Below the pieces are notes generated by a model. That model saw only the letters and a list, made by a program, of their open reading frames with translations, was not told the DNA's origin and did no database searches. Made by a program: the position numbers and the translations under genes. This document shows positions 1 through 64,000 of a stretch of DNA of 64,000 nt, piece by piece. Each line of letters begins with the position of its first letter. Position 1 is the first letter of the stretch. The DNA comes from Mesostigma viride (Eukaryota > Streptophyta > Mesostigmatophyceae > Mesostigmatales > Mesostigmataceae), in contig RPFO01000041.1 of NCBI GenBank assembly GCA_009746045.1, positions 8,431,841-8,495,840 on the forward strand, written 5' to 3'.

Positions 1-1405
1 GTCAGCGCCACCGACAAGCGCTGACGCCAATATGACGTCCAGGTCCGCGCCGACCATGGGGCCCGCTGGCCCTCCAGGTCCAGCCGGTCCTCCCGGAGCC
101 GGCAACACTCCTTGAAGAAGGCGGAGGTCAGGGGCCCCATGGCCCCAAACTCCTCCAGGACAAAGGGCACCACACGATGGTGCCCGACGTCGCCGTAGGC
201 CAGGAGCTTGGCCCGCTCCGCCCGGTCCGCCGTGTAACCTGCCGTGAGGGAGGCCCCAGCCACCTAGCTAAGAGCCAAGGGCCGCGCCACCGAAACGTCA
301 ATAAGCAGATGCCGGCCACCCCCCTCAAAGTCCAGCACCACGATGTCAGGCCGGTGGTTGGGGAATAGAAGGCAGCGCCATCCGCATCCTCGGACCGGAT
401 GTTCGCGTGGGGGAAAACCGACCGAATCATGGCGAGCACCACCGTCAGGAGGACAGTGTGCAAATACAAATACCAATTCTGATTCTGTTGGCCCCCCATG
501 CAGGCAAGGTAGTGAGTCCCCGTGGGATCCAGCGGCTGCCCACAGCTACCACAAGGCCGCCCGGCCGGAACAAGAGGCTGCGGGGCAAATAGCTGGTGCC
601 GGAGCGCCACCGAGTAGTGGCTGGGAGCCAAGGCGAATGGGGGGCCATGGGAAGAGCACAAAGGTACGCCGAGCCCACACTCCGCAAGGAAAGCGAGAAC
701 AGCCACGCACGTCCCTGGGCGTTGAGGTCCGCGAAAAGAGCAATCCAATCAGCCGTGTGCAGAATACCCGCGTAGGTTTTCTGGTGTTTATCGATGACGC
801 GAGCAGGGAATGCGGCGGGAGATTGAACGGAGGCGACCGAGGGAGTGCCGCGAGGGAGGTGGCGCTGTACCGCCTGAGCGGCACGGACGGGAGAACAGGC
901 CTGCTGGATCTCAGCATAGGCCTCCTGGATGGCGGTGACGAAGGGCAAAGGGCTGCTGGGGTCCAGGAGGTCAGGCGCTGCCGTTGCCAAAAGGGGCAGG
1001 AGCCGGCAGCTTTCCGCCCACGACTGAGCGACGGAGCCCAAAAATGCTGCTGGGGCCAGCCGGGCGGCACGAGTTAGACCACAGCCACCCATCCGTGCAG
1101 GCAGGGAGGCAATGCGAATAGCATGTGGCGGGAGGTCGGGGCCCGGGACCAGCTGCGCCAAGGCCGACTGGATGCGTTCGTCGTGGCCCTCAGCGGCCAG
1201 CCGGACCTGAGCCGGAAGAGCGCCCCGGAGCCAGTGAACGACGCGAGGGTGAGCGCAAAACCACAGAAGCAGACCCTTGGTCTGCGAATCATGAAGGCGC
1301 GCAATCAAGGGCAGTACCTCAGTGCGTGCCTCGAGGGCGGCCCGCAGAGCATCGATGACAAACGCGGGGTCGCCAACCGGAACGCCGAGGACATCCAAAC
1401 TATAT
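1..1405 (-). pseudogene. 3' end of a decayed LINE-type (non-LTR) retrotransposon
   Basis: Read on the minus strand, three frames carry successive pieces of the C-terminal part of a LINE polyprotein. The first piece (about 1400 to 720) opens with LGVPVGDPAFV and continues through a Leu/Ala-rich region with ARMGGCGL, as seen downstream of the RT core in many algal and protist LINEs. A zinc-knuckle-like motif, CGSCGQPLDPTGTHYLAC, follows at about 553-500 in another frame. A third frame (353-270) gives RPDIVVLDFEGGGRHLLID, resembling the restriction-endonuclease-like tail of these elements. At least two frameshifts separate the pieces, so it is dead. The 5' end is lost at about 1405, where TA-repeat DNA and a MITE begin. 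Family assignment is from motif order and has not been searched. Confidence 0.72.
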
Positions 1406-1412
1406 ATATATA

Positions 1413-1828
1413 TAAGGCCGGGTCCACACGGGCAAAACTCACAGGGAAAACTGGCCGGGGAAAACCTCTCGGCACGGGTCGGCGCGCGGTTACAGATAGT
1501 ATCAGAGAGGCCAGGGGGCGAAGCGCCGGAAGTAACCGTGTGCAACCTGTCGTTTCGGGTGGACACGGCTTTTGGACAACGCGCTACTAGAATTTGCATG
1601 CGTCAAAACCTCTGTTTCCCGCCCGGGATTCTCGCATTCCTGCGGGAAAAATTTTGCCCGGCGAGGCAGGAATGCAAAAATCCCGGGCGGGAACCAGACT
1701 GGACCGGTTACAGGAGGGTATCAGGTACTTGATTCTATTTATAACCACCGTCGGCGCGGGACAGCCCGCGAAATTTTCCCAACCCGGCCAGTTTGCCCGT
1801 GAGTTTTGCCCGTGTGGACCCGGCCTAA
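1413..1828. mobile_element. PIF/Harbinger-like MITE (410 bp plus TAA duplication)
   Basis: The element spans 1416-1825. Its ends are inverted repeats beginning GGCCGGGTCCACACGGGC; about 40 bp match the other end with few mismatches. The 3-bp target duplication TAA (1413-1415 and 1826-1828) inside a TA-rich tract is the TWA-type signature of the PIF/Harbinger superfamily. No transposase is encoded, so it would be non-autonomous. It sits just 5' of the LINE remnant. Confidence 0.75.
1618..1691. repeat. Central palindrome inside the MITE
   Basis: Two 26-bp arms (1618-1643 and 1666-1691) are inverted copies with about three mismatches, both containing CCCGCCCGGGAT and GCATTCCTGC, around a 22-bp loop. 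Together with the terminal repeats this gives the MITE a nested foldback structure. Confidence 0.75.
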
Positions 1829-2614
1829 GTCCTTCTTGTCCTTCCTGTCTTACCCACGCGCGTAGAAACGGGGTTTCTGTTTTCTGTCGTGCTCTGTATT
1901 CATGTTTGTGCTTGTTGGGGAATGGGTCGCCCCGGAGGCACTGAGGCAGACCTTCGTGAGCTGTGGGCGGACCCCCGGAGGGCAACACTGCTTACAGCTC
2001 GAGGGTAGTTACCGGCTGGCCGTTGCCTCACTGTGTGTGTGTGTTGCCGGTAGCTGTACCTCAACGTTTTTCGTACTGTCTGTGAACGTCCTGTTTCTGC
2101 CTTGTGTTTCTCTCTCGCTGTGAGCACGTCACCTGCACGTAGAGGTATCCTGGGTGGGCTTTCCTCCTTTCTTTCCACTCCCTGCATTTCATGCTTCAAT
2201 ACTGTGTGATATTGCTTTATACCTAATCTGTAATTCATGGGAACCTCTCGCAATAGACGTAATAATGACGGAGGTTATATCGTATTCGTCACAGAGGCAG
2301 ATTAGTCTATTACGGATAATATACCCCTCCCATAATAAGGGCTGCACCAGACTAGGTATCTCACACAGCTACCTGCACATGATGTGTTGCGAGCACTCGA
2401 GCAGCTCCACCTGGGCACCTCCTTTAGGTCATAAGCACTACATATTGTTTGATACAGCAGCTATACAGCACTACTGTTAATAGCTAATAGTTAAAATCAG
2501 TAAATTATAAGTACTACTATTAAAGTATATATACATTACGCGGTTGTCCTCTCTCTCTCTCACTGGGGAGGTGTTACTTGCAGTGTACGGTGTTGGTACG
2601 GTACAACGGCCTAA
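1829..2614. other. No gene seen; promoter-like AT-rich end
   Basis: This stretch has no convincing reading frame. It holds a short GT tract (near 2035), an AT-rich segment (about 2200-2530), a TATA-like sequence TATATATACATTA near 2525 and a CT repeat at about 2549. The TATA-like site lies 90 bp upstream of the ATG at 2615 and could be its promoter or part of an unrecognised LTR. Confidence 0.4.
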
Positions 2615-2885
2615 ATGCCCCGAAGGCATAGGAGGCGAGGTACAGGTACTGCACAGTCCCCGGAGGACAATAGCAAGGAAGAACAGGAAATAGCTAGCAC
2701 GTCTAGTCGGAGTTCCAGTGGGTCCCGGAGATCCGAGGCAGCCGCTAGGGTTACCGCACAACGGCAGACGACCCGTGATCCGCAGCTAGAACGAGCTGCC
2801 CTAGAGGTTGATCAGCAACAACAGCCGCCGCAGCGGCAGCATCATTACCACCACCAGCAGCAGCAGCAGCAGTTACAGCAGGAGC
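2615..2885 (+). CDS. Gln-rich reading frame, truncated by an LTR insertion
   Basis: The frame opens with ATG at 2615. It reads an Arg-rich start (MPRRHRRRG), a Ser-rich middle and a Gln/His-rich end, and is cut after about 90 codons by the LTR that starts at 2886. The reading frame enters the LTR and stops at once. A TATA-like site and CT tract lie upstream. It could be the first part of a host gene or of another element's gag. No domain is recognised, and the low-complexity composition means the frame may be open by chance. The continuation on the far side of the insertion was not found in the window. Confidence 0.3.
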
Positions 2886-3537
2886 AGTAAGCATTTTGGG
2901 CAACCAATATGCTAAGTGGATGCAGTTTGGAAAGACCTTTCCAACGCCGTGCTGACCGCCTGAAACAGACAAGGGACGAGAAAGATATGAGGTCCCGAAG
3001 TCCTAGCCGTCCGTGGCCGACTACTGTAGGGTGCAGTCCTCTGGTATAGTGGACAGGACACGTGGCAGGACGTGCCTTCACAGGCTTAGCCTGACTATCA
3101 CGTGACTGTGGTCCACGTAGACCAGGAGGAGCAGCAGCCTGTGACTGGTGGAATACTGGAGCTGGCACAGGACTGCAAGGATACTAGGCCTTGCAGGCTT
3201 GTGACAGGTCCTGTACTTCCTAGGTTGCAGAGTCTAGGCAAATCCAGTTCGTCCTGGCTCTGCACTGATGCCAGTGGACGTTGAGGATTTGCTTGCACGC
3301 CTGCACGTGCCTCGTCACGCCGATGGGAACGAGGAACAACGCAAAGGATATAGCTTGGTCATGGGGATGACCAGCTATCTTGGCAAGCACGAACCGAGGC
3401 TCCCACATTGGACGTGGAAACGCTCACCGTGGTCGTGGCTTGGTGCACGGGTTTAAAGGTTGCTGTCTTGCAACTTTGGCTCATCCCGTTGTGCGCGTGA
3501 AAGACCAGGAGCTCACGCTCTGGCTTGGTTGCTAACT
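2886..3537 (+). repeat. LTR of the AGTTAGC family (652 bp), copy 1
   Basis: It is homologous throughout to the LTRs at 7076-7724, 29327-29973 and 45542-46190. It begins AGTAAGC (one change from AGTTAGC) and ends GCTAACT. It is followed, as in the other copies, by CGTATTATT and the start of ORF1. No matching 3' LTR was found, so this is the 5' end of a truncated element. Confidence 0.85.
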
Positions 3538-3567
3538 CGTATTATTGCATTCCTGTTGCGAGGTTTC

Positions 3568-3993
3568 ATGTCTGCCGAAGCTCGGGTTGAAACACCTGAG
3601 TCGTCTTCTCCCAGGCGCGAAGCTGCACCAGAGCCGCCGGCGAGCGAGAACTCTTTCTATCTCTATACTCATCGATCCAACGCCTCCACCTTCGTGCAAG
3701 CGGCCTACGTTGCGCGGAGCCTTGCTGAGGGCGGTTGGGTGGCTGTGTTTGGCAACGCAGCAGGGCCGTCGGCGAACGACCCCGTGGTGATGAGGATCCG
3801 GGCGACGACGTCGCCAGGAGAAACAGGGAGAGTGTGCACGGAGCGTCTCGTGGCCATACGAGACGAGATAGCTTCATTGATTTATAGTCTAGAAGTTGCG
3901 TACCAGGGCGGGCACGTGACCATCCAGGCGCTCGACTTGGCGCGAGAGAGGCTGGGTCAGCTGGTGGCCATCTGCTTAGGTGGTACCAGGTTA
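3568..3993 (+). pseudogene. ORF1 of the AGTTAGC retrotransposon, 3'-truncated
   Basis: The ATG at 3568 starts a protein alignable with the ORF1 proteins at 7757 and 46216: a Ser/Pro-rich start, then STFVQAAYVAR, GGWVAVFGNAAGPSANDP and LVAICLGG. Homology stops near 3993, where the G-rich minisatellite begins, leaving about 142 of roughly 380-400 residues. The function of ORF1 is unknown. The remaining frame runs a few codons into the repeat before stopping. Confidence 0.75.
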
Positions 3994-4495
3994 TATAGTA
4001 TAAAAACATGTGGGGGGGTACGTGCTGGCATGAATAAATAAATGTGGGGGGTGATGCTACGTATAAATACATGTGGGGGGGTGCTGCTACGTAGAAATAC
4101 ATGTGGGGGGTGCTGCTACGTATAAATACATGTGGGGGGTGATGCTACGTATAAATACATGTGGGGGGGTGATGCTACGTATAAATACATGTGGGGGGGT
4201 GATGGCATGAATAATAAATGTGGGGGGGTGCTGCTACGGATAAATAAATGTGGGGGGTGCTGCTACGTATCAATACATGTGGGGGGGTGATGCTACGTAT
4301 AAATACATGTGGGGGGGTGATGCTACGTATCAATACATGTGGGGGGGTGATGCTACGTATCAATACATGTGGGGGGGTGATGCTACGTATAAGTACATGT
4401 GGGGGGGGTGATGGCATGAATAATAATAAATGTTGGGGGGTGATGCTACGTATAAATAAATGTGTGTGTGTGTGGGGGGGGGGGGGGGGGGGTGC
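3994..4495. repeat. G-rich minisatellite, about 30-bp unit, ending in a run of 19 G
   Basis: About sixteen imperfect copies of a roughly 30-bp unit are present, each with ATGTGGGGGGGTGATGCTAC and a variable TATAAATAC segment. The array ends in a GT run and G19 at 4474-4492. It lies exactly where homology to the ORF1 element is lost, so the array either replaced or expanded at the breakpoint. Six- to eight-base G runs recur on one strand only. Confidence 0.9.
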
Positions 4496-6319
4496 TGCAA
4501 CGAGTTAACGTAAAGAATTTACGTTAGATGGATAGAGATTGTTGCGCTCTTTCCAACGGCACCTTGAACGCCTCATTTGGTTACGGGACGTAAAAGTTAT
4601 GACGTTCCTAGGCTGTGCCGACAGTGACCGGCGCGCCAATGTGGGCGCGTACGGACACAGGATGTACAAGTGTCACTTTGATAGTCCGCAGGACGTTGAC
4701 AGGACTTGTACAGGACTTGATAGTCAATTGATAGGTAAGCGTGCTGTAGCGCGCCAGGACCTATGAGACAGTTGATGCTGAGTAATGTACGGATAATAGG
4801 TCCACAGGACTAGCCGTATGGACAATTGATAGATCTGCGCGCCAAAGGCGTGCCAGAGTCTGTGTAATCAATTGATTGACAGTTCAGCTGTGACAGAGCA
4901 GCTGAATACTTGGACGCGTCCCTAGCAAGTTATATGAGTGACTTGTTAGCTCTAGGACGCTAGCTCTTGCGTGCACGCTCTCTTGGCACTGCGACCCTGT
5001 CGTCTGTGCTACGTGCAGTCTTGGAATCTGTTACTGTTACGGACGTAAATTAGGTCCTTCGCCCCAGCAGTCGTTCCTGGGTTTACGTTTAGCTTGTACT
5101 GTTGGACACTGTTGTCCCGGTACCGTGGTGCAATTGGCGCCGCGCCGCGTACTTCAGTAGTGGTCCTTATCCTTCGTGTAGAATGTAGTGGACCAGCATG
5201 AATCTGTGTATCTGTCGGCGAGGGTCATGTCGGCCCGAGCATGCTAGACCGTTGGTGATCATTTATGCACGTCCTACCCCTCGTGTGGGCACTCGGCGTG
5301 TGTTAATGAATTGACACATATATAGCTAGGGTCATGGCAGTGTAGTAGTGTTTCCTTTGTTATCCTGGAGTAAACGGGTTTCGGTTGAATGGCCTATGGC
5401 ATATTATAGTCGTACTTATGTTAATGCATTGAGATCCAGCTCGTCACGTTCGTCTTTCGCACAACTTAGGCGGCCTCACTAACTTAGGTAGTATTAGACG
5501 GGGGTTAGGTAGAGGCGGATAAGAGAGCAGAGTCGTAACAGTGCGGTGAGCTGGTGACTGCCCAAGTTCTGTCAACGCGTCCTGTCGACGCGTGCGATGA
5601 CACAGCACAGAGTCAAGGAGTTTCCGGGGAAATGCCAAGATCCTGTTTTTGTCAGTCGTACCATCTTGGCCGCAGAGTCAGGAGTTTTGCGCCAAGATCC
5701 ATCGTCCTGTTAGTAGAAGCAAAAGGAAATCGTTCAGGTGCACCCGCACTTCACGCACCCCTCAAATAATTGCCGGCTTCGCCCTTTCTTCGAACCTTGG
5801 TTGTTCTGAAAATGGGCTCCGCCGACGAAACTTTTAACGTACAACGCACGTTACTGGATACTCACAACAACTAGGGACGGCAGCAGGCAGAAAGCGCAAG
5901 TTGCCACGGCACCAGGCAGTTGAGAGCCTGCATAGCCACAGAGAGCCACCTGACTGCAGCACACTGCACTAGTGCACCCATGACCCACCCCGCCACCCTA
6001 TCTGTTTTGGCGGGAAGCCTGTGGGCTGGCGCCTCTGACACTGCCAACTGACCGTGGCGTACTACCAACTACCGTGCGCTCTCAGCACGGCCAACCCGTG
6101 GCTTATCAACAACAACAGTGTAGCACCAGCACCGCCAGTTAACGCCAAGCGCATTGGCGTGTTCCTGATTTGGCATATTCTACGATTCCAGCGGCACCGG
6201 AACGAGTTCATTCCGACAAGTATCAAGAAAGTTATGGCGTTCCGACTTCCCGGTCGCGCGCGAGCGCGAGCCGGCTGTTCTTCTAAGTCGTGCGTGAATA
6301 TTTGCCGACGGCATATGGG
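4496..6319. other. No gene seen
   Basis: No reading frame with recognisable content is present. Visible features are a TATATATAGC promoter-like site near 5319, an imperfect short duplication of a block containing CAGAGTCAAGGAG and CCAAGATCC (about 5605-5650 and 5672-5712), and several short ATTGATAG-type repeats near 4725-4870. It could be the leader or internal DNA of an unrecognised element, because it leads straight into the LTR-like unit at 6320. Confidence 0.35.
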
Positions 6320-7075
6320 TGTCGCGTTCGCGTGCCATATCATCCTGGACTGGTAATTGCCGCTACTTGGAATGCATCCACTATCAGCAGTAATCATGTG
6401 TGTGATATGCCACCTCCCCCGCCCTAAAATGAGAATGTAAGGTGCGGTCCTTTACGGCACCGCCACCTTCATGACAGGCAATCCGGCCCAATCAGCCCAT
6501 TCTTGAGACAATGCTTTATCATCAAAGCAACCAAAAGACCTTTCAATTCCAATGAGATACACGACGAATTACAAAGACTGTCGAGTTGTAATGTTGTAGT
6601 TATAAGAGCAGCTGTGAGGCCCCTTGGGTGACGCCACTGCAGGCCCCTTGTGGCGGCAGTGCGTGTGTTCCCGACCTAGTTCCTACTGGCATGCATGGCA
6701 ACGACGACCAGGGTGCCCGAAGGCCCTGTCCCTTGTCTCGTTCTCAGTCTTACACACATTCTTAACAAAACCAGTACATTGTCGTATCCGTCAGTCCATC
6801 CTCATGGCAACTGACTGCATGCAACCACTCACGGGGGCTGCTCCGGGCTGCTCGAACTATTTCACCCCATGAAGACAACAAACCAGTTGTGAGGGAGAGT
6901 AACGGACGAACAACGACCACCATGGTTCGTTGCTCATCCTTCTATACTGCTCAAAGATCAAGCCTGGCGGCTGGCGCCACTAGCGCCACTTTAGACATCA
7001 GCCAATCATAACATTGTCTAATTTCCGACAAGCTAAACTTCAAGATTTATCTGTCCATAGCGAACACAAATATAC
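6320..7075. repeat. LTR-like unit G, copy 1, left part
   Basis: The sequence opens TGTCGCGTTCG and matches the first two-thirds of the unit at 30347-31803. The unit is interrupted after 7075 by the composite retrotransposon 7076-29973 and resumes at 29979-30344, ending CGCGACA. The two parts sum to 1,122 bp, exactly the length of copy 2 after removing its 335-bp insertion. TATAC at 7071-7075 is repeated at 29974-29978. No protein is encoded. Confidence 0.8.
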
Positions 7076-7724
7076 AGTTAGCACTTTGGGCAACCAATAT
7101 GCTAAGTGGATGCAGTTTGGAAAGACCTTTCCAACGCCGTGCTGACCGCCTGAAACAGACAAGGGACGAGAAAGATATGAGGTCCCGAAGTCCTAGCCGT
7201 CCGGGGCCGACTTAAGGGTGCAGTCCTCTGGTATAGTGGGCAGGACACGTGGCAGGCCGTGCCTGCACAGGCTTAGCCTGACTATCACGTGACTGTGGTC
7301 CACGTAGACCAGGAGGAGCAGCAGCCTGTGACTGGTGGGGTACTGGAGCTGGCACAGGACTGCAAGGATACTAGACCTTGCAGGCTTGTGACAGGTCCTG
7401 TACTTCCTAGGTTGCAGAGTCTAGGCAAATCCAGCTCGTCCTGGCTCTGCACTGATGCCAGTGGACGTTGGGGATTTGCTTGCACGCCTGCACGTGCCTC
7501 GTCACGCCGATGGGAACGAGGAACAACGCAAAGGATATAGCTTGGTCATGGGGGATGACCAGCTATCTTGGCAAGCACGAACCGTGGGCGCCCACATTGG
7601 ACGTGGAAGTGACCACCGTGGTCGTGACTTGGTGCACGGGTTAAAAGGTTGCTGCCTGCAACTTTGGCTCATCCCGTTGTGCGTGAAAGACTAGGAGCTC
7701 ACGCTCTGGGCTTTGTTGCTAACT
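7076..7724 (+). repeat. 5' LTR (649 bp)
   Basis: The boundaries are set by identity with 29327-29973: flanking bases differ on both sides and the TATAC duplication abuts it. The first 30 bases after AG form an inverted repeat (TTAGCA...TGCTAA). It differs from the 3' LTR at only a handful of positions plus a 2-bp indel, so the insertion is fairly young. The base after the LTR is the start of CGTATTATT, conserved in all copies but not a TGG-type primer site. Confidence 0.88.
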
Positions 7725-7756
7725 CGTATTATTCCATTTCCTGTTGCAAGGTTTTC

Positions 7757-8908
7757 ATGTCGGCCGAAGCTTGGGCAGAAACGCCTGAGTTGTCTTCTCC
7801 CAACCGCCAAGCTACGCCGGAGCCGCCGGCGCGCGAGAGCTCCTTTTATCCTTATACCCATCAGTCCAACGCATCTACCTTCGTGCAAGCGGCATACGTT
7901 GCGCGAGGACTTGCTGAGGGTGGGTGGGTGGCTGTGTTCGGAAACGCAGCAGGGCCGTCTGCAAACGACCCGGTGGTGATGAGGATAAGGGCGACGACGT
8001 CGCCAGGCGAAACCGGGAGAGTGGCCACGGAGCGTCTCGTAGGCATACGGGACGAGATTGCTTCGTTGATTTACAGTTTGGAGGTCGCGTACCAGGGCGG
8101 TCACGTGACAATTCAAGCGCTGGACTTGGCGAGGGAAACGCTGAGCCAGCTGACGGCCATCTGTTTAGGTGGTGCCAGATTGTACAATCACTGGGTGGCT
8201 ACGAGCTCTTTGGGGGAGGGCACCGACGCGTCGCACATTATACGGGACGCGCAGACGCGCGAGGAAGACAACCCGTGGGGTTCCGCAGAGGTCGTTGCTC
8301 AAACCTGCGAGCACTTGGTCAATATATTGATCCAGGAGTCTCGGGGGCACGCCGACCATTGGGTTATCACCACTCGACCGCCGGGCATCTGGTCCACGTT
8401 GGACACGCCCAGGGTGCATAGGGCGCCGGGGGCAACGGGGCCAACCGTGACCGTCATCACAGGTCGCGAGGTGACCGACGAGGAGTTCCACGATCAGTTT
8501 GTGGACCGACCAACAGGCATCATCGCCAGGTCGTCGCAGCAAATCGACGAAGGCGACGGTACGAACGAGGGGTACTCCGCTCGACGCAGGGCAGAGTTGC
8601 ATATTCCCTTTGAGCCGGAGCACGATTTTGCTGAGATAGGTCGGGGGTCGCGTAACGACCGACGGGGTGGTGGTAGCAGGTGGGTCCGAAACCTTCAGTG
8701 GTATCGCCGGGGCAGCGCGCCCAGAGTGCCGGTGGAGCAGACGGCAGCCGGGAGGCCGGTGAGCCGCGTGCTTGGTCCTTATAACACAGAGGAGGTCCGA
8801 GCAGTTCCCCGAGTGGGAACACCGGTGGCGCGGACTGCACAAGAGCGTGAGGCGGAAGCAGAGCCTGGAGAGCAGCCGACGGCCTCTTCAGGCAGCGCCA
8901 GCGCTTGA
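7757..8908 (+). CDS. ORF1 protein of the AGTTAGC retrotransposon
   Basis: The ATG at 7757 gives 383 codons before the TGA at 8906 and is the first ATG after the LTR; its start is conserved at 3568 and 46216. The protein has a Ser/Pro/Glu-rich N-terminus (residues 1-35), a probably helical centre (about 40-205) with STFVQAAYVARGLA, LVGIRDEIASLIYSLEVA and CEHLVNILIQE, a middle segment WVITTRPPGIWSTL, an Arg/Gly-rich stretch with RRGGGSRWVRNLQW, and an acidic Glu/Ala tail. No known domain is recognised. It lies 53 bp upstream of gag and the copy at 46216 keeps the same organisation, so it belongs to the element. It could be a nucleic-acid-binding or matrix-like accessory protein, but that is a guess from composition. 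Confidence 0.75.
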   Translation: MSAEAWAETPELSSPNRQATPEPPARESSFYPYTHQSNASTFVQAAYVARGLAEGGWVAVFGNAAGPSANDPVVMRIRATTSPGETGRVATERLVGIRDEIASLIYSLEVAYQGGHVTIQALDLARETLSQLTAICLGGARLYNHWVATSSLGEGTDASHIIRDAQTREEDNPWGSAEVVAQTCEHLVNILIQESRGHADHWVITTRPPGIWSTLDTPRVHRAPGATGPTVTVITGREVTDEEFHDQFVDRPTGIIARSSQQIDEGDGTNEGYSARRRAELHIPFEPEHDFAEIGRGSRNDRRGGGSRWVRNLQWYRRGSAPRVPVEQTAAGRPVSRVLGPYNTEEVRAVPRVGTPVARTAQEREAEAEPGEQPTASSGSASA

Positions 8909-8961
8909 ATTTGTTCTTCTTTTCCCTTCGCCTGTGTTGTTGTGTCGTCCCACTGTATATA

Positions 8962-10324
8962 ATGCCTCGTGGCAAACCGGGCGACGGCGACAAGGGCGAG
9001 GTGGAGGCACCGGCAGGGGAAAGCCAGGAGTCTAGGAAGGACAAGGAGCAGTTGGTGGGGGAGGCTATCCCTACCAGCGACGGCGATGGGGGAAAGCGGC
9101 CGGGAAGCAAGCGACGACACGAAGACGCTGTGGAGGAGGCGCGGAAGGTGCGGGCGACATGGCCGTCTGACGCGATGACGATGGCAAACGGGCAACCAGC
9201 CGTGGAGAAGCGTAAGAGGGACACCTCCGCTGACGGCAATGGTAAGAGGCTTCATGTGGATGTGCCCTCCCCTGCGCCTGCTGGCCCTAGTGGTGCTGTT
9301 GTTGTGACACCCGCTGTGGGGGAGCCAGTGAAGGCAGTGCCAGGGTCGAGGCCTCACATGAGTGCAGTCACTGTCATGAATGGGCAAAAGCCTCTTAACC
9401 CGCCACTAGCACAGGAAGCTTTAGACAAGTGGCTAGAGGACATGGAGTTGGTTGTGCTCTCCGTGGACCCCACTGTCAACCTAGTGCAGGTGTTCCACTC
9501 GTCCACATGCAACAGGGACTCCTCAGAGCGTGTCAGGGAGAAGGCTAGGACAGCTGCCAGGGATAAGCTCACCTGGGCACAGTTCCTGGATGGGTTGAGG
9601 GAGGAGTTCTCTGACAAGGTTCTCAACCTCACCAGCTACTACAAACACCAGTATGACACCTTTGAGATAGTGGGCCCTGTGGCAGAGGAATGGGCTAGGC
9701 TCAACCGTATCAGAGACAAGGGGGCCAAGTATGGCTTCCTGGTCACAGATAGGGCCTTAGCAGACTATTTCCTGGACCGTATGGGTCTGAGTGTGGATGG
9801 TAGGAACAGTGCCCGCATGTTTCTTAGCCAGACTGTCGACTGATGGCTCCTTGCGTGCTCTGGAGCTTGTAATCCTCAGCATCAGGAAGCCAGACCCTGC
9901 CTGCAAAGCCATCCAGTCCCATGGCAGCAATGCCACCTCTGCTGTGCAGGGCCAAGGTGATGTCCCCGGGTACCCAGCCCGTGATGGGGCAAGGCCTAAC
10001 AAGCGTAAGCGCTTCAGGCGCCAGAGGCAGGGGTCTCAGGGTGGCAAGGGTGCAGGTTCCCAAGGAGGGGTTGGGAGCCAGCAAGCTGGTGGTCAGCAGG
10101 GTAAGGGTGGCCAGGGGCAAGGCAAGGGCCAAGCTCAAGGCAACCAGGGCAAGCAGGGTGGGCAGTCTCAAGGAGGCCAGGGGAAGCCTGGTAAGGGTGG
10201 GGCTGGGTCTGGGAAGAAGGGTGGAGCGTGTTTTGTGTGTGGCAAGGAGGGTCACTGGCGTCGTGAGTGCCCTGACAGGAAGGCCAAGCCTGCTGGGGCA
10301 GGGGGCCAGTCTGGGCAGCAGTGA
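8962..10324 (+). pseudogene. gag (capsid-zinc knuckle), frameshifted
   Basis: The ATG at 8962 starts MPRGKPGDGDKGE, a charged N-terminal region, followed by a capsid-like helical domain (ALDKWLEDMELVV, WAQFLDGLREEFSDKV, ALADYFLDRMGLSV). An extra 7 bp near 9834-9840, relative to the copies at 21890 and 49684, shifts the frame and stops it at 9841. The remainder in the next frame gives a Gly/Gln/Lys-rich linker and the zinc knuckle CFVCGKEGHWRREC (CX2CX4HX4C). It ends at a TGA (10322-10324) followed directly by CTAG, and the pol frame continues in phase after that stop. Gag packages RNA into virus-like particles in this type of element. Confidence 0.85.
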
Positions 10325-11801
10325 CTAGCTACGCCATCCCCTGTAAATAGTCAATCACCCCTTGGGGAAGGTGTGCTGGATGTACATAAGGATAGGGGTG
10401 TGCCCCTTGTACAGCACCAAGGGTGTAAAGATGTTGTTCTTCCACTGGATTGCAATAACAATGCTGCAGCTGAATTCCCTATTCCTCATGCAGGTGGTGG
10501 GTCTCCAGCAGGTGCTGGCCTGGATGGCCAAGGGACCTTGCTGGAAGGGCCTGGAGCGGTCCAGGGTGCAGGGCCTGGCTTGGAGAGTCAGGGTGGCCTG
10601 CAGGGAAGCCCTGGAACCTCAGGAGTGGATCATGTGTCCCCACACATGGTTCAGACGTCTCGCCAGGTCAGTACTGAGAGAGTGCTGAGCTATGCTGAGG
10701 CTGGCCATAGGTTGCATCACATGTTTGGGCATTCTGGGCAGGCTGCAATGTTTGCTTGGAAGCTAGGTAGGGAGCCTTTACGGGAGGCTTGCCAGGCTGC
10801 TGCTGAGAACTGTGGTTGCCAGGAGAATGCTGTTCACCCACCTCAGTCCCATGCTATAGGGAGCCTGCTAGGGAGCGTGGCGACATCCAGATGGATATCC
10901 AGCATATCAGGGGCTTGTATATATTGGTGGGGGTGGACAGGTTCAGTATATACAGACTGATAGACGTTCTGCCTGGTATGCAGGAGCATCACTTGTTGTT
11001 GGGGATGAAGGCCCTAGTCCCAGGCTTTGGGGTGTGCAGGAGTGTGCAGGCAGACTTGCAGTTTGACTGTTTGCTCAAGCATCAGGACCAGCTGCCTTGT
11101 AAGCTGGTAGTATAGTCCCCAGAGAGAGTCATGGGCAGCAAGGGGCTGTAGAGAGATCCATACGTGAAGTGAAGACAGTGGTGCTAGCAGCAGAGACAGT
11201 GCCACTTGTGGCATCTGCCTTAGAGAGGGCAGCCTGGTGTAAGGGGATAGAAGAGCAGCTGAACCACAGGGTTAACTATTACTTTGATGGTGTGGCTGTC
11301 TCTCCCCTGGCCCTGCAGTATAGCTCATTACCTGAAAACGTGGTGCAGGCCAGTCTTAGGAAGGCAGACAGGCTGTTTGCCCAGCTGAGACGTAAGGACA
11401 AGAACTGGAATGTGCTGAGGCCTCAGGTGGGGCTGAAGGTCAGGATGTGGAAGGAACCATCTATTCCAGGCAAGCGGGGGAAGTGGCAGGATGGGGTTGT
11501 CACTCGTGTGGAAGAAGCTAACAGATCTTGCCTGGAGGCTTTGGAAAAGGATCCAAGGCACGTGTACAGGTTGTCCTGGGCTCATGTCAAGGAAAGAAGG
11601 CCACATGCAATCTGGCCTGCAGACGGGCCAGGCCCTCCCAGCTGGGTTGAGGAGCCAGGCCAGAGCCAGGCAGCAGCAGCTAACAATCCTCTGGTGGTGG
11701 ATGATGGTCTGTCCCTGCTGGAGGATGACGAGCAGGAAGAGCTGCTGAAGCAACTGTCACAAGGCCAGAGGGGACGGGCAGCCACCTAAGGCCCGGGGGC
11801 C
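10325..11801 (+). pseudogene. pol, integrase part, with stops and frameshifts
   Basis: Homology to the better copy at 50169 is clear across its length. It has the zinc-binding start (GHRLHHMFGHSGQ...CGC), the integrase core with DIQMDIQHIRG, VQADLQFDC and GAVERSIREVK (candidate D, D and E catalytic residues) and a basic tail with KVRMWKEPSIPGKRGKW. Small changes break it: an extra TA near 10857 and an in-frame TAG near 11113, where the better copy reads VVVP. The frame ends at 11788 against a MITE that separates integrase from protease. Confidence 0.8.
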
Positions 11802-12584
11802 ATCAAGTTTCGTTTAAGTGGCCAGCCGGAGCGGCTGCTTAGGTTTTAGCGGGCAAGTGTTCGAAGCGCGTCATTGGTGAATTACTGGGGAACTTGGGTT
11901 TCCCCGCGAAACTCCAACCGCACGTTCAGATTTCCAAATCTCAAGTAAAGTTCGGCGCAACTTTCTGAACGGGGGCAGTTGACGAGCAGCATCCCTCCGG
12001 ACGAATGAATTGCGTTCCATACTTGCGCAAAATTTTGAAAGGTAGCTTGCGTGCAGCCCTACTAAAATTTGCGCGGACGTTCAGATTTCCAAATCTCAAG
12101 TAAATTTCGGCGGAACTTTCTGAACGGGGGTAGTTGGCGGGCAGCGTTCCTCCAGACGAATGAAATGCGTTCCATACTAGCGCAAAATTTTGAAAGGTAG
12201 CTTGCGTGCAGCCCTACTAAAATTTGCGCGAAGTGTGGGACTGAAAATTCGTAACGGAAACTTTTTGGTAGTTGCCGTCACTTCCTCTTGTGCAAACATG
12301 TGGGAGTGAAAATTCGTAACGGAAACTTTTTGGTAGTTGCCGTCACTTCATTTTGCGCGAGTGTTGGGCTGAAAATCCGTAACGGAAACGTTTTGGTAGT
12401 TGGCGTCACTTCCTTTGGTTTGACTGAAAATTCGCTGAAATTCGCTGAATTCGTACCGTAGCCTAATTTTTAGTACCTCGAAGTGACGGGGCACCTAAAA
12501 ATTTGCCCACAAGTACACTTGGCAGCGCGCTCACTGGGAAAAATTGTACAGCCGCTCCGGCGGGCCACTTGAACGAATTGTAAT
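11802..12584. mobile_element. 783-bp MITE inserted in pol
   Basis: Comparison with the uninterrupted copy at 51645 shows an insertion flanked by GCC (11799-11801 and 12585-12587). The ends are imperfect inverted repeats of about 38 bp containing AAGTGGCC and GCCGGAGCGGCTG. The interior holds two tandem copies of a unit of about 155 bp (from about 11915 and 12075) and three copies of a unit of about 65 bp containing CGTAACGGAAAC. No protein is encoded. A 3-bp duplication and long terminal repeats fit several DNA transposon groups, so the superfamily is left open. Confidence 0.75.
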
Positions 12585-12587
12585 GCC

Positions 12588-14693
12588 TCTCATGGCGGAC
12601 GTCATCCGAGCACTCATGCGCAGCAAACATGATCCCAAGGTATCCAAGCTCACGGGGTGGGGGTCGTGCTGGGCAGCTACAATGGAAGTAGATACCAACT
12701 CACAGGTGTCTGTCATCAGTCAGGGAAGAGGATGCTGTAGGCTTGCAGATGTCCCATCCCAGTTGCCTTGCTGTGTCTGATTTCTCAGGAAAGGTGTCCA
12801 TGAAGATCCTAGGGGAAGTGAGTGTGCCTATCTTAGGGGTGCCCACCACGTTCTGTGTGGTAGAGGGCTATCAGGGGCCTGCCATACTGGGTCAGAACTT
12901 CTTGTGCATGCCAGGGGTTACCTTGACCTCTGATGAGTTGGCACTAGAAGGCAGAGGCAGCCTCCCCCTTGAAAGATATCACTATTCCCAGGGTCTTGCT
13001 GTGGCGGTGAAGGCTGTTAAGAGTCAGCATGCTGAGGGTCCCCAAGGTCAGGAGCCCATAGCTGAGGACCTGTTGATCATCCCAACCACCTTTGATCCAC
13101 GGCAGTTAGGGGTAAACAGGTACCAGATAGCTGCTCACAGTCCTATTCCCTGGCGCCAGTTAGTCGAGATGATGCAAAGCCCCAAGATGGCTAAGGCATG
13201 GACTCTTGGCTTTGTTGCTTCTGGGCATGAGTGGATAGTTTCCAACTGTGCAGAACCTGTGGATGAGCTGCCAGAAGTTCACCAACTGCTCAGATTGATG
13301 TTTGTCCTCAAGCTCAAGGAGGTAGATGGTGTCCAGGTGCCACATGTCAGACCAGTTGTAACCGAGTATCATGGCACTGGCCAGTTGTTAGATGAGGAGC
13401 TCTATACTCCAGGGATGCTGCATGACACGTGGAGGATTCTGCTGTGTATATTTCTGTCTTTTCTGGTTAAGGGTGTGCCCTATAGCTCTGTGCTGATTGA
13501 TTTCAAGAGGGCTTTTCTTAAGGGTGACCAGGATCAGGCTAGGCAGACTTGGAGAGATATCCCTCCTTTCTTTGTGACTGTACCTGCTGTCTGGAGAGCA
13601 GAGATAAAGGCCAGGTACCTGAGAATTCTGAAAGGATTGGAAGGTCTCAGGTCCAGTCCCATCATCTGGAGGAAGAGCCTAGAGAAGTTCTTGAAGAATA
13701 CCTGTGGCTTTTCTGTGTCTCCAGTGGATCCCTGTTTGTTCCAAGGGTCCCACAATGGCCTCCCTGTCTTTGCCTCACTGCATGGTGATGACCTGCATCT
13801 CATAGGTCCACCAGACTGGGTTGAGGCTGTTTTGGCCAAAATCCAGAAGCGATTTGAGCTCGGTAAAATACAGCACATGGTGGAGAATGAGCCTATGGTC
13901 TTCTGTGGCATGCAGGCTACGTTGTTCCAGGCGAAGGGCTCGTGGTTCATCAAGATGGAGGGTGGTAAGGACTATCCACAGCAGATTATAGATGCATTGC
14001 AGGAGCCCATCACGCAGGCTAGGTGTGCTACCATCAGGGGCATGCTGGCATGGCTTGCAAGTATATGTGCCCCTGACTTGCTGGTCTTGAGTCGACTTAC
14101 TGATTCCCAGCTAGTTGAGGTGGGTGCTGAGAGTGTGGTGCAGGCTGTCCTGATGTCTCCCCCTCTTATCCTGGGTCCTGTGGACTTGTACAAGCCCCTT
14201 GACATGATCCTCTATGTAGACAGTTCTATGGACAATAGGAAGGTCACAGAGGTCAGGAGCAGGGCAGCAGCATTAGTTACCCTGGAGCAAGATCACACCT
14301 CACTTGTTACCTGGTACAGTCGGTTGCAAAACAGGGTTACACCCAGCGCTGATATTGCTGAGTGCAGGGCAATCTGTGAAGGGCTGCATGCTGCTCTATA
14401 CTTGAGGGAGCTCTTCTACCAGCTATGTCAAGTGGCTTCCTGTAGATTGCAGCTGCAACACACTGGTGAGGACTGATAGCATGGGCATGGTGCAATTTGT
14501 GCACAGGCAGCTGGCCAGGAGCAGGGACCTTGTTGACTACTTGCTGCTCAAGGAGATGTCCTACCTAGCTCACATTGAACATGTGCCTGGTGTGGACAAC
14601 CCTGCAGATGCCCTCACCAAGCTGGAGGAGAAGGCGGAGCGGCAGTACCCCCTGCTCCGTGGGCTCATGGACCCCTTACACGGGCGGCCATAG
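12588..14693 (+). pseudogene. pol, protease-RT-RNase H part, frameshifted
   Basis: The region starts with a retropepsin-like domain: VDTNSQVSV near 12690 and AILGQNFLC near 12885, the latter being the usual hydrophobic-hydrophobic-Gly motif. A 4-bp duplication near 12720 breaks the frame between them. From 12743 the frame stays open for 577 codons with copia-type RT motifs: DFKRAFLKG (D of motif A), GLRSSPIIW, and HGDD at 13781-13792 in place of YVDD. RNase H follows with YVDSSMD and AECRAI, then a frameshift at about 14470 puts RTDSMGMV and NPADALTK in another frame (14466-14693). The same RNase H frameshift is present in the copy ending at 26720. Confidence 0.85.
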
Positions 14694-16021
14694 AGACCAG
14701 GCCTTGCTTCAGCTTGGGTGTCCCCAGTGGGTTGTTTGACCAAAGTGCCAAGTGGTGACTGGTGCTTACTGGTTGACAACCGGTCCTTCAGGGTTAGGTA
14801 CACCCTCCTGGACAGGAGTTGGTGTGGAATGCACTCCTACCAGCAGAGAATCCTGCCTGGCCCTCCCCATGGGGTTCAGAAGAGTCGCCAGGACTTAAGT
14901 CGACGCCTTTGGCCTCAAACAGTTAGGCCATGCAAGGGCAACCCGAATGCTGGTTCTTACAGGTTGCTGTACATATGTTTTCTAGTGCTTGTTTCCAACC
15001 TGTTGCTAATAATGAACCTGGTTGTGTGACCATGTGGTACATGGTTGCCAGGGAGCCACATTCTGGGTTATATAATGCTTGAATACAACATAATCGTGTC
15101 ACTCTCATGTTGTTCTCATGGTTTCGGCTTTTTTCTTGTAAACGTTGGCTGAGCGCCGACGGCTGAGGCTATGGCGGTACAAGAAGTGCCTCACCAGCCT
15201 TGCGCTCAGCATGGGTGCGGGGCTAAAATTTGTTAACCAAATTTCCGGCATCCATGATCCCTGGCTGCTTAAGGCGGTTGGGATTCATGGCTGCCATTGG
15301 CCCGGAATTAATGTCCGGGTGATCGGGGTTTAAATGCGAAGCGGGGGCTGATGCATTATTTAATGGCTGGTTTGTTTGAAAGAAACGGCCAGCTGGCCGG
15401 GTTGGGCAAGGGCTAGCTTGCTTGATGGTTCCGTACCTGGGGATGCTTGCGCCTCGGGTTGGGCTGTCGGCAGGCTGGCCTGCCTTTGAGTTGTCTCGTA
15501 CCTGGAAATGCTTGCATTCCGGGTTGGGCTTGGCTTGAGGGCCGCCGCGGCTCGGGGGGTAAAAAATTTAAGTCACCGTTGTGGGACACGGAGCCTCGGC
15601 GCAGGAGGCAAGGGCTGAAAACCAACTTGATTTCGTAATCAGTGGTATTTCCACTTTTTTGTACGGAAGGAGTGTTTATGTGCTCGGCACTAGGTTGGTT
15701 GCTCTTCAAAAAAGTTGTAAACTGGGCGTCGGCTGGAATCAGCGGCGCCAGTCAGCAGCTTTTGCTTTGACTTTGTGTTCCGCGACAGCACCCCTTAGCG
15801 GACCAGAGAAGAGGTCGGCAACGAGGTCAGCGGGGGCCCCCGAGTGGGGTCAAAAATGCGAGCTGTGTCGATTGACAGTGCATGAATTTTTGTGCATTCA
15901 CAGTCGCTGGGAATTAAATCTGTTTTCTGGCAACGGAGAGCGCCCATCGCGACAGGACAGCTTTTGACGGGAAAGGAAATGGTGCTTCTTTAGCGGACCG
16001 GAGGGCCAGGAAGGGGAGGTT

Positions 16022-16147
16022 GGGTAATCGCGAGCCATGCCTAAGGAGTTCTTAATAGCGGTTCTGTAACCGCTACCTGTCTGTATGCATCTACTTATTG
16101 TTTTAACAAAGATGCTGGTGACTATGGTGAGCAAACGGGTGTATGAA
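16022..16147. repeat. 126-bp direct repeat, copy 1
   Basis: It is identical by eye to 16597-16722, 449 bp downstream. The repeat contains the small hairpin TAGCGGTTCTGTAACCGCTA. Both copies recur in the second body at about 28050-28175 and 28625-28750. Direct repeats in the 3' region may be a remnant of an older small insertion. Confidence 0.85.
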
Positions 16148-16596
16148 TCGGATTTCTTTGAAAAGAGTTTCTCGAAGTGAGGCGGGGAATAAGGCCGCTC
16201 ACGGGAGCCGCCTGGATGGTCGGCTGAACCGGGCGGGTTTGGCAGATGTAACCGGATTTGGCTAATGGCTGGCGACCTGGAATTGTTAGTAGGGGCAGTG
16301 GCCCTATTGTGCTACAATCTCGAAACAATCTTATGCTTAAAGTTTGACAGGGCCGGGTTTGTTGAACCGGTTTGTTGAATGATAATTAGAACCTTTCGGA
16401 AAGGGTATTTGATTGGTTGTTGTTTTTGTGGTACGGTAGGTGTCGCTACATTCTCAGGTTGGCGTGTTAAGTTAAGCTCGGTTGCTGATGTCAGCCCCGT
16501 GCTAGGGCAGTTTGACTACTTTGGCGGCGTAGTGACATTGTTGTGGTCTTTTTTCTTGTCCCACCCACCCACCCTCTTTGGTGGCCTGGTCTGCGC

Positions 16597-16722
16597 GGGT
16601 AATCGCGAGCCATGCCTAAGGAGTTCTTAATAGCGGTTCTGTAACCGCTACCTGTCTGTATGCATCTACTTATTGTTTTAACAAAGATGCTGGTGACTAT
16701 GGTGAGCAAACGGGTGTATGAA
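16597..16722. repeat. 126-bp direct repeat, copy 2
   Basis: This is the second copy of the repeat at 16022-16147. It is followed within 60 bp by the tRNA-like T-arm. Confidence 0.85.
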
Positions 16723-16776
16723 GTAATATTTGTCTTGTTCAAAGTTCCAGGTCACCTATAAACCTGGAGGTTGGGG

Positions 16777-16793
16777 TGGGGTTCAATTCCCCA
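16777..16793 (+). other. tRNA-like T-arm / B-box relic
   Basis: The sequence TGGGGTTCAATTCCCCA forms a 5-bp stem with a 7-base loop and contains GGTTCAATTCC, a perfect match to the pol III B-box consensus. A matching D-arm, 7-base anticodon loop and acceptor strand are missing, so it is not a functional tRNA gene. It may be a tRNA- or SINE-derived piece carried by the element. It is repeated near 28805. Confidence 0.35.
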
Positions 16794-17298
16794 GCAGAGC
16801 CACAGCCTGGCATGGGTGATTCCTGGGCTTAACACCCAGTGATGACATGGGCTCCCCAATAAGGCAGTATTTGCATGGGTGCTACCTAAGTCTCTTTGAG
16901 CATAAAAAGGGAAAGCTTGGCCAAGGCGGGCGCCATAAGAACGGGCGCCTGTGATAACTGTGAAAGATCAGGAACTCACAATAATACGTTCTTGGCATCC
17001 TTTAATCCCAGCCATTGGACTAGGTAATGTGACTTGACTTTAATCTAGCACCAAGTTCCCAAGGAAAGGTTGGGAGCTGACCAAGGGGTCAGGGGATAAC
17101 CTGGGGTGACCTCTGATTCACTGGCCAGTATGATTCACTGGTCCAAGGGCATATATGTTGTTACCCAAAAGGAGGCAGGACCCTGGGCCCTAGCAGGTCT
17201 GATCAACCTCAAGGGACCAAGTGGTCTGTGGCTGAGTGGGCACAAGCAAGGTTAGGCTTGTTTCAAGCTGGTCCAGCTCCAAAAGAAGAAAGGGTTGG

Positions 17299-17425
17299 AG
17301 TTAGCATTTTGGGCAACCAATATGCTAAGTGGATGCAGTTTGGAAAGACCTTTCCAACGCCGTGCTGACCGCCTGAAACAGACAAGGGACGAGAAAGATA
17401 TGAGGTCCCGAAGTCCTAGCCGTCC
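17299..17425 (+). repeat. Partial LTR, first 127 bp
   Basis: It starts AGTTAGCATTTTGGG directly after the polypurine tract, where the 3' LTR of the first body should be. It matches 29327-29453 exactly by eye, then stops abruptly at 17425 where pol sequence (integrase tail) begins. A true 3' LTR would be about 647 bp, so about 520 bp are missing at this join. Confidence 0.85.
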
Positions 17426-20400
17426 GTTGATCACTCGTGTGGAGAAGCCTAACAGGATCTTGCTGGTGGCTTTGGAAAAGGATCCAAGGCACGTGTAAGG
17501 TTTGTCCTGGGCTCTCTGTCCAAGGAAAGAAGGCCACAAATGCAATCTGCATGGCCTGCAAGACGGGCCAGGCCCCTCCAGCTGGGGTTGAGGAGCCAGG
17601 GTCAGAGCCAGGCAGCAGCAGCATAACAATCCTCTGGTGGTGGATGATGGTCTGTCCCTGCTGGAGATGACGAGCAGAAAGTAAGCTTTGCTGAAGCAAC
17701 TGTCACAAGGCCAGAGGGGGGACAGAGGGCAGGCACCTAAGGCCGGGGGCCATCCAACTTTCGTTAAGTGTGCCAGCCGGACGGCTGCTTAGGTTTTAGC
17801 GGGCAATGTGTGTTTCGAAGCGCGTCAATTGGTGAATTACTGGGGAACTTGGGTTTTCCCCGCGAAAGCTCCAACCGCACGTTCAGATTCCAAATCTCAA
17901 GTAAATTGGCGCAACTGTTCTGACGGGGGCGTTGACGAGGAGCAATCCTCCGGACGAATGAATTGCGTTCCAATACTTGCGCAAGAATTTTGAAGGTAGC
18001 TTCGTGCAAGCCCTACTAAAATTTGCGCGGAACGTTCAGCTTTCCGCAAAATCTCAAGTAAATCGGCGGAACTTTCTGAACGGGGGTAGTTGGCGGGCAG
18101 CGTTCCTCCAGACGGAATGAAATGCGTTCCCATAACTAGCGCAAAATTTTGAAAGGTAGCTTGCGTGCAGCCCTACTAAAGTTTGCGCGAAAGTGTGGGA
18201 CTGAATTCCGTAACGAAACCTTTTGGTAGTTCCGTCACTTGCCTCTTGTGCAAACATGTGGGAGTGAAATTCGTAACGGAAACTTTTTGGTAGTTGCCGT
18301 CACTTCATTTGGCGCGAGTGTTGGGGCTGAAAATCCGTAAACGGAAAACGTTTTGGTAGTTGGCGTCACTTCCTTTGGTTTGACTGAAATTCGCTGAAAT
18401 TCGCTGAATTCGTAACCAGTAGCCTATTTTAGTAACCCTTCGAAGTGACGGGGGCACCTAAAAAAATTTGCCCACAAGTACACTTGGCAGCGCGCTCACT
18501 GGGAAAAATTGGTACAGCCGCTCCGGCGGGCCACTTGAAGAATTGTAATGCCTCTCATGGCGGACGTCATACGAGCACGTCATGCGCAGCAAACATGATC
18601 CCAAAGGTATCCAAGCTCACGGGGTGGGGGTCGTGCCTGGGCAGCCTACAATGGGAAGTAGAATACCAACTCACAGGTGTTCTGTCAATCACGCTCCAGG
18701 GAAGAGGTGCTGTAGCTTGCAAGATGTCCAATCCCAGTTGCCTTGCTGTGTCTGATTTTCTCAGGAAAGGTGTCCATGAAGATCCTAGGGAAAGTGAAGT
18801 GTGCTATCTTAGGGGTGCCCCACGTTCTGTGTGGTAGAGGGCTATCAGGGGCTGCCATAGCTGGGTCAGAACTTCCTTTGCATGCCAGGGGGTTAACCTG
18901 ACCTCTGATTGAGTTGGCATCTGAGAAGGCAGAGGCAAGCCTCCCCTTGGAATAGATATCGAACTATCCCAGGGTCTTGGCTGTGGCGGTGAAGGCTGGT
19001 TAAGAAGTCCCAGCATGCTGGGGTCCAAGGTCAGGAGCCCATAGCTGAGGACCTGTTGATCATCCACCATCCTTTGATCCAACGCGCCAGTTTAGGGGTA
19101 AACAGGACCAGATAGCTGCCTTCACAGTCCTATTCCTGGCGCCAGTTTTAGTCGAGTGATGCAGAAGACCCCCGAAAGATTGGCTAAGGATGGACTCTTG
19201 GCTGTGTTGGGCTGTCTGGGGGCATGAGTGATAGTTTCCAAACTGTGCAGAACCTGTGATGAAGCTGCCAGAAGTTTCACCAACTGCTGCCAGGATTGAT
19301 TGTTCGTCCTCGAAGCTCAAGGAGGTTAGATGGTGTCTCAGGTGCCACATGGTCAGCACCAGTTGTAAAACCGAGTATCATCGGCACTGGCCAGTTGTTA
19401 AGATGTAAGGAGCTCTAATACTCAGGGATGCTGCATGACACGTGGAGGAGTTCTGCTGGTGTATTCTGTCTTTCTGTGTTAAGGGTGTGCCCTATGAGCT
19501 CTGGTGCTGATTGATTTCAGAGGGCTTTTCTAAGGGTGACCAGGGGATCAAAGGCTAGGCAGACTTGGAGAGATATCCCTCCCTTTCCTTTGTTGACTGT
19601 ACCTGCTGTCTGGAAGCAGAGATAAAGGCCAAGGTACGTGAGAATTCTGAAGATTGGAAGGTCTCCGGTCCGTCCCATCTAATCTGGGGAAGAGCCTAGA
19701 GAAGGTTCTGTTGAATGAATACCTGTGGCTTTTGCTGTGTCTCCAGTGGATTCCCTGTTTGTTTCGCAAGGGTCCCACAATGGCTTCACCCTGGTTCTTT
19801 GCCTCACTGCATGGTGATGACCTGCATCCTCATAGGTCACCAGACTGGGTTGAGGCTGTTTTGGGCCAATCCAGAAAAGCGATTTGAGCTCGGGTAAAAT
19901 ACAGCACATGGTGGAGAAATGAGCCATGGTCCTTCTGTGGCATGGCAGGCTACGTTTGTTCCAGGCGAATGGCTCGTGGTTCATCAAGGATGGAGGGTGG
20001 TAAGGACTATCCACAAGCAGAATTATAGGATGCATTGCGAGCCCCATTCCCAGGCTAGGTGTTTCTACCATCAGGGGCATGCTGGCAGTGGCTTGCAAGT
20101 ATATGTGCCCCTGACTTGCTGGTCTTGAGTGCGACTGTAAACTGATTCCCCAGCTAGTTGGAGGTTGGGTGCTGAGAGTGTGGTGCAGGCTGTCCTGAAT
20201 GTCTCCCCCTCTTATTCGCTGGTCTGTGGGACTTGTAGCAAAGCCCCCTTGACATGATCCTCTATGTAGACCAAGTTCATGGACCAATAGGAAGGTCACA
20301 GAAGGTCAGGAGCAGGGCAGCAGCATTAGTTACCCTGGAGCAAAGAATCACACCGTCACTTGTTACCTGGTACAGTCGGGTTGCAAAACGGGGTTACACC

Positions 20401-21046
20401 CCAGCGCTGATATGCTTGAAAGTGCAGGGCAATGCTGTGAAGGGCTGCATGCTGCTCTAGTAGCTTGAGGGAGCTCTTCTATCCCAGCTATGTCAAGTGG
20501 CTTTCCTGTAGATTGGCAGCTGCACACACTGGGTGAGGGACTCGATAGCATGGTGCATGGTGCAATTTGTGCACAGGCAGCTGGCCAGGAAGCAGGTTAA
20601 CGCTTGTTGACTACTTGCTGCACAAGGGAGATGTCCTACCTAGCTCAGCATTGAACATGTGCCTGGGTGTGGACAACCCTGCAGAATGCCCCTCACCGAA
20701 GCTGGAGGGAGAAAGGCGGAGCGGCAGTACGCTCCCTGCTCCGTGGGCTCATGGACCCCATTAACAACACGGGCGGCCATAAGACCAGCGGCCTTGCTTC
20801 AGCTTGTGGTGTCCCCAGTGGGTGTTTGCCAAGTGCCAAAGTGGTGACTGGTGCTTACTGTTGGACGAAACCCCGTCCTTCAGGGGTTAGGTACACCCGT
20901 CACTGGACAGGAGTTGGTGTGGAATGCACATCCTAACCAGCAGAGAATCTGCCTGGCCCTCTCCATGGGGTTCAGGAAGATCGCCAGGAACATATAAGTC
21001 GACGCCTTTGGCCTCAAACAGTTTAGGCATGCAAGGGCAACAAACC
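17426..21046 (+). pseudogene. Indel-rich second copy of pol and 3' sequence
   Basis: The segment is collinear with about 11500-14960: integrase tail, the 783-bp MITE, protease, RT, RNase H and the start of the 3' region. Single-base gains and losses occur roughly every 15-30 bases, in coding and non-coding DNA alike and often in homopolymers, so no frame longer than about 130 codons survives. The pattern is unlike the substitution-dominated decay of the other copies. It ends at a 5-bp GGCAA shared with gag, where a third copy begins mid-gag. It is best treated as low-accuracy sequence until checked. Confidence 0.75.
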
Positions 21047-22378
21047 GGGCGACGGCGACAAGGGCGAGGTGGAGGCACCGGCAGGGGAAAGCCAGGAGCC
21101 TAGGAAGGACAAGGAGCAGCTGGTGGGGGAGGCGATCCCTACCAGCGACGGCGATGGGGGAAAGCGGCCGGGAGCAAGCGACGACACGAAGACGCTCGGT
21201 GGAGGAGGCGCGCAAGGTGCGGGCGACATGGCCATCTGACGCGATAACGATGGAACGGGCAACCAGCCGTGGAGAAGCGTAAGAGGGACCTCCGCTGACG
21301 GCAATGGTAAGAGGCTTCATGTGGATGTGCCTCCCCTGTGCCTGCTGGCCCAAGTGGTGCTGTTGTTGTGACACCCGCTGTGGTGGAGCCAGTGAAGGCG
21401 CTGCCAGGGTCGAGGCCTCACATGAGTGCAGTCACTGTTATGAATGGCAAAAGCCTCTTAACCCACCACTAGCACAGGAAGCTTTAGACAAGTGGCTAGA
21501 GGACATGGAGCTTGTTGTGCTCTCCGTGGACCCCACTGTCAACCTAGTGCAAGTGTTTCACTCGTCCACGTGCAACAGGGACTCGTCAGAGCGTGTCAGG
21601 GAGAAGGCTAGGACTGCTGTCAAGGATAAGCTAACCTGGGCACAGTTCCTGGATGGGTTGAGGGAGGAGTTCTCTGACAAGGTTCTCAACCTCACCAACT
21701 ACTACAAACATCAGTATGACACCTTTGAGATAGTGGGCCCTGTGGCAGAGGAATGGGCTAGGCTCAACCGTATCAGGGACAAGGGGGCCAAGTATGGCTT
21801 CCTGGTCACAGATAGGGCCTTGGCAGACTATTTCCTGGACCGTATGGGTTTGAGTGTGGATGGGAGGAACAGTGCCCGCATGTTTCTTAACCAGACTGAT
21901 GGCTCCTTGCGTGCTCTGGAGCTTGTAATCCTCAGCATAAGGAAGCCAGATCCTGCCTGCAAAGCTATCCAGTCCCATGGCAGCAATGCCACCTCCGCTG
22001 TGCAGGGCCAAGGTGATGTCCCCGGGTACCCAGCCCGTGATGGGGCAAGGCCCAACAAGCGTAAGCGCTTCAGGCGCCAGAGGCAGGGGCTCAGGGTGGC
22101 AAGGGTGCAGGTTCCCAAGGAGGGGTTGGGAGCCAGCAAGCTGGTGGTCAGCAGGGTAAGGGTGGCCAAGGGCAAGGCAAGGGCCAAGCTCAAGGCAACC
22201 AGGGCAAGCAGGGTGGGCAGTCTCAGGGAGGCCAGGGGAAGCCTGGCAAGGGTGGGGCTGGGTCTGGGAAGAAGGGTGGAGCATGCTTTGTGTGTGGCAA
22301 GGAAGGTCACTGGCGTCGTGAGTGTCCTGACAGGAAGGCCAAGCCTGCTGGGGCAGGGGCCAGTCTGGGCAGCAGTGA
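21047..22378 (+). pseudogene. gag, third body, 5'-truncated and frameshifted
   Basis: It begins at the fourth codon of gag (KPGDGDKGE) without its start codon, LTR or ORF1. Single-base deletions continue to about 21450, after which the capsid-like region (KPLNPPLAQEALDKW to LNQTDGSLRALELV) is clean and lacks the 7-bp insertion found at 9834. A lost T near 22090 shifts the Gly/Gln-rich linker into another frame, while the zinc knuckle codons near 22285-22325 remain readable. It ends at the same TGA-CTAG junction (22376-22378), but the following bases carry a deletion. Confidence 0.8.
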
Positions 22379-23846
22379 CTAGCTACCATCCCCTGTAAAT
22401 AGTCAATCACCCCTTGGGGAAGGTGTGCTGGATGTACATAAGGATGGGGGTGTGCCCCTTGTGCAGCACCAAGGGTGTAAAGATGTTGTTCTTCCACTGG
22501 ATTGCAATAACAATGCTGCAGCTGAATTCCCTATGCCTCATGCAGGTGGTGGGTCTCCAGCAGGTGCTGGCCTGGAGGGCCAAGGGACCTTGCTGGAAGG
22601 GCCTGGAGCGGTCCAGGGTGCAGGGCCTGGCTTGGGGCGTCAGGTGGCCTGCAGGGAAGCCCTGGAACCTCAGGAGTGGATCATGTGTCCCCACACACGG
22701 TTCAGACGTCTCGCCAGGTCAGTACTGAGAGAGTGCTGAGCTATGCTGAGGCTGGCCATAGTTGCATCACATGTTTGGGCATTCTGGGCAGGCAGCAATG
22801 TTTGCTTGGAAGCTAGGTAGGGAGCCTTTGTGGGAGGCTTGCCAGGCTGCTGCTGAGAACTGTGGTTGCCAGGAGAATGCTGTTCACCCACCTCAGTCCC
22901 ATGCTAGGGAGCCTGCTAGGGAGCGTGGCGACATCCAGATGGATATCCAGCATATCAGGGGCTTGTATATATTGGTGGGGGTGGACAGGTTCAGATATAC
23001 AGGCTGATAGACGTTCTGCCTGGTATGCAGGAGCACCACTTGTTGTTGGGTATGAAGGCCCTGATCCCAGGCTTTGGGGTGTGCAAGAGTGTGCAGGCAG
23101 ACTTGCAGTTTGACTGTTTGCTCAAGCATCAGGACCAGCTGCCTTGTAAGCTGGTAGTAGTCCCCAGGGAGAGTCATGGGCAGCAAGGGGCTGTAGAGAG
23201 ATCCATACGTGAAGTGAAGACAGTGGTGCTAGCAGCAGAGTCAGTGCCACTTGTGGCATCTGCCTTAGAGAGGGCAGCCTGGTGTAAGGGGATAGAAGAG
23301 CAGCTGAACCACAGGGTTAACTATTACTTTGATGGTGTGGCTGTCTCTCCCCTGGCCCTGCAGTATAGCTTTTGCCTGAGAACGTGGTGCAGGCCAGTCT
23401 TAGGAAGGCAGATAGGTTATTTGCCCAGCTGAGACGTAAGGACAAGAACTGGAATGTGCTGAGGCCTCAGGTGGGGCTGAAGGTCAGGATGTGGAAGGAA
23501 CCATCTATTCCAGGCAAGCGGGGGAAGTGGCAGGATGGGGTTGTCACTCGTGTGGAAGAAGCTAACAGATCTTGCCTGGTGGCTTTGGAAAAGGATCCAA
23601 GGCACGTGTACAGGTTGTCCTGGGCTCATGTCAAGGAAAGAAGGCCACATGCAATCTGGCCTGCAGACGGGCCAGGCCCTCCCAGCTGGGTTGAGGAGCC
23701 AGGCCAGAGCCAGGCAGCAGCAGCTAACAATCCTCTGGTGGTGGATGATGGTCTGTCCCTGCTGGAAGATGACGAGCAGGAGAGGCTGCTGAAGCAACTG
23801 TCACAAGGCCAGAGGGGACGGGGCAGCCACCTAAGGCCCGGGGGCC
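22379..23846 (+). pseudogene. pol, integrase part, third body
   Basis: It is homologous to 10325-11801 and 50169-51645. It keeps HHMFGHSGQ, the DIQMDIQHIRG start of the integrase core, VQADLQFDC, GAVERSIREVK and the basic tail KVRMWKEPSIPGKRGKW. Frameshifts are visible near 22760 (one G lost), 22992 and 23372 relative to the better copy. It runs into the MITE at 23847. Confidence 0.78.
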
Positions 23847-24626
23847 ATCAAGTTTCGTTTAAGTGGCCAGCCGGAGCGGCTGCTTAGGTTTTAGCGGGCA
23901 AGTGTTCGAAGCGCGTCATTGGTGAATTACTGGGGAACTTGGGTTTCCCCGCGAAACTCCAACCGCACGTTCAGATTTCCAAATCTCAAGTAAAGTTCGG
24001 CGCAACTTTCTGAACGGGGGCAGTTGACGAGCAGCATCCCTCCGGACGAATGAATTGCGTTCCATACTTGCGCAAAATTTTGAAAGGTAGCTTGCGTGCA
24101 GCCCTACTAAAATTTGCGCGGACGTTCAGATTTCCAAATCTCAAGTAAATTTCGGCGGAACTTTCTGAACGGGGGTAGTTGGCGGGCAGCGTTCCTCCAG
24201 ACGAATGAAATGCGTTCCATACTAGCGCAAAATTTTGAAAAGGTAGCTTGCGTGCAGCCCTACTAAAATTTGCGCGAAGTGTGGGACTGAAAATTCGTAA
24301 CGGAAACTTTTTGGTAGTTGCCGTCACTTCCTCTTGTGCAAACATGTGGGAGTGAAAATTCGTAACGGAAACTTTTTGGTAGTTGCCGTCACTTCATTTT
24401 GCGCGAGTGTTGGGCTGAAAATCCGTAACGGAAACGTTTTGGTAGTTGGCGTCACTTCCTTTGGTTTGACTGAAAATTCGCTGAAATTCGCTGAATTCGT
24501 ACCGTAGCCTAATTTTTAGTACCTCGAAGTGACGGGGCACCTAAAAATTTGCCCACAAGTACACTTGGCAGCGCGCTCACTGGGAAAAATTGTACAGCCG
24601 CTCCGGCGGGCCACTTGAATTGTAAT
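23847..24626. mobile_element. Same pol MITE, second good copy
   Basis: It is near-identical to 11802-12584, at the same position between integrase and protease, including both tandem arrays. Its right end differs slightly (GAATTGTAATGTTCATG) and the GCC on that side is lost. A shared insertion point shows that this body and the first are copies of one another, not independent elements. Confidence 0.8.
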
Positions 24627-26720
24627 GTTCATGCGGACGTCATCCGAGCACTCATGCGCAGCAAACATGATCCCAAGGTATCCAAGCTCACGGGGTGGGG
24701 GTCGTGCTGGGCAGCTACAATGGAAGTAGATACCAACTCACAGGTGTCTGTCATCAGTCAGGGAAGAGGATGCTGTAGGCTTGCAGATATGTCATCCCAG
24801 TTGCTGCTTGCTGTCTGATTTCTCAGGAAATCTCGAAGATCCTAGGGAAGTGAGTGTGCCTATCTTAGGGGTGCCCACCACGTGTGTGTAGAAGGGCTAT
24901 CAGGGGCCTGCCATACTGGGTCAGAACTTCTTGTGCATGCCAGGGGTTACCTTGACCTCTGATGAGTTGGCACTAGAAGGCAGGGCAGCCTCCCCCTTGA
25001 AAGATATCACTATTCCCAGGGTCTTGCAGTGGCGGTGAAGGCTGTTAAGAGTCAGCAGCTGAGGGTCCTCAAGGTCAGGAGCCCATAGCTGAGGACCTGT
25101 TGATCATCCCAACCACCTTTGATCCACGGCAGTTAGGGGTAAACAGGTACCAGATAGCTGCTCACAGTCCTATTCCCTGGCGCCAGTTAGTCGAGATGAT
25201 GCAAAGCCCCAAGATGGCTAAGGCATGGACTCTTGGCTTTGTTGCTTCTGGGCATGAGTGGATAGTTTCCAACTGTGCAGAACCTGTGGATGAGCTGCCA
25301 GAAGTTCACCAACTGCTCAGATTGATGTTTGTCCTCAAGCTCAAGGAGGTAGATGGTGTCCAGGTGCCACATGTCAGACCAGTTGTAACCGAGTATCATG
25401 GCACTGGCCAGTTGTTAGATGAGGAGCTCTATACTCCAGGGATGCTGCATGACACGTGGAGGATTCTGCTGTGTATATTTCTGTCTTTTCTGGTTAAGGG
25501 TGTGCCCTATAGCTCTGTGCTGATTGATTTCAAGAGGGCTTTTCTTAAGGGTGACCAGGATCAGGCTAGGCAGACTTGGAGAGATATCCCTCCTTTCTTT
25601 GTGACTGTACCTGCTGTCTGGAGAGCAGAGATAAAGGCCAGGTACCTGAGAATTCTGAAAGGATTGGAAGGTCTCAGGTCCAGTCCCATCATCTGGAGGA
25701 AGAGCCTAGAGAAGTTCTTGAAGAATACCTGTGGCTTTTCTGTGTCTCCAGTGGATCCCTGTTTGTTCCAAGGGTCCCACAATGGCCTCCCTGTCTTTGC
25801 CTCACTGCATGGTGATGACCTGCATCTCATAGGTCCACCAGACTGGGTTGAGGCTGTTTTGGCCAAAATCCAGAAGCGATTTGAGCTCGGTAAAATACAG
25901 CACATGGTGGAGAATGAGCCTATGGTCTTCTGTGGCATGCAGGCTACGTTGTTCCAGGCGAAGGGCTCGTGGTTCATCAAGATGGAGGGTGGTAAGGACT
26001 ATCCACAGCAGATTATAGATGCATTGCAGGAGCCCATCACGCAGGCTAGGTGTGCTACCATCAGGGGCATGCTGGCATGGCTTGCAAGTATATGTGCCCC
26101 TGACTTGCTGGTCTTGAGTCGACTTACTGATTCCCAGCTAGTTGAGGTGGGTGCTGAGAGTGTGGTGCAGGCTGTCCTGATGTCTCCCCCTCTTATCCTG
26201 GGTCCTGTGGACTTGTACAAGCCCCTTGACATGATCCTCTATGTAGACAGTTCTATGGACAATAGGAAGGTCACAGAGGTCAGGAGCAGGGCAGCAGCAT
26301 TAGTTACCCTGGAGCAAGATCACACCTCACTTGTTACCTGGTACAGTCGGTTGCAAAACAGGGTTACACCCAGCGCTGATATTGCTGAGTGCAGGGCAAT
26401 CTGTGAAGGGCTGCATGCTGCTCTATACTTGAGGGAGCTCTTCTACCAGCTATGTCAAGTGGCTTCCTGTAGATTGCAGCTGCAACACACTGGTGAGGAC
26501 TGATAGCATGGGCATGGTGCAATTTGTGCACAGGCAGCTGGCCAGGAGCAGGGACCTTGTTGACTACTTGCTGCTCAAGGAGATGTCCTACCTAGCTCAC
26601 ATTGAACATGTGCCTGGTGTGGACAACCCTGCAGATGCCCTCACCAAGCTGGAGGAGAAGGCGGAGCGGCAGTACCCCCTGCTCCGTGGGCTCATGGACC
26701 CCTTACACGGGCGGCCATAG
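24627..26720 (+). pseudogene. pol, protease-RT-RNase H part, third body
   Basis: The protease segment (about 24640-25090) has several small indels. From about 25100 the frame is open for 467 codons and is identical by eye to 13073-14476, with DFKRAFLKG, GLRSSPIIW, HGDD near 25808-25819, YVDSSMD and AECRAI. The RNase H end sits in a shifted frame (26493-26720), exactly as in the first body. Confidence 0.83.
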
Positions 26721-29326
26721 AGACCAGGCCTTGCTTCAGCTTGGGTGTCCCCAGTGGGTTGTTTGACCAAAGTGCCAAGTGGTGACTGGTGCTTACTGGT
26801 TGACAACCGGTCCTTCAGGGTTAGGTACACCCTCCTGGACAGGAGTTGGTGTGGAATGCACTCCTACCAGCAGAGAATCCTGCCTGGCCCTCCCCATGGG
26901 GTTCAGAAGAGTCGCCAGGACTTAAGTCGACGCCTTTGGCCTCAAACAGTTAGGCCATGCAAGGGCAACCCGAATGCTGGTTCTTACAGGTTGCTGTACA
27001 TATGTTTTCTAGTGCTTGTTTCCAACCTGTTGCTAATAATGAACCTGGTTGTGTGACCATGTGGTACATGGTTGCCAGGGAGCCACATTCTGGGTTATAT
27101 AATGCTTGAATACAACATAATCGTGTCACTCTCATGTTGTTCTCATGGTTTCGGCTTTTTTCTTGTAAACGTTGGCTGAGCGCCGACGGCTGAGGCTATG
27201 GCGGTACAAGAAGTGCCTCACCAGCCTTGCGCTCAGCATGGGTGCGGGGCTAAAATTTGTTAACCAAATTTCCGGCATCCATGATCCCTGGCTGCTTAAG
27301 GCGGTTGGGATTCATGGCTGCCATTGGCCCGGAATTAATGTCCGGGTGATCGGGGTTTAAATGCGAAGCGGGGGCTGATGCATTATTTAATGGCTGGTTT
27401 GTTTGAAAGAAACGGCCAGCTGGCCGGGTTGGGCAAGGGCTAGCTTGCTTGATGGTTCCGTACCTGGGGATGCTTGCGCCTCGGGTTGGGCTGTCGGCAG
27501 GCTGGCCTGCCTTTGAGTTGTCTCGTACCTGGAAATGCTTGCATTCCGGGTTGGGCTTGGCTTGAGGGCCGCCGCGGCTCGGGGGGGTAAAAAATTTAAG
27601 TCACCGTTGTGGGACACGGAGCCTCGGCGCAGGAGGCAAGGGCTGAAAACCAACTTGATTTCGTAATCAGTGGTATTTCCACTTTTTTGTACGGAAGGAG
27701 TGTTTATGTGCTCGGCACTAGGTTGGTTGCTCTTCAAAAAAGTTGTAAACTGGGCGTCGGCTGGAATCAGCGGCGCCAGTCAGCAGCTTTTGCTTTGACT
27801 TTGTGTTCCGCGACAGCACCCCTTAGCGGACCAGAGAAGAGGTCGGCAACGAGGTCAGCGGGGGCCCCCGAGTGGGGTCAAAAATGCGAGCTGTGTCGAT
27901 TGACAGTGCATGAATTTTTGTGCATTCACAGTCGCTGGGAATTAAATCTGTTTTCTGGCAACGGAGAGCGCCCATCGCGACAGGACAGCTTTTGACGGGA
28001 AAGGAAATGGTGCTTCTTTAGCGGACCGGAGGGCCAGGAAGGGGAGGTTGGGTAATCGCGAGCCATGCCTAAGGAGTTCTTAATAGCGGTTCTGTAACCG
28101 CTACCTGTCTGTATGCATCTACTTATTGTTTTAACAAAGATGCTGGTGACTATGGTGAGCAAACGGGTGTATGAATCGGATTTCTTTGAAAAGAGTTTCT
28201 CGAAGTGAGGCGGGGAATAAGGCCGCTCACGGGAGCCGCCTGGATGGTCGGCTGAACCGGGCGGGTTTGGCAGATGTAACCGGATTTGGCTAATGGCTGG
28301 CGACCTGGAATTGTTAGTAGGGGCAGTGGCCCTATTGTGCTACAATCTCGAAACAATCTTATGCTTAAAGTTTGACAGGGCCGGGTTTGTTGAACCGGTT
28401 TGTTGAATGATAATTAGAACCTTTCGGAAAGGGTATTTGATTGGTTGTTGTTTTTGTGGTACGGTAGGTGTCGCTACATTCTCAGGTTGGCGTGTTAAGT
28501 TAAGCTCGGTTGCTGATGTCAGCCCCGTGCTAGGGCAGTTTGACTACTTTGGCGGCGTAGTGACATTGTTGTGGTCTTTTTTCTTGTCCCACCCACCCAC
28601 CCTCTTTGGTGGCCTGGTCTGCGCGGGTAATCGCGAGCCATGCCTAAGGAGTTCTTAATAGCGGTTCTGTAACCGCTACCTGTCTGTATGCATCTACTTA
28701 TTGTTTTAACAAAGATGCTGGTGACTATGGTGAGCAAACGGGTGTATGAAGTAATATTTGTCTTGTTCAAAGTTCCAGGTCACCTATAAACCTGGAGGTT
28801 GGGGTGGGGTTCAATTCCCCAGCAGAGCCACAGCCTGGCATGGGTGATTCCTGGGCTTAACACCCAGTGATGACATGGGCTCCCCAATAAGGCAGTATTT
28901 GCATGGGTGCTACCTAAGTCTCTTTGAGCATAAAAAGGGAAAGCTTGGCCAAGGCGGGCGCCATAAGAACGGGCGCCTGTGATAACTGTGAAAGATCAGG
29001 AACTCACAATAATACGTTCTTGGCATCCTTTAATCCCAGCCATTGGACTAGGTAATGTGACTTGACTTTAATCTAGCACCAAGTTCCCAAGGAAAGGTTG
29101 GGAGCTGACCAAGGGGTCAGGGGATAACCTGGGGTGACCTCTGATTCACTGGCCAGTATGATTCACTGGTCCAAGGGCATATATGTTGTTACCCAAAAGG
29201 AGGCAGGACCCTGGGCCCTAGCAGGTCTGATCAACCTCAAGGGACCAAGTGGTCTGTGGCTGAGTGGGCACAAGCAAGGTTAGGCTTGTTTCAAGCTGGT
29301 CCAGCTCCAAAAGAAGAAAGGGTTGG
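26721..29326. other. 3' non-coding region, second copy
   Basis: It is almost base-for-base the same as 14694-17298 (one extra G in a G run near 27585 is the clearest difference). It carries the same 126-bp direct repeats, T-arm relic and polypurine tract, here ending at 29326 against a complete 3' LTR. Confidence 0.8.
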
Positions 29327-29973
29327 AGTTAGCATTTTGGGCAACCAATATGCTAAGTGGATGCAGTTTGGAAAGACCTTTCCAACGCCGTGCTGACCGC
29401 CTGAAACAGACAAGGGACGAGAAAGATATGAGGTCCCGAAGTCCTAGCCGTCCGGGGCCGACTAGGGTGCAGTCCTCTGGTATAGTGGGCAGGACACGTG
29501 GCAGGCCGTGCCTGCACAGGCTTAGCCTGACTATCACGTGACTGTGGTCCACGTAGACCAGGAGGAGCAGCAGCCTGTGACTGGTGGGGTACTGGAGCTG
29601 GCACAGGACTGCAAGGATACTAGACCTTGCAGGCTTGTGACAGGTCCTGTACTTCCTAGGTTGCAGAGTCTAGGCAAATCCAGCTCGTCCTGGCTCTGCA
29701 CTGATGCCAGTGGACGTTGGGGATTTGCTTGCACGCCTGCACGTGCCTCGTCACGCCGATGGGAACGAGGAACAACGCAAAGGATATAGCTTGGTCATGG
29801 GGGATGACCAGCTATCTTGGCAAGCACGAACCGTGGGCGCCCTCATTGGACGTGGAAGTGACCACCGTGGTCGTGACTTGGTGCACGGGTTAAAAGGTTG
29901 CTGCCTGCAACTTTGGCTCATCCCGTTGTGCGTGAAAGACCAGGAGCTCACGCTCTGGGCTTTGTTGCTAACT
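29327..29973 (+). repeat. 3' LTR (647 bp)
   Basis: It begins AGTTAGCATTTTGGG after the purine run and ends GTTGCTAACT. The next five bases, TATAC, repeat the five bases before the 5' LTR at 7071-7075, defining the end of the insertion. It lacks the 2-bp TA present near 7212 in the 5' LTR. Confidence 0.88.
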
Positions 29974-29978
29974 TATAC

Positions 29979-30344
29979 AAGGGCAAATCTATCGGCCATG
30001 CCAGGCACCGCCTGGGGCTTCCTTGCATTTGTGTCTGGTGTCCCACGTTGACATCCTGAAATTGCACAGCTGCTCAGTGCCTCGCCAGCTTGCTGTGTAC
30101 CAGCATTCGGCAAACTGCCCTTGTGACGAATGTCAGTGAAATTCAGGTCCGCCCAAAAGTTCCGTCAGCAAATTCAGCGGACTTGGCGCGTAAGTACAAC
30201 TGAGATCCGCGGCGTCAGTACCGGGCCGCGGTATAGCAACCCGCACAAGGCTGCGGACGTCAGAATTACGCTAAAACCTGGTAGCTACTCGTACCATGGT
30301 AGCTAAAATCTGAATTGCGGACGTGATAAATCACGGACGCGACA
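29979..30344. repeat. LTR-like unit G, copy 1, right part
   Basis: This is the continuation of 6320-7075 after the retrotransposon insertion. It matches 31438-31803 with very few changes and ends CACGGACGCGACA. Two bases, GC, separate it from copy 2. Confidence 0.82.
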
Positions 30345-30346
30345 GC

Positions 30347-31803
30347 TGTCGCGTTCGCGTGCCATATCATCCTGGACTGGTCATTACCGCTACTTGGAAT
30401 GCATCCACTATCAGCAGTAATCATGTGTGTGATATGCCACCTCCCCCCCCACTCTTTAGCTCACAACAACGTGAGAGCAAAAAGTGAAAGAAAGGCATCT
30501 CACACAAAAGAAGGAAGCCCAAAGAGGGCGTCATTCCAGGCAGCAGCCGAAAAAAAAATAAATCCAGCTGCTCACAGATGCTTTTCCAGGATCAGGAACA
30601 ACCTTAACATGCATGCTTTTAAAGGCTTAGCAATAACCCCTTCAATGGCTTTTTACAGGGAAAAGCCTAACCTCTTCAGATGCTTTTGAAGGCTAAGCAA
30701 TAACCTCTTCCTTGTGCTTCCCTGGGTGAAGCAGGAGGAACCCCCAGGCTGGCCGGACTGAACCCATCATGGGTTGTTCGTCCGTTTAAAATGAGAATGT
30801 AAGGTGCGGTCCTTTACGGCACCGCCACCTTCATGACAGGCAATCCGGCCCAATCAGCCGATTCTTGAGACAATGCTTTATCATCAAAGCAACCGAAAGA
30901 CCTTTCAATTCCAATGAGATACACGACGAATTACAAAGACTGTCGAGTTGTAATGTTGTAGTTATAAGAGCAGCTGCGAGGCCCCTTGGGTGACGCCACT
31001 GCAGGCCCCTTGTGGCGGCAGTGCGTGTGTTCCCGACCTAGTTCCTACTGGCATGCATGCCAACGACGACCAGGGTGCCCAAAGGCCCTGTCCCTTGTCT
31101 CGTTCTCAGTCTTACACACATTCTTAACAAAACCAGTACATTGTCGTATCCGTCAGTCCATCCTCATGGCAACTGACTGCATGCAACCACTCACGGGGGC
31201 TGCTCCGGGCTGCTCGAACTATTTCACCCCATGAAGACAACAAACCAGTTGTGAGGGAGAGTAACGGACGAACAAAGACCATCATGGTTCGTTGCTCATC
31301 CTTCTATACTGCTCAAAGCTCAAGCCTGGCGGCTGGCGCCACTAGCGCCACTTTAGACATCAGCCAATCATAACATTGTCTAATTTCCGACAAGCTAAAC
31401 TTCAAGCTTTATCTGTCCATAGCGAACACAAATATACAAGGGCAAATCTATCGGCCATGCCAGGCACCGCCTGGGGCTTCCTTGCATTTGTGTCTGGTGT
31501 CCCACGTTGACATCCTGAAATTGCACAGCTGCTCAGTGCCTCGCCAGCTTGCTGTGTACCAGCATTCGGCAAACTGCCCTTGTGACGAATGTCAGTGAAA
31601 TTCAGGTCCGCCCAAAAGTTCCGTCAGCAAATTCAGCGGACTTGGCGCGTAAGTACAACTGAGATCCGCGGCGTCAGTACCGGGCCGCGGTATAGCAACC
31701 CGCACAAGGCTGCGGACGTCAGAATTACGCTAAAACCTGGTAGCTACTCGTACCATGGTAGCTAAAATCTGAATTGTGGACGTGATAAATCACGGACGCG
31801 ACA
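30347..31803. repeat. LTR-like unit G, copy 2
   Basis: It starts TGTCGCGTTCG and ends CGGACGCGACA, so the ends are 11-bp inverted repeats with one mismatch and have the TG...CA form of LTRs. It contains a 335-bp insertion (about 30452-30786); without it the length is 1,122 bp, equal to copy 1. TGGG precedes copy 1 (6316-6319) and follows copy 2 (31804-31807), a possible 4-bp target duplication around the pair. No coding region is seen, and a TIR transposon is a possible alternative to an LTR. Confidence 0.7.
30452..30786. repeat. 335-bp insertion within unit G copy 2
   Basis: It is absent from copy 1 at 6424/6425. It contains an A-rich run near 30550 and two related blocks with AGATGCTTTT and GGCTAAGCAATAACC. 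No clear target duplication or inverted ends are seen. It could be a small SINE-like or filler insertion. Confidence 0.5.
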
Positions 31804-32417
31804 TGGGGTCGACAGTAATTCCTGGGCTGACAGGAATTAGGTGCTGAACCTACGACGGTATTGGATTAATACGTCGTACGCAGGAAATAGGAACCTTAAC
31901 CTGTGGTCTGATGGTACCGCAGGCTTAGTCCTGGACTATTGGGTGCAGACGCAATAATCACTGTGTGGACTGTACTCTGTGGTCACTGTGCCTGTATGGC
32001 AGACCTACTGAATAGGATCTGGACGCTGTACAGGTTGTTAATACTGTACCGGGGGTGTTAATACTGAGCAGGCCCTACGAAGCTGCTCAGGCCTAGCAAA
32101 GCACAGTGAACAAGTATATAAAGAATAGGCCAGTGCCAACTGGTAACATCTCTTGCGAGCCCGCCTCACGTGTGTTGCCTTGACTTGGCAAACTCGTGTC
32201 TAAGCCTCAAGTGTCTGAGCGCTGTAACATTATCCAATTTTAACAAAGCTCACATCCAACCACATTCACACAACTGCTGCATTGCAACCATATCCTTATA
32301 CATTGCGTTTAAAAACGTTAACTCAAATTACAAGCAGTCTCGACGGAACGACCAGGAGGGTTGTTGCTGTGTGCTGCGTGCAGCGTTGACGACGTGGTGA
32401 AGATCGTCGGGTGTCGA
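31804..32417. promoter_or_regulatory. Leader with TATA box before the ORF at 32418
   Basis: No reading frame is seen. A good TATA box, TATATAAA, lies at 32115-32122, about 300 bp upstream of the ATG at 32418. The region may be the promoter and leader of the interrupted ORF, either of an element or of a host gene. Repeated TTAATACTG motifs occur near 32040-32065. Confidence 0.4.
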
Positions 32418-32588
32418 ATGGTGCAGGAAGAACAACCGCAGCAGGATTTCCAGTTTCCTCGCCAGTCTTCTGGTGGTTCTATATCCCCTGAATTGCGTCG
32501 TGTGGTTCGAGATTTATCTTTATTGCTTGCAGATCGGCCACCCGTTGATCGCAACTTTGCGCAATTCGTCGACGACCAGGTCGAGGAT
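32418..32588 (+). pseudogene. Unknown ORF, first part (57 codons) cut by a retrotransposon
   Basis: The ATG at 32418 starts MVQEEQPQQDFQFPRQ and the frame reads 57 codons, with a helical LRRVVRDLSLLLA segment, to the insertion point of the element 32589-45214. Removing the element and one copy of AGGAT lets the frame continue in phase at 45220. No family is recognised. The Gln-rich start and helical body resemble first ORFs of LTR elements, but a host gene is possible. Confidence 0.5.
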
Positions 32589-33396
32589 TGTTTGGATTGG
32601 GAGAGGAAACTAATGGGTTTTACACAATGCCTTGTGCTTGGCCTTGCTACCCACACACCTTGCAGGTGCTGAAAGAAAGAGAGGTTGAAGACAATTTACG
32701 TGGAAGAATAAATGGCTTTATTAGAATATAATAGTTGGAGAAGAGCTTGAATGGAGGTTGAATGGAGGTACCTGCCCTTAGGGGGCAGTTTCCTTTTATA
32801 CCTTTTAGGCTAGGAAGGATGACATCAGCAATGACATCATCACAGAAGCTTGTAGAAACATCCTAGCATATTCCTAGCATATTCCCAGCATATTCTCAGT
32901 ATAGTCCAGGAATATTCCTGGCATATTCTTAGAGCATTCCTAGAACATTCTAGACATGATCCAATGAGCTGGCATAATAGCTAGATGCCAAGTGTCTACG
33001 TAATAATGTGCCACATAACATAATTAATAAAGTGACACATCTCTTCTCCTTGGAGTGACAAGTGTCATACAATGAGTCTACCCACTTGTCATCATGTAAG
33101 TCATAACATGTGTCATCATGAGCTTCCAACACTTGTCAGCTCATGGACCAAACACTTGTCCAATAGGCCATAGCACCACTTGTCAATCAAATACGTGATG
33201 CTACTAGGCTGACTCAGGTTACAAGTCATCCATGTCCAAGTATAGGACTATGGCACATGAATATTGATCAGCTCATTAAGCCCAATTCATCTAGCTTATC
33301 AAAGCTATCAAATTCTCAGTCCATAAGTAATAAATCCAACAAGAAATAAATCAGGCTGGGATATGTTGTGGCCAGGTGGATATAATATCCCTAACA
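32589..33396 (-). repeat. 3' LTR of the gag-protease-TM element
   Basis: It is 808 bp, TG...CA-ended on the minus strand. It matches 44407-45214 except for an A/G difference in CTTGTC(A/G)TCATG. Multiple short ATTCCTAGCATA-type repeats occur in its middle. Confidence 0.92.
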
Positions 33397-33404
33397 CCCC
33401 CCTT
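33397..33404 (-). other. Polypurine tract
   Basis: On the minus strand AAGGGGGG lies immediately before the TGTTAGGG start of the 3' LTR, where plus-strand priming would occur. This confirms the element's orientation. Confidence 0.75.
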
Positions 33405-34545
33405 AGCCACATGGGCACAAAGCAAAAGATGACTGGGTAGGTGGAATCTCAACACCCCCCTTAACCACATGCTCGTAGCATGCCGTCCAGTTGCTAGCAT
33501 AGTGCAACTGAAAATGAAGATGCCGTCCTCGTGAAACGCTTGAAGCTCCAACATGCGGTCGTGAGCCGCACTACCGCCACTGATCCCCCCCCGGCAACGC
33601 GAATGAGTGTCCTACCATAGCAGCAACGCACTAGCTGCCCATCCTGGATGGCTGATACCCAACCCTTAGTTGGAAAAAGTGCTCTAGATGCTACATTCCC
33701 CCCTCACTCAAAGCGGCTGCCCATGGACACAATAGGGGCACACGGTCCCACACATATAATACGGCAACACATGCCAACAAAGAAGGTCCCTATGAGCTAA
33801 CCCAAACGGTATAGAGGTAGGGTAACGGCAACAACACGTGCTGTACACACACGGAGCAACATAACATACGCCATCTCACAAAATAAATGACACCAACACC
33901 ACGTTTTACGCCAAATAAACGGGGTGAGCAAACAAACATATTGGCAACAAATGCCACACAAACAAGGTACAATACAACCTTCAACACAAGACACAGTGGC
34001 CATAACAGATAAACGCGCTTCATAGCAAATTAGAAAACAGGACGTGCAAAACATTACCGCCACAAAGGCGAACACAAGTAACGATTACTTGGTCACGATT
34101 CACAAATCAGTGCCCGAGAGTAAACATTACGTCCGACATTACAGGCTATGCCGACATGCACAGCCAAATTCGACAGAAAGGACGTAAGCATTTGCATACA
34201 AGCAATGCTCTCAGCACAAAACAAAATAACACACGCGTCACAGGCACTCAACTCACGAAAACAAGTCGTAGACGACGATACAACGGCGCTTCACTACGCC
34301 GCACACTAGTGCCACAAATAGCGTGCAAAAACTCTGGATATACACTCCAGCTACGTAGAAAACGTCTCGTGGGAACAATGCCGAAATGCGTGGGCGATTG
34401 CCACTGAACGCATGGCAAAATAAACACATAACTGCTGGAAGAACACAAAGAAAGAACCAGAAAACGCACGCTTACGGCGCCTCACAAGTTCCAGCAAACA
34501 CGACACAAAAGTCGACATACAAGTTAATTTCCCACAGACAAAACA
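33405..34545. other. 3' non-coding part of the element
   Basis: About 1.1 kb lie between the end of the gag-protease-TM frame and the polypurine tract. No convincing coding region is seen on either strand, and the sequence is rich in CACAA and AACA words. Autonomous copia elements would carry integrase, RT and RNase H here. Confidence 0.5.
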
Positions 34546-36152
34546 TTAGGGCAACCTTGAGAAGTGGGGTCTGTGCATCCTGGGCGACAATTTCCAAGGG
34601 TCGTTGCAGCTAGCGCAGTTGCAAATGCCATGGCCTGGCCGAACACCGTAAACTGACCGACGTGATACCTTGGCAGCATTTTGCAGTCGACCTGACCGTT
34701 GGTGCTTGACAACACTTTGGCTGACAGGTCGCTGTCCACGTCGTTGTCGGCTCGCTCGAGGCCTCGCGCCAGCACCGGACTTGGCAGTCCAGGACTTGGA
34801 AAAATTTGGCAGCTTGGTCGATTTCGCCCTCGCGTCACGAATTTGTTCCCCCTCAGTTAGGCTGGCAGCGTTCGAGCGCCGCGCCTTTGGTCTGGTCGCC
34901 GGACTTTGGTTACTAGCACCAGTATCACCTGGTATGCTGGCGGCGACAACGCGCTCCGCCTGCACTGGGCTGTTCTGGACCGCAGTTTCTGGAAGTACTT
35001 CAGCGTCTGACACAGACTTCTCCATTGCGCTGGAAACTTCTCGAATTGGCGTGAACTTCCACTGGGCCGGCGCAGAGTATATAAAGCCACGCAGTGTGCG
35101 AGTAATGCCCAGTAGGCCGCCCCCGATCCCGCATACACGGGCAAGCATGGCCAGTATGACCGTTAGGCCCACGGCCAGCCACTCCGCCGCGTGTCCCGAG
35201 GCACGTGAGATGCTGCGCTCGCTGCTCGCCATTTTCTGCCCTTGACAGGCAGCGTCGTTCTTGAAGCTCGTCGCCGACGATTTCAGCTCTGGGATGGCGT
35301 CCATCGCTGCGTCCGCACCGCGCGCGGGCAAAAAGTAGGCATTGTTCCTCGTCACGATGCTGCAGGGCCTGCTGTTCAGCACAGCAACCTGCTTGGCGAG
35401 GTCGACGTTGTGGCCATCCTTGACGAGCTGGCCGACAGATAAAAGTCGGGTGCTCAGCTTTGGAACGAGCAGCGCGTTTTGGAGGTGCACGTCTGCCTCC
35501 TGGCCCGGCAGCTTCAGCTTGACAGTCCCGATGGCTGTCGCCTTCAGTTGGCCGCCTGAGCCGGCGATTTCCCTGTCATGAGGGTGCAGGCACACGAAGT
35601 CCGACGGGCATGGCGTCATGTGACAGCTCGCTGCGGAATCCAGCACCCAGCTGGTCGGTGCTTTCTTTTCATACTGCGTGAGTGCAGCAGCATCCGACGG
35701 CGATGGCGACTCGGCGATGGTGGCGAAGACGAAGCCGGACCGCTCCGCAGCCTCCTCGGTGATACGCGCCTCGCTGGCACCTGGTGAGTGCTCCTTTCTC
35801 GCTTGGTTCCGTCGCGTTGCCTTGTTCTTGCGTTCTTGCTTCAGCTCCGGATGCTTCTCCCAGCACTGGGTGTCCACGTGCCCGGCCTTCTTGCAGTAAT
35901 TGCACCGCCTCTTTCCTCCACTTTTCTTCGTAGTAGTGTGGAAAACCTGGCCGTTAGGGGAGCCCTCCTTCTTTGCTTGAGCAGAACGCCTTCCGTGCAG
36001 TAGCTCCTCCGCCTCCAGCAGCGCAGTCTTGACCTCCTTTAGCGAATCCTCCTCTCCAGTTAGGACCTTGACCAGGTCACAATAGGCCGATGCTAAGGCC
36101 TTCAACACAGCCTTGATTTCTTCCCATTTCCTCAGAGACCGCCCATCAAACG
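34546..36152 (-). CDS. Gag-protease-like protein with a C-terminal membrane segment (main part)
   Basis: The frame is open from the nested insertion (36152) to the stop at 34546, about 535 codons; its first 19 codons lie at 44323-44267. Counting from the codon at 36108, it has a helical Gag region, a zinc knuckle CNYCKKAGHVDTQC (69-82, CX2CX4HX4C), and a copia-type protease with WVLDSAASCHMT (Asp157; the usual Gly is Ala) through LVPKLSTRLLSVGQLVKDG. Instead of integrase there follows a hydrophobic stretch WLAVGLTVILAMLARVCGIG (about 310-329) and a basic C-terminus with many Arg/Lys. The membrane-like segment is unexpected in a Gag-Pol protein; it could be an env-like or captured piece, or chance coding of non-pol DNA. 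The gene is split by the nested element. Confidence 0.75.
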
Positions 36153-36157
36153 TTGTG

Positions 36158-36936
36158 TGTAACGACTAAAAATGATCATCAACATCATCCACAGTCCAAT
36201 ATGAAAGATCTTTTACCTGGGTTGCTTTCCTGAGTCGCAGAACTTCAAGTATCCGAGCAACGTTGAGATGGAGATTCCACAGCACGTGATTTAGGGAATC
36301 ACAACCCCTTGTAGACACAAAGACAAGCTCGTGTATAGACGACCTCTGTGGAACTGAAGGACGTCTATAGCCAAGGGGCTCTTATGGATGGACAACAAAG
36401 ACAAGCTTTATTATACCATGGTGAATCAAAACCAACGTAGCAACAATGGCGACCCCACGTCATTGATATCGACGTGCTTGTCGAACTTGCTCCAACCTTA
36501 GCCTGAAGAGAACCAATCAGAACCATGGGATTCTATACAAGATCTTCGTATCCATCCTAGTCACACAGAACAGAACAACACCACACACAGCCTGGCAGAA
36601 TCTTTCCATGAGATCCTAAATCTGTCGTAAGCACTGAAGTCCCAAAGGAGCATTTAAGACTCAATAGTACCAACTAACAAACTACAACCCCACGTGGATC
36701 AGGCCACGACCAATGAGGGCTCCTATCAGTAGTATCAGCCAACAAACTACAACCCTACGTGGATCAGGCCACGACCAATGAGGGTTCCTATCAGTTGGTT
36801 GACAAAGTATCAGCTCCAAGTACCGTCGTCTTAGAAACCTCATAACTTTCTCAATACTGATCCAAAAGTCCTCAAATAAAAGCCAAACATTCACAAAACA
36901 AAGGATGTAACAACAAAGTCATTTTTGCTTGTTACA
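36158..36936 (-). repeat. 3' LTR of the nested element (779 bp)
   Basis: It matches 43487-44265 with three substitutions by eye. Internally it has a tandem pair of about 60-bp units containing AACAAACTACAACCC and CACGTGGATCAGGCCACG (about 36670-36790). Its minus-strand polypurine tract lies at about 36937-36951. Confidence 0.9.
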
Positions 36937-37295
36937 TATCTCCCCCTCAAAACTGGACCTCCCAGGTCCAATAGCCAACTCTTGAAGGCAGAGGAACATT
37001 GAACAGAAATCCACCATCTCTTGGGAAAAGCAGATGGGTTTTTACATCCCTGGAAACAGGGCCTCCTATCTCATAAACATCTAGTCACAGGTTTCTACAG
37101 CAGACAAGTCACTACCTTATCTACTATAAATCCAGATAAACACATCTCATAATACAAGGTCTTCCATTCAGCATCCTGGAACCTGGAACTCTGGACTGGA
37201 ACATCAGAACTGGACTGGAGCCCCCCCATCATCCATCCTGGAATCCCCCCCTCACACCACAATCCAAAGCCCCCTTTCCTTCTCAGCCCTGTTCC

Positions 37296-38109
37296 TCACA
37301 GGCTATACCAATCCCCATTCAGGCCATCCTTGCCCTTGAGTCCACCCATGGGAAACTGCTCCACCATGTGGGCCAACTCTGGCCAGTCCCTGCTGACCTG
37401 CAACACCACGCAAGTCTCAGCAGCTCCTGCCACCATCTGGGCAGCATAGCGAAGGCATGCCCCTGGATAGGAGAAGAGCACCACAGACTGACTCTCAGGG
37501 TCCATCACCCAAGTAGAGGACGTCTTGTGCCTGCTCACCCATGATCTGTACGCCCACCAGAACTGCAGAAAGGTCTTGACCACCGACCACTTAGCACCTA
37601 TCAGAGGCACCAGCACCCTTAGTGGCGTCTGACGGATCTTAAGTTCCACAGTGTACTTGGGCAACCCTGGATGGCAAAAGAGGTTAGAAGTCTCCAAAGG
37701 AAAACACCTTCTGGCAGAGCTGGAGGAAGAAGGAACCAAATCAAAGGCACCCTTCTGAACTGAAAACTCCAACAGCTCCATGTAGGAAGCCTCTCCCATA
37801 CTCACTGGCTGCAACTGAGTAAATGCCTCCTTCAAGGCCTCAGGTAAGGCTGCCAGCATGACCGGCCCCTCAGCAGGCCTCATGTCAATCTCAGGTCCTG
37901 GTGACAATGCATACATCCTACGCAGCAGATGAGCCACAAAAAGGGGAGCCACTCTCATACAGGCTTGTGTGCAGCTGAGATAGGACCTCCTCCACATAGC
38001 CTTCAGAGCTCACCTCCCCCTCCTCTCTGTTGAGTGCAGCCAACGCCTTGGCCAAAGTCTCATAGTGGTCACAGGGGCCCGTGCAGTTCCTATGATCCAC
38101 ATAGGCCAC
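37296..38109 (-). pseudogene. Unidentified minus-strand protein of the nested element, frameshifted
   Basis: Two overlapping frames, 38109-37918 and 37997-37296, appear to be one gene split by a frameshift near 37930-37990. The first reads MAYVDHRNCTGPCDHYE with an acidic EEGEVSSEG stretch; the second continues with VAHLLRRMYALSPGPEI, LPEALKEAFTQLQPVSM and IGAKWSVVKTFLQFWWAYRSW to the stop. Length is about 260 codons. It lies just inside the 3' LTR, downstream of the RT scrap. No family is recognised; the position would suit an accessory ORF. Confidence 0.4.
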
Positions 38110-38836
38110 TCAGCAGCACCAAGGTAGAAACCTCCAGGTATATACTATTGGTCTGGTACACGAAGACGTGCATGCAGAACATGACCCACGTGTCTTAATC
38201 ATACCAGGAATCAAGCCCTAGGTGAACCACTCCATATGTCGAGGGTACAACACAGAAGTCACTCTCCATGTGCCATCCAAGCTCAGATCCCCTCAACCAT
38301 CCTCAGAAACTGGTCACCAAAATCTGGATGTCATCTCAGCTTAGTCCAACCAAACTCCCACCAGAGTCCATCCCACTCAACTCAGATCCCCGTCGGATTC
38401 AATGAGTCCACATGAATCCAAGAAGGAGTAAACAGGATCAAGGCACCTAAGCCAAACAAGGCGAGGCCACTCCATGTTCTGGGACACCACCCTCCCTCAG
38501 CTAGAGTCCACGGGTGAAAGACAAGCCTGACATTCCCAGGATAACGGGTCATCCACAGGGATCCATGCCACGAAATACTGACAACTCTCACTGCTTGATC
38601 AGGGCAGGAAGCAGAGTGTCATGTAGCAAGGCTAACCCTCTATACAGCGAACCCCACAAAACTAACTGGGCTGCCAGGGTCCAAGGCTCATCAAAGCTAG
38701 TCACCACAGCACACCCAAAGATTCCAGCCCTTCTCAAGGGAAGAGGTAGTCAGGGACAGATGCTGTATCACCACAACAGAGTGGCAGGTAACCGAGCCAT
38801 AATAAATCCCCAATCCATCCCAACTGGGGACCTCCC
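38110..38836. other. No gene seen
   Basis: This is internal DNA of the nested element between the unidentified frame and the RT/RNase H remnant. Only short frames without recognisable motifs are present. Confidence 0.4.
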
Positions 38837-39160
38837 TCAGATCACCAACAGGTCATAGCAGGCTGGGTGGATTCCAAGAATGCTCAATCCTAACACAGGG
38901 GCTGGCGTGAGCTTCTGCTGCAGCAAGTCCAAGGCCTGCTGACACCCGTCAGTCCACGCAAACTGGAACGAGGAAACGTCAACAGCGCCCCAGGTGGAAG
39001 TGCAGTCACCAAGAGGCAGGAGCAATCCAGCAGGAAGACGTCGCCAACAGGGTCGCCTCAGGAAGATCAAGGGTATCTCAGAAGTACACCCATGATGAAG
39101 AGAGGCCGTGGACAGGGTTGTCACCAGTGGGTACCCGCCAGCAGGTTGGGGAGGTGCCAC
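38837..39160 (-). pseudogene. Ty3/gypsy RT-RNase H remnant
   Basis: Within a 107-codon frame, the segment FQFAWTDGCQQALDLLQQKL followed by TPAPVLG fits the conserved start of the Ty3/gypsy RNase H region (F.W...C..AF..LK..L...PVL). Upstream and downstream pol motifs such as YLDD and the TDAS motif were not found intact. It is the only recognisable pol piece in the element and assigns it tentatively to the Ty3 group. Confidence 0.55.
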
Positions 39161-42100
39161 AAAGCACAGCCAAAATAGCCCACCGATGGCCAGCGAAACC
39201 AGGATACCACATAGTCAGGGATCTATGAGGTGAGCCCGACAGGATGAACTGAAATCCCAGGGTGAATCCACGCTATGATCCTCACAGATCTCCTCCCCAC
39301 CAGAACAAAATTCCCCCCCTCCAGTCGCACCAAAGGAGTGAGAGTGAGGTAAAGCCACATCTCCTTAGTAGCTAGTACACTCAAACCCATAGCCAGTGGC
39401 CTATGATAATCACAAGGCACACTATTTCTCCATAAGATGCCTGGGAAAACTATCCACAGCCTTGAGAGGGATAGCAGAAGATCAGTAATGCCTCACCAGC
39501 ATTATGAACGGTATGCCCCAACTTGTAAATCGTAGCACACGCTACCCCCATGCAAGGGCTAGGTGCAGCCCAATCCCCTGCACGCCCTGCTCCCCACACA
39601 AATCCCCCTCAGCATAACTGGTAAACTGGAGACTACCAGCATGCCTAATAATTCCACCCCTCTGCGTAGAATAAGCTGTAATAATCCTGGTATCAGCTTC
39701 CCAAGATTGACAGCATGACCTAGCAGGAACAAACGCCATGGGATACGCATGAAGACAGAGGCCCAGCCAACCAGAGAAGGGTGGGGGAGGCAAGTCTCTC
39801 AGCCCACTAAACCACTGGTGGCCTGCAGGGTCGCTCTATTAAGACGTCCTATGCACCTCATGACTAAAGATGGGGTGGGAACTACAGCATCCAAGACAGA
39901 GTTGCATACAAGGCAGCTTGAGAGCAGACTGAAAGCAATCACCAATCAGCCAACTGATGTGCCCAAGCTTGGCAGGGCCCCAGCAACAAAAATCACTCCC
40001 CGCATCCATCCAGGTGGCACTACCATGCAAGGTAATGTGGGCATTAGGATCGAAGGAGCCCAAGACAAGGTTGCACAAGTAGGGCAGCGTAAGGGTATGC
40101 TGGATGAGGCCATCAGTCATCAAACAGATACACCCTCAGCTTGGCAGGGCCCTAGCAAGTAGACTGAACCATGTCCCCCTAGTCAAAGCATGGAAAGTAG
40201 TATCCATGTCCGTGGACCACGTAGACTGCCAAATGGTATTAATGTCAGTGTACCACGGATACTGATGCACATGAGGCAGGTTGTAAGGGTGGTAGAGGGC
40301 TGAATGGGTCCCCCAACTAACCCACACCTCTAAGCCATGTGAGCCCCCGCCCAGCACCAAGTAGTCCAACTCCTCAATTAAGAGTCAACGGAGTGGGCAT
40401 CATTGTCATCACTGTCATGCCAAAGATTCCATCCTGCCCCACAGTTGTAGCTCCGTTGATCCCGCCCATCATCCAACCAACAAGGACATCCTACCCACGC
40501 AAACATGATGCCAGACCCCCCGTGCAAGCAGTCCCATTCATACAACCATCATGCTGTGCAAGCAATCAGCTCAAGGGCGGATGGTGTACTATCAAGACAA
40601 CAAGCCATCCTGGCACCATGCAAGCAAGAATAAGTCCATAGCAGGGCAAAGCAAGGGTAGGAGGTTACTCATCTGCACAAGGCTGGCTTGATGTCCACCA
40701 GCAGGCAGGACCCAGCACTGCGTCAGGAGCAGGCACCAGCATTACAGATACTCGTCACTTGGGCGTCCCCAAGTCACCAGAGTCGCCAGCGGCCACCATG
40801 CAGTGCTTGCAGTCGCCACCACGAGTGCTCTCAGGCCCCACCATGAGTGCTGGTAGTCGCCACCAGGAGTGCTGGCGCTCGTCACCATGAGTGCTTGCAG
40901 TTGCCACCAACAGCACTAGTCCACTACCAGGGTACTCTCCAACGTAGCCTCCATGCACCATGCCCGCCATAGACATGTTTCCAATCCCCCACTGGCCTCA
41001 AGCCCCCAAGAGGCTACTGCCACCACGCCCAATCAGCGTTGGACCACCCCCACATGTGGGTATCCAACACAGCTGTTGCCTGACTGTACAACCAAGACTA
41101 GCTGCTTGCGCCGATCACGCTATGGGGAAGTGACTAAGCTGCTTTATGGAGGCCTGGGACGGACACCAATGAGCCTGGCTCCAGAAGCTGCTTGGAAGAA
41201 GGACCACATGCTGTCAACTGCCCGGACTAAACGTCAATCAGGCTGCAGGAAGGAGCCAGCACTCTTCACTATGGCACTCAGAAAACTGCCTAGTAGGCAA
41301 GCCACAGACTGCCAACCTATTAAGATAGCAGACTCGAACAGGGCTACTACCAAGTGCCAGGTAGCCAGAACTCCTAAGCCGGAGGAACACAAGGGCCTGA
41401 GGTTGTCCAACAGCCAGCAGAATTGCCCAAAAATCGAAAAAATGGGCCTAAAAACGCCTTGACCAGTGTCAAAAATTCTGATCTGAGAACTATATCAGAT
41501 ATATTCACAGATAAGAACTATGACAGCAGCCCTGGTGTCCATACTTGCTGTCCTAGTGCACCTCCTAGGCCCAACAGGGACCATCTGCCAACAAGCAGTG
41601 GTAACCATCCTGTCCTGGGAGAAGTAAATGCGTGGTCACAATGGTCTGGCGCAGGTAAGGGCCCCAACTGGCAAGTGACCCACACCCCACTTGTAAAGGG
41701 ACGTTGTCAAGCAAGTGGTCCACCCCCTCTGGGAACATGTGTCAAAGGACACCGTCTAGCAAGTGGGCAACCCATGCAAGAGACACCTGGCAACTCATGG
41801 GTGCACGTGTGATACCCTCTAGGGGACAACCCACTGCAGGTATCCCGATGTCCCCTGATGTGGTGGCATCTACCATGCCATATGCCTCCATGATAGCATC
41901 TGGCACCCTTTTGGCAGACCTGGGATATCCACTCCCCCGCAGAAATTTTCTCAGGGTAACTAGACACAGCTGTCCAAGTATGATAGTGGAAACCCCGTAA
42001 ATGCTGTTGTTCTGCCCTGGCATGTGTGATGCCGTCTGGAAATTACATTGCAGACATCCAGGATGTCCACTCCCCCGCAAAAAATTGCTCAGGGTAACCA

Positions 42101-43486
42101 GACGTAGCTGCCACCAATCTGGACAACTCCTAGGGAGCTCGCCCTACCCATAGTACCATGATGATAGTGGGAACAACACAAATGCCGTTGTTCTCCTCCC
42201 CACCAAAACCAAACCACCATACACGTGGGAGGAACCAAAGCTCAACCTAGAACGCCTCCACTGTCATGATGCTCAACAAGAAAAGGAAGAGTTTCCCCCA
42301 CAACTGAAACAAATGTTTGGCGACGCGTGAATTAAGGACGTGCCACAGTCCTTAAACAGCAAGGGTAGGCTGCCCATGCACCGAAGAAAAGGATCCTGAA
42401 AGATTGTCAAGTGAGTGCAAAAGGAACCTTGCGTAAAAAAGGCAGCCATGAATCCCTACTGTCCGCTCATCCGGAGCCACCCTCAAAAGACACGAGGTGT
42501 AACCTGAGCCACACCGTAAAAATGTCGTCAAAGAAAAGCAGCACCGGGAAAAAAAAACAACCTTAGACGGCGACGTCGTCAGGCGGTCGCGGTGGTGGTC
42601 GTGCGTGCAGCCGCAACCCGGAAACCGGGTGATAGGTGCCGTCGGCAGCAACATTGCGTCGGCTCAGCCATAACCCGTAGCGCCATGTCAGCCTGGCCGA
42701 AAACAGAGCCTGCAGGGAAAAAAGACAGCTCCTAGCAGGATTCTGGAGCCGGACCTGCTGAGCTACTGGCCCAACACTCCGCATGGCCCTGCTCGAAACG
42801 TAGCAACACTTGCGTAATGCTAATATATAAAGATGTTTGGAGCTAGGCAGAGACTGCGGCGTCAGCAGCCACGACAGACAGGGCGGTGGTCGGACTTCAG
42901 CACGATGCGGCCAGCCAGCCGAAAGCCCGTAAGTAAGGACGCTTGTCAATGAAATATTGCACGAATTTAAAGAAAGGGACGGTGACTTAGTGGTGCGTTA
43001 ATAATGGCTTATGCAACACCCTTTTCTAGGGAGAGGTGAAGGAGAAGAAGGTCGCCCACACCTGGTTCCGTAGGGATGAAGGTGATTGTGTAACCCGCCT
43101 CACTTCAGTCATAGAAGTACGATTGAAATTAAGTTGACGCCGTGGAGTATGAGTAGTTGTCTCAGCACCTTCCCTAGCAATGGGTTCCAGAGATGATGAC
43201 GGATCTCCCAAACCTTGATTAGTAGGGGGTAAAGGTGATTGTGTCTTCGAACTACTCATACTTCCACATGGAGTCGCGATCGTCTGCCTAGTAGAGACAA
43301 CGGTTACGGCTGACTTCTAGTGTTACAGAGCAAGACAGTCACATCAGGATGTGTCTCAGTCTGTAACACCGTAAGTTTTCCGCAACTCTATGAATCTTCT
43401 CGGATGACAGACATCTGATCAACGTTGTACTACCCGGAAGGTTGCGACTTCAAGAGAAACACCAAAGTAGAGATCCCCGATACCAA
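39161..43486. other. Degenerate interior of the nested element
   Basis: No recognisable gene is present in 4.3 kb. It includes a 22-bp minisatellite (40803-40912), a diverged duplication of about 130 bp (about 41920-42050 and 42053-42190, both with CCACTCCCCCGCA and CTCAGGGTAAC), a short duplicated GGTGATTGTGT block (about 43080 and 43230), and the primer site at its right edge (about 43472-43485). Confidence 0.5.
40803..40912. repeat. 22-bp minisatellite, five copies
   Basis: Five consecutive 22-bp units begin GTGCT and contain a CCACCA-like end (for example GTGCTTGCAGTCGCCACC). They diverge at several positions each. They lie in non-coding DNA of the nested element. Confidence 0.8.
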
Positions 43487-44265
43487 TGTAACGACTAAAA
43501 ATGATCATCAACATCATCCACAGTCCAATATGAAAGATCTTTTACCTGGGTTGCTTTCCTGAGTCGCAGAACTTCAAGTATCCGAGCAACGTTGAGATGG
43601 AAATTCCACAGCACGTGATTTAGGGAATCACAACCCCTTGTAGACACAAAGACAAGCTCGTGTATAGACGACCTCTGTGGAACTGAAGGACGTCTATAGC
43701 CAAGGGGCTCTTATGGATGGACAACAAAGACAAGCTTTATTATACCATGGTGAATCAAAACCAACGTAGCAACAATGGCGACCCCACGTCCTTGATATCG
43801 ACGTGCTTGTCGAACTTGCTCCAACCTTAGCCTGAAGAGAACCAATCAGAACCATGGGATTCTATACAAGATCTTCGTATCCATCCTAGTCACACAGAAC
43901 AGAACAACACCACACACAGCCTGGCAGAATCTTTCCATGAGATCCTAAATCTGTCGTAAGCACTGAAGTCCCAAAGGAGCATTTAAGACTCAATAGTACC
44001 AACTAACAAACTACAACCCCACGTGGATCAGGCCACGACCAATGAGGGCTCCTATCAGTAGTATCAGCCAACAAACTACAACCCTACGTGGATCAGGCCA
44101 CGACCAATGAGGGTTCCTATCAGTTGGTTGACAAAGTATCAGCTCCAAGTACCGTCGTCTTAGAAACCTCATAATTTTCTCAATACTGATCCAAAAGTCC
44201 TCAAATAAAAGCCAAACATTCACAAAACAAAGGATGTAACAACAAAGTCATTTTTGCTTGTTACA
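43487..44265 (-). repeat. 5' LTR of the nested element (779 bp)
   Basis: In the element's own direction this is the upstream LTR; TGGTATCGGGGATC, resembling an initiator-Met tRNA primer site, follows it after one base. TTGTG at 44266-44270 is the target duplication. Confidence 0.9.
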
Positions 44266-44266
44266 T

Positions 44267-44323
44267 TGTGATGGACTTGCTTGTTGCCCGGAATTGCTTG
44301 TAGCACGCTTCCTTGGTAGCCAT
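44267..44323 (-). CDS. Start of the gag-protease-TM gene (19 codons before the nested insertion)
   Basis: The ATG at 44323 on the minus strand begins MATKEACYKQFRATSKS. It is the first ATG after the primer site, 66 bp into the internal region. The frame is cut by the nested element and, discounting it and one TTGTG, continues in phase at 36152 with a TFDGRSLRKWEE segment typical of copia Gag N-termini. Confidence 0.75.
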
Positions 44324-44388
44324 GGTGTCTTCAGTCGCCAATGGAACTGGATGTCTCTGGGTTCACAGTGGTCTTCTTGTTCCTCAGT

Positions 44389-44406
44389 AACAATCCTCCG
44401 ATACCA
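44389..44406 (-). promoter_or_regulatory. tRNA primer-binding site
   Basis: On the minus strand TGGTATCGGAGGATT directly follows the CA end of the 5' LTR. It resembles the plant-type initiator-Met site TGGTATCAGAGC, and shares TGGTATCGG with the nested element's site. Confidence 0.75.
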
Positions 44407-45214
44407 TGTTTGGATTGGGAGAGGAAACTAATGGGTTTTACACAATGCCTTGTGCTTGGCCTTGCTACCCACACACCTTGCAGGTGCTGAAAGAAAGAGA
44501 GGTTGAAGACAATTTACGTGGAAGAATAAATGGCTTTATTAGAATATAATAGTTGGAGAAGAGCTTGAATGGAGGTTGAATGGAGGTACCTGCCCTTAGG
44601 GGGCAGTTTCCTTTTATACCTTTTAGGCTAGGAAGGATGACATCAGCAATGACATCATCACAGAAGCTTGTAGAAACATCCTAGCATATTCCTAGCATAT
44701 TCCCAGCATATTCTCAGTATAGTCCAGGAATATTCCTGGCATATTCTTAGAGCATTCCTAGAACATTCTAGACATGATCCAATGAGCTGGCATAATAGCT
44801 AGATGCCAAGTGTCTACGTAATAATGTGCCACATAACATAATTAATAAAGTGACACATCTCTTCTCCTTGGAGTGACAAGTGTCATACAATGAGTCTACC
44901 CACTTGTCGTCATGTAAGTCATAACATGTGTCATCATGAGCTTCCAACACTTGTCAGCTCATGGACCAAACACTTGTCCAATAGGCCATAGCACCACTTG
45001 TCAATCAAATACGTGATGCTACTAGGCTGACTCAGGTTACAAGTCATCCATGTCCAAGTATAGGACTATGGCACATGAATATTGATCAGCTCATTAAGCC
45101 CAATTCATCTAGCTTATCAAAGCTATCAAATTCTCAGTCCATAAGTAATAAATCCAACAAGAAATAAATCAGGCTGGGATATGTTGTGGCCAGGTGGATA
45201 TAATATCCCTAACA
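44407..45214 (-). repeat. 5' LTR of the gag-protease-TM element (808 bp)
   Basis: This is the upstream LTR in the minus-strand direction. It is followed on the plus strand by the target duplication AGGAT (45215-45219). Confidence 0.92.
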
Positions 45215-45219
45215 AGGAT

Positions 45220-45329
45220 TGGGAGCGCATTTTGCAACACGTCCGGACCATCGTTGTTCCGGCACACCGGAGCGCCGACGACATTGAGCAAGAGCTGCAC
45301 GGTCTGGTCGGGATACAGACTGTGATCTC
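45220..45329 (+). pseudogene. Unknown ORF, second part
   Basis: It continues the frame begun at 32418: WERILQHVRTIVVPAHRS then DDIEQELHGLVGIQT, about 36 codons. It is then cut by an AGTTAGC LTR fragment at 45330. The rest of the gene is not in the window. Confidence 0.5.
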
Positions 45330-45541
45330 AGTTAGCATATTGGGGCACCAATGTGCTAGATGGATGCAGGTTGAGGAGACCTTTCCAAAGCCGTGTCAAC
45401 CGCCTAGAACAGACAAGGGACTAGAAAGATATCAAGTCCCGAAGTACTGCCGACCGGTGGCCGAGGGCGGTGCACTCTCAGGGCATAGTGGACAGAACAC
45501 GTGGCAGGCCGTGCCTGCACAGGCTTAGCCTGAGCTCTCAC
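45330..45541 (+). repeat. Diverged AGTTAGC LTR fragment (212 bp)
   Basis: It begins AGTTAGCATATTGGGG and is collinear with the first third of the family LTR at clearly lower identity, so it is a distinct subfamily. It ends where the complete LTR of the next copy begins, as expected if that element inserted into it. Its hairpin at the 5' end is kept by compensating and wobble changes. Confidence 0.8.
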
Positions 45542-46190
45542 AGTTAGCATTTTGGGCAACCAATATGCTAAGTGGATGCAGTTTGGAAAGACCTTTCCAA
45601 CGCCGTGCTGACCGCCTGAAACAGACAAGGGACGAGAAAGATATGAGGTCCCGAAGTCCTAGCCATGATTCCGTGGCCGACTAGGGTGCAGTCCTCTGGT
45701 ATAGTGGGCAGGACACGTGGCAGGCCGTGCCTGCACAGGCTTAGCCTGTCTATCACGTGACGGTGATCCACGTAGACCAGGAGGAGCAGCAGCCTGTGAC
45801 TAGTAGGGTACTGGAGCTGGCACAGGGCTGCAAGGATACTAGACCTTGCAGGCTTGTGACAGGTCCTGTACTTCCTAGGTTGCAGAGTCTAGGCAAATCC
45901 AGTACGTCCTGGTTCTGCACTGATGCCAGTGGACGTTGTGGATTTGCTTGCACGCCTGCACGTGCCTCGTCATGCCGATGGGAACGAGGAACAACGCAAA
46001 GGATATAGCTTGGTCATGGGGGATGACCAGCTATCTCGGAAAGCACGAACCGTGGGTGCCACCTTGGTCGTGGAAGTGCCCACTGTGGTCGTGGCCTGGT
46101 GAACAGATTTAAGGTTGCTGCCTTGCAACATTGGCTAAGTCGTGCTGTGAAAGACCAAGAGCTCACATACGTTGGGAGCTCTTTCTAACT
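45542..46190 (+). repeat. 5' LTR (649 bp)
   Basis: It begins AGTTAGCATTTTGGG and ends CTTTCTAACT, and is followed by CGTATTATT, as in the other copies. It is noticeably diverged from the 7076 LTR in its last third, so this is a different sub-lineage. Confidence 0.85.
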
Positions 46191-46215
46191 CGTATTATTG
46201 TCTCCTTACATCTTC

Positions 46216-48759
46216 ATGTCCAACGTGCCGAGGGAACAGGCCATTGAGCCTTCGCAAAGCCAAAGCTCGCAGCCGCAGCTTCGGGTAGGAGCCCCGGAGC
46301 GAACACGACCTTTTCATCCCTACGCTCATCCGAGCACTGCATCGACCTTTGTCCAGGCGGCGTACCTGGCAAGGGGGCTGGCGAAGAAAGGTTGGGTGGC
46401 AGTTTGTGGAACTGCAGCAGGGCCGGCGGCGAGCGACCCCATTGTGATGCAGATTGAGGCTTCGACAGCTCCCGGCGAATTGTCGCGAGAGGCCGTCGAA
46501 AAGTTTGTGTCGCTAAGGGACGAGCTGTCCTCGACGATTTACGGTCTGGAGGTGGCTCATCAGGGCGGGCACGTGACCGTGTCGCAGCTGGATTTGGCGC
46601 GGGAGGCACTGGGCCAGATAGTGGCCATTGGACTGGGAGCAGCGCGACTGTTCAACCATCAGGTGGCAACTTCTGTGCTGGGCGCGGGAGTTGAAGTCCC
46701 GGACGTGATCAGGCAAGCGCAGGCGCGCGAGGTCGACAACCCCTGGTCGTCGGCAGAGGTGGTTTCCCAGACGTGCGAACACCTCGTGAACATTCTTTTG
46801 CAGGAGTCACGGGGCAACGCCGATCAGTGATGATTCATACGCCGTATTATACGCCGTATTTAGCGTATTATGCGCGATACGCAAGCGGCGCGTACGAAAA
46901 TGGGGTACTTTCATACGCAACGCGTATTTTTGCGCATTTTTGCGTATTTTCGCGTATTTTTGGCATATTTTTGGCTTACGAGGTGGGTGCATTTGCTTGC
47001 CTAGACTGCGGCGCGCCGACCTGTAGTAGGAACAAATAATTGCGTGATGAGCTAGCTAGTGTATAGTGCACTAAAGCTAAAAGCGCGTTCATTGTGACTT
47101 GTGAAGGCGGGAAGGTGAAGGCGGGAAGGCTGAAGATTCATCATCAAGAGGGTGATAAGCAACAGTATATTTGGAAATAAACGTACACCTATTTATCTGG
47201 ATCAAGAAGGTGATAAGGTGTGCCAGCAACGTCGTGGTCGTCTGGCACCTAGATCGTAGCATATCGACATCCAGGCATGGCTGACACGTGAGTCAATGGA
47301 ACACGATGATGATGTGCGGCCCGATGAAGAAGAGGCCACATCCGAAACTGTCTGGACATACATTAGCAAAGAGCGCATCCTCAAGAATCGGCAGCAGACA
47401 AATAACTACTACATGGATGATGGAGTACTCCGTTACAGGCTGCTGGTCGAGCAGGCGGAGAAGGAAAGCAATACCAGGAAGAGGAAGGCGACTAGTGACG
47501 CCAAGAAGCAGGCTGATGTGCGGGCGGCACTTAAAGACAGGCTTGCAGACGTTGTAGAAACCGACGCCTCTAACTGGGTGTCCCCTCATGCCAGCAACAC
47601 CTCGGGGCGCGCTGCTGGGGCGGCTGGGCCAAGCGGATCATCAAAGGGCCAATCCACCGACGGTAATTTGCCCGCACCTTATGGGCTCAGCAAAGAGCAG
47701 CTGGACGAGGAGCTGTGCGAGGCATTCATTTGCGCCTTTCAATGCCATCGACGCCCTTCAATGTCATCGACACCTCGGGGCAATGTATAGTGCATGCATA
47801 TCTTGAGTTCTACAAATTTATTATCCTTTCCAGTGAGTTGTGCATTGATACTGGTATTGATACTTAGTTGCATGTTGTCTCGATTTTGAAGAGAAACTAT
47901 CAAGTTAGACCGTTAGAAACTAAGCTTGTATTTAGGTAGTGGTGGCAATGCCAAAGGTCATGCTATATATGTCATGTATAGGCAAAAGGTATGGAAAAAC
48001 ACCAGCAGACTATGCTTGGTTGCTCAGAATGTTGAAAACCCCTCAAAATCATGCCAAAAAAGGGGTTTTCAACGGTTAGCGTACGATCAGCGTATAATAC
48101 ATTATACACCGCGTATTATACATTATACACCTGGGGCCGCGTACGACGCGTATCGCGTATGAATCATCACTGACGCCGATCGGTGGGTAATAACCACACG
48201 ACCATTTGGGATTTGGTCAACACTCGACACACCGCGGGCGGCGGAACCAGAAGCACACGATCCAGTGGTCGAGGTCATCACGGGTCGGGAGGTAACGCCA
48301 GAAGACTTCCATTACCAATTCGTTGATCAGCCAGAGGGGATCATCGAACGTTCATCTCAGCAGATAGACAAAGGCGACGGTACCGTAGAGGGGTACGCTG
48401 CACGACGTCGTGCTGAGCTGCACGTCCCGCAAGAGTCCGAACACGACTACGGTGGTCGTGGGGCCTGCAACGACAAGCGGGGTGGTGGGACGCGGTGGGT
48501 GAGGAACCTTGAGTGGGATCGCAAGAGTGGGAGCGAGCCCCGGATCCCAGTGGAGAAATCTGCAGACGGGCGACCCGTTAGCAGAGTGCTAGGACCCTAC
48601 GCCGACGGGGAGGACGCCGCTGGCAGCGACGAGGAGCGGCCAGAGACGCCCATCGCAGCCACTGCTCAAGAACGGGAGCTGGAGGCAGCGAACCAAGCAG
48701 GTGCTGAGTCGGTAGCTGGGACGGTGCCCACGGCATCTTCCAGCAACACCAGTGCTTGA
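46216..48759 (+). CDS. ORF1 protein, interrupted by a hAT element
   Basis: The first part, 46216-46824 (203 codons), and the second, 48181-48759, join in phase across the hAT insertion, giving about 395 residues. It aligns with the 383-residue ORF1 at 7757: STFVQAAYLARGLA, SLRDELSSTIYGLEVAHQGG, CEHLVNILLQESRG, WVITTRPFGIWSTL, VEVITGREVTPEDFHYQFVD, GGGTRWVRNLEW and VSRVLGPY are shared, and the tail is acidic. Many differences between the copies are conservative, which suggests selection on the protein. The N-terminus (Ser/Gln/Pro-rich) and C-terminus vary most. Function is unknown; no known fold is recognised. Confidence 0.75.
46825..48172 (+). mobile_element. hAT transposon, non-autonomous (1,348 bp)
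   Basis: Perfect 18-bp inverted ends, CAGTGATGATTCATACGC and its complement, and an 8-bp target duplication ACGCCGAT (46817-46824 and 48173-48180) are diagnostic of the hAT superfamily. Subterminal regions are crowded with GCGTATT/AATACGC words (46838-46960 and 48080-48160), likely transposase-binding repeats. No hAT dimerisation domain or BED finger is seen. It carries one plausible ORF of 165 codons. Confidence 0.9.
47296..47790 (+). CDS. Unidentified 164-residue protein inside the hAT element
   Basis: The ATG at 47296 gives MEHDDDVRPDEEEATSE and a mixed-charge helical segment (YRLLVEQAEKESNTRKRKA...KKQADVRAALKDRL), then a Ser/Gly/Ala-rich linker and YGLSKEQLDEELCEAF. No transposase motif is visible. 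It may be a diverged fragment of the transposase N-terminus, a captured host exon, or a chance frame. A poly-purine, charged composition unlike the AT-rich ends of the element argues for former coding use. Confidence 0.4.
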   Translation: MEHDDDVRPDEEEATSETVWTYISKERILKNRQQTNNYYMDDGVLRYRLLVEQAEKESNTRKRKATSDAKKQADVRAALKDRLADVVETDASNWVSPHASNTSGRAAGAAGPSGSSKGQSTDGNLPAPYGLSKEQLDEELCEAFICAFQCHRRPSMSSTPRGNV

Positions 48760-48812
48760 GTCAGTTCTTCCTTTATCCTTCGCCTTTATTGTTGTGTCCC
48801 CACTTGTATATA

Positions 48813-50168
48813 ATGCCTCGTGGCAAACCGGGCGACGGGGACAAGGGCGAGGCGGCGGCACCGGCTGGGGAGAGCCAGGAGCCTAGGAAGGACAAGGAGG
48901 CGCTGGTGGGAGAGGCGATCCCAGCCAGCGACGGCGATGGGGGAAAGCGGCCAGGGAGCAAGCGGCGACACGAAGACTCGGTGGAGGAGGCGCGCAAGGC
49001 GCGGGCGACAGGGCCATCTGATGCAATAACGGTGGCGAATGGGCAACCAGCCGTGGAGAAGCGTAAGAGGGACACCTCCGCTGACGGCAATGGTAAGAGG
49101 CTTCATGTGGATGTGCTCTCCCCTGTGCCTGCTGGACCAAGTGGTGCTGTTGCTGTGACACCCGCTGTGGTGGAGCCAGTAAAGGCGCTGCCAGGGTCGA
49201 GGCCTCACATGAGTGCTGTCACTGTTATGAATGGACAAAAGCCTCTTAACCCACCACTAGCACAGGAAGCTTTAGACAAGTGGCTAGAGGACATGGAGCT
49301 TGTTGTGTTCTCCGTGGACCCCACTGTCAACCTAGTGCAAGTGTTCCACTCGTCCACGTGCAACAGGGACTCATCAGAGCGTGTCAGGGAGAAGGCTAGG
49401 ACTGCTGTCAAGGATAAGTTAACCTGGGCACAGTTCCTGGATGGGTTGAGGGAGGAGTTCTCTGACAAGGTTATCAACCTCACCAACTATTATAAACATC
49501 AGTATGACACCTTTGAGATAGTGGGTCCTGTGGCAGAGGAATGGGCTAGGCTCAACCGTATCAGGGACAAGGGGGCCAAGTATGGCTTCCTGGTCACAGA
49601 TAGGGCCTTGGCAGACTATTTCCTGGACCGTATGGGTCTGAGTGTGGATGGTAGGAATGGTGCCCGCATGTTTCTTAACCAGACTGATGGCTCCTTGCGT
49701 GCTCTGGAGCTTGTAATCCTCAGCATAAGGATGCCAGAACCTGCCTGCAAGGCTATCCAGTCCCATGGCAGCAATGCCACCTCCGCTGTGCAGGGCCAAG
49801 GTGATGTCCCCGGGTACCCAGCCCGTGATGGGGCAAGGCCCAACAAGCGTAAGCGCTTCAGGCGCCAGAGGCAGGGGTCTCAGGGTGGCAAGGGTGCAGG
49901 TTCCCAAGGAGGGGTTGGGGGCCAGCAAGCTGGTGGTCAGCAGGGTAAGGGTGGCCAAGGGCAAGGCAAGGGCCAAGCTCAAGGCAACCAGGGCAAGCAG
50001 GGTGGGCAGCCTCAGGGAGGCCAGGGGAAGCCTGGCAAGGGTGGGGCTGGGTCTGGGAAGAAGGGTGGAGCATGTTTTGTATGTGGCAAGGAGGGTCACT
50101 GGCGTCGTGAGTGCCCTGACAGGAAGGCCAAGCCTGCTGGGGCAGGGGGCCAGTCTGGGCAGCAGTGA
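48813..50168 (+). CDS. Gag polyprotein (451 aa), ending at a UGA-CUAG leaky-stop context
   Basis: The ATG at 48813 begins MPRGKPGDGDKGEAAAPAG. Domains in order: a charged, Lys/Arg-rich N-terminus with KRPGSKRRHED (1-130), a helical capsid-like domain (about 145-330; ALDKWLEDMELVVFSVDPTV, WAQFLDGLREEFSDKV, ADYFLDRMGLSVDGRNGARM), a basic NKRKRFRRQRQG stretch, a Gly/Gln/Lys low-complexity linker, and the zinc knuckle CFVCGKEGHWRREC (about 421-434). Gag forms the particle and binds RNA. It starts 53 bp after ORF1 stops. The stop TGA at 50166-50168 is followed by CTAG, and pol continues in the same frame, so a Gag-Pol fusion by readthrough is likely. Confidence 0.88.
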   Translation: MPRGKPGDGDKGEAAAPAGESQEPRKDKEALVGEAIPASDGDGGKRPGSKRRHEDSVEEARKARATGPSDAITVANGQPAVEKRKRDTSADGNGKRLHVDVLSPVPAGPSGAVAVTPAVVEPVKALPGSRPHMSAVTVMNGQKPLNPPLAQEALDKWLEDMELVVFSVDPTVNLVQVFHSSTCNRDSSERVREKARTAVKDKLTWAQFLDGLREEFSDKVINLTNYYKHQYDTFEIVGPVAEEWARLNRIRDKGAKYGFLVTDRALADYFLDRMGLSVDGRNGARMFLNQTDGSLRALELVILSIRMPEPACKAIQSHGSNATSAVQGQGDVPGYPARDGARPNKRKRFRRQRQGSQGGKGAGSQGGVGGQQAGGQQGKGGQGQGKGQAQGNQGKQGGQPQGGQGKPGKGGAGSGKKGGACFVCGKEGHWRRECPDRKAKPAGAGGQSGQQ

Positions 50169-50172
50169 CTAG
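50166..50172 (+). promoter_or_regulatory. Candidate stop-codon readthrough site UGA CUA G
   Basis: Gag ends CAG CAG TGA CTA GCT. The following codons stay open in the same frame into integrase, with no other stop and no ATG in the first stretch. The same seven bases and phase occur at 10322-10328. UGA followed by CUAG is a documented efficient readthrough context in eukaryotes; that it acts here is inferred. Confidence 0.65.
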
Positions 50173-53100
50173 CTACATCATCCCCTGTAAATAGTCAATC
50201 ACCCCCTGGGGAAGGTGTGCTGGATGTACATAAGGACGGGGGTGTGCCCCTTGTGCAGCACCAAGGGTGTAAGGATGTTGTTCTTCCACTGGATTGCAAT
50301 AACAATGCTGCAGCTGAATTCCCTATGCCTCATGCAGGTGGTGGGTCTCCAGCAGGTGCTGGCCTGAAGGGCCAAGGGGCCTTGCTGGAAGGGCCTGGAG
50401 CGGTCCAGGGTGCAGGGCCTGGCTTGGGGCGTCAGGATGGCCTGCAGGGAAGCCCTGGAACCTCAGGAGTGGATCATGTGTCCCCACACACGGTTCAGAC
50501 GTCTCGCCAGGTCAGTACTGAGAGAGTGCTGAGCTATGCTGAGACTGGCCATAGGTTGCATCACATCTTTGGACATTCTGGGCAGGCAGCAATGTTTGCT
50601 TGGAAGCTAGGTAGGGAGCCTTTGTGGGAGGCCTGCCAGGCTGCTGCTGAGAACTGTGGTTGCCAGGAGAATGCTGTTCACCCACCTCAGTCCCATGCTA
50701 GGGAGCCTGCTAGGGAGCGTGGCGACATCCAGATGGATATCCAGCATATCAGGGGCTTGTATATATTGGTGGGGGTGGACAGGTTCAGCAGATACAGACT
50801 GATAGACGTTCTGCCTGGTATGCAGGAGCACCACTTGTTGTTGGGTATGCAGGCCCTGATCCCAGGCTTTGGGGTGTGCAAGAGTGTGCAGGCAGACTTA
50901 CAGTTTGACTGTTTGCTCAAGCATCAGGACCAGCTGCCTTGTAAGCTGGTAGTAGTCCCCAGGGAGAGTCATGGGCAGCAAGGGGCTGTAGAGAGATCCA
51001 TACGTGAGGTGAAGACAGTGGTGCTAGCAGCAGAGTCAGTGCCACTTGTGGCATCTGCCTTAGAAAGGGCAGCCTGGTGTAAGGGGATAGAAGAGCAGCT
51101 GAACCACAGGGTTAACTATTACTTTGATGGTGTGGCTGTCTCTCCCCTGGCCCTGCAGTATAGCTTACTGCCTGAGAACGTGGTGCAGGCCAGTCTTAGG
51201 AAGGCAGATAGGTTATTTGCCCAGCTGAGACGTAAGGACAAGAACTGGAATGTGCTGAGGCCTCAGGTGGGGCTGAAGGTCAGGATGTGGAAGGAACCAT
51301 CTATTCCAGGCAAGCGGGGGAAGTGGCAGGATGGGGTTGTCACTCGTGTGGAAGAAGCTAACAGATCTTGCCTGGTGGCTTTGGAAAAGGATCCAAGGCA
51401 CGTGTACAGGTTGTCCTGGGCTCATGTCAAGGAAAGAAGGCCACATGCAATCAGTGGCCTGCAGACGGGCCAGGCCCTCCCAGCTGGGTTGAGGAGGGCT
51501 CCAGGCCAGAGCCAGGCAGCAGCAGCTAACAATCCTCTGGTGGTGGATGATGGTCTGTCCCTGCTGGAAGATGACGAGCAGGAGGAGGCTGCTGAAGCAA
51601 CTGTCACAAGGCCAGAGGGGACGGGGCAGCCACCTAAGGCCCGGGGGCCTCTCATGGCGGACGTCATCCGAGCACTCATGCGCAGCAAACATGATCCCAA
51701 GGTATCCAAGCTCACGGGGCGGGGGTCGTGCTGGGCAGCTACAATGGAGGTAGATACCAATTCACAGGTGTCTGTCATCAGGGAAGAGGATGCTGTAGGC
51801 TTACAGATGTCCCATCCCAGTTGCCTTGCTGTGTCTGATTTCTCAGGAAAGGTGTCCATGAAGATCCTAGGGGAAGTGAGTGTGCCTATCTTAGGGGTGC
51901 CCACCACGTTCTGTGTGGTAGAGGGCTATCAGGGGCCTGCCATTCTGGGTCAGAACTTCTTGTGCATGCCAGGGGTTACTTTGACCTCTGATGAGTTGGC
52001 ACTAGAAGGCAAGGGCAGCCTCCCCCTTGAAAGATATCACTATTCCCAGGGTCTTGCAGTGGCGGTGAAGGCTGTTAAGAGTCAGCCAGCTGAGGGTCCT
52101 CAAGGTCAGGAGCCCATAGCTGAGGACCTGTTGATCATCCCAACCACCTTTGATCCACGGCAGTTAGGGGTAAACAGGTACCAGATAGCTGCTCACAGTC
52201 CTATTCCCTGGCGCCAGCTAGTCGAGATGATGCAAAGCCCCAAGATGGCTAAGGCATGGACTCTTGGCTTTGTTGCTTCTGGGCATGAGTGGATAGTTTC
52301 CAACTGTGCAGAACCTGTGGATGAGCTGCCAGAAGTTCACCAACTGCTCAGATTGATGTTTGTCCTCAAGCTCAAGGAGGTAGATGGTGTCCAGGTGCCA
52401 CATGTCAGACCAGTTGTAACCGAGTATCATGGCACTGGCCAGTTGTTAGATGAGGAGCTCTATACTCCAGGGATGCTGCATGACACGTGGAGGATTCTGC
52501 TGTGCATATTTCTGTCTTTTCTGGTTAAGGGTGTGCCCTATAGCTCTGTGCTGATTGATTTCAAGAGGGCTTTTCTCAAGGGTGACCAAGATCAGGCTAG
52601 GCAGACTTGCATGGAGAGATATCCCTCCTTTCTTTGTGACTGTACCTGCTGTATGGAGAGCAGAGATAAAGGCCAGGTACCTGAGAATTCTGAAAGGGTT
52701 GGAAGGTCTCAGGTCCAGTCCCATTATCTGGAGAAAGAGCCTAGAGAAATTCTTGAAGAATACTTGTGGGTTTTCTGTGTCTCCAGTGGATCCCTGTTTG
52801 TTCCAAGGGTCCCACAATGGTCTTCCTGTCTTTGCCTCACTGCATGGTGATGACCTGCACCTCATAGGTCCACCAGACTGGGTTGAGGCTGTCTTGGCTA
52901 AGATCCAGAAGCGGTTTGAGCTGGGTAAGATACAGCACATGGTGGAGAATGAGCCTATGGTCTTCTGTGGCATGCAGGCTACGTTGTTCCAAGCCAAGGG
53001 CTCGTGGTTCATCAGGATGGAGGGTGGTAAGGACTACCCACAGCAGATTGTAGATGCATTGCAGGAGCCCATCACGCAGGCTAGGTGTGCTACCATCAGG

Positions 53101-53216
53101 GGCATGCTGGCATGGCTTGCAAGTATATGTGCCCCTGACTTGCTGGTCTTGAGTCGACTTACTGATTCCCAGCTGGTTGAGGTGGGTGCTGAGAGTGTGG
53201 TGCAGGCTGTCATGAT
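50169..53216 (+). pseudogene. Pol: integrase-protease-RT-RNase H, one frameshift
   Basis: The frame is in phase with gag. Numbering from the GTG at 50217: zinc-binding start HHIFGH (115-120) with C147/C149; integrase catalytic candidates D174, D227 and E259; basic tail KVRMWKEPSIPGKRGKW; acidic linker; MADVIRALMRSKHD; retropepsin-like VDTNSQVSV (Asp513; Asn replaces Gly) with AILGQNFLC (about 575); then copia-type RT with DFKRAFLKG. A 4-bp insertion near 52610 moves the rest (GLRSSPIIW, HGDD at 52843-52854, IRGMLAWLASICAPDLL) to another frame. The frame is then cut by the insertion at 53222 and resumes at 61727 with the RNase H motif LYVDSSMD. Integrase precedes protease, unlike known copia order. 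Confidence 0.85.
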
Positions 53217-53221
53217 GTCTC

Positions 53222-53676
53222 AGTTGGATGGAGACTAGGGACGACGAACAACTGCGAAAGCTGAGAGCGAATGATGATTGTATTACAATAATACAATGAG
53301 AGAGCGATGAAAGCTGAGGGCTCAGAATGGAACTGGGCAGACTCGGGTGCTGTGGCACTCCCCAGTGCTACACCTATATGCCTATGGCGGTGCTACCTGC
53401 AGCACACGACCAGTGGACAAGTGTACACTGCAATGCCATGCGACCACGTCACTAGCATCCAGCTAAGACTCGGCCCGTCAGGCCCGGCTACACCAGACCT
53501 GGCGGGTCGAGCTAGCACCTAGGAACAGTCTGGCACTAACCGCACATCGGTCCACATGACACCTCAGTACCGTACACCCTGCCGTACTGTACTGAGGTGT
53601 CCCGCTCAGCCGCGGTAGGCAATACGCGGCGCGCAGGCCGGAAATCCGTGTGTCAGCCTAAGCATCTCATCTAACT
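53222..53676 (-). repeat. 3' LTR (455 bp)
   Basis: It is identical by eye to 61267-61721. On the minus strand it reads AGTTAGATG...CATCCAACT, 9-bp inverted ends with one mismatch. The inner flank on the minus strand is GAAAGGAAAACATAATGGG, a modest polypurine tract. Confidence 0.92.
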
Positions 53677-54742
53677 CCCATTATGTTTTCCTTTCAGGTT
53701 GAAGGCTAGCGACTTCAAGCCTGACCCTGCCCAGCTAGGAGACTGACTCCAAGCTGACTGAGGTGCTGAGCAACTGACACCCATACTGCAACATCTGGAC
53801 TGAAAAAGATGGGCCCCAGAACTCGTGCAATACTTGTGATGGCATCACGTTTAGCTCAACATGCCCGGGGAGTTCCTCCTCCTCGCGAGCTCACAAGGGA
53901 GATAGCTATGCCTGTCTGCCTATCCAGGGAGTGCACCACCAGCCAAGAGAGCCCTTGTAAAAAAAATGCCAAGGTAACCGTTTAAGAGGTTCCATGTTGT
54001 TCCATCATCATCGCCCACTCAGAGAGAAAATACCCAGCCAGGCTGGGTCAACTGAGCTCAGGTTACCTGCAACCTGAGGAGTGACAGTGGACAGGTTTAT
54101 TGCACCCTGCACTGTCCATGTTGTACCTGCACAACATGTGAGGACCAGCCACCCCTGCCCTGCACAGAGGGGCTGAAGTCCGAGTGACAGGTGACAGGAC
54201 TATGACATCCTGGACCTGGCCACATTGCACCTGCACAACGTGGGAGACCAGCCACCCCTGCCCTGCACATGGGTGACTGAAGTCCTGGTGACAGGTGACA
54301 GGAATATTTCATCCTGCACCTGTGCTGAGCACGTTGTACTAGACAACATGACAGCACCCATGCCTTTACTGCCACTGAACAGTAAGGCCAGGTGGCCCAG
54401 GATAGCCACAGTGAACTGGGGTCCTGGGTAACCACCTGTCAAGGGAGCTTTGACCCTCCACTTGAATGGGGGCACCTGAGCCACTGAGCTCAAGGCCATT
54501 CCACCAAGGCATACGCCCTAGGGAATAAAGGTGTGAGATACATCCCATGCCCACCTATGAAGGTGTGCATAACGAAATTCCATGGTGTTGAGAAAATCAA
54601 AACAGATTTTATTGGGCATAGGGCACGCAGATGTATGAAAACAGACTCCAACCAACCCCCCTTGCTGGAAGCCACAACCTACCCCTTGGACCTGCCCAAG
54701 GGGTACTGGGTGACCTAGGCGGCCCTGGTGAACAGGACCCTG
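53677..54742 (-). other. 3' non-coding region with tandem repeats
   Basis: There is no gene. About two and a half copies of a roughly 110-bp unit (about 54105-54345) share ACCAGCCACCCCTGCCCTGC and GTGACAGGTGACAGGA. An AT-rich stretch with a possible minus-strand polyadenylation context lies near 54590-54615. Confidence 0.6.
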
Positions 54743-57700
54743 CTAGGCGTCCCCCCTATGGGGCAGGGTTGCCTGCTTGCCATAGGGGTTCATCAAGTGG
54801 TACAACAGCTGATATTGTTCAGCTGCCTGCTGAGGCACTTTAGTGAGTGCATCAGCAGCGTTGTGTTTGTCCTCCACGTGACGGGTGGACTCCCAGTAGG
54901 TGGACTCCTGTTTCAGGACCACCCAGTCAAGATCAGTGTGGACAGCATAGGGGTTAGCAAGGAAACTGAGGACTGACTGACTGTCAGTGAGCAAGTGTGC
55001 CACCACCCCAGCATTGCTGCCTGCTTGCATCTGCAACCAAACCAGCACATGATTCAAGTACCTGGCATGAAGCACTGCTGACACCACTGCCCTGCACTCA
55101 GCAGCATTGCTGCTGACAGCCTTGCGTCTATGCAACCGGCTGTACCATGAAATGAGAGACAAGGGTGCATCATCATTCTGCACAAAATACAAGCCTGACT
55201 CCCTTGCCTGCATCTTGGTAATCTGCCTGGACTCCATGGAACTATCCATCATAGCTTGGATGTGAATGGTTTTGTGGAGATCCAAGGAGTGCAAGATAAG
55301 GGGAGGGCCCTCCTGGAGAGTTTTGGTGATGGCTTTGTGACCTACTTGCATCAAGACATCATCATCAACTCTGCTAACCACAGCCAGGTGAGGTGCACAC
55401 GTTGAGCACAACCACCCCAGCTTGCCTCTAATGGTAGGACAGGCTCCAGGTTTGATTTTTGTTTGCAAAACCTCCAAGCAGCTGTGCATGTAATCATTGG
55501 GAGAGTAGAGTGCACACACCCACTGGTTTTGATGCTGCTGGAGTTGTAACATTGTGCCACAAAATTTTATGGCAGTGGTGCCCAGCTCTACTTGCTTGCC
55601 AATCTCAAAATGCTGTGACACTTGTTGAATAAAATCATCCACAGCACGCCTTGGCCCAGCAATCAGCTGATCATCCCCATGCCACACAAAGGTGAGAATG
55701 CCATGAGGGTGTGGGACCACAAAGAAGCAAGGGTCTATGTCATCATATCTAGCCCCTAACTTTTCAAACACAGCCTGAGCTGACATCCTGAAAATGCGAG
55801 GAGCTGATTGCAGCCCTTCAACACCTATGTTAGCTTTCAGGTACTGCTGAGGGATGTGTTTTGCCCAAACTCTGGGAGTGGAGACTACGTACACCTGACC
55901 ATGCCACACTTGTTGTGCTATCTCAGGTGAGCCTTTCAGGAAAGCCCTTTTAATGTCTGTAGCCTTACAGATATAGTCATCCCCATCATTGAGATGACCC
56001 ACAAAGACAGACAGCAAGATTTTTAGGGATGTTTGCTGAATGCCTGGCGTGTACAACTCTGCCTCTGTCAGATCAGTGGTGCCCTTGAACTCTGTCACAC
56101 AAGGTCTAGCATGAAAGATGACTGACCCATCTGCTGCTGGCTTATGTTTACACACAAACTTCAGGCGCAAGTGCTTGCACCCTGCAGGCTTTTTGTCAAT
56201 AGGTGTGACAGGGGGAGTATGAGAAGGACTAAGAGGATCTGGCACTACCCATTCTTCCCTGGCCTTGTTAAAGGCCTCCACCCATTTTAGGAATCCTATG
56301 TGTGTGCGACAGTCTTGCTCTATCTGTTCATAAGAAAGAGGAGACATTTTAGCCACATCATGCTTGCCCAATCCAAATGAGTTGGGATGAAGTTTTTGGT
56401 TGTGAACCAGGTCTGCCACACAGGGTTCTTGCCCTGGGGCATACTTGGGTGTAGCAAATTTTACAGAAGCAATGTTGGTGTTAAGAAGTTTTTCAAGAGA
56501 AATTTTGAAATGATTCAGATCAACACCACCCATGTCCTGGATGGATAGTCTATCACTGGATATGAGGACACCAGGGTAACAGAGAAAAGGATCCCCCAAC
56601 AAAGCATTCCCTTTATAACCTTCCAATACCTGAAAAGGAGTGGGGATACCGAGTATAGTCAACATGACCTGACCTAATACCTTGAGGGATGACTGCCCTG
56701 AGAAATCAGCCACATGGTGCCAGGGTGAAGGTTCCAAAGGCAAATGGGGCACAGCCAGGGCACTGATAATGCTGACCTGGGCTTGTGTGTCCACTGCAAC
56801 CATAAATGGGCTATTGTCATTCTGCCCAACCTTCCCCACCTTAGCTGATCCTGCAGCAGTTTGAGCTTTGGCTCTATGAGCTGCTTGTAAAATGCGAACA
56901 GCGTCTGCTAGGCTGCGTTTGGAAGGTGCAGCTAGTGGCTGAGCTATGTTCACACTTGTAGAGGTGATAGGTTGCTGATCACCTGTTTTGCCAATGTGAC
57001 CCTCTGCTGCAGGGGGCCAATCCTGCAGTGACTGCCTGCAATCATCAAGGGTGACCTGGGTGTCACAGTGGGTGTGGCTCTCACACTCACCAGTGGGTGT
57101 TCCAAACAACCACTCACTGGGCAACGCTGGGATGCCAGGCAACTGTACAGGGCTGTCGGCCAACAGCTCTTCCTCCTCTGCCACGTCTGACACAGTTGGA
57201 AAATACAATTTCATCCTGTGAGGTGAACACCTGTGAATTTTTCCCGTGTCATTGTGTTTAACTAACACTGTCCTGCCAGTGGTGTTAAACTTTAGGATGG
57301 TGGCTGGCCCATGCCAGGTACCCACCTTGCCTAGTCCCGACTCCTTGTAGAATAGGACCTGATCCCCTTCTCTGAAGGTGGGACGTGGATGCTTTGCATC
57401 CTTGACAGCTAACCTGCTAGCTGTCTGTGCTCGCTGTGCGTTGTAGAGGGCTAGTACCTCAGGTGGATAAATGCCTGCATGCAATCCATCTGGTGTAATG
57501 ACCACCCCTTGTGGGGTTTTCATGAGTGGCCTCCTGTTGAGGACTTGGCACAACCTGGTGGACCACAGAGCTCTGTCAGCATAGGACCCACTGTCAGCCA
57601 GCAGATTGCCATCTTCTTTGGCTACAAGGGTTTTAATGGACCTGATGGCCCTTTCAATAATGCCTTGCCTCTCATGATCTTCTAGCCCAGCCAGATCAAT

Positions 57701-58504
57701 AGCCTCACACCCTGGTTCATTGGCAAGACATGTGAACTGCTGATCCAGTAACAATGCCTCCACAGGGTAGTACCTGGCCTGAGCAATCAAGAGAGCCCTG
57801 AGCAACTGTGTCTTGTCCATTCCAGGTAATGGTTCAATGGTTGTGTACCTTGACCATGCATCTTTAAGTGCCAAGTAAGATTGTCCTTTGATATGAAAGA
57901 CATCTCCTACCACCCTGCCCTTGCTCTTAGGTGGGGTAGCTACATGCCACTTAGGGGGTTTGGGTGCATTGAACTGACAATGCTGGCAGTGGGATCTGAC
58001 CACCTGGCATGCACGTCTGAGTGCTGCCCCCCCTATTGCTGCTGCCACCACCTCTGCACTCACTTCATGCCCATAAAGGAAATGCAACTGCAAAGCAAGC
58101 TCCTGAAAACTGATCTGAGCATCCTCTGCTGGGGACACTCTGCACACCTTGGGAACCATAGATGTGAAGGTTGGTTTAGAGACATAATCTTCTGAAACCA
58201 GCTGTAGCACCTTTCCAGAACTGCTCACTGCTCTGACAGTGGGGCATGCAGAAGAAGAAGGTGAAGCAGGCACACTCAAGCCAGCATGAGAGGGAGACTC
58301 ACACTTCTTGCCGTAAGGAGGCCGCTTGCAGTCCTTGGGGTCACCGTGGGGCGGCCCGTGGCACTTGTGGCACAGGACGTCCAAATGCCCCAGCTCGTCC
58401 ACGTTCTTGCGGCAGGTGGGCCGCAGGTGGTACTTCATGCCACAGCGGGTGCACCGCTGAGAAGACTTGTCCTCCTTGTCCTGCTTCTTGTTGTTGTTGT
58501 TGTT

Positions 58505-58552
<48 letters not shown>

Positions 58553-59521
58553 ACTGTTGTTGTTGTTGTTGCTGGAGCTGCCCCCCTTGGAGGGAGACTG
58601 CCCCTTACCCTTGCCCTTGCCCCAGCCCCTGCCCTTGCCCTTGCCCTTGCCCTTGCCCTTGCCCTTGCCCTTAAACATTTGTCCCAGCAGGGACTTGACT
58701 TCTGCCATAGTGACAGGTCTCTTGCTCCTGTCTTCCCTCTCCCTATCCTCCTCCTCCCTCTCTTCCCCCCTGACCCTCTTTACAGAGGTGCCCATGGCCC
58801 CCTGGCTAAGGGGAGCCAAGGCCAGCTTGATATAATCCAATGCCTCCTTCATGTCCTCCCAGTACTTTGCCATTCCTGTTGCAAGCATGGCGTAGGTGTT
58901 TTTGTCAAGTTTGAGTTTCTCAAGGAAGGAACGCAGCAAGAACTTGTGATCTAGCTGCTGGACATCAGGACGTGCTTTGATGGCTAGCTCATATTTCTTT
59001 GTCTCAGCCACATAGTCCACTGATGTGACCCTGTATTCCTCTACCCACCTGAATGCCCCATAGATGTCCACAGATGAGGGGGTGGAGAGGAGGTCAGTTA
59101 GCTCCTTCATGAAAGCCTCCCAAACTGCCCTAGCCTGCGTGTCCTGCCACTTGGGATACCTACGCTGGAAGACAAGAATGAGATTCTGAATCTGAGAAGA
59201 GGACTGATGGTAAAAATCCCCCTGCATGAGAGATCCAAACCAATTCTTGACATTCAGTTCCTCCCTAGCCAGCTGCAGAGAGAGAAGTGCATGATTCCCC
59301 TGCTCCCTAGTATACCCCTCAGGCAGCCCCCTGACATTAATCCTATCCACAGGACGGTTTTCATTGTAAGTGGGCAACCTAGAGGGGGATGCAGGGGGAG
59401 AGGGAGAAGATGGTGTTGCTGCTGCAGCATTCACAGGAGAGACCTGCTGAGAGGGAAGTGCTACTTGAGTGAGCTGAGCAGGATGGGCAAACATGGGCTG
59501 TGTAGGAGGGTTAGACAACAT
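54743..59521 (-). CDS. Intact Gag-Pol polyprotein (about 1,592 aa): Gag-integrase-protease-RT-RNase H
   Basis: The first ATG of the open frame is at 59521. The Gag region has a Pro-rich start, a helical capsid-like domain (WFGSLMQGDFYHQSSSQI, WEAFMKELTDLL), a Gly-Lys repeat, poly-Asn (58490-58578) and two Cys/His clusters (CTRCGMKYHLRPTC; CHKCHGPPHGDPKDC). Integrase follows: HFLYGH near 58080, CQHC at 57974-57988, candidate D (GDVFH), D (LLLDQQF) and E (GIIERAIR, near 57652), and a GPF/Y-like tail (FYKESGLGKVGTWHGPATIL). Then retropepsin-like VDTQAQVSII near 56790 with NALLGDPFLC, copia RT with TDIKRAFLKG and HGDD (55670-55681), and RNase H (MMDSSMES, AAECRAV, LLTDSQSV, HNAADALTK). All catalytic motifs are readable. 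Protease between integrase and RT is unusual. Confidence 0.92.
58490..58675 (-). repeat. Coding microsatellites: poly-Asn and Gly-Lys repeat
   Basis: An AAC/AAT trinucleotide run (58490-58578) encodes about 30 Asn with one Ser interruption, and a GGCAAG hexamer run (about 58605-58675) encodes alternating Gly-Lys. Both lie between capsid-like domain and zinc knuckles. The first would be length-variable between copies; the second makes a basic RNA-binding-like segment. Confidence 0.9.
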
Positions 59522-61221
59522 AGGGGTGGGCTGGTGGGGGTGTGAGTGTGTGTCACTTCCCGCCTCCTGCTGCGGGCCTCCTCCCAATCATGGAAGGTGG
59601 GAGAGAGGGACACGTCATCGTCAGTAGGGTTAGTAAGATTGTGATGCAACCAGGTAGGCAGAGTTAGCCACCTACCCGCCCCTCTCAGGATGGCGTTGTG
59701 TAGGAGCTCCAGCAAACGCACCAGACGCACCCTGCTGCCCTGCACCCTCCTCCCTGAGAGGAGAGCCTGCAGGGCAGGCAGCAGGTCGTCGCACACCCTG
59801 CGTGTGCCCTCTTGGAGGTTGGGCAGGCCCAGGATGTGCGTGATGATTGCACACACCAGGCTGCCCGCCTCCGCGACGTGCATCTGCTGGCTCCTGTCGG
59901 CCAGCCCACGGAAGGAGGCTGTGGCTGTCTGTATGGCACGCCACACGGCCTCATCACCAGGGTGATGAAGTCGCGACCTTGCAGGTCGCCCTCCAGCAGT
60001 GCTGGTTGCTGCCCAGCTGCGGTGGGACCCTGGGCCCCTCCGGCCCTGCCAGGGACTTGTCCTTGTGCGACTAGAGGGGGCCTGCCCCCCAGAGCCGCTG
60101 GAGGTGCCCGTGACACCCTCCATGGGGGCTGCATCCCCCGCCAGCGCCGGAGGCGCCGGCGTCGCTGCCGGGGTCCCTGCGACCCCGGGCGCTTGTGTCG
60201 CCGCCGGGGTCCCTGCGACCCCGGTGGCCTCCTCAGCCACCTGGCCCCCCACGCTGGGCGGGGGAGCCTGCGGCTGAGGTTGGACCCTCTGACCTGCCAG
60301 AGGGTCCTGGGTGGCTTCACCACCCATGGGCGTGTTGGGGGCGTCTGCCGCCCCGCGCCCGTCGCAGGCGGCATCGCAGCCGCCTCACGCCTATCCGGGC
60401 CCCAGCCAACTGGCGTGACTTGGGGCCACGGCCCCAACGGAGTCAGCGCGATCTCTGTCTGGCGACCACGCGCAGCGCCTCTCTCTGGCGCTGCCTGGAC
60501 GCCCACTGATCAACAGTGCCGGGGTTGTGCCTCGGCCGATTGGCGAAACAGTACAGCCAAACTGCCACCTGAACCAGTGGGACTGCATCCTAAGACGCCC
60601 CTCGATCAGCGTGTGCACCCGATGAACCTCTATCGCGTGGATCTCCTCATCTGGAAGCAACTGAAAACGTTGAGTAAGATCCGGCCGTTCACCGAAATGA
60701 ACGCCGGGATGTCGTCCTCCCCAAGGGGGAGAAAATGGGGTGGGCGCCCGAACGCGACCGGGGGCGGAACATGTTCCCCATACCGGTCAATGTCCATGGT
60801 GGCCATCTGTCGGCCCACGGAAAGGTTGCCAGACGTCGCAGGTGTCTGCGACGAAAGCTCAAGCGAAGGCCGAGGCCTCGCAGGCTGCACCTCGCCATCC
60901 TCCTCGAGGAATCACTCCGCTCACGACCCCCGTCACCTGCGACGGGGGAACGTCGTGCCCGGGGGACCTGCCCCCCAGGTGCCATGGCGGACGAACCGCC
61001 AGTGGCAAACGGCCGACCGCTCGCCATCCCCGGGCGCCGGGCCCCACCTGCGGGCCCCGACGCCTGGGTTGGTCAGCGACCACCGTGCGGAAGGTGACGT
61101 TGGGCGTCACCCTCGCATCGTTGGTGGAGGGCGTGCCCTCCGGCGAAAGGCGGGGTGAGGTGCGCCTGGCAGGCGCCTTCCCCTTGTTGTTGTTGCCGTT
61201 GTTGCCGTTGTTGGAAGCCAT
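59461..61221 (-). pseudogene. ORF1 region of the second family, frameshifted
   Basis: The ATG at 61221 follows the 5' LTR by 46 bp and reads MASNNGNNGNNNKGKAPARR. Coding-like sequence then moves between frames: FLPLGEDDIPAFISVNGR (frame ending 60630), PDEEIHAIEVHRVHTLIEG and RLRMQSHWFRWQFGCTVSPI (frame ending 60391), and a Pro/Ala-rich then helical section WRAIQTATASFRGLADRSQQ, VCAIITHILGLPNLQEGTR and LVRLLELLHNAIL (60327-59461). At least two frameshifts are needed, so it is decayed or partly misread although gag-pol is intact. Its end overlaps gag by 61 bp in another frame. It has no visible sequence similarity to ORF1 of the other family, but the position is the same. Confidence 0.6.
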
Positions 61222-61266
61222 ATCTTTTTTTTTGCTTGTAAAAAAAATATCGAACTTTTCAGTCCA

Positions 61267-61721
61267 AGTTGGATGGAGACTAGGGACGACGAACAACTGC
61301 GAAAGCTGAGAGCGAATGATGATTGTATTACAATAATACAATGAGAGAGCGATGAAAGCTGAGGGCTCAGAATGGAACTGGGCAGACTCGGGTGCTGTGG
61401 CACTCCCCAGTGCTACACCTATATGCCTATGGCGGTGCTACCTGCAGCACACGACCAGTGGACAAGTGTACACTGCAATGCCATGCGACCACGTCACTAG
61501 CATCCAGCTAAGACTCGGCCCGTCAGGCCCGGCTACACCAGACCTGGCGGGTCGAGCTAGCACCTAGGAACAGTCTGGCACTAACCGCACATCGGTCCAC
61601 ATGACACCTCAGTACCGTACACCCTGCCGTACTGTACTGAGGTGTCCCGCTCAGCCGCGGTAGGCAATACGCGGCGCGCAGGCCGGAAATCCGTGTGTCA
61701 GCCTAAGCATCTCATCTAACT
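61267..61721 (-). repeat. 5' LTR (455 bp)
   Basis: This is the upstream LTR in the minus-strand direction; TGGACTGAAAAGTTCG follows at once and could be a tRNA primer site because it begins TGG. GTCTC at 61722-61726 is the target duplication. Confidence 0.92.
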
Positions 61722-61726
61722 GTCTC

Positions 61727-61894
61727 CCCCTCTTATACTGGGTCCTGTGGATTTGTACAAGCCCCTTGACATGGTTCTCTATGTGGACAGTTCTATGGAT
61801 AATAGGAAGGTCACAGAGGTCAGGGGCAGGGCAGCAGCATTAGTTACCCTGGAGCAAGATCACACCTCACTTGTTACCTGGTACAGTCGGTTGC
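61727..61894 (+). pseudogene. RNase H fragment of the interrupted pol
   Basis: It resumes the pol of 50169-53216 after the insertion: DLYKPLDMVLYVDSSMDNRK and TSLVTWYSRL, about 55 codons with the first RNase H Asp. Homology ends at 61894 against C-rich repeat; the remaining RNase H, 3' region and LTR are missing. Confidence 0.85.
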
Positions 61895-62262
61895 GCCAGT
61901 TACACCCCTCCCCCCCCCCCCACCCACCCCACACGCTGGCACACGCCACACACCCCTCCCACCCACCCCACACACGCTGGCACACGCCACTCACACACTG
62001 CCACACGCCACACACCCCTCCCACCCACCCCACACACACTGCCACACGCCACCCACACACTGTCGCACACTGACACACGACACCCACACACTGACACACA
62101 CTCACACACACTCACACTCACTATGACACACACTCACACACCCAAACACCCACCACACACACACGCACCACACCACACCACGAAAAAAATTTAAAGGCAC
62201 ACACTCACACTACCACACACTATCACACACTATCACACACTATCACGCACTGAACAGGCAGG
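61895..62262. repeat. C/A-rich simple and minisatellite repeat
   Basis: A C run (61908-61921) is followed by degenerate CACACGCCACACACCCCTCC-type units of about 45-50 bp and then CACACA and ACTATCACAC runs. One strand is nearly free of G. It marks the 3' breakpoint of the retrotransposon. Confidence 0.9.
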
Positions 62263-62268
62263 AACGCG

Positions 62269-62364
62269 GGGGTCAGTCACGAAGTTTCTAGGGACGCTTT
62301 AGAAGTGCTGTAACCACGGTAAAAGCACTTCTAACGCGTCCCTAGAAACTTCGTGACCGACCCC
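62269..62364. repeat. Near-perfect hairpin, 40-bp arms
   Basis: The arms (62269-62308 and 62325-62364) contain GTCACGAAGTTTCTAGGGAC and its complement with two mismatches in 40, around a 16-base loop. It could be a foldback MITE; no clear target duplication is seen. Confidence 0.85.
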
Positions 62365-63082
62365 TCGCCCCCACCCTTTGTCAGAGCGCGCCCGGGGCTG
62401 GCAGGCGCCCGAGCAGGTCGCGCCACGTGTCCAATTCCTGACACACCCTGTCCGTACTCCAGGGTGTACGGGCCGGCGCACCCTGCCGTACTCCCCTGGG
62501 ACCCTGGGCAGCCCCTGAGAGTGTCTGAGCGTCTCTGTGGGCAGGCGCCCCACTTTGAAAGAGAAGTACAGCCTTTTTGGGAGAAGTTTATCACCTTCCC
62601 CCCCCGCGAGCCCCTGCTCGGGCGTCGGCGTCCAAAAGTCCCGGTTCAAAGCTTATCACCCCTCCCCCCCGGCGATAGCTGGAGAGGGTGTGCCAATTTT
62701 GTTCCCTCCCTCTCCCGCCCTTCTCGATGGTCGAGTTTGGATAGGATATACTTGATATACTTCTTTTTTGACCAAAAAGACAATCTATTTTATGGCTATG
62801 AAAAATTACAAAATTGTATCAATGGGTGATGTATCAAGGGTGGGTATATATGGACAGTTGTGGCCGGCGCCCGGTAAAAAAGAAGTCTATCAAGAGTATC
62901 CTATCCACCGCGACCCCCCGCCAGATGCGGGAGAGGCACCGAGGGATCCCCCCGCGTTCCCGCCCCCCGAACATGGATAACCTTCTAACCCCCCTAAAGC
63001 CCGCCGCCCCCTCTCCCGGGGTTGGCGCCTCTCGAGCGTGATAGACTTCTCTCCCCTTGGATAAGCTTCTCTTCACGGTCCC
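62365..63082. other. No gene seen; contains an inverted repeat
   Basis: No frame with recognisable content is present. An imperfect inverted repeat lies at 62739-62773 and 62873-62906 (GGATAGGATA...ACTTCTTTTTT), and related TTATCACC-CCCCC blocks occur near 62590 and 62650. Confidence 0.45.
62739..62906. repeat. Imperfect inverted repeat, 34-35 bp arms
   Basis: The arms match at about 31 of 34 positions with a one-base indel and enclose 99 bp of unrelated AT-rich sequence. It may be a small MITE or the ends of a deleted element. Confidence 0.7.
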
Positions 63083-63880
63083 CTAGACGATGCCCCAGTA
63101 GGCCCGCTGCTCGGCCGCGGAGTCGAGTGCCTTGTCGAGCCTGGTCTGGTGCAGCGCGCCGAGGAGGTCCCTGGCGGAGGCGGGCGCCACACGCCTCATG
63201 GCGCCCAGGAGTCGCTGCACGGTGCTCCCCCCTCCCTGGCCCACGCCCCTCGGTATCTCTGTCGGGCCCAGGGGCAGGGGCAGCACGCGTATGACCCCTT
63301 GGTAGCTGGCCCGCGCGTCCCAGAAGCTGGCGCTCCACTTCTTCGTCGGCTGCGAGAAGACGATGGCGAGGTCCTGTCGGATGCGGCGCCCGGCTCGCAG
63401 CCAGCGGCGGAGCTTTTCCTCGGGGTCGTCGGCTAGCACACGTCGCGCGATCATGCCTGTGATGCACGCATATGGCTGGCATTTTTTCGACCCGGAGTCG
63501 GCCCGGAGTCGGCCCGGAGTCGGCCCGCCCCCCTTGCCCTGAGTAGGCTTTCTAGCGCCCCCTCCCCCTCCCCCTCCCTCTCCCCCTATCTGCCCCCCTC
63601 CTAATCTCCTTTCCCTTCCCCCCATTTCCGGGTCCCACAAGACCCACTCACTGATGTTCCTGTCGCGCCACATTCCGGGCCCCATATCGCTGTGCTCAAT
63701 GGCAGCCGCGGCTTCCTCGTCTCCGACGCTTCTCAGATTATAGGCGGTCGCGCCCCGAGATTTCCTGGATGGAGCGCCCATATGAGCTCCGCCACGGGGG
63801 TCAACCTGCGCGCCACCGCAAACATGACGTCGAGCACGTCCCTGACGAGATGCTGTCCTCCGGGGAACACGGGCATCCAC
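63083..63880 (-). CDS. Unidentified protein, possibly the C-terminal part of a frameshifted gene
   Basis: The minus-strand frame of 265 codons has a middle part that looks coding (SRKSRGATAYNLRSVGDEEA, MWRDRNISEWVLWDPEMGG), a Gly-rich run, a segment that includes a 12-bp tandem repeat (63487-63527), and a second coding-like part CQPYACITGMIARRVLADD, LRRWLRAGRRIRQDLAIVFS, FWDARASYQGVIRVLPLPLG, ARDLLGALHQTRLDKALDS. It ends at a stop at 63083. The N-terminal portion probably belongs to the frame at 63733-64000, joined by a frameshift near 63770. No family is recognised; an element ORF1 or a host gene is possible. Confidence 0.4.
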   Translation of the reverse strand: MDARVPRRTASRQGRARRHVCGGAQVDPRGGAHMGAPSRKSRGATAYNLRSVGDEEAAAAIEHSDMGPGMWRDRNISEWVLWDPEMGGRERRLGGGQIGGEGGGGGGGARKPTQGKGGGPTPGRLRADSGSKKCQPYACITGMIARRVLADDPEEKLRRWLRAGRRIRQDLAIVFSQPTKKWSASFWDARASYQGVIRVLPLPLGPTEIPRGVGQGGGSTVQRLLGAMRRVAPASARDLLGALHQTRLDKALDSAAEQRAYWGIV

Positions 63881-64000
63881 CCTTCCTTCCCCTGCTCCTT
63901 CGCGTGGATGCCTGGCGGCCCTTCGAATCTAGCAATCCACATGTCATGGCGTGGCATGTACACGAGGGCGACCCCAGTGGCGTGTTCCTCGGCCCGGCGC
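63733..64000 (-). CDS. Unidentified protein fragment, open at the window edge
   Basis: The minus-strand frame enters from beyond 64000 and reads MYMPRHDMWIARFEGPPGIH, WMPVFPGGQHLVRDVLDVMF and LTPVAELIWALHPGNLGA before a stop at 63733. The composition looks like real protein. The overlap with the frame 63083-63880 in another phase suggests one gene with a frameshift. The start and identity are unknown. Confidence 0.4.
   Translation of the reverse strand, partial: RRAEEHATGVALVYMPRHDMWIARFEGPPGIHAKEQGKEGWMPVFPGGQHLVRDVLDVMFAVARRLTPVAELIWALHPGNLGARPPII

Follow-up and report, generated by a model that had tools for sequence, protein, structure and literature searches.

The window analysed here, 64,000 nucleotides of Mesostigma viride (contig RPFO01000041.1, positions 8,431,841 to 8,495,840 of the forward strand), contains copies of two families of LTR retrotransposons (families 1 and 2, about 30% identical), as well as a further element used for comparison (family 3; Table 1). 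The family 2 element is situated inside copy C of family 1, and its uninterrupted target site is present in the family-1 copies A and B. It exhibits the paired LTRs and target duplication of LTR retrotransposons, with LTRs of 455 bp each that are 100% identical and a duplication of 5 bp (GTCTC on the plus strand); judging from the identical LTRs, this copy has transposed recently. Along its frame, the zinc knuckles start at residue 379, followed by the integrase HHCC and D-D-E residues (501-645), the retropepsin-like domain (about 927-1020), the RVT_2 reverse transcriptase (RT, 1132-1331) and finally RNase H. The zinc knuckles and RNase H of family 2 are assigned by motif, with no zf-CCHC match for the former and no match for the latter in Pfam; Rfam and tRNA searches gave no match either, and a dinoflagellate spliced-leader pattern had 0 matches.

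The family-1 copies carry frameshifts. Copies A, D and B lie within a single insertion, inside which about 12 kb are duplicated in tandem and which has TATAC at both flanks. The copies at 10325 and 22379, which an earlier note on this DNA had listed beside its two families, both belong to family 1 and to this one insertion, such that the count of two families stands. Copy C (50169-52850, plus strand) follows the domain order of family 2 through the RT, which changes frame after about 52604. The UGA CUAG string at its Gag stop is also found in copies A (10322) and B (22376); the motif is given in the available part of PMC12817336.

Table 1. Features of the three retrotransposon families in the window (LTR, long terminal repeat; RT, reverse transcriptase)
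Feature	Position	Strand	Basis
Family 1, single insertion containing copies A, D, B	7076..29973	+	LTR ends AGTTAGC...GCTAACT, TATAC flanks
Family 1 copy A, VDTN, frameshift after	12688..12699	+	translation
Family 1 copy B, VDTN, frameshift after	24726..24737	+	translation
Family 1 copy C, Gag frame with zinc knuckle, ends in UGA	48708..50168	+	zf-CCHC 27 bits, cut-off 20.8
Family 1, Gag stop in UGA CUAG context, in frame with pol	50166..50172	+	sequence
Family 1 copy C, integrase	50523..51440	+	motifs, weak profile matches
Family 1 copy C, retropepsin-like domain, VDTNSQVSVI ... AILGQNFL	51711..52034	+	motifs, weak profile matches
Family 1 copy C, D-T-N motif	51750-51761	+	
Family 1 copy C, ILG motif	51939-51962	+	
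Family 1 copy C, RT, approximate start, frameshifted near 52600, truncated by family-2 insertion	52320..53221	+	alignment
Family 1 copy C, remainder past family-2 insertion	61722..61894	+	alignment
Family 2 element, complete, inside family-1 copy C	53222..61721	-	LTRs, target duplication, empty site
Family 2, 5' LTR, AGTTAGATG...CATCCAACT	61267..61721	-	sequence
Family 2, primer-binding-site-like TGGACTGAAAAG, adjoins 5' LTR	61255..61266	-	sequence
Family 2, Gag-Pol ORF, intact, 1614 aa, single frame	54743..59587	-	translation
Family 2, zinc knuckles, CX2CX4HX4C then CX2CX4HX5C	58328..58453	-	by eye
Family 2, integrase HHCC, D (GDVFHI), D (LLLDQQF), E (IIERAIR)	57188..58114	-	motifs, profile and PDB matches
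Family 2, integrase C-terminus, GPY/F-like (TWHGPATI)	within 57188..58114	-	by eye
Family 2, retropepsin-like domain, VDTQAQVSII ... ALLGDPFL	56528..56809	-	motifs, weak profile matches
Family 2, D-T-Q motif	56794-56783	-	
Family 2, LLG motif	56605-56582	-	
Family 2, RT, copia-type (RVT_2)	55553..56197	-	Pfam
Family 2, RT catalytic box HGDD	55681-55670	-	sequence
Family 2, RNase H motifs DSSM, AECRA, TDSQS, ADALTK	54788..55267	-	by eye
Family 2, purine-rich tract ahead of 3' LTR, broken by CATAAT	53677..53695	-	sequence
Family 2, 3' LTR, same as 5' LTR	53222..53676	-	sequence
Family 3 (comparison), Gag, zinc knuckle, copia-type protease (WVLDSAASCHMT ... RLLSVGQL, Pol_BBD)	34546..36165	-	Pfam and motif

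Concerning the LTR ends, both families possess AGTT..AACT, whereas copia LTRs run TG..CA, which is the usual form of LTR ends without being a strict requirement; the ends of family 3 in this window are TGTT..AACA. If the LTR is taken to begin one base further in at its 5' end, the duplication becomes 6 bp long (GAGACA, TATACA). The 5-bp reading is favoured over this one, since GTTAG has an A in front of it at all LTR starts examined except for one near 2886 that lacks GTTAG; the 3' end is CT under either boundary. A target duplication of 5 bp is usual for copia elements.

The RT of family 2 matches RVT_2 at 40.0 bits (cut-off 31.6), the family-1 copies A and B score 23.5 and 24.1 bits, under the cut-off, and all three alignment rows, including both of family 1, match this Pfam entry. 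Both families share an HGDD catalytic box, whereas Y-x-D-D is the usual box of copia RTs. For the integrase, rve matches were obtained in both families under the cut-off, and in the PDB 59 of the best 60 of 67 matches are named integrase or Pol (E from 0.023), the remaining one being a ribosomal protein. Both families thus resemble Ty1/copia in their RVT_2 RT, in an integrase ahead of RT-RNase H, in the 5-bp duplication and in the CCHC Gag.

There is, however, a difference in domain order. The available parts of PMC2774666 and PMC6317226 give Gag-PR-INT-RT-RH as the Ty1/copia rule, whereas both families are organized as Gag/zinc knuckle, integrase, retropepsin-like domain, copia-type RT and RNase H (family 1 copy C through the RT), with no protease between Gag and integrase and the protease-like domain between integrase and RT. 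The earlier note had described this order in two diverged families, which the intact family 2 frame and copy C bear out, and the positions it gave for the domain (56600-56830 and 51640-52000) are correct, judging from where the D-T-Q/N and LLG/ILG motifs lie.

Its claim that a protease is not detectable upstream of the integrase was likewise supported by the short gap of family 2, by reading of the frames and by a D[ST]G scan. In family 2, the second zinc knuckle and the integrase HHCC are separated by 76 residues, a gap too short for a protease, and no protease-like site was seen by eye upstream of the integrase in either family (three frames read; in family 1 the Gag-integrase gap of three copies, in family 2 the 5' and the 3' region). 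The pattern [AILVFM][AILVFMC]D[ST][GAQN][AS], scanned on the coding strand of both families, occurs in family 2 as LADSGS within the integrase and as the motif behind it, and is absent from family 1; since it misses MEVDTN of family 1, D[ST]G alone was scanned next upstream of the integrase. In all three frames together, this triplet occurs three times in copy C, once each in copies A and B, and never in family 2. Those of A and B and one of C stand immediately after a stop codon; of the others in C, one has a stop three residues on and the last reads PDSGHW. None of them combines a following Ala or Ser with hydrophobic surroundings, as a protease loop would. The statement that D-T/S-G is missing between zinc knuckle and integrase is thus correct for family 2, whereas in family 1 the triplet does occur upstream of the integrase, in no case protease-like. 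The D-S-G inside the integrase of family 2 (LADSGS, 57601) faces a gap in family 1. Between integrase and RT, neither family 2 nor copy C possesses D-T/S-G; the motif found there is D-T-Q in family 2 and D-T-N in family 1.

By alignment of the two families, the protease-like domain is conserved to the same degree as the RT, with 42 of 92 residues identical (35 of 72 in the core) as compared to 82 of 205 in the RT (41 of 91 in its N-terminal part); the linkers on either side show 17 of 92 and 23 of 100. The sole Pfam family matching the domain in both is gag-asp_proteas (PF13975; E 0.084 and 0.06). It is the top Pfam match of family 2, at 13.9 bits, under the cut-off of 28.2; family 2 also matches weakly the unrelated TAP35_44 (E 0.23). 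The PDB gave four matches up to E 10, every one an ASPRV1 retropepsin (E 0.21-0.24), and the alignment of a two-family profile with ASPRV1 starts ahead of the D-T/S loop and reaches the ILG motif. Against an ASPRV1 fragment, this profile scores 14.2 bits, reached by none of 20000 shuffles (top shuffle 13.4); family 1 alone gives a weaker result (equalled by 3 of 2000 shuffles). The claim of a retropepsin-like segment is in so far supported by matches shared between the families, whereas its qualification lies in their sub-threshold level (E 0.06-0.3, no protease match reaching a curated cut-off, no NCBIfam match for the domain of either family) and in the D-T-Q/N loop.

These same weaknesses, together with AlphaFold models too poor for use (mean pLDDT 37.4 and 42.3, from two-sequence alignments), might suggest some other beta-rich linker domain that resembles a protease by chance. 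Such a coincidence seems very improbable, given the Pfam family common to both families, the extent of the ASPRV1 alignment, and two motifs as far apart as in retropepsins. When the loop glycine and one flanking position are allowed to vary, an aspartic-protease pattern matches the actual integrase-RT interval of either family and 19 of 50000 shuffled versions of each; as the pattern was composed after the sequences had been seen, this comparison is to be taken as a guide and not as a clean test.

The loop itself deviates from clan AA retropepsins, the third residue of which is normally glycine. D and T are conserved throughout, in family 2 and in each of the four copies of family 1, one of which carries an extra base within the motif, but all five copies have D-T-Q or D-T-N instead of D-T/S-G, such that protease activity is uncertain; in the available part of PMC11313796, Gly27 of the HIV-1 protease is among the ligand-contacting residues. 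With this replacement in both families, and with another copia-type protease gene (family 3) in the same window, the domain could be a pseudoprotease derived from a retropepsin, the fold being retained and catalysis lost with the glycine, which would serve as dimerisation or spacer module while a host protease or other elements in trans carry out the processing. We regard this as unlikely, however, as the domain is conserved like the RT with both D and T retained, and as the family 2 copy moved recently.

The hydrophobic-hydrophobic-Gly motif that closes clan AA retropepsins is present in both families (ALLGDPFL, AILGQNFL). According to the available part of PMC2774666, LLS is retained in all but very few copia proteases; both families differ from them in the ILG-type ending as well as in the D-T-Q/N loop. 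Nor was Pol_BBD found in the domains of families 1 and 2, whereas the same library detected it in family 3. The alignment of the protease-like domain with the family 3 copia protease is at chance level, equalled by 154 and 423 of 2000 shuffles, whereas the ASPRV1 fragment does align with that protease (11 of 2000). The earlier suggestion that the protease was moved is, in the form given, not supported by this ending and this alignment. A copia-type protease merely relocated from upstream to downstream of the integrase would agree with the copia-type RT and with a protease absent at the former and present at the latter place, yet with LLG/ILG in place of LLS and without Pol_BBD it appears improbable. 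The domain is more similar to ILG-type clan AA retropepsins (PF13975, ASPRV1), which share the loop VD[TS]x[AS]QVS[IV] and thereafter the hydrophobic-hydrophobic-Gly ending; it differs from them in Gln/Asn instead of the loop Gly and in its position within a copia-type Pol.

The explanation we favour, with some reserve, is that in these elements with copia-type RT/RNase H the copia protease has been lost, while the stretch from integrase to RT holds a retropepsin-like domain of ILG type. Replacement of the protease, or insertion of the integrase upstream of a foreign protease, would fit better than a simple move, because the ILG ending is that of non-copia proteases and not the copia LLS. Replication could then be ordinary: Gag and Gag-Pol would be made from the genomic RNA, family 1 using UGA-CUAG readthrough and family 2 its single fused frame; Pol subunits would dimerise via the protease domain, which would cut the polyprotein in particles; RT/RNase H would copy the RNA; and the integrase would insert the cDNA, giving rise to the 5-bp duplications and AG..CT LTR ends. 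Of this, the domain order, the identical LTRs, the target duplication, the D-D-E residues of the integrase and the conserved D-T and ILG motifs can be read in the sequence itself, whereas a retropepsin fold, a catalytic role of the D-T-Q/N loop, the readthrough and the replacement are inferred from it. A distinct lineage of LTR retrotransposons is plausible. The more specific proposal of a separate Gag-INT-PR-RT-RH lineage, in which loss of the copia protease was followed by capture of a non-copia one, with a working D-T-Q/N aspartic protease and an integrase handling AG..CT ends, is rather doubtful on the present sequences.

A shift of integrase position is also known for Gmr1-type Ty3/gypsy elements and is termed copia-like integrase order in the available part of PMC2774666; according to the same text, the integrase nevertheless stays downstream of the protease, unlike in families 1 and 2, and the element is Ty3/gypsy. 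GalEa-like elements, the red-algal PyRE10G and the diatom CoDi elements are copia elements, several of them algal, and in this resemble the copia-type families 1 and 2; for CoDi, the available part of PMC2806351 gives the usual order PR-IN-RT-RH. A literature search among open-licence papers found no published copia order Gag-INT-PR-RT-RH. Scans of viral and prokaryotic sequence collections each gave pattern matches, none of which was confirmed as a relative by tblastn; owing to the nature of these collections, they say little on eukaryotes.

LTR retrotransposons are classed according to Pol domain order, on which surveys depend. According to the available part of PMC2774666, the integrase lies downstream of the protease in all known Ty1/copia genomes, and in the plant survey PMC6317226, as far as its available text goes, elements with unexpected order were always removed as likely mis-predictions. 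Here, a protease-like domain of unusual kind, as judged from its motifs, is placed after the integrase of copia-type elements. If true, an intact and recent element with the integrase before the protease, together with a second diverged family, would mean that the rule has exceptions and that filters by order may hide them. The D-T-Q/N loop raises the testable question of whether an aspartic protease can function without the loop glycine. If confirmed in more genomes, the arrangement would revise the view of how copia-type elements can be assembled.

The window, from which all observations below come, contains several LTR retrotransposons that are nested within each other. The complete family 2 element is flanked by a GTCTC duplication and encodes a single frame of 1614 aa; it interrupts a family 1 element (copy C), and two other copies of the interrupted sequence keep the target site uninterrupted. 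The remaining family 1 copies in the window are A, B and the partial copy D. A, D and B lie within one insertion, and copy C also belongs to family 1; the four loci of the earlier note thus represent two families (A, B and C being family 1).

Positions of the elements and of the family 2 domains
Feature	Position	Strand	Remarks
Family 2 element, complete	53222-61721	minus	455-bp LTRs, both ends identical
Family 1 copy C	48726-53221 + 61722-61894		interrupted by family 2
Insertion holding family 1 copies A, D, B	7076-29973		TATAC at both flanks; enlarged by internal tandem duplication
Family 2 zinc knuckles	from residue 379		motif only
Family 2 integrase HHCC	residue 501		D-D-E at 562, 615, 645
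Family 2 protease-like D-T	residues 933-934		LLG at 996-998
Family 2 RVT_2 RT	residues 1132-1331		followed by RNase H (motif only)

At 29974-31803 lies a 1.8-kb unit whose terminal direct repeats measure 371 bp (99.7%). Portions of this unit are present again at 6320-7076, so that the A/B insertion seems to have landed in a unit of this kind. A 30-bp unit forms an array of 15.5 copies (3998-4464), which adjoins a family 1 LTR-like stretch (2885-3989). Compared with copy C, copy D (18550-20205) exhibits 140 gap openings and 46 mismatches, copy A 2 and 39, respectively; this excess of indels over mismatches in D points less to age than to long-read errors left uncorrected.

Concerning domain order, the location of a protease between integrase and RT, proposed from sequence alone, is borne out for a protease-like domain by motif and profile positions in family 2 and by copy C, which aligns with it up to the RT start (30% identity over 750 columns spanning integrase, protease-like domain and RT start). 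The integrase matches Pfam rve below threshold in both families, and among the 60 PDB matches listed (of 67) 59 are named integrase or Pol (E from 0.023). The family 2 RT is copia-type (RVT_2, 40.0 bits, above the cut-off), and the family 1 copies match RVT_2 below the cut-off; within family 1, copies A and B show the RT and RNase H motifs most clearly. When the RT alignment was searched against the PDB, the sole match was an enzyme at chance level (E 0.41), and no reverse transcriptase was among the results.

The protease-like domain reads VDTQAQVSII...ALLGDPFL in family 2 and VDTNSQVSVI...AILGQNFL in family 1. Identity between the families (42/92; core 35/72), with segment bounds of our own choice, is on a par with that of the N-terminal RT part (41/91) and exceeds the values for whole RT (82/205), for the integrase core (70/203) and for the flanking linkers (17/92 and 23/100), so that the domain is, as judged from these identities, under constraint. 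Pfam gag-asp_proteas is matched below threshold by both families (E 0.084 and 0.06), and at E up to 10 the PDB yields four sequences, each the retropepsin ASPRV1 (E 0.21-0.24), with an alignment that begins at the catalytic loop and extends as far as the ILG motif. Against the ASPRV1 fragment, the two-family profile scores 14.2 bits, reached by none of 20000 shuffles (best 13.4); shuffles do as well in 0/2000 cases for family 2 alone and in 3/2000 for family 1 alone. Neither family resembles the copia protease of a third element in the window better than by chance (154/2000 and 423/2000 shuffles), the ASPRV1 fragment doing better (11/2000).

In that third element, the Pfam scan detects Pol_BBD (1.6e-14) downstream of the zinc knuckle, a positive control, and the protease has an LLS ending (RLLSVGQL). 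In family 2, 76 residues separate the second zinc knuckle from the integrase HHCC, and D-T/S-G is absent from every forward frame between 5' LTR and HHCC. The claim that this triplet is lacking between zinc knuckle and integrase thus holds for family 2; in the upstream frames of copy C a few triplets do occur, adjoining stops or outside any protease-like setting, and the 129 residues of the second frame ahead of HHCC show no protease pattern. According to PMC2774666, every known Ty1/copia genome has the protease upstream of integrase, LLS is the ending of all but very few copia proteases, and ILG predominates in all non-copia proteases; both families differ from Ty1/copia in protease ending and in integrase/protease order.

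In place of the loop glycine, family 2 has Gln and the four family 1 copies all have Asn, one of these copies carrying a single-base insertion inside D-T-N. PMC11313796 lists this glycine among the residues with which HIV-1 protease and pepsin bind ligands. With its loss the catalytic site may no longer be in use; the retained D and T argue that it still is. Structure models favour neither view.

The third element (32589-45214; 808-bp LTRs, 99.9% identical; duplication AGGAT) has a D-S-A protease loop. Its Gag-protease frame (34546-36165, minus) is without RT match, and it may thus be non-autonomous. Nested in it is an element at 36158-44266 (780-bp LTRs, 99.6%; duplication TTGTG), whose frame 38837-39214 (minus) resembles, on visual inspection, part of a Ty3-type RT-RNase H. 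In family 2, a 1.7-kb stretch between 5' LTR and main frame (59588-61266, minus) contains broken coding-looking frames starting near 61222 with MASNNGNNGNNNKG; two frames within it are without Pfam match, and it is possibly a further gene or a spliced leader.

Families 1 and 2 share the RT box HGDD and LTRs starting with AGTTAG and ending with AACT, unlike the third element with its TGTT..AACA ends. UGA CUAG, described as a high-readthrough motif in a human-disease context (excerpt of PMC12817336), is situated at the gag end of copies A, B and C, and in A and C it shares the reading frame of pol; as these copies are related, this counts as one observation. Most likely, the copy-and-paste cycle is ordinary and the Pol layout unusual: Gag-Pol would be made via readthrough or fusion, the retropepsin-like domain would dimerise and cleave it, and reverse transcription and then integration would follow.
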